Origin: a virus
Reading direction: 5' to 3' (one strand)
Virus record (IMG/VR): IMGVR_UViG_3300025769_000686
Location: 1 to 26,929 of that record
DNA: 26,929 bases
Part shown: positions 1 through 26,929 of the stretch, piece by piece
Position numbering within the stretch: the first letter of the stretch is position 1
Layout of the letters: each line of letters opens with the position of its first letter
Translations under genes and position numbers: made by a program
The notes under the pieces: generated by a model
Seen by the model: only the letters and a program-made list of their open reading frames with translations
What the model was told of the DNA's origin: nothing
The model's database searches: none

Positions 1-95
1 ATACAAGAAGCCGAAGATAAATCTGGAACACTTTGAGGAGGCATCCATTCAGGAGGTGCTGTTTTTGCTTTGGGAAATTTGTTTTCATTCATCAT
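1..95 (-). CDS. Phage DNA polymerase (family A type), N-terminus only; runs off the left edge
   Basis: Only about 31 residues are visible, starting MMNENKFPKAKTAPPEW and containing W-MPP-x4-PDLSSA. That proline-rich lead-in followed by 'PDLS-A' is how many phage family A polymerases begin, just before the first strand of the 3'-5' exonuclease domain, where the DxE motif follows. The DxE itself lies outside the window, so the call depends on this short lead-in and on its place at the end of a primase-nuclease-helicase operon. Two adjacent in-frame ATGs (95-93 and 92-90) are possible starts. The start overlaps the stop of the upstream 68-residue gene by 11 bp, which suggests translational coupling. 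It could be another replication protein with a similar N-terminus. Confidence 0.5.
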   Translation of the reverse strand, partial: MMNENKFPKAKTAPPEWMPPQSVPDLSSASC

Positions 96-291
96 GTTTG
101 CTTTCAGATAATTCTTTTTTTACTTGAATGTGTTTTAAATAATAAGTTGCCGCTTTTGTAATATCTTCATGAAGCATCGGTAGATTACCAATGTCTAATT
201 CAACAGGATTACCTATCTCATCATTAACTTTTGTTACTTCGTCTCTTGTTAAACTTACTAATAGTTTTCCGTCTTGATAAATTATTCTCAT
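85..291 (-). CDS. Conserved small hypothetical protein in the replication operon (68 aa)
   Basis: A 68-residue protein rich in charged residues, with no membrane segment and no motif I recognise. It starts MRIIYQDGKLLVSL, which looks like a short beta hairpin, and ends in a helical, lysine- and glutamate-rich tail. Its ATG overlaps the stop of the UvrD-like helicase by 4 bp (ATGA), and its end overlaps the polymerase start. It therefore sits in a translationally coupled chain between helicase and polymerase. A replication accessory role is inferred from context only. The family is unknown to me. Confidence 0.75.
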   Translation of the reverse strand: MRIIYQDGKLLVSLTRDEVTKVNDEIGNPVELDIGNLPMLHEDITKAATYYLKHIQVKKELSESKHDE

Positions 292-1808
292 TGAAATATC
301 TCCGTAAATTCTCTACTGCCTTCGGCTCTAATAATGTGTAATGATTTTTTTGCTCTTGTTGCTCCCACGTAAAATACTCTCCTTTCGCTATCAATATTCG
401 ATAGCAGTTTATCTTCCGTCTTCTTTGACAGATCTGTTAATAACATCACATGATCAGCTTCTCCACCTTTTGATCCGTGAATCGTGCTCAGTTTTATTCG
501 AGGCGGAGTTGTTAACATTGTTTCATCTTTTTGTAGCATCGTCTTTACATACAAAGATTTATTCTCACTTACTTTATCAAGGGCATGATGCCAAGGATAG
601 TTCGCATGAGCTACTAAACCGTGATTTTGTTGTAAGTCTTTCATTGAAAACATTTGTCCCGGAAGAACTTGAATGTTTAAAGATTTATGTCCTCGCTTAA
701 CACGATTACCAACAGACATATAGTAATACAAATCCTTAACATCAGAAAAATCTACATCTTGACCTGTGCGAAGTTTTTCCCATGTTTCAATTGCTTTTAA
801 AAGTTTGGTGCTGACACTTGGTTGATTACCTCGAATGAAGTGATGTCCAAATTGTTTTAAGTCGTGTTCTATATTATCTAATAAATAATTAGCACGAGCT
901 AAGATAAGCCACTCGCCATGATCAAAACTACTTGCATTGAGTTTATAAGCATAGGATTGCGTAAAACCTCGATACTTTCTAGGTTTCCAAAGCTTTTGTT
1001 TTCGATGTTGAATTCTTTGGACTAAACGATCTGCTACTTCATGATTAGTTTGCGGTACACGATATGATTGATTTAACACTTCTGTTTCCCAATCAAGATC
1101 AACCAAACGACCACTATCAGCTCCCGCCCAATCGAAGATAGCTTGATCATCATCTCCCGCTACATAGACTCGTGTGGCGTGAGCCATGATCTTGTTAATC
1201 ACGTTCCACTGTAACCACGACAAGTCTTGTGCTTCATCAACAATTAATACTTCTAGCTTTGGCGATGTCCCGATCTGTACAAAATCCATAAGCATGTCTG
1301 TATAATCTTTCACGTTCATGGTTTCTTTGTACTTGATCAATGATTCAATGACGTACTTTGTTTTAAAAAAGCCACCATCAATACGACCAAAGCGATTGTA
1401 TTCATCTTCTAATGTAGTTCCCCTCGCTCTGGATAAATCATAGACACGAAGATGTTCATTGTTGTGTACAGATACGCCAACTTCATCAGCTGAAGTGACA
1501 TTGAGGAGGGGAACTTTTATTACCTCAGCCAATTCTCGATAGTGCTGAGGTGTCATAACTTCATCGGAGTTATAATTTAAATTTTTAAAAACAAAACTAT
1601 GAATAGTACGAAACCAAATTAATTCTTTTTTGGTAAGATTAAATTTATTACCAGCTCGTTCCACTGCTTCTTGAGCCGCTTTGCGTGTAAAAGCAAGATA
1701 GGCAATTCGATCAGGTGGAACGCCCCTAGCCAATTCTTCTTCAACAATAGATAATAACCTTGTCGTTTTTCCTGTACCAGGAGGTCCGAAAATTATTTTT
1801 TTAGACAA
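288..1808 (-). CDS. UvrD/Rep-like superfamily 1A DNA helicase
   Basis: A 506-residue SF1A helicase with its motifs in order: Walker A GPPGTGKTT (8-16), motif Ia AFTRKAAQEA (39-48), motif Ic FRTIHSF (66-72), motif II VDEAQD (190-195), motif III VAGDDDQAIFDWAGAD (216-231), motif IV NQSYRVP (246-252), motif V STIHGSKGGEADHV (441-454) and motif VI YVGATRAK (480-487). Such enzymes translocate 3'-5' or 5'-3' on ssDNA with ATP. It is shorter than bacterial UvrD (about 700 residues), so the 1B/2B insertions are reduced, as in phage Dda-type enzymes. The start codon is TTG at 1808, overlapping the upstream nuclease stop by 8 bp, with GGAG nine bases upstream. In this operon it probably unwinds DNA for replication or recombination; no DnaB-type helicase is visible. 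Confidence 0.95.
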   Translation of the reverse strand: MSKKIIFGPPGTGKTTRLLSIVEEELARGVPPDRIAYLAFTRKAAQEAVERAGNKFNLTKKELIWFRTIHSFVFKNLNYNSDEVMTPQHYRELAEVIKVPLLNVTSADEVGVSVHNNEHLRVYDLSRARGTTLEDEYNRFGRIDGGFFKTKYVIESLIKYKETMNVKDYTDMLMDFVQIGTSPKLEVLIVDEAQDLSWLQWNVINKIMAHATRVYVAGDDDQAIFDWAGADSGRLVDLDWETEVLNQSYRVPQTNHEVADRLVQRIQHRKQKLWKPRKYRGFTQSYAYKLNASSFDHGEWLILARANYLLDNIEHDLKQFGHHFIRGNQPSVSTKLLKAIETWEKLRTGQDVDFSDVKDLYYYMSVGNRVKRGHKSLNIQVLPGQMFSMKDLQQNHGLVAHANYPWHHALDKVSENKSLYVKTMLQKDETMLTTPPRIKLSTIHGSKGGEADHVMLLTDLSKKTEDKLLSNIDSERRVFYVGATRAKKSLHIIRAEGSREFTEIFQ

Positions 1809-2097
1809 TGTGACAGTCTCCGTTTTCTGTGACGTAAATAAATTTAACGCCTAGTTTTTTTTGCTCATCTGACTTCTTGGAATAAATACGTCTACCCCTG
1901 TGTCGAGATACTTTAACTTTATCAGAATAATATCGTTCTGTCTTGACATCGAAGAGATGTACTGTGCCATGACGAAACCCAATGATATCTACGGGACCAA
2001 TTTTATAAATATTATCAAAAGGGATGTAGCCATTTTCCGCTAACCATACCAAAGCAAATTGGTGGGAAATCATTCCTTTGAGATGTTGTTTATACAT
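1801..2097 (-). CDS. Small PD-(D/E)xK-fold nuclease
   Basis: A 98-residue protein with the core signature of restriction-endonuclease-like nucleases: GPVDIIG (Asp37), twelve residues, then FDVKT (Asp50, Lys52). An N-terminal helix carries a possible supporting residue (Gln13), and a basic tail follows the core (HRGRRIYSKKSDEQKK, about 66-81). Its size is close to that of single-domain phage Holliday-junction resolvases or VRR-type nucleases. The reaction would be metal-dependent cleavage of phosphodiester bonds at a branched or nicked DNA substrate; the exact substrate cannot be read from the sequence. The ATG at 2097 overlaps the preceding 62-residue gene by 8 bp, and the stop overlaps the TTG start of the UvrD-like helicase. 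A joint role in recombination-dependent replication or host DNA degradation is inferred. Confidence 0.75.
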   Translation of the reverse strand: MYKQHLKGMISHQFALVWLAENGYIPFDNIYKIGPVDIIGFRHGTVHLFDVKTERYYSDKVKVSRHRGRRIYSKKSDEQKKLGVKFIYVTENGDCHIV

Positions 2098-2278
2098 TGT
2101 CTCTTTTCTTACTTAATTCAATTGCACTTTCTAAAACTAAAGCTTGAGCATTAGTAAAATAATTTCTACCTAATAATTTTTCAGCAAGTTCTCTTGCACG
2201 TTTTCTTTTAGCTTGTTCCAATTTATATTTTACAGAACCTCTATGACCAAAGTTTTCATAAGTTGGTTTATATTTCAC
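2090..2278 (-). CDS. Small basic hypothetical protein in the replication operon (62 aa)
   Basis: A 62-residue, strongly basic and helical protein (KLEQAKRKRARELAEKL around residues 19-35) with no membrane segment. It starts at GTG (2278-2276), which overlaps the primase TGA stop as GTGA, a classic coupled arrangement, and it ends 8 bp inside the nuclease gene. Charge and context suggest nucleic-acid binding, or an accessory to the primase or nuclease, but I do not recognise a family. It is kept as real because its reading frame is the only open one between two confident genes and it has coupled junctions on both sides. Confidence 0.65.
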   Translation of the reverse strand: MKYKPTYENFGHRGSVKYKLEQAKRKRARELAEKLLGRNYFTNAQALVLESAIELSKKRDNV

Positions 2279-3828
2279 AACAATGCCTCCGATCCATCAT
2301 CCATATCAGGTACAGAAAAACTTGTTTGTTGTAATCGCTCATAAGGGACCATCCAAACAAATTCTGTTTTACCATTAATAGATAATCGGTGATGACCACC
2401 ACTTCTTTTTAACTTAATGTGAGCAGACATTTCTGTTGTAGACATGCCTTTAAATTTTTTCTTTTCTTCAACATAATTTATGAGAAATTCCATTTTAAAA
2501 TATGCTTTTGTTTGTTCACTCTTTTCATCTTTTTCAAAAAGAACATTTCCTAATTTTATCTGCTCTCTTGTATCAGCGACAGGAGTTTCATCTAAAAAAG
2601 AATTTAATAAATTATCAAATCTTCCAACCTTTGTTATCTCTCTTGGCATTTCAATAACTTGTACTTTTGAAAGTAATTCATTTAACAATCGTATCCATTT
2701 CTTTTGAGGCATGGGTTCTGGAAAAGGAATAATATTAATCTCATCAATACACCTTTTTAAAAATAAACTTTGTGAAAATAATTCATCTGTATTTAATGCA
2801 ATGGGTTTTCCGTCAATGTTCATAAACCATATAGAATCATCTGATTGGTATTTTCTTAAATCAGATAATTGAGAAGCATAGTCTTCACCAATACCAAATT
2901 GTCGAACAGAACATTCTGTAGAATTACAATGATTACACATAGGAGGAACTTTACATTTATATTGATACTCTTGTTTTTTGTGTTGATTAATTGTCTTCAT
3001 TACCTGTGAACTACTCAAGGGTGGTTGCATAAAGTCTCTATTAAACTCATCAATTTTTTGTGACCATACGTTCTCATCATTCCATTTCTTCTTCGCATAG
3101 ACAGCATATTGATATAGAGCTTCATCACGACCACCCTCTGGTATTCCCAAAGTCATCATAGTTTGTAGACAAGGAGGCCCGTCGCTAAGGGGAGTATCGC
3201 TAGTATTTTTTTCCTTAGCTTTCAGCTTTGAGAATTTTTTTGGATCAACAGCAACTTCATCATAATAATCTAAAAATTGAGAAAGCTTCAGTGCATTGCC
3301 GTCTTCATCATATGCATATCGCATAGAGTTTTCGCCTTCAAAGTAAGGTAAGTTTAAAAAATTTCCTGTATCACCTCTATCAGTTCTAATTTCAATTTGT
3401 TTAGGAAAAATTTCACTAGAGGCATAACCAAGTAACGATGCAAATTCTTGTAATTTTTTTCTCATCGTTATTGCTGGTATAAAATCAGTTGTAAATAAAA
3501 ATAAATGGCATCCCCCAGATTTAGACCTAAAAACTGTAAGAGGTATCTTTTTTTCTTTCAGCGATAGTGAGATTTTCTTGTGGTCGAGAGGGTAAACATC
3601 GACATCAATACAACCCCACTTGCACTTACTATCATCATTAATAGGAATAACTCCGAGAGATGCTCCCTCTCCTTTCAAATGCTTTTGCCAATTTACATCG
3701 GTGATAGGTTCTTGAACAACCTTACCCGTACCTTTGACTTTATTTTTATCAGATACTTCACCTGAAATAATAAAGATTCCATAGGCACGATTAAGACCTT
3801 CAAATATTTGTTTAAACTTATCAATCAT
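2275..3828 (-). CDS. Archaeo-eukaryotic primase (AEP; TOTE-type primase domain) with C-terminal Zn site
   Basis: A 517-residue primase. The AEP catalytic core shows GCIDVDVYPLD (Asp75, Asp77) and, after a strand, RSKSGGCHLFLF (His108), the DxD and sxH motifs that bind metal and nucleotide. IEIRTDRG (about 146-153) and TGNFLNLPYF follow, as in TOTE-type AEP domains. A PriCT-like helical segment (about 220-290) is followed by four cysteines in a CX5CX2CX4C arrangement (292, 298, 301, 306), probably binding zinc. No Walker A is present, so it is a primase without a fused helicase. I chose the ATG at 3828; a TTG at 3837 would add three residues. Neither start has a Shine-Dalgarno, and a GC-rich hairpin lies where one would be. 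It would make RNA or DNA primers for the downstream polymerase. Confidence 0.88.
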   Translation of the reverse strand: MIDKFKQIFEGLNRAYGIFIISGEVSDKNKVKGTGKVVQEPITDVNWQKHLKGEGASLGVIPINDDSKCKWGCIDVDVYPLDHKKISLSLKEKKIPLTVFRSKSGGCHLFLFTTDFIPAITMRKKLQEFASLLGYASSEIFPKQIEIRTDRGDTGNFLNLPYFEGENSMRYAYDEDGNALKLSQFLDYYDEVAVDPKKFSKLKAKEKNTSDTPLSDGPPCLQTMMTLGIPEGGRDEALYQYAVYAKKKWNDENVWSQKIDEFNRDFMQPPLSSSQVMKTINQHKKQEYQYKCKVPPMCNHCNSTECSVRQFGIGEDYASQLSDLRKYQSDDSIWFMNIDGKPIALNTDELFSQSLFLKRCIDEINIIPFPEPMPQKKWIRLLNELLSKVQVIEMPREITKVGRFDNLLNSFLDETPVADTREQIKLGNVLFEKDEKSEQTKAYFKMEFLINYVEEKKKFKGMSTTEMSAHIKLKRSGGHHRLSINGKTEFVWMVPYERLQQTSFSVPDMDDGSEALL

Positions 3829-3840
3829 GTAGGGCAATTA

Positions 3841-3880
3841 GGGGCGGGGAAGAAAGGAGAGAATAAGAAGAAACCGCCCC
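3841..3880. repeat. GC-rich hairpin with purine-rich loop before the primase gene
   Basis: GGGGCGG (3841-3847) and CCGCCCC (3874-3880) are perfectly complementary and enclose a 26-base loop that is purine except for one base on the plus strand. This stands out in an AT-rich genome. In the minus-strand mRNA it lies between the ssDNA-binding-like gene (stop at 3889) and the primase ATG at 3828. The stem ends 12 bases from that ATG, and the loop is pyrimidine-only apart from one A. On the plus strand a T5 run (3886-3890) follows, so a terminator for plus-strand transcripts is possible. A role in pausing, mRNA processing or translational control of the primase is inference. Confidence 0.6.
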
Positions 3881-3888
3881 CAAACTTT

Positions 3889-4704
3889 TTATATCATACC
3901 TGAGTCTTCGTTGTCACTATTTGTTTCTGCAACTTCTACTTCAGGTTTGACTACTACATCACCTTTTGTAACAGATTGTGAGAATACTTTAGCGTCCTGT
4001 AAGACTTCAACATCTTTAACAGAATCTTCTAAAGATATATCCCAAACTGCCCAAGACATCGCATCCTTTTTTACAAGTTCACCTTTAAGCCTGTAAATGT
4101 ATGCATAAGCGGGTGGTGTAAAGGGGCCATTTTTACCTTCCATAACTTGTGATTTAATCATGGTATTCAATAACTTTGCTTTCTTGAAATTTGTAGAAAA
4201 CATAGATATTTGAGCGGGCTTCCATATTCCTTCTTCATCTTCAAATAACACAAAAAAGTTTCCATCAGTTCTTATATAAGTATCAGTCAGTTCACCGTTT
4301 TCTATATAAACATCTTTTGACTCTACTTTTTTGGTCTTTGTTAAAATATCAGAAGAAGAATCATAGGCTCCTAAAAAACCACCACCTTTTTCAACTTCTT
4401 TCCAATGAGTATATTGTTTGATAAAAGCACAAGGAATTATTCTTATTCCCTCACTCTTTTTCCAAACTTTCTGTGATATATTATGATAAATTTCAGCTTT
4501 TGATATTTCATCAGGAGCATCTTTAGCATTACCATGATATAATTTTAGTCTTGGTAGTTCTAAATCATTAGAACCAATGTTTTGCGAACCATCTCCTGCG
4601 TTTTGTTCAAGAAATGAATCGATATTTAAAGTAGCTACTTCTGTATTTGCGTCTTTGGTAGCCACTGCACCTTTTTTCTTAGGTGTTGTTTTTCGTTTCG
4701 CCAT
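3889..4704 (-). CDS. Putative phage ssDNA-binding/replication-associated protein
   Basis: A 271-residue soluble protein. A basic N-terminus (MAKRKTTPKKKG) precedes a core that opens LELPRLKLYHGNAKDAPDEI and runs through EGIRIIPCAFIKQYTHWKEV, GGGFLGAYD and WKPAQISMFSTNFKKAKLLN. It ends in an acidic tail (EVEVAETNSDNEDSGMI). I know this core from proteins beside replication genes in many phages; the acidic tail is typical of single-stranded-DNA-binding proteins, which use it to recruit partners. Placement directly before the primase supports that role, but the domain assignment is not certain. It has a strong AAGGAGG site five bases before the ATG. Recombination mediator or structural protein are less likely alternatives. 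Confidence 0.6.
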   Translation of the reverse strand: MAKRKTTPKKKGAVATKDANTEVATLNIDSFLEQNAGDGSQNIGSNDLELPRLKLYHGNAKDAPDEISKAEIYHNISQKVWKKSEGIRIIPCAFIKQYTHWKEVEKGGGFLGAYDSSSDILTKTKKVESKDVYIENGELTDTYIRTDGNFFVLFEDEEGIWKPAQISMFSTNFKKAKLLNTMIKSQVMEGKNGPFTPPAYAYIYRLKGELVKKDAMSWAVWDISLEDSVKDVEVLQDAKVFSQSVTKGDVVVKPEVEVAETNSDNEDSGMI

Positions 4705-4713
4705 ATTACCTCC

Positions 4714-5280
4714 TTAGGTTTTTGAAACTTTGGTTTTCTTACCAATGTATAGTCCAAAGAGGTCTTCTGGTATGTTAATACCCTTCTCTACGGCCTCTCT
4801 GCAAGTAGACTTAAGCGTGCCTGCGTGAATTGTTTCTGTATGTAATACAGGAAGTCCTTCAGCGTTAAGTTTTTCTTTAAGGGCAACTGCTTCAGCATCT
4901 TGTGTCTTATCAAATTGCACTGCAACCTGATTTTTAATAATAGTGCCAAGCCCTGCATCTCTTAACCATTCATAGGCAGCAGATTTGTTAGCTTCACTAA
5001 TATGAGCACGGATATCATTTACAATTGATAATTGTAAACCATTATCTAATTTTAACTTAGATAAGCCAAGTTCATCCATGATTCCTGGTATTATTTCTTC
5101 AGAGACCTTATCTCTTGCTTTTTTCAAAGATTTTGTTTCACTTTCTTTTAATTCAATTGCTTGATCATATTGAATTAGCTTTTTGACAGCCTCCGAAAGT
5201 GACTTTTGATCTTTTTCAGTAGAGTTAAAATCCTGAATATCGTCTTCTAGTTGTGCTAGAATTTCAGATTGATTTTCCAT
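4714..5280 (-). CDS. Conserved coiled-coil phage protein of unknown function in the replication operon (188 aa)
   Basis: The start is placed at ATG 5280 because AAAGGAG lies eight bases upstream; a longer frame begins 93 bp earlier but would run into the oppositely oriented helicase gene without a ribosome site. The N-terminal ~60 residues are a charged coiled coil (EIEL/KESETKSLKKARDKVSEE region). A conserved C-terminal region follows, with GLSKLKLDNGLQLSI, AAYEWLRDAGLGTIIKN and an ending FGLYIGKKTKV. The same layout recurs in replication clusters of many podoviruses, usually as a hypothetical protein. It is the first minus-strand gene of the replication operon, diverging from the SNF2-like helicase with only 36 bp between them. 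A scaffold or DNA-metabolism accessory role is inferred from position. Confidence 0.75.
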   Translation of the reverse strand: MENQSEILAQLEDDIQDFNSTEKDQKSLSEAVKKLIQYDQAIELKESETKSLKKARDKVSEEIIPGIMDELGLSKLKLDNGLQLSIVNDIRAHISEANKSAAYEWLRDAGLGTIIKNQVAVQFDKTQDAEAVALKEKLNAEGLPVLHTETIHAGTLKSTCREAVEKGINIPEDLFGLYIGKKTKVSKT

Positions 5281-5329
5281 TTGAACATCTCCTTTATTAT
5301 AATATAGTGGGAGAATATGAAATTTGCAA
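5281..5329 (-). promoter_or_regulatory. Possible promoter in a 36-bp divergent spacer
   Basis: The replication operon (minus) and the SNF2-like helicase (plus) start 36 bp apart. On the minus strand TTGCAA (5329-5324) and TATATT (5306-5301) are spaced by 17 bases, a plausible sigma70-type pair. TATAAT also occurs on both strands here (5301-5296 minus, 5298-5303 plus). The predicted start would fall very close to the ribosome site, and AT-rich sequence gives such matches by chance, so support is weak. Any true promoters may lie within the neighbouring genes. Confidence 0.25.
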
Positions 5330-6774
5330 GTGTTAATGAGTTTGCCTTTAAAACTCAACCATACCAACACCAATTAGATGCATTAAGTAAATCTCACAAC
5401 AAAGATTACTATGCCTTTTTTATGGAAATGGGTACAGGTAAATCAAAGGTGTGTATAGATGATATGTGTATTGCGTATCAACAAAAAGAAATTAATTGTG
5501 GTATTGTTGTAGCCCCTAAAGGTGTGTATAGAAATTGGTCTCAATTAGAGATACCTAAACATATTAATGATGAAATTGATCATGATATTGTTGTTTGGTC
5601 TAATTCCACAAGTATGAAAAACAAAAAACAATTGAGAAAATTGTTTGAAAAGAATGAAAAATTAAAGTTTTTTGTAATAAACATTGAAGCATTCAGAACA
5701 AGAAAAGGTATTGAATTTACTAAAAAAGTGCTACAGGAAAACAACTGCTTAATGGCAATTGATGAAAGCACTGTGATTAAAAACCCTCAAGCTTTACAGA
5801 CTAAAAACATTTTAAATTTAAGAAAATTAATTAAAAAAAGACGTTTGTTATCAGGTATGCCTGTCACTAAATCACCTTTAGATTTATTTTCACAATGTCA
5901 ATTTTTACATCCTAATGTTCTTGAATATGATAGTTATTATGCCTTTCGCTCCCGGTACGCTATTTTACAAACAAGATCAACAGCCTCTCATAGTTTTCAA
6001 CAAGTAGTAGATTATAAAAATTTAGATGAATTAAATAAAAAATTAGAAATACATTCCTCAAGAGTTTTAAAAAAAGATTGTCTTGATTTACCTGATAAAG
6101 TTTATGTTAAAAGATTAGTTGAACTAACTCCTCAACAACAAAAAGCTTATGATGAAATGAAGCGTGAAGCGATGACCATTATTAATGATGATCTCGTAAA
6201 TGTTACAACCGTACTTGCACAGATAACAAAGTTACAACAAATATGTTGTGGTTTTATAATTAATTCTAATGGTGATCCTCAAACCATTGAAAATAATAGA
6301 TACTCAGCTCTAATGGAAATATTAGAAGAAGCTGATGGACAAAAAGTAGTTATCTGGGCTAATTATCGTCATGACATCAAGAGTATTTTAAAAGAAATAA
6401 GATCTGTTTATGGTTTTGAATCAGCCATGGGTTTTTATGGAGATACAAAAGATTCAGAAAGACAAGGTATAGTTACTGAGTTTCAAGATCCTAATAGTAA
6501 ATTGCAATACATAGTAGCAAATCCTCGTACAGCAGGTTATGGATTAACTTTGACAGAAAGTAATACAGTTGTTTATTTTAGTAATTCTTATGATTTAGAA
6601 ATAAGAGTTCAATCAGAAGAAAGAGTTCATCGTATTGGCCAAACCAAGAAGTGTACTTATATTGATTTAGTTACAGAAAAAACTGTAGATGAAAAAATAA
6701 TAAAATCTCTTCGCAAAAAAATAAATATATCCTCTGAAGTTATGGGTGAAGAACTTAAATCGTGGTTAGTATAG
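5317..6774 (+). CDS. SNF2-like superfamily 2 DNA translocase/helicase
   Basis: A 485-residue SF2 ATPase with the SNF2-type motif set: a Q-like YQHQLDAL (16-23), Walker A MGTGKS (38-43), motif Ia VVAPKGVYRNW (64-74), motif II AIDESTVIKN (147-156), motif III LLSGMPVT (177-184), motif IV VVIWANY near 345, motif V TAGYGLTLT and motif VI RVHRIGQT (436-443), whose arginines complete the ATPase site. It is close to the minimal core length, with no extra DNA-binding or nuclease domain. Phage members act in replication, recombination or chromatin-like protein removal. GGGAGA lies just before the ATG. It is read against the strand of all neighbouring replication genes, followed by a hairpin/T-run and a 55-residue ORF, which suggests its own regulation or separate acquisition. 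Confidence 0.93.
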   Translation: MKFASVNEFAFKTQPYQHQLDALSKSHNKDYYAFFMEMGTGKSKVCIDDMCIAYQQKEINCGIVVAPKGVYRNWSQLEIPKHINDEIDHDIVVWSNSTSMKNKKQLRKLFEKNEKLKFFVINIEAFRTRKGIEFTKKVLQENNCLMAIDESTVIKNPQALQTKNILNLRKLIKKRRLLSGMPVTKSPLDLFSQCQFLHPNVLEYDSYYAFRSRYAILQTRSTASHSFQQVVDYKNLDELNKKLEIHSSRVLKKDCLDLPDKVYVKRLVELTPQQQKAYDEMKREAMTIINDDLVNVTTVLAQITKLQQICCGFIINSNGDPQTIENNRYSALMEILEEADGQKVVIWANYRHDIKSILKEIRSVYGFESAMGFYGDTKDSERQGIVTEFQDPNSKLQYIVANPRTAGYGLTLTESNTVVYFSNSYDLEIRVQSEERVHRIGQTKKCTYIDLVTEKTVDEKIIKSLRKKINISSEVMGEELKSWLV

Positions 6775-6852
6775 GGTAACAACAGTTAATATTACTATTT
6801 AAAAATAGTGATTTTTTGCCGTATATACATAAACAATAAGTTGCTACCCTAT
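6771..6852. repeat. Nested inverted repeat after the SNF2-like helicase
   Basis: ATAGGGTAACAAC (6771-6783) is matched by GTTGCTACCCTAT (6840-6852) in inverted orientation, 12 of 13 positions, across a 56-base loop. Inside the loop is a second hairpin (6791-6812). The left arm covers the helicase stop codon. It may be a transcript-end structure, a small structured RNA, a protein-binding site or an origin-like element; the sequence alone does not decide. Confidence 0.6.
6791..6817 (+). terminator. AT-rich hairpin with T6 tract, possible intrinsic terminator
   Basis: ATTACTATTT (6791-6800) and AAATAGTGAT (6803-6812) pair over 10 positions with one G-T pair and a two-base apical gap (a real RNA loop would open about four to six bases). 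Six Ts follow (6812-6817). Position 17 bases after the helicase stop fits a plus-strand terminator, but the AT-rich stem is weak, and a second plus-strand ORF lies downstream. Confidence 0.45.
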
Positions 6853-6913
6853 GGGATATATTTGATCATAGCTGATATGCAAAAACAACAATAAAATTTT
6901 AATAAAAAATAAA

Positions 6914-6929
6914 ATAAGTATTTACTTAT
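6914..6929. promoter_or_regulatory. 16-bp palindrome over the start of the 55-aa ORF (operator-like)
   Basis: ATAAGTATTTACTTAT is a perfect 7-2-7 inverted repeat. Its last two bases are the first two of the ATG at 6928. There is no Shine-Dalgarno at the usual distance. A symmetric site in this position could bind a dimeric regulator or fold over the start codon. The rest of the 6853-6913 spacer is A-rich with nothing I can name. Confidence 0.4.
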
Positions 6930-7095
6930 GTTGAATATTTTAAAATCATTTGGAAACTTTTTTACGTTAGAGCCTGACGCAGATAAGGCGTTAAAAGAGT
7001 TTATAAAAGCTGAATATAAAAAAGATTGGTTAGCTGCATACAAACATTATAAAGCAGAAGGTACATTACCTAGCTATATGAGAAGAACTTTATAA
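6928..7095 (+). CDS. Small basic hypothetical protein (55 aa) following the helicase
   Basis: A 55-residue ORF, starting MLNILKSFGNFFTLEPDADK and continuing with lysine-, tyrosine- and alanine-rich helix (KAEYKKDWLAAYKHYKAEG) to SYMRRTL. Its amino-acid make-up resembles a real soluble protein, whereas the overlapping minus-strand frame is low-complexity Phe/Ser/Cys-rich and looks like a shadow. No ribosome site is evident and a palindrome overlaps the start. It ends 6 bp into the convergent minus-strand gene. No family recognised. It may be transcribed from its own promoter, or with the SNF2-like helicase through a weak terminator. Confidence 0.6.
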   Translation: MLNILKSFGNFFTLEPDADKALKEFIKAEYKKDWLAAYKHYKAEGTLPSYMRRTL

Positions 7096-7302
7096 AACAT
7101 CCTCCAATAATCCAGCTTGGACACAAGTAAAATTAATTTCTACAGTGTCTAAGTCTTGGAGGTCTTCTGTTACTAAACTATAATATTCATTACATTGTTC
7201 ATAATTTGGAAAATTTACTTCAGAAACCATTCTCAAACATTTTTGATCTACTCCTAAACCAATACACACCCAACCTATTAAAAAAAATTTTAAACTAGCC
7301 AA
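7090..7302 (-). CDS. Small probable exported protein (70 aa, TTG start)
   Basis: Taken from TTG (7302-7300), which overlaps the TAG stop of the 1161-residue virion protein as TTGGCTAG; a GTG at 7356 would give a longer form with a 62-bp overlap and is less likely. The N-terminus SLKFFLIGWVCIGLG is a short hydrophobic stretch after one lysine, like a signal peptide or anchor. The rest is acidic with three cysteines (KCLRMVSE, EQCNEYY, FTCVQAG). Small proteins with a hydrophobic start and a few conserved cysteines recur at the end of late operons in marine phages and are unannotated. An envelope or lysis-related role is inference. Confidence 0.5.
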   Translation of the reverse strand: MASLKFFLIGWVCIGLGVDQKCLRMVSEVNFPNYEQCNEYYSLVTEDLQDLDTVEINFTCVQAGLLEDVL

Positions 7303-10300
7303 ATACTGTATCAGTAGCTCCAAACACTTCCTGACCTCTTGATGATGTTTGCCCACCCCCTCTTAAAGGAGGTAAGAACGCCATAGAGACTTGATTTAAG
7401 CTTGATGCGGGGCTAATGGTAGGAGAACTTAAAACAGGTTGTACTGGAATATTTGCTTGTGATTGATCTCCAGGCACATTCCTTGCAATTTCTTCTTCTC
7501 TTCTTTTTTTAAAACTATCAGCCTCTTCCATATTAATGTCTTGTTCAATTCCGTCAGTCATCATTCCACCAATTTGTCCTAAGAATCCAATCATATTTTC
7601 TATGTCTCTTGATTTAATATCTTGACCAACAATCATATTGACTAAGGATTCAGAAAAATCTCTGTCATACAAAGATTTTGCTATTAAATCATTCCTTTTT
7701 CTAATACTCAATTGTCTGAACATCCTAGCCAACAATTCACCACCAACAAATTTAATTCCTGTACGACCAGAAGCGACAGCAAATAAACGTGAAAGTATTT
7801 GTGGTGATCCTGTACCAAAGACGCTTTTTACAACATCTCTTAAATTTGCAGGATCAGTTCTTCCTATAGGAAATGGTATAGCACCTGTTTTTTCATAGGC
7901 ATCTGTAATTAATTTTAATCTATCAAAACCTTGAGGATCGTTTACTAAATTAAAAAATGTTCTAAAAGAGTCTTCGTTTTTATCTAAGTAATCATTCATC
8001 TTATCATATTTTGGATACTTACCTTTTCTGATTTCCACCATAATTGGAGCTGACCAATCTTTAAATATTTCTCTTTTAAAAGCTTGAAGTATGATTCCAT
8101 CAGGATCATTTTGTGCTATAGCAGTTACAATTTTTTCCATATCGTCTGGATCTGCTAAGGCTTTTTTCACCATATCATCAGCATTCTTATAAGTAATACC
8201 TCTAAACAACTCTTTATCTTTTGCTAAATTCTCGAGTTCAATACCACCTGCAACATTCAATCTTCCGTTTTGTTCGTTGATTTTGTTTGCAAGGTTAATT
8301 CCTAAATCAGTTTTGCTGTTAAGATCACTTTTAAAGTTCGGAATTATTTCATCCATTTTATTTATTATCTCAATGTTATCTGCTTTAAACTTATCTAGCT
8401 TGACATTATCAATAACACCAGTTGGCCTAAAAATATTTTTAATCATAGTATCATAAAAGGCATTTTCTATACCTTGGATGGCAATAGGATTATTACCAAA
8501 GAAATTTTTAAATTGATCTAAAGTCTCTGAGCTTTCTAAAAAAGCAGCTCCCACACGTTCATTGGGTAGCTTATAATTACCATCACCTGCTTCAGTTCTT
8601 AACTTTAAAATTACTCCTTGTTCATAAAGGTCCTTATATTCAGTGTTATATTTTGTTAACCAATTATCTACAGGTTCAACTGCATCTGGCACTGATTTCA
8701 GTAATTGATCTGTTTTATTTTGTAGTAAAGATAATCGTCTAATTTTTTCTGAATTTGTGTTTGGGTTTCTAAGTGCTTTATTTAAAGACTCTCCAATACT
8801 TCTTTTAAGACCAACTACTTCATCTGCACTTAATGTAAAAGTTTCATCAATAGGATTATATTGTGGAGCTAGTCCAAAAGGTGCATCACCTTTTTGTTTA
8901 TTACGAAGTAAACGTTGGTTAAGTATATTTATTGCTTCATCAAACTCACCCGTTCCAATACTAATTTGTTTAGCTTCTAACATCGCACCAAGTTTGGCTA
9001 ATAAATCATCAAAAGGCTTAGTTAAATCTTTTAGAATTGTATATTCCTGAGGCAAGTCCCCTACTGTTTGAAAAGGTTTAACAGCTAATTCGCTTCTTAC
9101 ATCATCAACAAAATCATTAACAACAATTCTTGGATTAAATTCTTTTACGGTTGTTTCTAGTTCATCATACAAAGTATCTTGTGTTTGTTTAGCCTTTGTT
9201 CCTAGTTCTCCACGTACAAAAATACCTGCATCTTTTAAAACTTCATCAGGAACCCTTGGGAATGTTTTTAATAATTGTTCTTCAGCAGCAGCAATTTTAC
9301 CAGGTACATCATCTATTATAGCTGCATTTAAATTCTTTTGTGGATCAACATAAGTATTAAATTTTTTAACAGGTTCTAATACTTCTTCAATAGTGCCATC
9401 ATTAAACTTACGAGTTACAGGAATTGCATCAGGAAATTCAGCAGCTACTGTTGCATCTAATACTGCCTTGTTTTTTAAAGCTCTTTCTTGTCTGTTAGTT
9501 AATATTTCAGTTCTTACTGGTAAATCTGCTTCCATTAAGGATTGTGTTTTTATTAATTGTGGATCTTGTGTTCTTTCAGCTAAAGACAAATTAAATTGTA
9601 AATCAGCTGCTTCTCCAGCTGCAGTTTTTTTAGCATTTTCGGAAGCAATAACGGGTGCAACTAAGTCTTCTATATCTTGTGATTGTTTTAAATTCTGTTT
9701 TGCAAAGTCATTTTCAATACTTTGTTGTATTTCACTTTTAGCTTCATCATAGGCTTTAGCATCAGATTTTTTGTCGAATACTTTTTTAAATTTTCCAAAT
9801 AATGCCTGAGACAATCCTTGATCTCCTATATTCATAATCACGTCTAATGTTGCTTTAGGAAAGCCGTATAAAGCACCAGGCAAAGCTAATGAACTAGCAA
9901 AAGGTAGGATACCTCTCCATATTGCTTCAGTAGCACTTAATTCTTCAACTTTTTTATCAGATAAATCAGCAGGTAATTCTCCTAATTCCCATCCTGTAGT
10001 AGCTAAAACATCAGTGAGAGCTGCTGTTGCAGGTGATCTTTTATAGAGTGATAAAATCTCATCAATAACTTTTTTACCTGTATCATAAACATTATTTTTA
10101 AAAGTATCAGGTCCCATTTGTTTCAGAATGTTAGCACCAGCAGGTATAGATCCCGCAATTTTGGGAGTTGTTAAAGCAGCACCACCTGCTGCAAACTCAA
10201 TACCTAATAAGGTACCCGCAGCTACACGATCTGCAACTCTCTCTCCTAATGTCTTTGGAGTAAATCTTGGATCAATAGCTTTTGTAGTTTCAAAACCTTT

Positions 10301-10780
10301 TTGGATAGAGTCTTTAATATTTTGTCTGTACTCTTCTTCTTGAGATAAATATTCATCAATATCTGAAGCAGTCCAATTTATGTATGGAAGAAAATCAGAA
10401 CCAGATTGTAACAAACCTGCTAACCTTTGATTAAAACCATTTGTAAATGATTTATATAGATTTTCACCATTACTTTGATAAATACCCGCTACTTGTTCTT
10501 TCGTTAAACCATAATCATTTAAAAGTTCGTCAACTAATTGATTTGTTTGAAATGAATTAAAATTATTTTTAATTGAATATTGACGTAAGTTTTTTAAATC
10601 TTCTCTTGCATCAATAACTTTTTTTCTTAACTCTTCGTCATCAGGTAAATATATTTTTGTGTTAGATTCTTCTCTTGGAATTTCTATTTCGTTTTGTACA
10701 AATTCACTATCTGTTTTAGAAGTTGCTTGGGCAACTGCTTGATTAACGACTTCTCTCTCATATTCTGCTGGTAAAGCCAT
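7295..10780 (-). CDS. Large internal virion / DNA-ejection protein (1161 aa)
   Basis: The largest protein in the window. It is mostly helical, charged and repeat-free, with two hydrophobic Ala/Gly-rich segments: about residues 187-215 (AAGTLLGIEFAAGGAALTT) and about 290-318 (GILPFASSLALPGALYGF). Its C-terminus is proline/serine-rich. I see no lysozyme or transglycosylase motif. Length, helicity, membrane-seeking segments and position as the last of four consecutive virion-type genes match the gp16-like protein that podoviruses eject to form a channel through the cell envelope. That is an inference from family pattern, not a sequence match. Its ATG shares one base with the preceding stop, so the two are probably coupled. 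Confidence 0.65.
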   Translation of the reverse strand: MALPAEYEREVVNQAVAQATSKTDSEFVQNEIEIPREESNTKIYLPDDEELRKKVIDAREDLKNLRQYSIKNNFNSFQTNQLVDELLNDYGLTKEQVAGIYQSNGENLYKSFTNGFNQRLAGLLQSGSDFLPYINWTASDIDEYLSQEEEYRQNIKDSIQKGFETTKAIDPRFTPKTLGERVADRVAAGTLLGIEFAAGGAALTTPKIAGSIPAGANILKQMGPDTFKNNVYDTGKKVIDEILSLYKRSPATAALTDVLATTGWELGELPADLSDKKVEELSATEAIWRGILPFASSLALPGALYGFPKATLDVIMNIGDQGLSQALFGKFKKVFDKKSDAKAYDEAKSEIQQSIENDFAKQNLKQSQDIEDLVAPVIASENAKKTAAGEAADLQFNLSLAERTQDPQLIKTQSLMEADLPVRTEILTNRQERALKNKAVLDATVAAEFPDAIPVTRKFNDGTIEEVLEPVKKFNTYVDPQKNLNAAIIDDVPGKIAAAEEQLLKTFPRVPDEVLKDAGIFVRGELGTKAKQTQDTLYDELETTVKEFNPRIVVNDFVDDVRSELAVKPFQTVGDLPQEYTILKDLTKPFDDLLAKLGAMLEAKQISIGTGEFDEAINILNQRLLRNKQKGDAPFGLAPQYNPIDETFTLSADEVVGLKRSIGESLNKALRNPNTNSEKIRRLSLLQNKTDQLLKSVPDAVEPVDNWLTKYNTEYKDLYEQGVILKLRTEAGDGNYKLPNERVGAAFLESSETLDQFKNFFGNNPIAIQGIENAFYDTMIKNIFRPTGVIDNVKLDKFKADNIEIINKMDEIIPNFKSDLNSKTDLGINLANKINEQNGRLNVAGGIELENLAKDKELFRGITYKNADDMVKKALADPDDMEKIVTAIAQNDPDGIILQAFKREIFKDWSAPIMVEIRKGKYPKYDKMNDYLDKNEDSFRTFFNLVNDPQGFDRLKLITDAYEKTGAIPFPIGRTDPANLRDVVKSVFGTGSPQILSRLFAVASGRTGIKFVGGELLARMFRQLSIRKRNDLIAKSLYDRDFSESLVNMIVGQDIKSRDIENMIGFLGQIGGMMTDGIEQDINMEEADSFKKRREEEIARNVPGDQSQANIPVQPVLSSPTISPASSLNQVSMAFLPPLRGGGQTSSRGQEVFGATDTVFG

Positions 10781-11901
10781 TATTGTTCTTGCCCTTCTAT
10801 AATGTAGCTCCCTTCATCTGCATCTAAATTCATCCCTGAAAAAGCATCATCTCCAGACTTAAATTGTTGATACTCAGAGCTAGCACTAAATGGACTCGAG
10901 TTTTTAAGATCATATTCATCGACTAAATCATTATATTCTGCTCTATTAGAAGCTTTATTTGCAAATTTTCCGTAAGCTATAGTTCTATCTGCATAGAATT
11001 TTAAAATATTTAATATCTTTCTGTTTGCTTCAGGATCAGCCGCTAAGTTAGGTGTAGACGCTAACAATTGTTCTAATTCAAAGTTTGATTTATTACCTGT
11101 TAAAGCTTGTGCTAAATCTAAGGATAACCTTCTATTAATTATATCAAGAGTATCGGTTGAAGCTGCAGGAGCAGTAATACGATCAAAACCTAAACTTTTA
11201 AAAGTTTTATCAACATCAAAACCAAATGCGTCACCTACTTTTACAAGACCACTTAAAGAGGCCACCACTGGGTTAGTTGTCATCTCAGGATCAGCTAAAG
11301 TTTCCATGGCTTGTTCTAAAAGAACTGTAGTGTCTTTTGCTGCATCAGCTTTTTCTCTTTTTTCATCTCTAAAACCAATATAATCTTTTACATCATACTT
11401 ACCTGTACCTTTTTGTTGAATTATACCCTCTAAATTTTCTAAATCTTTTAATTCCCAGTCTGCTAAAGTTTCTCCTGCTTGAATTCTTTGGTTGTAAGCA
11501 TTGATCTTTGCAATAAAACCCTCTGTTTCAGTTTTTTTATCATCAGAAACATCAGGGATACTTTCTTTATAAATATCTAAGGAGGTATCTAATATCTTTG
11601 CTTGTTTTTCTTGATCTGCTTGTGCTCGCAGTAATTCATCAGTTTGTCTACCCGCACTAATTCCACCAAATAAATTTTTTAAATCATCTGCAAGAATTGC
11701 ACTACTACTTGGAAGCTTTGTACCAGGTCTAGCTCTTCCAGTAAAACTTTCTGGATTTTGTGCTAAAAATTGTCCTGCAATGTCAAGTTTTGTTCTCTCA
11801 GGTAAAGTTCCAATACCTGAATAAAGATCACTTACATTAGATACAATCTTTTCGAACCCTGGAAAGTTCGCAAACATTTTTCTATTTTCTAATTTTGCCA
11901 T
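10780..11901 (-). CDS. Probable internal virion protein, helical (373 aa)
   Basis: A soluble, mostly helical 373-residue protein with many short charged helices (DEKREKADAAKDTTVLLEQA region, about 180-200) and a conserved-looking segment DIINRRLSLDLAQALTG near 255-272. No enzyme motif, signal or membrane segment was seen. It lies three bases after the Ala/Gln-rich 296-residue protein and overlaps the 1161-residue protein by one base. The set resembles the three-protein ejection core (gp14/gp15/gp16-like) of podoviruses, with this as the middle partner. The assignment rests on order and composition. Confidence 0.55.
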   Translation of the reverse strand: MAKLENRKMFANFPGFEKIVSNVSDLYSGIGTLPERTKLDIAGQFLAQNPESFTGRARPGTKLPSSSAILADDLKNLFGGISAGRQTDELLRAQADQEKQAKILDTSLDIYKESIPDVSDDKKTETEGFIAKINAYNQRIQAGETLADWELKDLENLEGIIQQKGTGKYDVKDYIGFRDEKREKADAAKDTTVLLEQAMETLADPEMTTNPVVASLSGLVKVGDAFGFDVDKTFKSLGFDRITAPAASTDTLDIINRRLSLDLAQALTGNKSNFELEQLLASTPNLAADPEANRKILNILKFYADRTIAYGKFANKASNRAEYNDLVDEYDLKNSSPFSASSEYQQFKSGDDAFSGMNLDADEGSYIIEGQEQ

Positions 11902-11904
11902 GGT

Positions 11905-12795
11905 TTACCCAAATGCAGATAATGCTCCTATGCCTAATCCTAGTGACTGAGAATAAGGGCTGTATTGATAAGGAGAGGATGTTACTGATTGTGATGGATA
12001 AGGTAATCCACCTAAAATACCAGCACCAAAATCAAGTCTTTCAAAAGGCTCTGCTTGTTGAGCTAATGTGTTTAATCGTTGTGCTTCTAAACCTGCTTGT
12101 TCTTGCTGTTGTTGTAGAGCACCAATACCTTGTAAAAAAGCAATATCTCTTTGAGGTGCTTGTTGAGCCGTAGTAGCTAATCCTCTAAATTGTGGGGCAG
12201 CATAAAGTGATCGTGCTGATGCTGATTCCTGAGCCGATTGTGATCCCGCTAGGGCCTGTAAATAATTTCTTTGTAAATCTTCAAAAATTCTTTTGGATTT
12301 AACATCTTGTAAATTTCTTCCTAATTCTGCTCGTTGTACACCTTCTCTTCCACCTCCAAAAGCACCAGATGCTATGGCAGAAGCAGATAATTGATTTTCA
12401 GCTTGAGCAGCCTGTCGATCTAATTCAGCTAATGCTTGTTGAGTTACTGACTGTTGGTAAGGATCCATGAATGATTGGATACCTTCAGCAGTGGGTGTAA
12501 ATTGTGTTTGTGCAGATTGAAGTGCAGCGTTAGCTTGTTGCATGTATGGTTCAAATGCACCAAGTCCTAAACTTGTTGCACCAACATTACTAGCGGCAGT
12601 ATTAGCAGCTTCCGATATAGCTTGTTGAACAGGAGTAAATGCAGCTACTTGTTGTGCAGGGATTTCTCTTGGTTGCTCAATTAATCCAGTTGTCCCACCT
12701 GTTCCAAAAATTGTATTTAAAAGTTCTTGTGTCCTTGATTGTATATAAGGGGCAGGAACAATGCCTGTATATTGAACGTCTTGTATTGTAGCCAT
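11905..12795 (-). CDS. Ala/Gln-rich internal virion protein (296 aa)
   Basis: A 296-residue protein very rich in Ala, Gln and Ser, with long helices (ANAALQSAQTQF, QQALAELDRQAAQAENQLSA) and a central glycine hinge SGAFGGGREGVQRAELGR (about 142-159), followed by a Pro/Tyr/Ser-rich C-terminus. The ENQLSA...GAFGGGREG...AEL arrangement is one I recall from structural proteins of marine podoviruses. The composition resembles the T7 gp14 class of ejected proteins, which insert into the outer membrane. The start overlaps the preceding gene's stop by one base. No enzymatic motif is seen. Confidence 0.6.
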   Translation of the reverse strand: MATIQDVQYTGIVPAPYIQSRTQELLNTIFGTGGTTGLIEQPREIPAQQVAAFTPVQQAISEAANTAASNVGATSLGLGAFEPYMQQANAALQSAQTQFTPTAEGIQSFMDPYQQSVTQQALAELDRQAAQAENQLSASAIASGAFGGGREGVQRAELGRNLQDVKSKRIFEDLQRNYLQALAGSQSAQESASARSLYAAPQFRGLATTAQQAPQRDIAFLQGIGALQQQQEQAGLEAQRLNTLAQQAEPFERLDFGAGILGGLPYPSQSVTSSPYQYSPYSQSLGLGIGALSAFG

Positions 12796-13964
12796 TATGC
12801 TCTACCTCCAACTTGATTCTGCATATTATACAAAAGTTCAGCACCTTTTGATCTTTCTTGTGCTTTACCTTTACCACCCATTAAACTTCCAAGTCCACGA
12901 ACTGTTCTAGCATTTACTACAAACTCTCCATCAGATAACATAGCAGGGATATCATCAGAAGTTTCAGTGCCAGGTCCTTCGATCTCACCATTTTTTCTTG
13001 GAAAACCACCTTCAGCTAAACTCATAAGTCCTCCATTCTTTACAAAGACTCTTGGATCTACTGGAGCATAACTAATAGGTGTGGGTTTGTCAAAACCACT
13101 TAACACTTTATCTGTTTCCACAACCTCAAATAAACCTTTAGGCATAGCTTCTTCATCAGTAGGTATTTCACTTTTTAAGTAATCACCACCAAGTTTTGTT
13201 ACTAATGCTAGTTGTAATGCTTTTTCAAAAGTTAAACCTTTTTTCATATTTTTACCAACTTCACCTTTTACTTGACTTTCAACAGCTCCAGTTAAACCAA
13301 GTTTATCTGTGACTTTAGTTACAGCCTCACCTACTGATCCACCTTTAAAAGACATTTGACCACCAGAACCTAATACACCTTGTGTTGCTGTTGTTCTACC
13401 GGGTGCACCGCCTGATGCGATAGTATCTCCAAAAAGAAAAGAAGAAAAATCGGTAGCTGCTGTTTTACCAGCTCCTGTTAAAAAACTTAATGGTGTTCCT
13501 GCACCAAATTTTGCAACCTGACCAAGAGATCCAATACCAGGAGAAAAATATCCACTAGCTCCTGCACCTATATAATCTTTTACCCCATACTTTTGAGCTT
13601 CAGGTTCAAAAAAAGTAGCTCCTGCAGCAAGTAAGGGATTTCCTGTTAAAATACCAACTGCTTCACCAAGATACTTTTCTGAATCACCAGGTAAGATATC
13701 TTTAATAATTTTTCTAATACCTTTAATAAAAAACTCTGGAAGACCAGTTTTTGGATTAATAGAGTTTGCTTTACTCCCAACTCTGAAACGAGAAGGTTCA
13801 AGTCCTATTTTTCTAAATTCTTTATATATAGCATCTTTTAAATCAGGGTTTAATTTGAGTAAATCAGAGGGAATGACCATTTCGTCTTCTGCCACGTGAG
13901 CCAAGAAGCTATCTTCATATCTACCTAATTTTGCTAATTTTTGTGCTTGTATTTTTTCAGTCAT
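12795..13964 (-). CDS. Virion-associated protein with C-terminal 'SDDIPAMLSDGEFVV' motif (389 aa)
   Basis: The 389-residue product has a Gly/Ala-rich hydrophobic middle (EAVGILTGNPLLAAGATF, about 101-118) and a C-terminal block SLAEGGFPRKNG followed by GPGTETSDDIPAMLSDGEF and VVNARTVRGLG. This 'G-GT-TSD-IPAMLSDGEFV' ending recurs in large structural proteins of many phages, often tape-measure or internal proteins, although its role is not known. A good AAGGGA ribosome site stands six bases before the ATG. It is the first gene of the internal-virion block and diverges from the 99-residue plus-strand gene, so a promoter for the block could lie in the 59-bp spacer. Confidence 0.6.
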   Translation of the reverse strand: MTEKIQAQKLAKLGRYEDSFLAHVAEDEMVIPSDLLKLNPDLKDAIYKEFRKIGLEPSRFRVGSKANSINPKTGLPEFFIKGIRKIIKDILPGDSEKYLGEAVGILTGNPLLAAGATFFEPEAQKYGVKDYIGAGASGYFSPGIGSLGQVAKFGAGTPLSFLTGAGKTAATDFSSFLFGDTIASGGAPGRTTATQGVLGSGGQMSFKGGSVGEAVTKVTDKLGLTGAVESQVKGEVGKNMKKGLTFEKALQLALVTKLGGDYLKSEIPTDEEAMPKGLFEVVETDKVLSGFDKPTPISYAPVDPRVFVKNGGLMSLAEGGFPRKNGEIEGPGTETSDDIPAMLSDGEFVVNARTVRGLGSLMGGKGKAQERSKGAELLYNMQNQVGGRA

Positions 13965-14023
13965 TTAAGATCCCTTAATTATATATTTATACCTAAAATT
14001 AAGGTATATTACAAAGAAAAATA
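13965..14023. promoter_or_regulatory. Divergent spacer with two competing inverted repeats
   Basis: The 59-bp AT-rich gap separates the internal-virion block (minus) from the 99-residue gene (plus). CCTTAATT (13973-13980) pairs with AATTAAGG (13997-14004), and TATACCT (13988-13994) pairs with AGGTATA (14002-14008). The two hairpins share bases, so only one can form at a time. The arrangement suits an operator or a switch between two promoters. No clear -35/-10 pair stands out. Confidence 0.4.
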
Positions 14024-14323
14024 ATGAAAGTAATTCGTAACTTCCAAGACTTTAAATTAACCGATTGCCCCTTAGTATTGGTTAAATGGCTTGATGCTCA
14101 TGATGCTCTTGAGACAGGATGGCATGAATGGGCAGACATTTTTCGTAAAGCAAAGCTAGCAGAATGTACTTCAGTAGGTTATTTATTTCATCAAGATGAT
14201 CAAAAGATAGTATTAGTTGCCGATGAATGTGGAGAATTTGGATCTCGTATTACAGTTATACCAGGCAACTGGGTAGAAGATGTAGAGTTTTTAAAAAAAA
14301 GTAAGTCTAAGGGATCTTCTTAA
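14024..14323 (+). CDS. Conserved small phage protein of unknown function (99 aa, plus-strand island)
   Basis: A 99-residue soluble protein with the pattern VKWLDAHDALETGWHEW, CTSVGYLFHQDDQKIVLVAD and a final VIPGNWVEDVEFLKK. The 'V-W-DAH...W...SVGYL...DD...LA...IP..W' layout belongs to a small family I have seen in unrelated phages, without known function. It is the only gene on the plus strand in this part of the window. It converges on the methyltransferase gene with a 17-bp overlap of 3' ends, and its upstream spacer is divergent. There is no clear ribosome site before the ATG. Opposite orientation to the late genes may mean early or middle expression. Confidence 0.75.
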   Translation: MKVIRNFQDFKLTDCPLVLVKWLDAHDALETGWHEWADIFRKAKLAECTSVGYLFHQDDQKIVLVADECGEFGSRITVIPGNWVEDVEFLKKSKSKGSS

Positions 14324-14906
14324 GCCATCTTTCAGGATCATTTGATTTATCGTGATACCACGTAGACTCTTTGCCCATCATAACAGCTAAATGCACTGCT
14401 TTTTTATAGTAATCAGTTAAACCCTTTTTACATCCCATTTCTACAGATTGCATATAATAATCATCACCAAACATTGTTCCATCATCTTTAATTTTAGGCA
14501 ACCAATTTATAACATCTTCTGTTACTGCTTCATATTTATGATCAGCATCAACCATGACACCATCAAAATACTTGTCATCAAATAATTTAACAGCCTCATC
14601 AGTTCTCATTTGATGTACTTTTGTAATCCATCCTTCTTCAACAAGATGTCCACAATTTTCCATAAACTCATCATAAAAAGATCTCATATGATCATGTTCA
14701 CCTGCCGTGCCTTCAAAAGTATCTACAACATGAAATTCAAATTTTTTATTATGTTCCTTGAGCCGTGATGCAAGAAAGTTGGTGCTTTTTCCAAGCAAAC
14801 ATCCTAGTTCTATAAATTTACTTCCTTCGGGTAATTTATGAGCAATCATCTCATATGTTTCCATATAATTAAAGTATCCTGGTATTTCAAACCATGGTTT
14901 TGACAT
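14307..14906 (-). CDS. Class I SAM-dependent methyltransferase (Methyltransf_24-like)
   Basis: A 199-residue Rossmann-fold methyltransferase. SAM-binding motif I is FIELGCLLGKST (31-42), the acidic residue after strand 2 is in VVDTFEG (Asp62), and VMVDADHKYEAV (117-128) with DGTMFGDDY (142-150) forms the following strands and active-site face. The VDADHKYE motif is typical of the Methyltransf_24 / cephalosporin-hydroxylase-like group, which methylate small molecules or sugars. No DNA-methylase target domain or NPPY motif is present, so DNA methylation is unlikely. A strong AAAAGGAG precedes the ATG. It closes the tail/modification block, and a role in modifying a glycan or virion protein with the nearby glycosyltransferase and oxygenases is inference. 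Confidence 0.82.
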   Translation of the reverse strand: MSKPWFEIPGYFNYMETYEMIAHKLPEGSKFIELGCLLGKSTNFLASRLKEHNKKFEFHVVDTFEGTAGEHDHMRSFYDEFMENCGHLVEEGWITKVHQMRTDEAVKLFDDKYFDGVMVDADHKYEAVTEDVINWLPKIKDDGTMFGDDYYMQSVEMGCKKGLTDYYKKAVHLAVMMGKESTWYHDKSNDPERWLKKIP

Positions 14907-14924
14907 TCTCTCTCCTTTTTTATT

Positions 14925-15176
14925 TTATTCTTTTATTACGGCACCTGTAAATAATTTTGGTGCAATAACATTTACGTCTCGTCTAATTTCACTATCAGTG
15001 GTGTCGGTGCTAGGATCGGCAACGTCATTGTTTGCGTGATCCTCAGATTCATATTCGACACCTGTTCTTGTATTAGTAATAGTGGTTTCTACCTTACAAC
15101 TATAGACAGGGATTTGATTTCCCTCTGCGTCATACTCATAGCGTAAGATAATTGGTTCATCTATAATCTTTGCCAT
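14925..15176 (-). CDS. Small acidic hypothetical protein (83 aa)
   Basis: An 83-residue acidic protein, MAKIIDEPIILRYEYDAEGN at the start, then a Thr/Asp-rich middle (NNDVADPSTDTTDSE) and a short beta-like end KLFTGAVIKE. I recall small proteins of this general type near tail genes in uncultured marine phages, without function. No motif, signal or membrane segment was seen. It sits between the DUF6065-like gene (37-bp gap) and the methyltransferase (18-bp gap). A small virion component is possible. Confidence 0.65.
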   Translation of the reverse strand: MAKIIDEPIILRYEYDAEGNQIPVYSCKVETTITNTRTGVEYESEDHANNDVADPSTDTTDSEIRRDVNVIAPKLFTGAVIKE

Positions 15177-15213
15177 AATATATTTTTATAGGTTAAAATC
15201 TTGAAATCAATAG

Positions 15214-15924
15214 TTATTTGTATGACTTTTTTGTCCAAAACTTACTTTTATAATTGTCAAAAACTTTACTAAAATATCCTAGTCTTTTTAGATTTAATTT
15301 ATTTTTTTCATTATCAGACACATTACTAAGTTCTATTTTCCAATCCTCTCTCTTAAAAGGAATGACCATTGCCATAGGAGTTCCTTGTTTAAGCACATGG
15401 TCTTTTTTAGGATCTGCTGTCCAATAAAAAGGAAAATTTATAGGTAATTCATATAAATCAGTATCCACCACACCAGTTACAAGTTCAAAAGGCAACGGAT
15501 GATTAAAAGGCGTAACGAATATACAACTATAGCCTGGAGGAGTTTTTATTGTCCAAGAATTAGAAAATTTTAAAACTATGTCTATTGTTGCTCTTGGGTT
15601 TCTAAGCTCTTTTGAAATTTGTAAAGAATGATGTTCTTCAACCTTAAGATATTCAAGAAATTCATTAGGTATGGCTAAATTTAAATCAAATCTACATTCA
15701 TCAATTTTTTTATCATATATATAATCAATGTCTGTCTGAAAAGGAATTATGTAGCCAGTTGTAAAAGCATCTAAAAAAGGAATACATTTTTTAACAGTTG
15801 AATATACTTCTTTGTTTTTTAATAATCCTGGCATTTTTTTAAATGTTTCAGGAATAAATTGTAAAGAAGGTTTTGGTTCTGCAACATAACCTTTTAAGGG
15901 TGAAGAAAATTTTATTGTTTTCAA
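15214..15924 (-). CDS. DUF6065-like protein (236 aa)
   Basis: The 236-residue product matches the pattern I associate with DUF6065: a substrate-like opening FKKMPGLL, then STVKKCIPFLDAFTTGYIIPF (about 42-62), a central SNSWTIKTPPGYSCIF (about 126-141), TGVVDTDLYELPINFPFYW (about 152-170) and GTPMAMVIPFKRE (about 181-193). The fold is probably all-beta, cupin-like. Function is unknown to me, but such genes often neighbour 2OG-Fe(II) oxygenases in marine phages. The start is TTG at 15924, two bases after the preceding TAG, without a clear ribosome site, so coupling is likely. No membrane or export signal. Confidence 0.7.
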   Translation of the reverse strand: MKTIKFSSPLKGYVAEPKPSLQFIPETFKKMPGLLKNKEVYSTVKKCIPFLDAFTTGYIIPFQTDIDYIYDKKIDECRFDLNLAIPNEFLEYLKVEEHHSLQISKELRNPRATIDIVLKFSNSWTIKTPPGYSCIFVTPFNHPLPFELVTGVVDTDLYELPINFPFYWTADPKKDHVLKQGTPMAMVIPFKREDWKIELSNVSDNEKNKLNLKRLGYFSKVFDNYKSKFWTKKSYK

Positions 15925-15925
15925 A

Positions 15926-16282
15926 CTATTGTTGTGCTTTGATCTCTAACACGGATACTTTAATAACCAAATCGTTAGCAGAACTTGAAGTGACTTTTAG
16001 GCTATCCCCTTCCTCAAAAACAAATGTACCATTGATGATTTTTGTAGCTTGATGAGCCACCGCAACATTATTTATTTCAAAATCAGTGCTTCCATCATTG
16101 TAAGTTAGCACGGCATCTAGAGTTCCAGATCCTGAATCATTATGTAGAACAATTGTTTTTGCAATAAAAGTGGTCACTGGAGTGGGAGGTGTTGCAGCTA
16201 CATTAGCTACAGGAACAGTAAATAAAGTATTCGCTCCTGTGTTCGCAGGATTGGCTGTAAAGGTTCTAAATCGATCAGACAT
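15926..16282 (-). CDS. Probable small virion (beta-sandwich) protein (118 aa)
   Basis: A 118-residue Thr/Val/Ala-rich protein predicted to be all beta, beginning MSDRFRTFTANPANTGANTL and with alternating hydrophobic strands (TIVLHNDSGSGTLDAVLTY, TKIINGTFVFEEGDSLKV). The composition, lack of enzyme motifs and position among virion genes suggest a small Ig-like or jelly-roll structural component, such as a decoration or tail-accessory protein. It overlaps the 61-residue gene by one base upstream and sits two bases before the TTG of the DUF6065-like gene. I cannot name a family. Confidence 0.65.
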   Translation of the reverse strand: MSDRFRTFTANPANTGANTLFTVPVANVAATPPTPVTTFIAKTIVLHNDSGSGTLDAVLTYNDGSTDFEINNVAVAHQATKIINGTFVFEEGDSLKVTSSSANDLVIKVSVLEIKAQQ

Positions 16283-16467
16283 TATTCACTTACTCCTCCT
16301 ATAGCAAAAAAGACAGCTCTTCGTGTTGCTTCTTCTTTTGTGTCTTCTGTGTATTGTGAGTTTAATTGTTGAATCATTTCTTCCAATTGTCTTACTAATT
16401 CCGAAAATTGTTGTCTTTCATATTGATCGGGAGCGTCAGGAAATCTCTGTAATGTTAATTTAGCCAT
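16282..16467 (-). CDS. Small helical phage protein (61 aa)
   Basis: A 61-residue protein starting MAKLTLQRFPDAPDQYERQQ, with a Gln/Glu-rich amphipathic helix that could form a coiled coil (QFSELVRQLEEMIQQLNSQY). The 'LTL-RFPDAP--Y-R--F--L-R-LE' opening is one I have seen repeatedly in small proteins next to virion genes of marine phages, always without function. Its ends touch both neighbours with one-base overlaps, which supports it being a translated gene in this operon. Confidence 0.7.
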   Translation of the reverse strand: MAKLTLQRFPDAPDQYERQQFSELVRQLEEMIQQLNSQYTEDTKEEATRRAVFFAIGGVSE

Positions 16468-17009
16468 TATAGATTAATTATATCCCAAACTTCGCAACAA
16501 ACAAAATTAAAAGCCAAGCTTATTCTTAATTTATCGTTTTTATTTTGTATAACTCTATGTGGTAAATGCTCTGGAAATATAAAGATTTGAGAAAATTCAG
16601 GCTTTATTTTAGTTCTTTTTTCTATATTAAATTCAATCTCAGAGTTTTCATCTGTTAAATAAATAACTGCCGATATATATCTATGTATAGGACCTGTGTG
16701 AGTATGAAATTCTTGGTAAAAATCTTTTTCATATATATTAATCCAAGACTCTCTAATATATCCATCTAAAAATAATTTTGTCTGATACATGTAATTAGAA
16801 ACATGACTTAAGGCATGCATTTTTAATTCATGTAGATCTGGTAAATTAAGAATATTATGCGTTAATGTATTTGATGTTCTAATTTTACAATTCCAAGTTT
16901 GTTCTTCAAACTTTTGTTGATGAGGTGTAATAAAATCTAATGCTTTTTTACAAACATTTTCTTCTATTTTTGCACTATAAAAGCTTTCTTGTACGATGGG
17001 GTTAAGCAA
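16467..17009 (-). CDS. Putative 2OG-Fe(II) oxygenase A (HxH type)
   Basis: A 180-residue double-stranded beta-helix protein. The metal-binding region reads WINIYEKDFYQEFHTHTG, with His102 and His104, then YISAVIYL, and the distal part reads FPEHLPHRVI (His151) and KLRISLAFNF (Arg162). This layout matches the 'putative 2OG-Fe(II) oxygenase' group (PF13759-like). That group would use 2-oxoglutarate and oxygen to hydroxylate a substrate, with the final Arg binding the co-substrate. The second proximal residue is His rather than the usual Asp. The start is TTG at 17009 with AAAGGAG six bases upstream, which is convincing. It lies between the 33-residue membrane peptide and small virion genes. Confidence 0.75.
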   Translation of the reverse strand: MLNPIVQESFYSAKIEENVCKKALDFITPHQQKFEEQTWNCKIRTSNTLTHNILNLPDLHELKMHALSHVSNYMYQTKLFLDGYIRESWINIYEKDFYQEFHTHTGPIHRYISAVIYLTDENSEIEFNIEKRTKIKPEFSQIFIFPEHLPHRVIQNKNDKLRISLAFNFVCCEVWDIINL

Positions 17010-17034
17010 ATCTATCTCCTTTCTTCATAAAATT

Positions 17035-17136
17035 TTATAATGTCAATTTTTTAAATTTTTTCCCCATTAAAAATCCAAGAGTGAAAGCTACTCCTAAAAA
17101 ACCAATTATTAAAAGTGTGTGCCATAATAAAAACAT
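17035..17136 (-). CDS. 33-residue single-span membrane peptide
   Basis: An ATG preceded by AAGGAGATAAA opens a 33-residue frame: MFLLWHTLLIIGFLGVAFTL, then GFLMGKKFKKLTL. One long hydrophobic segment (about 2-24) is followed by a positively charged end, as in small inner-membrane proteins with a cytoplasmic tail. It starts one base from the stop of the 609-residue tail protein and fills an otherwise empty gap. Very small one-span phage peptides include holin-like and other lysis-timing proteins, but nothing here proves that. The strong ribosome site makes translation likely. Confidence 0.6.
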   Translation of the reverse strand: MFLLWHTLLIIGFLGVAFTLGFLMGKKFKKLTL

Positions 17137-17137
17137 T

Positions 17138-18967
17138 TTATCTCCTTCCGTCAGGCTGTATATCAAAACGTTGAGTTCCTAATCTCCAAGAAGTTCCTGC
17201 TGTATTTGAAACAACATTGACAGTAAATTCCCTTCCTCTTCCTCGTAGACTTACAAATTCTGTTGTATCACTAAATGTTGTAGTTTTGGTAACACTTTGA
17301 GTATTGTTAGGGTAATATTTAAATTCTAAATCCATGTTTAAAACACCTGATTGATTCTGAACATCAGGTATTAATTTCTGTACTATCTGTATATCATTTC
17401 CCTCACCAATTTCAACCGAGCCTGATTTAACAAAAGCAGTCATAGCTTGACCATCTGCGTCATTACCTGTCTCATGTAAATAAATTTGAGTTGCACCATC
17501 AGTCAATCCTAATATTGTTTCATTATTTGCAACTGTGTTAGCAAGATATTCAGTTCCCACTGGATTGTCATATACTTCACGATCAATCCATGATGTGCGG
17601 GCAAGAGTTCCAGTCCACCAAGTTTGCTCTAAGTAATTGTAAGCTACAATTGCATTTATTTGATCAGATCCCGTTCTAGGATAAAACCATAGTATTTCAT
17701 TAAATTCACCATTATGCCCGGCAAAAGCATTTTCTGCAGCTGTTTGATTAATATTATTAAAAACAAATTGTTCTACTGTGCAAGGTAATTTTTTCACCGC
17801 ACCATCAAACAGGTAGAAAGAATCTTGCGACATCCAATAAGCAGTACCATTTAAATCAACACCCGCATGACTTCCAATAATTCCGCAGTTCTGACCTAAT
17901 TGTCTAAGACCAAAAGTAAAAGGTGGACCAATAAACTGTAGTGAGTGTAGTGAGGTATCTGTCCATACTAATATTTGACCTCTAGAACGTTCCGCTGCCA
18001 TGATCCGTGATCCGTCAGCAATACGTAGTGAACCAGCAGTATTCTCTGCTGTTGGTTGATATGAGGTAATATTTTCTTGATCAGAAAATCGAATAAGTAA
18101 ATCATCTTGAGTAGCTGTATCGCCAATCGTGCTTTCTGTTCCCATAATCATTAAATGTCTGTCAGGTGTTGACACTAAACTTAATCTTGAAGCCGTTGGA
18201 GCACTAGTAACAGCAGCAGCTCTTGTAGAAACACCTGCTGAAGTATCCCATTGAAAAGTACCACCGTTTAAAACAGTGGCTATTAAGTCTTCACCAAAAT
18301 TATCTAATGACCATTGTCTCGCTTCAAGTGTTACATTAGAGCTTGATCTAGGTGTACCCCATGTAGCAGTGTTCCAAGTGGCTGTTCCCCAACCAAAAGC
18401 AGGAACAGAAAATTCTGGACCTAAGTTTATCTGATAGGTAGCATTACCTGTTCCTCCTCCAGCTGCTGTAGAACCAGATGCGGTGCTTGTATGAGTAACT
18501 ACATATGCAGCGGAATTAACTACAGAAGTTACTTCAAACTCTTTATTCATATCTAGTCCATCTATCGCTGAAAATGAATCAAAGGTTACAAAGCTCCCTT
18601 GCACGCAACCATGACCGGTATCTGTGACTACCACAGAGGTTGTTGCGTTTGTTGTAAAAGGATTAGTTAATGCAGTTGGTCCTCGTCTAATGGGAGTAAT
18701 GTCATAAGCTAATCCCTCTTGTATTACGTATAATTTTCTATCTGTGCCTATAGCATTGTATCTTGTGCCATCTAAGGCTACCCAAGCATGTTGATCTCTA
18801 GCCACTCCTACTAGAGTTGTAGCAATAAACTTCTCCCATCCTTGTATTTTTTGGGGTAATCCCTGAAAAAAACGTACGTTATCACCGTCTGTCCACTTGC
18901 CTTGGCCTGTGTAATCAGTGACTTCTTTATTAATACCTGGAGCTGGTCTAAAATTAACTAAGGGCAT
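17138..18967 (-). CDS. Large tail-associated virion protein, probable tail nozzle/hub type (609 aa)
   Basis: A 609-residue, mostly beta protein. The start MPLVNFRPAPGINKEVTDYT and KWTDGDNVRFFQGLPQKIQG (24-43) is a well-known opening in tail-associated proteins of marine phages. Repeated beta units (VWTDTSLHSLQFIGPPFTFG, AYWMSQDSFYLFDGAVKKLP) look like propeller blades, as in the T7 gp12 or P22 gp10 nozzle family. Thr/Ala/Gly-rich linker (about 155-175). The C-terminus RGREFTVNVVSNTAGTSWR resembles a closing beta domain. Nozzle identity is inference from size, composition and context; structural role is fairly secure. It lies between the DUF6065-like relative and the 33-residue membrane peptide. 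Confidence 0.7.
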   Translation of the reverse strand: MPLVNFRPAPGINKEVTDYTGQGKWTDGDNVRFFQGLPQKIQGWEKFIATTLVGVARDQHAWVALDGTRYNAIGTDRKLYVIQEGLAYDITPIRRGPTALTNPFTTNATTSVVVTDTGHGCVQGSFVTFDSFSAIDGLDMNKEFEVTSVVNSAAYVVTHTSTASGSTAAGGGTGNATYQINLGPEFSVPAFGWGTATWNTATWGTPRSSSNVTLEARQWSLDNFGEDLIATVLNGGTFQWDTSAGVSTRAAAVTSAPTASRLSLVSTPDRHLMIMGTESTIGDTATQDDLLIRFSDQENITSYQPTAENTAGSLRIADGSRIMAAERSRGQILVWTDTSLHSLQFIGPPFTFGLRQLGQNCGIIGSHAGVDLNGTAYWMSQDSFYLFDGAVKKLPCTVEQFVFNNINQTAAENAFAGHNGEFNEILWFYPRTGSDQINAIVAYNYLEQTWWTGTLARTSWIDREVYDNPVGTEYLANTVANNETILGLTDGATQIYLHETGNDADGQAMTAFVKSGSVEIGEGNDIQIVQKLIPDVQNQSGVLNMDLEFKYYPNNTQSVTKTTTFSDTTEFVSLRGRGREFTVNVVSNTAGTSWRLGTQRFDIQPDGRR

Positions 18968-18982
18968 TTTGTCAATATACTA

Positions 18983-19630
18983 TTATTTTGTAAGTTTTCT
19001 AGGTCTGATTTTATTAAATTTTTTAAAGTATTTTTTAACACCAGATATTAGACTACTAGAACGAGCCATTTTTTTTGCTTCTTCCAAGATAGCTAAATCA
19101 TAATTGTATTTAAGGTCTATTTTCTTTTCCGAATTAAACTTTATAAATAGCCATGGATTACCTTTTTTAAAATCTAAAACTAACTCAGTAGCTTTTTTTG
19201 GTATTAAATATGCTGAGTGATTAGGTCTAATCCAATTTTTAATATTATAACATCCACCAATATTTAAGAGGTTATTCATCGGTGGTCCCCAAGCTTCAGT
19301 GACACAATCTTCATCAGACCAATATGTAATTTCTAATGGAGAGAACTGCATATCGTAAGATAAATCAGAACTACCTTGTATCTGACAAAAGGCTCTAGCA
19401 ACTTCTATTTGTAAGTTTGATTCCTTAAAAATTACTTGCTCTTGATCAAGTGCAATTTTACAGTAAAAATCAAGAGGCATTGGTATAACAAAAACATTTT
19501 TATAAAAGTCTGTTATAGCAGGGCAGTTAATATAAGGTTTTCCTATCTCATAGTAATTTAAATACCTGACTGGTTCTAATAGTATTGCTTTAGGTAATAC
19601 CTGTGAGGTATAAGCATAATTTATTAACAT
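18983..19630 (-). CDS. DUF6065-related protein of unknown function (215 aa)
   Basis: A 215-residue soluble protein. CPAITDFYKNVFVIPMPLDF (about 36-55) parallels the 'CIPFLDAFTTGYIIPF' part of the DUF6065-like protein at 15214-15924, and the later IKNWIRPNHSAYLIPK plus GNPWLFIKFNSEKK parallels its central 'W-I-TPPGYS'. The two may be distant paralogues with a cupin-like fold. The C-terminus is strongly basic (KKYFKKFNKIRPRKLTK), unlike the other copy. It shares one base with oxygenase B and precedes the tail protein by 15 bases. The relation is judged by eye and is uncertain; activity unknown. Confidence 0.6.
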   Translation of the reverse strand: MLINYAYTSQVLPKAILLEPVRYLNYYEIGKPYINCPAITDFYKNVFVIPMPLDFYCKIALDQEQVIFKESNLQIEVARAFCQIQGSSDLSYDMQFSPLEITYWSDEDCVTEAWGPPMNNLLNIGGCYNIKNWIRPNHSAYLIPKKATELVLDFKKGNPWLFIKFNSEKKIDLKYNYDLAILEEAKKMARSSSLISGVKKYFKKFNKIRPRKLTK

Positions 19631-20139
19631 TACTCTTGTAGAATACGAAAATTAAAAGCTAGTGTAATCCTTTGATGGTTTGCCTCTCCACAAGGGCTAA
19701 CAGAATGAGGCAGCTCTCCTTTAAAAAAAATCATACGTCTTTCTACTGGTACGAAATTAAATTTATCAGGTATTAACGCAGGAACTAAATGATGAAAATT
19801 TGTAGTTGCTTTTTCACAACAAACTTTGTGATAATAAACTACTGACCACTCTTCAAAAGAATGAACATGTACGTAATTAAAATCATTACCTGAATTTATA
19901 TTTAACCAAAAGGTGTTCAATTGTGCCTTTTTACCAATGGTTGCAAAACTATCTAATGCAAATTGTAATAAATCATTAAAACCAAAAGTAATAAAATTGC
20001 TTTGATATCCTCCTGCATTACTAATTTTTCTACCCTTATCAAAAGTTAAAATATGATCTATGTGTGATTGTATGACGTTAGCATCACCTTTATAATCATT
20101 ATAAAAAACTGATTCTTTGTAAACTACTTGTTCAATCAT
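19630..20139 (-). CDS. Putative 2OG-Fe(II) oxygenase B (HxH type)
   Basis: A 169-residue protein of the same PF13759-like layout as oxygenase A: TFWLNINSGNDFNYVHVHSF (76-95; His91 and His93), SVVYYHKV, then MIFFKGELPHSVSP (His145) and HQRITLAFNF (Arg157). As in A the proximal pair is HxH rather than HxD, and the final Arg that binds 2-oxoglutarate is kept. The N-terminal half differs strongly from A, so substrates may differ. It overlaps the glycosyltransferase by 8 bp and the 215-residue gene by one base, so it is certainly in one operon with them. Substrate unknown; modification of a virion protein, a glycan precursor or a host molecule are all possible. Confidence 0.78.
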   Translation of the reverse strand: MIEQVVYKESVFYNDYKGDANVIQSHIDHILTFDKGRKISNAGGYQSNFITFGFNDLLQFALDSFATIGKKAQLNTFWLNINSGNDFNYVHVHSFEEWSVVYYHKVCCEKATTNFHHLVPALIPDKFNFVPVERRMIFFKGELPHSVSPCGEANHQRITLAFNFRILQE

Positions 20140-20941
20140 TATCCGTTTTTTGTTTAAATAATGAGCCTACATGTCCTTTAAATGCCCTATTACCAAAATG
20201 TGTTAGAGGCATAGCTATATCAGCCCATATATCTCCTCCACATTCTTGCCATAATCTTGAAAAATAATAATCCTCTGATAGATATCTTTTTTTACCTGCT
20301 GTTTCATATACACCTGCACAGAATAAATCATAACAATTGTCAGAGCTATAAGACTGACCATTTACAATTTGATCTGAATCATATTTACGTTCTGGAAATT
20401 TTTTCATCATGGTTGTAAAAACTTCTCTCTTTACAAGCATCATACCTGTAGCTGCTTCTTGCACCTTGCAAAAACCATGCTCCATTTTAACATTTAATGG
20501 ATCATCAAAATTAAGATTATAGCCTAAAGACTTTACTTCAAGTTCTTCAGCATCAGCATTAGGATTTTCTTGTAAAGCTTGTTTTATTTTATCAAAATAA
20601 ATATGTTTACGAGGATAAATACCACACACAACATCTTTATCAAAAGAAAGCAATCTTTCAATATTTTGAGCCTGAAACCCTATGTCAGAATCAATAAACA
20701 ATAAGTGAGTAGCAACAAAATCTTTATGGTCCATCATCATGGAAACAACTGTATTTCTTGCTCGGGTGATCAAACTCTCATTACCCATTGTTTGTATACG
20801 CATTCCTACATTATTAGCCATTGTCCATTGTTGTAATTGTAGTAAGCCATGCATTGTGTTTTCTGTAAGCATACCTCCGTACATAGGCATTCCTAAAAAA
20901 ATTCTAAAGTTTTTGTTTTTTAATTCTTCTTTATTAAGCAT
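20132..20941 (-). CDS. GT-A-like glycosyltransferase
   Basis: A 269-residue protein with GT-A features: an N-terminal nucleotide-binding strand FRIFLGMPMYGGM (12-24), SLITRARNTVVSMM (56-69), the metal-binding DxD in LLFIDSDIGF (80-89; Asp84, Asp86), VVCGIYPRK (104-112), EAATGMMLVKR (162-172), and the acceptor-side acidic pair in YLSEDYYFSRL (220-230) followed by a histidine in PLTHFG (248). It would transfer a sugar from a nucleotide-sugar donor. Similar genes are frequent in cyanophage and marine phage genomes. It sits between oxygenases B and C with 8-bp overlaps on each side. Glycosylation of a hydroxylated tail residue is an attractive but unproven link. Confidence 0.85.
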   Translation of the reverse strand: MLNKEELKNKNFRIFLGMPMYGGMLTENTMHGLLQLQQWTMANNVGMRIQTMGNESLITRARNTVVSMMMDHKDFVATHLLFIDSDIGFQAQNIERLLSFDKDVVCGIYPRKHIYFDKIKQALQENPNADAEELEVKSLGYNLNFDDPLNVKMEHGFCKVQEAATGMMLVKREVFTTMMKKFPERKYDSDQIVNGQSYSSDNCYDLFCAGVYETAGKKRYLSEDYYFSRLWQECGGDIWADIAMPLTHFGNRAFKGHVGSLFKQKTDND

Positions 20942-21479
20942 TTAATTCTCCTAACCATTTTACTGATATTCTAGCGATATGTGGTTGAGTAAAAGCATTA
21001 GCTCTGTGTTTATCACTAGCTGTTATTGCTATAACCCTACCATATTTATAAGGGACAGTAAAATTCATAGTTTCATTTATAAATTCACCACCAATATCTT
21101 CAACAATCTCATTACTTAACATTAATATATAAGCTATTTGATCATCTCTTCCATCTGTGTGAAAACTACCATCCATACCTTTAAATTGTAGATTCGTATC
21201 ACATTCCATTAATCGTAAATCTTTATTTAATCTTTGATTAATAGCCTTAAAAGCATTTATAAAATTATTAGATAGATTTCTATTTGAATTGTATCTTATA
21301 TCGTCTTCACTAAGTCTATGAAAAAAATAATCACCTAATAATCTGTGTGAGCCTCTTTCTTGATAAGGCCAAGAATTTCTATTAGCAACATTTTGTGCAT
21401 ACCAGGGAGCTTTAATTAACTCACTTGCTATTTCATCTAAATATTTTTTATCAAAAATATCATCACAATAATCAATCAT
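20934..21479 (-). CDS. 2OG-Fe(II) oxygenase C (prolyl-hydroxylase-like)
   Basis: A 181-residue double-stranded beta-helix oxygenase. The facial triad is visible as GSFHTDGR (His107, Asp109) and DKHRAN (His158), with Arg170 in HIARISVKW positioned to bind 2-oxoglutarate. The motif IGGEFINETMNF (129-140) between them matches the 'GGE' strand of prolyl-4-hydroxylase-like enzymes. The N-terminus (MIDYCDDIFDKKYLDEI) is the usual lead-in helix. It follows oxygenase D by two bases and overlaps the glycosyltransferase by 8 bp. Substrate unknown; relatives hydroxylate proline, lysine or nucleobases. Confidence 0.83.
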   Translation of the reverse strand: MIDYCDDIFDKKYLDEIASELIKAPWYAQNVANRNSWPYQERGSHRLLGDYFFHRLSEDDIRYNSNRNLSNNFINAFKAINQRLNKDLRLMECDTNLQFKGMDGSFHTDGRDDQIAYILMLSNEIVEDIGGEFINETMNFTVPYKYGRVIAITASDKHRANAFTQPHIARISVKWLGELNA

Positions 21480-21481
21480 TA

Positions 21482-22078
21482 TTACCTATAACCAATGTTA
21501 GGTCTTTTATCAAACGCCCACTCTGGATGATAAGGACCATCCTCATCAATATAGTGAAGAAAAGCTTGTGCACAATGATCTCCATTAAATTTGTTTCTCC
21601 AATGTATTAACTCCTCGCCCATATAAACTACACCATCTCCTGGTTTTAAAGTAACTGAAGTAAGTAAACTATATCCATCGTTAAGATTTCTATCTTTGTT
21701 AAACTGACCAAAACTAATTGCCCAAGGATCTCCACCAAAATTAATAGTTACTGAGTATTGACAAGAAGGTCTATCAGTATGCGGAGGTAATTCATCACCT
21801 CTGCTATAAACTCTTGTGTAAGTGTAGGTAGGACATAGTTTTTTTTGAGTTATAAAACTTAATTTTTCACACAGTACACTTGATAAAGTCTCAGTGCTTA
21901 AGTCTGCATAACAGTATCTTAGATAATCCATTCTTGGTTTTTTAGTATCTTGACTAAAATCAACATTAGTACAAGATTTTAAAATTAAATAATTATATAT
22001 AAAATTAGTAAGCTCCCCACTTATCATTTGTGGTACATATACATATTTGTTTTGTTTAAAAAAAGCTACTGGGTCCAT
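21482..22078 (-). CDS. 2OG-Fe(II) oxygenase D
   Basis: A 198-residue oxygenase of a third subtype. TYTYTRVYSRGDELPPHTD (84-102) supplies His100 and Asp102, QYSVTINFGGDPWAISFG follows, and GDGVVYMGEELIHWRN (147-162) supplies the distal His159. The arginine usual for 2-oxoglutarate binding is not in the expected slot (CAQAFLHY, 169-176), so the co-substrate anchor may differ; Arg161 is nearby. The opening FFKQNKYVYVPQMIS resembles PhyH-like or Asp/Asn-hydroxylase-like entry strands. It overlaps oxygenase E by 13 bp and precedes C by two bases. Confidence 0.78.
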   Translation of the reverse strand: MDPVAFFKQNKYVYVPQMISGELTNFIYNYLILKSCTNVDFSQDTKKPRMDYLRYCYADLSTETLSSVLCEKLSFITQKKLCPTYTYTRVYSRGDELPPHTDRPSCQYSVTINFGGDPWAISFGQFNKDRNLNDGYSLLTSVTLKPGDGVVYMGEELIHWRNKFNGDHCAQAFLHYIDEDGPYHPEWAFDKRPNIGYR

Positions 22079-22644
22079 ATTATTAAAACTTTTCTTTCTC
22101 CCTCTGTAACAGGAGCAACCTTATGAGGATACATAAAATTTGAGGGAAACATTATTGCATCTCCTTTGTCTAATTTAACACCCTTCATATGATTTTGAAC
22201 GAAAAGTTCTCCCCCTTCATATTCGTCAACAGAATTTAATCCGACTATAATAGTTAAAATTCTAGGATGTTTTTTCACATAATCAGTATGATAATCATAA
22301 TGACCTCTCATTTTTGAATCATAATACAAAAATTGAAAGTAATTATCTCTTGAATGATAAAAACTACATACACTTTCCCTATATGAGTCTTCTAAAGATG
22401 AAGTAAATTTTTTTAAATCATTGAATATAAATCTTCTGGACACAGAAGAACCTATGTCATCTTCGAAAAGTCCGTTTACTTTCACCGATCTAATATTTTG
22501 ATTCTCACCATTAGAAACAGCACCATTTTCAAAAGCATCAACATTAGAGTAAATCTCTTCGTTAATTAATTTAATCAAAGGTTCCTTCATCACCTTTTTA
22601 ATTGTGATGGAGTAATCTAATACCGAACTTTTAAGATTAAGCAC
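22066..22644 (-). CDS. 2OG-Fe(II) oxygenase E (prolyl 4-hydroxylase-like)
   Basis: The 192-residue product is the clearest P4H-type enzyme here. FLYYDSKMRGHYDYHTD (105-121) supplies His119 and Asp121, LTIIVGLNSVDEYEGGELF (130-148) forms the central strands, GDAIMFPSNFMYPHKVAP (161-178) supplies His174, and EGERKVLIIW (181-190) supplies the 2-oxoglutarate-binding Arg184 or Lys185. The start is GTG at 22644, overlapping the preceding stop by 8 bp; an internal ATG at 22590 would cut the lead-in strand of the domain. In marine viruses such enzymes have been proposed to hydroxylate peptides or repair alkylated bases; the substrate here is unknown. Confidence 0.87.
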   Translation of the reverse strand: MLNLKSSVLDYSITIKKVMKEPLIKLINEEIYSNVDAFENGAVSNGENQNIRSVKVNGLFEDDIGSSVSRRFIFNDLKKFTSSLEDSYRESVCSFYHSRDNYFQFLYYDSKMRGHYDYHTDYVKKHPRILTIIVGLNSVDEYEGGELFVQNHMKGVKLDKGDAIMFPSNFMYPHKVAPVTEGERKVLIIWTQ

Positions 22645-23131
22645 TTAAGATGTTATTTTTTGCAGTGGTAGCAGCTGATACGGCAGTGGTTTGAGCAGAA
22701 GCTTGAGCATTGGCTAAGTCTGATCCATATGTTTCAGAACTTGAATCAAGATTTGCTACAGCATTATCAAACTCTGTTTGATAAGTTGAATTGTAGGTTT
22801 CTTCATATGCCTTTGCACCATTCCATCTTGTGACCATAGTGTTTGCCCAAGCAGGTATATCAGATGGGCCAATATCTTGATTAGGCCCTGTTCCGTCAAA
22901 CTCTATCCAACCAGAATTTGTTGCTGGTTTATATTGTAAAGCGTGAACATTATCTGGAACAATATCAGCACCGTTTATATTTAAATAAGCAGTACCATCA
23001 ATTAATACATCTACTTCGGTATCGCCTGAATATTCTTTAGGCCCATTATTAGGGTTTTCTCTATTTACATCAGCATCGTTAATAATAGTAAGTCGATTAT
23101 TTATTGTTACGTTGTTTATTGTTATTGGCAT
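22637..23131 (-). CDS. Probable tail-fibre-associated virion protein (164 aa)
   Basis: A 164-residue Asn/Thr/Ala-rich protein, beginning MPITINNVTINNRLTIINDA, with beta-like repeats, a central SGWIEFDGTGPNQDIGPSD and a helical Ala/Ser-rich C-terminus (LANAQASAQTTAVSAATTAK, about 139-158). The composition and position after tail-fibre genes fit a small fibre or fibre-tip protein or its assembly partner. AAGGAC stands about ten bases before the ATG, which supports this start although it overlaps the preceding gene by 35 bp. No enzyme motif. I do not recognise a named family. Confidence 0.6.
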   Translation of the reverse strand: MPITINNVTINNRLTIINDADVNRENPNNGPKEYSGDTEVDVLIDGTAYLNINGADIVPDNVHALQYKPATNSGWIEFDGTGPNQDIGPSDIPAWANTMVTRWNGAKAYEETYNSTYQTEFDNAVANLDSSSETYGSDLANAQASAQTTAVSAATTAKNNILSA

Positions 23132-23555
23132 TTTTTTTAGTCCTTTTTACCTTTCTTTTTGTATCATTTTTTTTATTAGATAGCAATGCAATATCTTCAG
23201 TAACATCCTCTCCATTTGCAAGAGCATCTTGACTGGCAGAAATATTGCCCCAAATACTACCATTTTCTTTGTTACCTTCTTCTTTCTTTTTTTGTGTTTC
23301 CACTAAAGCTAAGGTAACCATATTTGCCTTAACCATTTCATTACGAAAAGACTCTATAGAAGCGTTTGTTTGTACTTGTTTTCCTGAATTTTCAACTAAA
23401 AGTAACGGGAGCCACGCTATTGAACATCCCCATTCTTGTACGTTTTGACCTGTCTGAGGATTTTTTCCCTGTAACATATTATACCAGATACACTGATGTT
23501 TTATGCATTTTTTATTTAAAAGAGGGCACTTTCCGTCTGGATCGAATATTGGCAT
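23097..23555 (-). CDS. Cys-containing phage protein with basic C-terminus (152 aa)
   Basis: A 152-residue protein with cysteines at 10, 17, 22 and 44 (GKCPLLNKKCIKHQCIWYN, later EWGCSIAWLPLLLVE) that could bind a metal, then a helical middle and a very basic Asn/Lys/Arg-rich tail (KRKVKRTKKNANNNKQRN). The first 50 residues match a family I have often seen next to tail genes in marine phages, unnamed. There is no clear Shine-Dalgarno. The 3' end overlaps the 164-residue gene by 35 bp in another frame, unusually long for this genome. Nucleic-acid or polyanion binding by the tail is inference. Confidence 0.65.
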   Translation of the reverse strand: MPIFDPDGKCPLLNKKCIKHQCIWYNMLQGKNPQTGQNVQEWGCSIAWLPLLLVENSGKQVQTNASIESFRNEMVKANMVTLALVETQKKKEEGNKENGSIWGNISASQDALANGEDVTEDIALLSNKKNDTKRKVKRTKKNANNNKQRNNK

Positions 23556-23575
23556 TTATTACTTTAAAATTATCA

Positions 23576-24616
23576 CTAGTCTTTGGAACATGCAATTACA
23601 TTTGCAAATTTTAAATCCATATTGGACACTGCTAAAGCAGTGGTAGCACTTGCACTTCCACCAAGAGTTCCACCTGTAACTGGGTGACTATGAGAACCAC
23701 CTCCACCAGTGCTACTAGACTGAACATTACCACCACGTGATACATCAAAAAAGTTTCTTTGTCCTACTAATTGTGGTTGATTATAATCTGTATGAGTATG
23801 AGTAGGCATTGCAGGAGCACCAATACTAGTGGCTCCCAAAGACATACCAGAGGTGTCTGTTGTGGCACCACTTACATCGTCAAAAGTAAAAGCTCCGGAA
23901 GCAGTATTTTTAGAATTATTAAATACAGTTGCAAAACTATCTGCTCCGCCTGTTCCAGCACCTGTTCCTGTTACCACTCTCAAAGTAGTAGTGTTTATTG
24001 AAGCATCAGTATTTTGAGTCCATCCACTAGGAGCTGCACCTTGAAAAAATAAAGCGGTTGTACCAGAAGGAATACTTGATACCCCAGTCAAAGCAGCTCC
24101 ATTTCCAGAATATGTGGTTGCATCAACAGTTCCGTTTGCTGCCGTAAACACGGCACCATTTACAGTTAATGAATTTTTAATACTTAAGTTACCTAAAGAG
24201 TTTGCAAAAAGATCTACAACCTCATCTCCATTCTTACAATATAATATTGTATGAGAACCTTGAACAATTTCAACACTGTTTGAAGCATGCCCAGTGGGTG
24301 CTATATCTAAGGTAAAAGAACCTGCGGTATTATTGAATATATAATAATAGTTTTCTACTGCAGGAATAAAAACTTTAATGTTTCCTGTTAAAGTTCCTGT
24401 GAGTTCTATAACTTTATTTGAAGCCTCAGCGGTTGGATCAGCATTATTTGATGTTAATGTAACATCTGCTGAACCTGCTACTGATTTAGCTAAATACCCT
24501 GCTGAAAAAGCATCAACCGTTTCTAGGTTATTGTTTGTGTTATTGCCCCAGGTGTTTGCATTTGCTCCTGTTTGTTGGAGCTCTAATTTATAACTGCTTG
24601 AATAATTACTTGTCAT
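23576..24616 (-). CDS. Tail fibre/collar protein, paralogue 1 of 3 (346 aa)
   Basis: A 346-residue fibre protein. Residues 1-146 (KLELQQTGANANTWG, GYLAKSVAGSADVTLT, VFIPAVENYYYIFNN) align without gaps to the two upstream copies and are the likely attachment and shaft part. The second half has a collar-type entry (GTTALFFQGAAPSGWTQN), a glycine-rich turn GTGAGTGGADSF, HxH pairs PTHTHTD (273, 275) and GGSHSHP (309, 311), and the ending MDLKFANVIACSKD. Paired HxH motifs in phage fibre tips can bind iron along a trimer. The segment between the HxH pairs is unrelated in sequence to the other copies and is probably the receptor-binding loop. Confidence 0.82.
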   Translation of the reverse strand: MTSNYSSSYKLELQQTGANANTWGNNTNNNLETVDAFSAGYLAKSVAGSADVTLTSNNADPTAEASNKVIELTGTLTGNIKVFIPAVENYYYIFNNTAGSFTLDIAPTGHASNSVEIVQGSHTILYCKNGDEVVDLFANSLGNLSIKNSLTVNGAVFTAANGTVDATTYSGNGAALTGVSSIPSGTTALFFQGAAPSGWTQNTDASINTTTLRVVTGTGAGTGGADSFATVFNNSKNTASGAFTFDDVSGATTDTSGMSLGATSIGAPAMPTHTHTDYNQPQLVGQRNFFDVSRGGNVQSSSTGGGGSHSHPVTGGTLGGSASATTALAVSNMDLKFANVIACSKD

Positions 24617-24619
24617 GTT

Positions 24620-25675
24620 TTAATCCTTTGTTGCTACTATACTATCTACACGTTTTAAGTCCATAGTAGGTACTGATAAAGATAGATCAGCAGATATTGT
24701 TCCACTCAAAGCAACACCTGTTAAAGGGTGACCATGAGCACCTGATCCACCTGCACCGCCTGAATTTCTAACAGCCACAGTTCTACCACCTTGTCCGTTA
24801 ATTTGAGGTCCCCTTTGATCTCCATAAGGAGATGGCTCAGGGTTAGCTACCACAACTGTGGTATGGTTATGACTTGGAATTTCAGGTGTACTTAATGAGT
24901 GATTACCTGCAGCTATTCCAGATAATGTCAAACTAGAAACATCTAAAGGAGTTCCTGATGATGTAGCTGTTTTTGAACCTCCAAACGTAGTGCTAAAAGC
25001 ATCCGCTCCTCCTGCACCGCCACCTGTTCCTGTAACTACTTGTAAACAACATTCTGTTAAAGTTGAGTTTGTATTTGTAGTAAAACCTGTGGGAGCTGCT
25101 GTTTGTACAAACAACGCTTCCGTACCTGATGCGAATTCTTCTACACCCGTTAAACCCGCACCGTTACCCACCAAAGCTGTTGCCTCAACAACACCATTAG
25201 CGTTCAATTTAATATTATCTCCAACTTTAATTTGAGTTTTTGCAGAAAGATTACCAAAAGAATTTGCAAATAAATCTATAATTTTATTTCCTGTGCAATA
25301 TTGAATAGTGTGAGCACCTTGAGTGATAACTACACCATTAGAAGCGTGTCCTGTAGGAGCCACTGTAAGTGTTTGAGATCCTGTAGTATTGTTAAAAAAT
25401 ATATAATTGTTTTCTACTGCGGGAACAAAGACTTTAATATCCCCAGTTAAAGCTCCTGTAAATTCAATAACTCTGTTAGATGCCTCAGCATTAGGATCGG
25501 CATTATTGGTAGTTAAAGTTACGTCAGCAGATCCCGCCACTGATTTAGATAAATAACCTGCATTAAATGCATCAATTGTTTCGAGATTAGTATTAGTGTT
25601 TTGCCCCCAGGTGTTTGCGTTTGCACCTGTTTCCATTAATTCTAGTTTTAATCTATCTGAATACGTACTTGCCAT
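24620..25675 (-). CDS. Tail fibre/collar protein, paralogue 2 of 3 (351 aa)
   Basis: The same architecture as its neighbours: a conserved N-terminal half (TYSDRLKLELMETGANAN, AGYLSKSVAGSADVTLT) and a collar-type C-terminal half with GTEALFVQTAAPTGF, GTGGGAGGADAF, HxH pairs SHNHT (269, 271) and GAHGHP (314, 316), and the ending MDLKRVDSIVATKD. The inter-HxH segment (about 273-305) is Pro/Gly/Arg-rich (PEPSPYGDQRGPQINGQGG) and longest of the three. A CC pair at 209-210 (TECCLQV) is unique to this copy. It lies two bases after paralogue 3 and three before paralogue 1. Confidence 0.82.
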   Translation of the reverse strand: MASTYSDRLKLELMETGANANTWGQNTNTNLETIDAFNAGYLSKSVAGSADVTLTTNNADPNAEASNRVIEFTGALTGDIKVFVPAVENNYIFFNNTTGSQTLTVAPTGHASNGVVITQGAHTIQYCTGNKIIDLFANSFGNLSAKTQIKVGDNIKLNANGVVEATALVGNGAGLTGVEEFASGTEALFVQTAAPTGFTTNTNSTLTECCLQVVTGTGGGAGGADAFSTTFGGSKTATSSGTPLDVSSLTLSGIAAGNHSLSTPEIPSHNHTTVVVANPEPSPYGDQRGPQINGQGGRTVAVRNSGGAGGSGAHGHPLTGVALSGTISADLSLSVPTMDLKRVDSIVATKD

Positions 25676-25677
25676 TT

Positions 25678-26724
25678 TTAATCCTTACTGCAAACTATTA
25701 CATTTGCATGTTTAATATCCATATTAGGTACAGAAAGACTTACAGGGGATGATGTTGCTATACTTCCTGTAAAAGAAGCAGTACCTGCCACAGGGTGACT
25801 ATGAGAACCACCTCCACCAGCGTTGTTATTGTAGTTATGACTATTGCTTAATGAAGCTCCTGCTGCAAAAGCATTTATAATTGTAGGAAAGTTTGATTGA
25901 ACTGCTGTGTGACTGTGTGTGTGACTTGCCATCTGTGGTGACGAAAGAGTAGTACTACCCACTGTGCCGCCTGATGTTGATAAACTAGATAAATCATTTG
26001 CAGTGGGATCACCAGCAGCACTTTTAGATGCGAACACTGTCTCAAAACTATCTGCACCGCCTGTTCCTGCTGTGCCAGATGTAATAACTCTTAGAGTAGC
26101 GTTTGCTAGAGTTGAAGCTGTGTTTTGTGTCCAACCTGTCGGAGCGGAAGCTTCTAAAAAAACCATTTGTGTTCCTGGATCAAGTGTTACAACGCCATCC
26201 AATCCAGAACCACTTCCTGTAAAAGAAGTTGCACTTAACTGACCATTTGCTTTAACTGTTACATCTGAAGCTACATTTGCGTTTCCTTTAACACTGACAG
26301 TTCCTAAAGAATTTGCAAAAAGATCTACTACTGTATCTCCTGTACAGTATTGAATTGTGTGAGAACCTTGTACAATAGCAGCTCCATTAGATGCGTGACC
26401 TGTAGGTGCTACAGTAAGTGTAAAAGATCCTGTTGTATTATTAAAGAATATGTAGTTATTTTCTACAGCAGGAATGAAAACTTTAATATCCCCAGTTAAC
26501 TCTCCTGTAAATTCGATAACTTTTTTTGCTGATTCTGAATTAGGATCTGCGTCTGCTGTTGTTAAAGTTACATCAGCGGAACCCGCAACAGATTTTGCAA
26601 GATAACCTGCACCGAATGCTTCAATGACATTTAAATTGTTATTTGTATTAGTTCCCCAAACATTGGCATTTGCCCCTGTTTCCATAAGTTCTATTTTAAG
26701 TCTATCTGAATAAGTGGATGCCAT
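25678..26724 (-). CDS. Tail fibre/collar protein, paralogue 3 of 3 (348 aa)
   Basis: First of the three fibre genes in transcription order. Conserved N-terminal half (TYSDRLKIELMETGANAN, AGYLAKSVAGSADVTLT), collar-type GTQMVFLEASAPTGWTQN, GTAGTGGADSF, HxH motifs ASHTHSHT (268, 270, 272) and GGSHSHP (308, 310), and the ending MDIKHANVIVCSKD. The variable segment (about 273-302) is Asn/Ala/Ser-rich (NAFAAGASLSNSHNYNNN), different again from the others. Copies 2 and 3 share almost the same first eleven residues, so they are the more similar pair at the start. A promoter-like sequence lies immediately upstream; no Shine-Dalgarno is evident. Confidence 0.82.
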   Translation of the reverse strand: MASTYSDRLKIELMETGANANVWGTNTNNNLNVIEAFGAGYLAKSVAGSADVTLTTADADPNSESAKKVIEFTGELTGDIKVFIPAVENNYIFFNNTTGSFTLTVAPTGHASNGAAIVQGSHTIQYCTGDTVVDLFANSLGTVSVKGNANVASDVTVKANGQLSATSFTGSGSGLDGVVTLDPGTQMVFLEASAPTGWTQNTASTLANATLRVITSGTAGTGGADSFETVFASKSAAGDPTANDLSSLSTSGGTVGSTTLSSPQMASHTHSHTAVQSNFPTIINAFAAGASLSNSHNYNNNAGGGGSHSHPVAGTASFTGSIATSSPVSLSVPNMDIKHANVIVCSKD

Positions 26725-26730
26725 GATTAA

Positions 26731-26759
26731 TTTATATACCTATATTTTAAAAAATTCAA
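26731..26759 (-). promoter_or_regulatory. Sigma70-like promoter before the tail-fibre genes
   Basis: On the minus strand TTGAAT (26759-26754) and TATAAA (26736-26731) are separated by exactly 17 bases. Transcription would begin about seven bases further, at or next to the ATG at 26724, giving a leaderless or almost leaderless mRNA; that fits the absence of a ribosome site. AT-rich sequence produces such matches by chance, so this remains tentative. Confidence 0.3.
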
Positions 26760-26768
26760 TTTCATAAA

Positions 26769-26929
26769 TTATGCCGCAACCTTAGTCCAGGTGTTACTTG
26801 CCCCAGTAACAACATTAGCCCAAGGAGTTGATCTTATATTACCAACACTTGCGATCATTTCAACCCCTGTTGGCAATACTGTTGCTCCTGCGGCTGGAGT
26901 AGCAGTTCCATCTGTAAACGCCATTGAAA
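26769..26929 (-). CDS. Probable virion/tail protein, C-terminal part or short gene at the right edge
   Basis: An open frame ends at TAA (26771-26769) and remains open to the edge. It contains a possible ATG at 26924-26922, which would give a 51-residue protein (MAFTDGTATPAAGATVLPTG, later STPWANVVTGASNTWTKVAA). If that ATG is internal, this is the end of a larger protein. The Thr/Ala/Gly/Val-rich make-up and the 'ATP-AGA-V-PTGVE--ASVG' unit resemble repeat-built structural proteins of marine phages, and the W...V...TW ending is common in them. The edge hides the ribosome site, so start and length are unresolved. Confidence 0.5.
   Translation of the reverse strand, partial: SMAFTDGTATPAAGATVLPTGVEMIASVGNIRSTPWANVVTGASNTWTKVAA

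Follow-up and report, generated by a model that had tools for sequence, protein, structure and literature searches.

Several described systems resemble the locus analyzed here: (i) in HTVC023P-type pelagiphages, eight non-orthologous 2OG-Fe(II) oxygenase genes and 'ferrochelatases' lie close together and were interpreted as auxiliary metabolic genes having a heme enzyme as a partner (Wittmers et al. 2022, PMC9599517), (ii) the T4-like phages syn9, S-SM1, HTVC008M, and Mosig carry rows of divergent 2OG genes, and such arrays were interpreted in terms of DNA repair or 2OG signalling (PMC3037559, PMC9146016), and (iii) the polyglycine proteins PF21722/phrog_2295 are of the receptor-binding tip type known from cyanophage Pam3 (gp24) and Salmonella phage S16 (gp38), in a study of Pam3 that mentions neither hydroxylation nor an oxygenase (PMC9608196). 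Enrichment of 2OG-Fe(II) oxygenases and 'ferrochelatases' was reported for seasonal viral groups (PMC11561400). In very abundant ocean phages, genes of both types are counted among the auxiliary metabolic genes. In Mimivirus, the collagen lysyl hydroxylase-glycosyltransferase L230 belongs to a viral family of 2OG hydroxylases that modify the virus's own fibrous proteins. Among the papers listed in literature searches, chiefly from outside subscription journals, none proposes hydroxylation of phage fibres in its title or the opening of its abstract.

The window, i.e. the whole analyzed stretch of 26,929 nt, carries the same genes as the HTVC023P-type clusters; in HTVC023P itself, E, an A-type gene, and D stand in a row. 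The T4-like arrays also include D (T4-GC 615) and mostly an E-type gene, but these cyanophages and pelagimyophages are another phage type and have halogenase or bilin genes as neighbours. A search with the window DNA revealed no near-identical DNA in named phages. In the present work, we reassign the 'ferrochelatase' of these clusters to the 2OG oxygenases, link E and D to the fibre tip, and propose, with a probability of about 0.5, that E-D is a module for hydroxylation (maturation) of the fibre tip, accompanied by exchangeable tailoring cargo. The locus consists of the following genes:

25678..26724, minus strand: F3, tail fibre paralogue, 348 aa (phrog_31104 and phrog_12796 tail fibre; tail-collar type, H-x-H pairs near the C-terminus)
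24620..25675, minus strand: F2, tail fibre paralogue, 351 aa (tail fibre family)
23576..24616, minus strand: F1, tail fibre paralogue, 346 aa (closest of the three fibres to the module; E and D co-vary with its C-terminal half)
23097..23555, minus strand: X152, small Cys/His-containing protein, 152 aa (fibre-module member)
22637..23131, minus strand: X164, small protein, 164 aa (assigned by position)
22066..22644, minus strand: E, predicted core 2OG-Fe(II) oxygenase of prolyl-hydroxylase type, 192 aa (PF13640)
21482..22078, minus strand: D, predicted 2OG-Fe(II) oxygenase of the core pair, 198 aa (wrongly labelled 'ferrochelatase'; metal site and predicted fold)
20934..21479, minus strand: C, predicted variable 2OG-Fe(II) oxygenase, 181 aa (conserved metal-site residues)
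20132..20941, minus strand: GT, predicted GT-A-type glycosyltransferase, 269 aa (phrog_1574 and phrog_34859; D-x-D)
19630..20139, minus strand: B, variable protein of the PF13759 family, 169 aa (site H-x-H...H)
18983..19630, minus strand: U2, rare cargo gene, 215 aa (phrog_17480)
17138..18967, minus strand: STAB, virion structural (stabilization-type) protein, 609 aa (phrog_3287; backbone marker)
16467..17009, minus strand: A, variable protein of the PF13759 family, 180 aa (site H-x-H...H)
15926..16282, minus strand: P118, small operon gene, 118 aa (kept across relatives)
15214..15924, minus strand: U1, DUF6065-type cargo gene, 236 aa (phrog_7084; PF19541 under cut-off)
14925..15176, minus strand: P83, small conserved operon gene, 83 aa (island boundary marker)
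14307..14906, minus strand: MT, SAM methyltransferase of the Methyltransf_24 family, 199 aa (rare cargo; PF13578, E=1.7e-18)
12795..13964, minus strand: TMP, tail/ejection-type protein at the island end, 389 aa (phrog tail matches)

The ORF coordinates agree with the original prediction in that gene ends mostly overlap or nearly touch (D and E share 13 bases), three tandem fibre genes lie upstream (23576-26724), and a SAM methyltransferase gene is present (14307-14906); the five oxygenase-type genes are indeed distinct, with mutual identities of just 15-24%. The view that five of them within 6 kb is a heavy load was not borne out: 36 relatives, retrieved independently of any oxygenase, have islands between the fibre and P83 with 2-10 oxygenases (median 5), and the arrays of HTVC008M, Mosig, syn9, and S-SM1 are comparable. 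In the complete genomes of HTVC023P and HTVC033P, the fibre locus accounts for every detected oxygenase. X152 is kept between the fibre and E in window-type loci. X164, without a confident family match in Pfam and PHROGs profile searches, occupies the slot where other lineages have a fibre-assembly-type protein, and this position suggests a helper role for the fibre.

Five oxygenase-type frames had been expected. All five ORFs were found on the same strand, but the canonical metal site is limited to C, D, and E, since a histidine replaces the acidic residue in A and B. The latter proteins exceed the PF13759 curated cut-offs of Pfam, and by this match they are putatively placed in the Fe(II)/2OG oxygenase superfamily; their site has the form H-x-H...H instead of the H-x-D/E...H triad, and the acid-position column of their families is occupied by His in 185/211 and by Asp in 26/211 cases. 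A loose H-x-D/E...H motif was detected in all sequences of E (265/265), D (244/244), and C (23/23), compared to 15/109 for GT and 6/184 for STAB used as controls. By this metal triad, C, D, and E are members of the Fe(II)/2OG-dependent oxygenase superfamily with predicted activity. C has no Pfam match and matches hydroxylases in PDB weakly; D109, H158, and R170 are invariant and H107 is near-invariant among its relatives, and the family is present in 7 of the 36 islands. Since A, B, and C are present in some relatives and absent from others, as is the DUF6065-type gene U1, the idea that the five enzymes constitute one pathway was dropped.

E passes the PF13640 curated cut-off in Pfam. In the alignment of its relatives, H119 and H174 are invariant, and D121 and R184 are nearly invariant, with a single row (L058) having an H-x-E variant of the triad. 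Comparison with PDB profiles yielded prolyl 4-hydroxylases (E-values 3e-10 to 1e-8), PKHD/PiuC hydroxylases (1e-10 to 2.5e-12), PHD2 (about 1e-4), and, marginally, 6ax6, annotated as 'procollagen lysyl hydroxylase and glycosyltransferase'. Profile similarity to solved prolyl hydroxylases thus assigns E to the prolyl 4-hydroxylase type. E shares the metal- and 2OG-site residues with the prolyl 4-hydroxylases and PKHD/PiuC hydroxylases, and differs from them as a short stand-alone phage domain whose activity is predicted.

In 53 of the 55 relatives retrieved by means of a structural gene (75 of 77 if loci retrieved through D are also counted), both E and D lie between the fibre and GT, and the pair follows the fibre and its small neighbours immediately downstream. 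Five loci contain D-E fusion ORFs with both metal sites kept; HTVC027P retains E and lacks D. The distances of E and D correlate with each other (r=0.90) and with those of the fibre C-terminal half (r 0.70-0.72), versus 0.11-0.12 for STAB, and this pattern of co-variation with the fibre tip persists within subtypes. Where GT directly abuts D, the values are 0.91 for D and the fibre tip and 0.44 for D and GT (bootstrap difference 0.18-0.72). The distances of X152 also track those of D (r 0.72-0.92).

Such co-segregation could arise if the fibre locus were a recombination hot spot, with E-D and the other oxygenases carried along and acting elsewhere on their own substrates. A, B, C, U1, U2, and MT are plainly exchangeable in the same slots, and the co-segregation of X152 is about as strong as that of D; both findings speak for such passive transfer. 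Nevertheless, we consider it unlikely, as it leaves unexplained the near-universal retention of E-D amid the turnover of neighbours, the D-E fusions, and the recurrence of E-D beside fibres in unrelated phages. A co-exchanged recombination block, in which X152 co-varies too, could yield part of the co-variation without an enzymatic link.

In HTVC023P- and HTVC033P-type podophages, the E..D genes adjoin fibre genes, and in HTVC008M and Mosig they adjoin baseplate or tail-fibre genes. Among 48 non-redundant large genes directly upstream of E-D arrays, 37 encode PF21722/phrog_2295 polyglycine proteins; thus, Gly-rich proteins of the S16 gp38 and Pam3 gp24 type are the usual upstream neighbours in related lineages, whereas the window fibres are of the tail-collar type. 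The polyglycine adhesins next to E-D carry a conserved PPVSPPQG loop, a plausible candidate hydroxylation site. The fibre tip loop peptides of HTVC023P and HTVC033P are GNTPPVSPPQGN. Of 60 contigs picked by the PPxSPPQG loop, 56 have an oxygenase no more than 3 kb downstream, and a comparison set picked by X152 has one nearby in 47/66, so the test is not sharply specific; X152 is an unclean negative control, since it neighbours the fibre module itself. The PPxSPPQG loop is absent from the window fibres, and therefore one substrate motif cannot account for every lineage. In an alignment of 64 non-redundant fibres, the H-x-H columns are invariant.

For the E-D module, we infer an activity, substrate, residue, and benefit as follows: (i) E and D would be made together with the late tail genes, (ii) they would hydroxylate side chains on the receptor-binding tip of the adjoining fibre, most likely at proline-type residues given that E is prolyl-hydroxylase-like, (iii) they would move between phages along with the fibre tip and its small neighbour genes, and (iv) A, B, C, and the transferases of the flanking slots would, as exchangeable cargo, introduce or decorate additional groups. 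A more tentative extension is a widespread virion modification system of marine phages, in which E-D travels with each tip and hydroxylates it, at the PPVSPPQG loop in polyglycine tips and elsewhere in collar fibres, and exchangeable oxygenases and sulfo-, carbamoyl-, methyl-, and glycosyltransferases decorate it, possibly providing chemical diversity of receptor binding beyond the fibre sequence. Compared to Mimivirus L230, the window locus has no collagen repeats, and its glycosyltransferase is a separate backbone gene.

The variable slots hold enzymes forming or decorating hydroxyl groups, namely oxygenases and sulfo-, carbamoyl-, methyl-, and glycosyltransferases; MT was found in few relatives. 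The existence of two DUF6065-like genes within 16467-22644 was not confirmed: U1 lies outside this interval and scores 23.4 bits against PF19541 (DUF6065), under the Pfam cut-off of 26.6, and U2 shows no convincing relationship, having no Pfam match and an hhalign probability of 9.6% over 37 columns for a single query sequence aligned with U1/DUF6065. U1 matches phrog_7084 strongly, has a predicted dUTPase-like fold (model and Foldseek), and gave no credible match in a PDB sequence search.

GT, as anticipated, has an invariant D-x-D (D84-x-D86 in 19 sequences). It matches phrog_34859 glycosyltransferase (E=1e-8) and, marginally, A197 in PDB (E=0.05); the D-x-D and the family relationship identify it as a predicted GT-A glycosyltransferase. 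GT is a backbone gene of the phage group, present in 36/36 fibre-to-P83 islands, and might share its target protein with E-D or act on another one. Its distances follow STAB, homologues of which occur in HTVC023P, HTVC027P, and DSL-LC04, more than E or D. It is placed elsewhere in HTVC023P, is present in HTVC027P though D is absent, and was not detected in HTVC033P, a phage with E-A-D. Position and co-variation rule out GT as an obligate partner of the oxygenases. Of the two functions originally suggested for the five oxygenases and GT, tail decoration is the better supported, by E-D beside fibres in several lineages, co-segregation with the tip, fusions, and slot enzymes; however, the five are not a set, and GT is not tied to them. 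The suggested comparison of related genomes likewise gave a divided answer, in which E-D stay with the fibre, whereas A, B, and C undergo free gain and loss, as the original refuting condition foresaw for them.

The other suggestion is that the oxygenases and transferases alter a host surface glycan or a small metabolite, e.g. for blocking superinfection; host defence would be another target. Of the suggested active-site models, that of D (AF2, pLDDT 92.5, pTM 0.88) has the double-stranded beta-helix fold of 2OG oxygenases. Foldseek returned 685 matches at E<=1e-3, and among the top 50, 48 are named 2OG-type oxygenases or epimerase/halogenase relatives, the remaining two being a trypanosomal RNA-editing-complex chain. 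H100, D102, H159, and R161 are invariant among relatives; D has no Pfam match at E<=1 and no credible match in a PDB sequence search. Resemblance of the fold to the small-molecule hydroxylases ectoine hydroxylase, GriE, and SnoN, together with the sugar-type transferases in the slots, is consistent with a glycan or metabolite substrate, but such a substrate predicts neither the allele-level tracking of the fibre tip nor the exclusive placement in the fibre region, making it rather improbable. Still less probable is AlkB- or TET-type DNA repair or hypermodification, as suggested for cyanophage 2OG oxygenases: AlkB proteins are among the Foldseek matches of D, PF13532 matches one D-E fusion below threshold, and repair was proposed in the literature (PMC3037559, PMC9146016), but the genes lie among tail genes apart from the window's helicase and primase genes, and no TET/JBP Pfam match was found among the scanned window proteins or the 25 listed cargo families. 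A role in 2-oxoglutarate drawdown or in iron/heme metabolism with a ferrochelatase partner, despite published proposals (PMC3037559, PMC9599517, PMC11561400), is the least probable, as D is not a ferrochelatase, so the heme argument falls, and a 2OG sink needs no multitude of non-orthologous active sites co-located with fibres.

PHROGs and GenBank label D as a 'ferrochelatase'. This assignment is contradicted by the family search, the predicted 2OG-oxygenase fold, and the conserved 2OG metal site, and ferrochelatase is absent from the top 50 Foldseek matches. We are confident that D belongs to the 2OG-Fe(II) oxygenase superfamily, as judged from the predicted fold and metal site; published readings involving a ferrochelatase partner were thus built on a wrong label. 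This reannotation holds whatever the function of E-D. If E-D in addition matures fibre tips, these genes would belong to virion assembly and not to host metabolism, which would shift the count and meaning of marine auxiliary metabolic genes, and phages would have a new route to diversify receptor binding. Homologues of D also occur in bacteria, in many aquatic MAGs and in some Lysobacter and Methylomonas genomes.

For the window, an IMG/VR virus fragment (26,929 bases, 34% G+C), the collection of named phages contains no near relative; by STAB, a virion structural gene used as backbone marker, its closest named relatives are DSL-LC04 and the pelagiphages HTVC027P and HTVC023P. Its tail operon lies on the minus strand in the order: three tandem fibres, the small genes X152 and X164, the oxygenase-like genes E, D and C, a glycosyltransferase (GT), the oxygenase-like gene B, the cargo gene U2, STAB, the oxygenase-like gene A, the small genes P61 and P118, the cargo gene U1, the island-boundary gene P83, a SAM methyltransferase and a tail/ejection gene. 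The features placed by coordinate are:

23576-26724, minus strand, three tandem fibre genes
19630-20139, minus strand, B, PF13759-type
16467-17009, minus strand, A, PF13759-type
15214-15924, minus strand, U1, DUF6065-type
14024-14323, plus strand, lone ORF of 99 aa adjoining a tape-measure-like gene

The lone ORF is kept in three close relatives (L010, L022 and L023). The U1 model (pLDDT 81.6) predicts a fold like that of dUTPases (Foldseek E about 1e-3; target-normalised TM about 0.65), and U1 and its relatives (alignment A4) share a conserved G-V-V-D-T-D-x-Y stretch resembling dUTPase motif III.

The original prediction of five 2OG oxygenases stands for C, D and E, which have an H-x-D...H site. 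E matches PF13640, and its profile matches solved prolyl 4-hydroxylases, PKHD/PiuC hydroxylases and PHD2; C conserves the H-x-D...H...R pattern, and its hydroxylase matches are weak. For A and B the name 2OG hydroxylase is provisional: they belong to PF13759, a very common phage family, but carry H-x-H. In an alignment of A, B and 209 relatives the first and third histidines are practically invariant, and the iron-binding Asp is replaced by His in 185 of 211 members (Asp in 26), so that a three-His iron site may be present.

Pfam gives no match for D, which PHROGs and many of the 154 phage records encoding a homologue name "ferrochelatase". Residues H100, D102, H159 and R161 are invariant in 59 relatives, and the AlphaFold2 model (pLDDT 92.5) matches hundreds of PDB chains. 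Among the top 50 fold matches, 48 are named 2OG-type enzymes, including ectoine hydroxylase, proline hydroxylases, AlkB proteins and PHD2, and the remaining two are a trypanosomal RNA-editing-complex chain; there is no ferrochelatase in this set. On these residues and the predicted fold, the ferrochelatase label is wrong. Another likely misannotation involves phrog_274 and phrog_2297, through which C, B, E and many cargo genes, all of 2OG-oxygenase type, receive the names "DNA endonuclease V" or "DNA endonuclease". Homologues of D also occur in bacterial/MAG contigs (L501-L570), including those of Lysobacter and Methylomonas isolates and of a Pelagibacteraceae single cell whose contig resembles an HTVC023P-type phage by ORF layout.

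Five oxygenases had been called a heavy load, which was not borne out for this phage group. In 36 complete fibre-to-P83 islands, retrieved with STAB as an oxygenase-blind query, recognised oxygenase-family genes number 2 to 10 (median 5; ten in L077), and arrays of comparable size occur in HTVC008M, Mosig, syn9 and S-SM1. Multiple 2OG copies in published genomes are reported in PMC3037559, and nine in S-SZBM1 in PMC9146016. GT (36/36), E (36) and D (34) are constant or nearly so in these islands; A, B and C vary. A-type genes were found in 30 islands and B-type in 20, each type being a broad family that falls into many divergent clusters. C occurs in 7 islands, U1 in 13 and U2 in one. E and D both lie inside the fibre-to-GT interval in 53 of the 55 STAB-retrieved loci having that interval; L026 and L051 have neither there. 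D has another oxygenase no more than two or three genes away at every locus in every lineage sampled, except at contig ends or where D and E are fused; in five loci they form a single ORF (372-386 aa) retaining both metal sites. Further slot genes encode a sulfotransferase, a NolO-like carbamoyltransferase, GT family 1, JmjC_2, a methyltransferase and superoxide dismutase.

Pairwise protein distances were compared over 50 loci, partly retrieved with D and including related, non-independent sequences. E and D distances correlate at r=0.90; the fibre C-terminal half, or tip, gives 0.72 with E and 0.70 with D, the N-terminal part 0.54 and 0.57, GT 0.24-0.26 and STAB 0.11-0.12. Controlling for STAB in partial Mantel tests leaves E-D at 0.90 and the fibre tip at 0.70-0.72 (p=0.001). 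The pattern is not explained by proximity alone: 24 loci have GT directly against D (median gap 6.5 bases) and the end of the fibre roughly 1.5 kb upstream, and there D follows the distant tip (0.91) more closely than GT (0.44; bootstrap difference 0.18-0.72). The ranking is the same inside subtypes (0.81-0.88 vs 0.59-0.60). X152 co-varies too, so the exchange unit comprises the fibre tip, its small neighbour genes and E-D. GT is a backbone gene: HTVC023P has it in a displaced position, none was detected in HTVC033P, and HTVC027P has it but lacks D.

In the best-supported reading, the fibre tip is hydroxylated by E and D as the fibre assembles. The data show that E and D are paired, are fused in places, co-segregate with the fibre tip and retain metal sites, and they include the predicted fold of D; activity, residue and benefit are inferred.

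Other lineages have similar arrangements: large genes followed by E-A-D in HTVC033P-like phages, and E-A-A-E-D adjoining tail genes in HTVC008M-like myophages. The oxygenases detected in HTVC023P, HTVC027P and HTVC033P are all in the fibre region, with none detected outside it. PF21722/phrog_2295 polyglycine proteins make up 37 of 48 non-redundant large ORFs directly upstream of E-D arrays, and many contain a loop such as GNTPPVSPPQGN; the four tandem fibres of HTVC023P have one copy each. When viral contigs were searched for the loop in DNA and the downstream genes inspected, an oxygenase lay within 3 kb downstream in 56 of 60 usable loci. The X152-selected comparison set gave 47 of 66; thus, aquatic fibre loci are generally rich in oxygenase genes. 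In Pam3 gp24 and S16 gp38 the receptor-binding tip is of the polyglycine type (PMC9608196), whereas the window fibres are tail-collar proteins and lack the PPxSPPQG loop. A prolyl target would fit the E relatives and the PPVSPPQG loop but, as a single motif, not these collar-type fibres. All three window fibres carry two H-x-H pairs, whose four histidines do not vary across 64 non-redundant fibres. These pairs are reminiscent of the tip of T4 gp37, which binds iron.

Oxygenase arrays are already known. Wittmers et al. (PMC9599517) describe eight non-orthologous 2OG genes with a "ferrochelatase" partner in HTVC023P-type phages, whereas D is here a predicted 2OG oxygenase; PMC11561400 reports enrichment of the AMGs phrog2954 "ferrochelatase" and phrog61. 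The role put forward in PMC3037559 is 2OG signalling or DNA repair, and PMC9146016 cites repair. The passages cited from these four papers make no link to fibre tips; the correction of D and the fibre-tip module are the addition made here.

Tryptophan halogenase genes adjoin the arrays of syn9 and HTVC008M (L264, L118), possibly another tailoring activity. The E-D cassettes of L064 (4165-6103) and L065 run opposite to the tail operon, a case of the whole module having flipped naturally.
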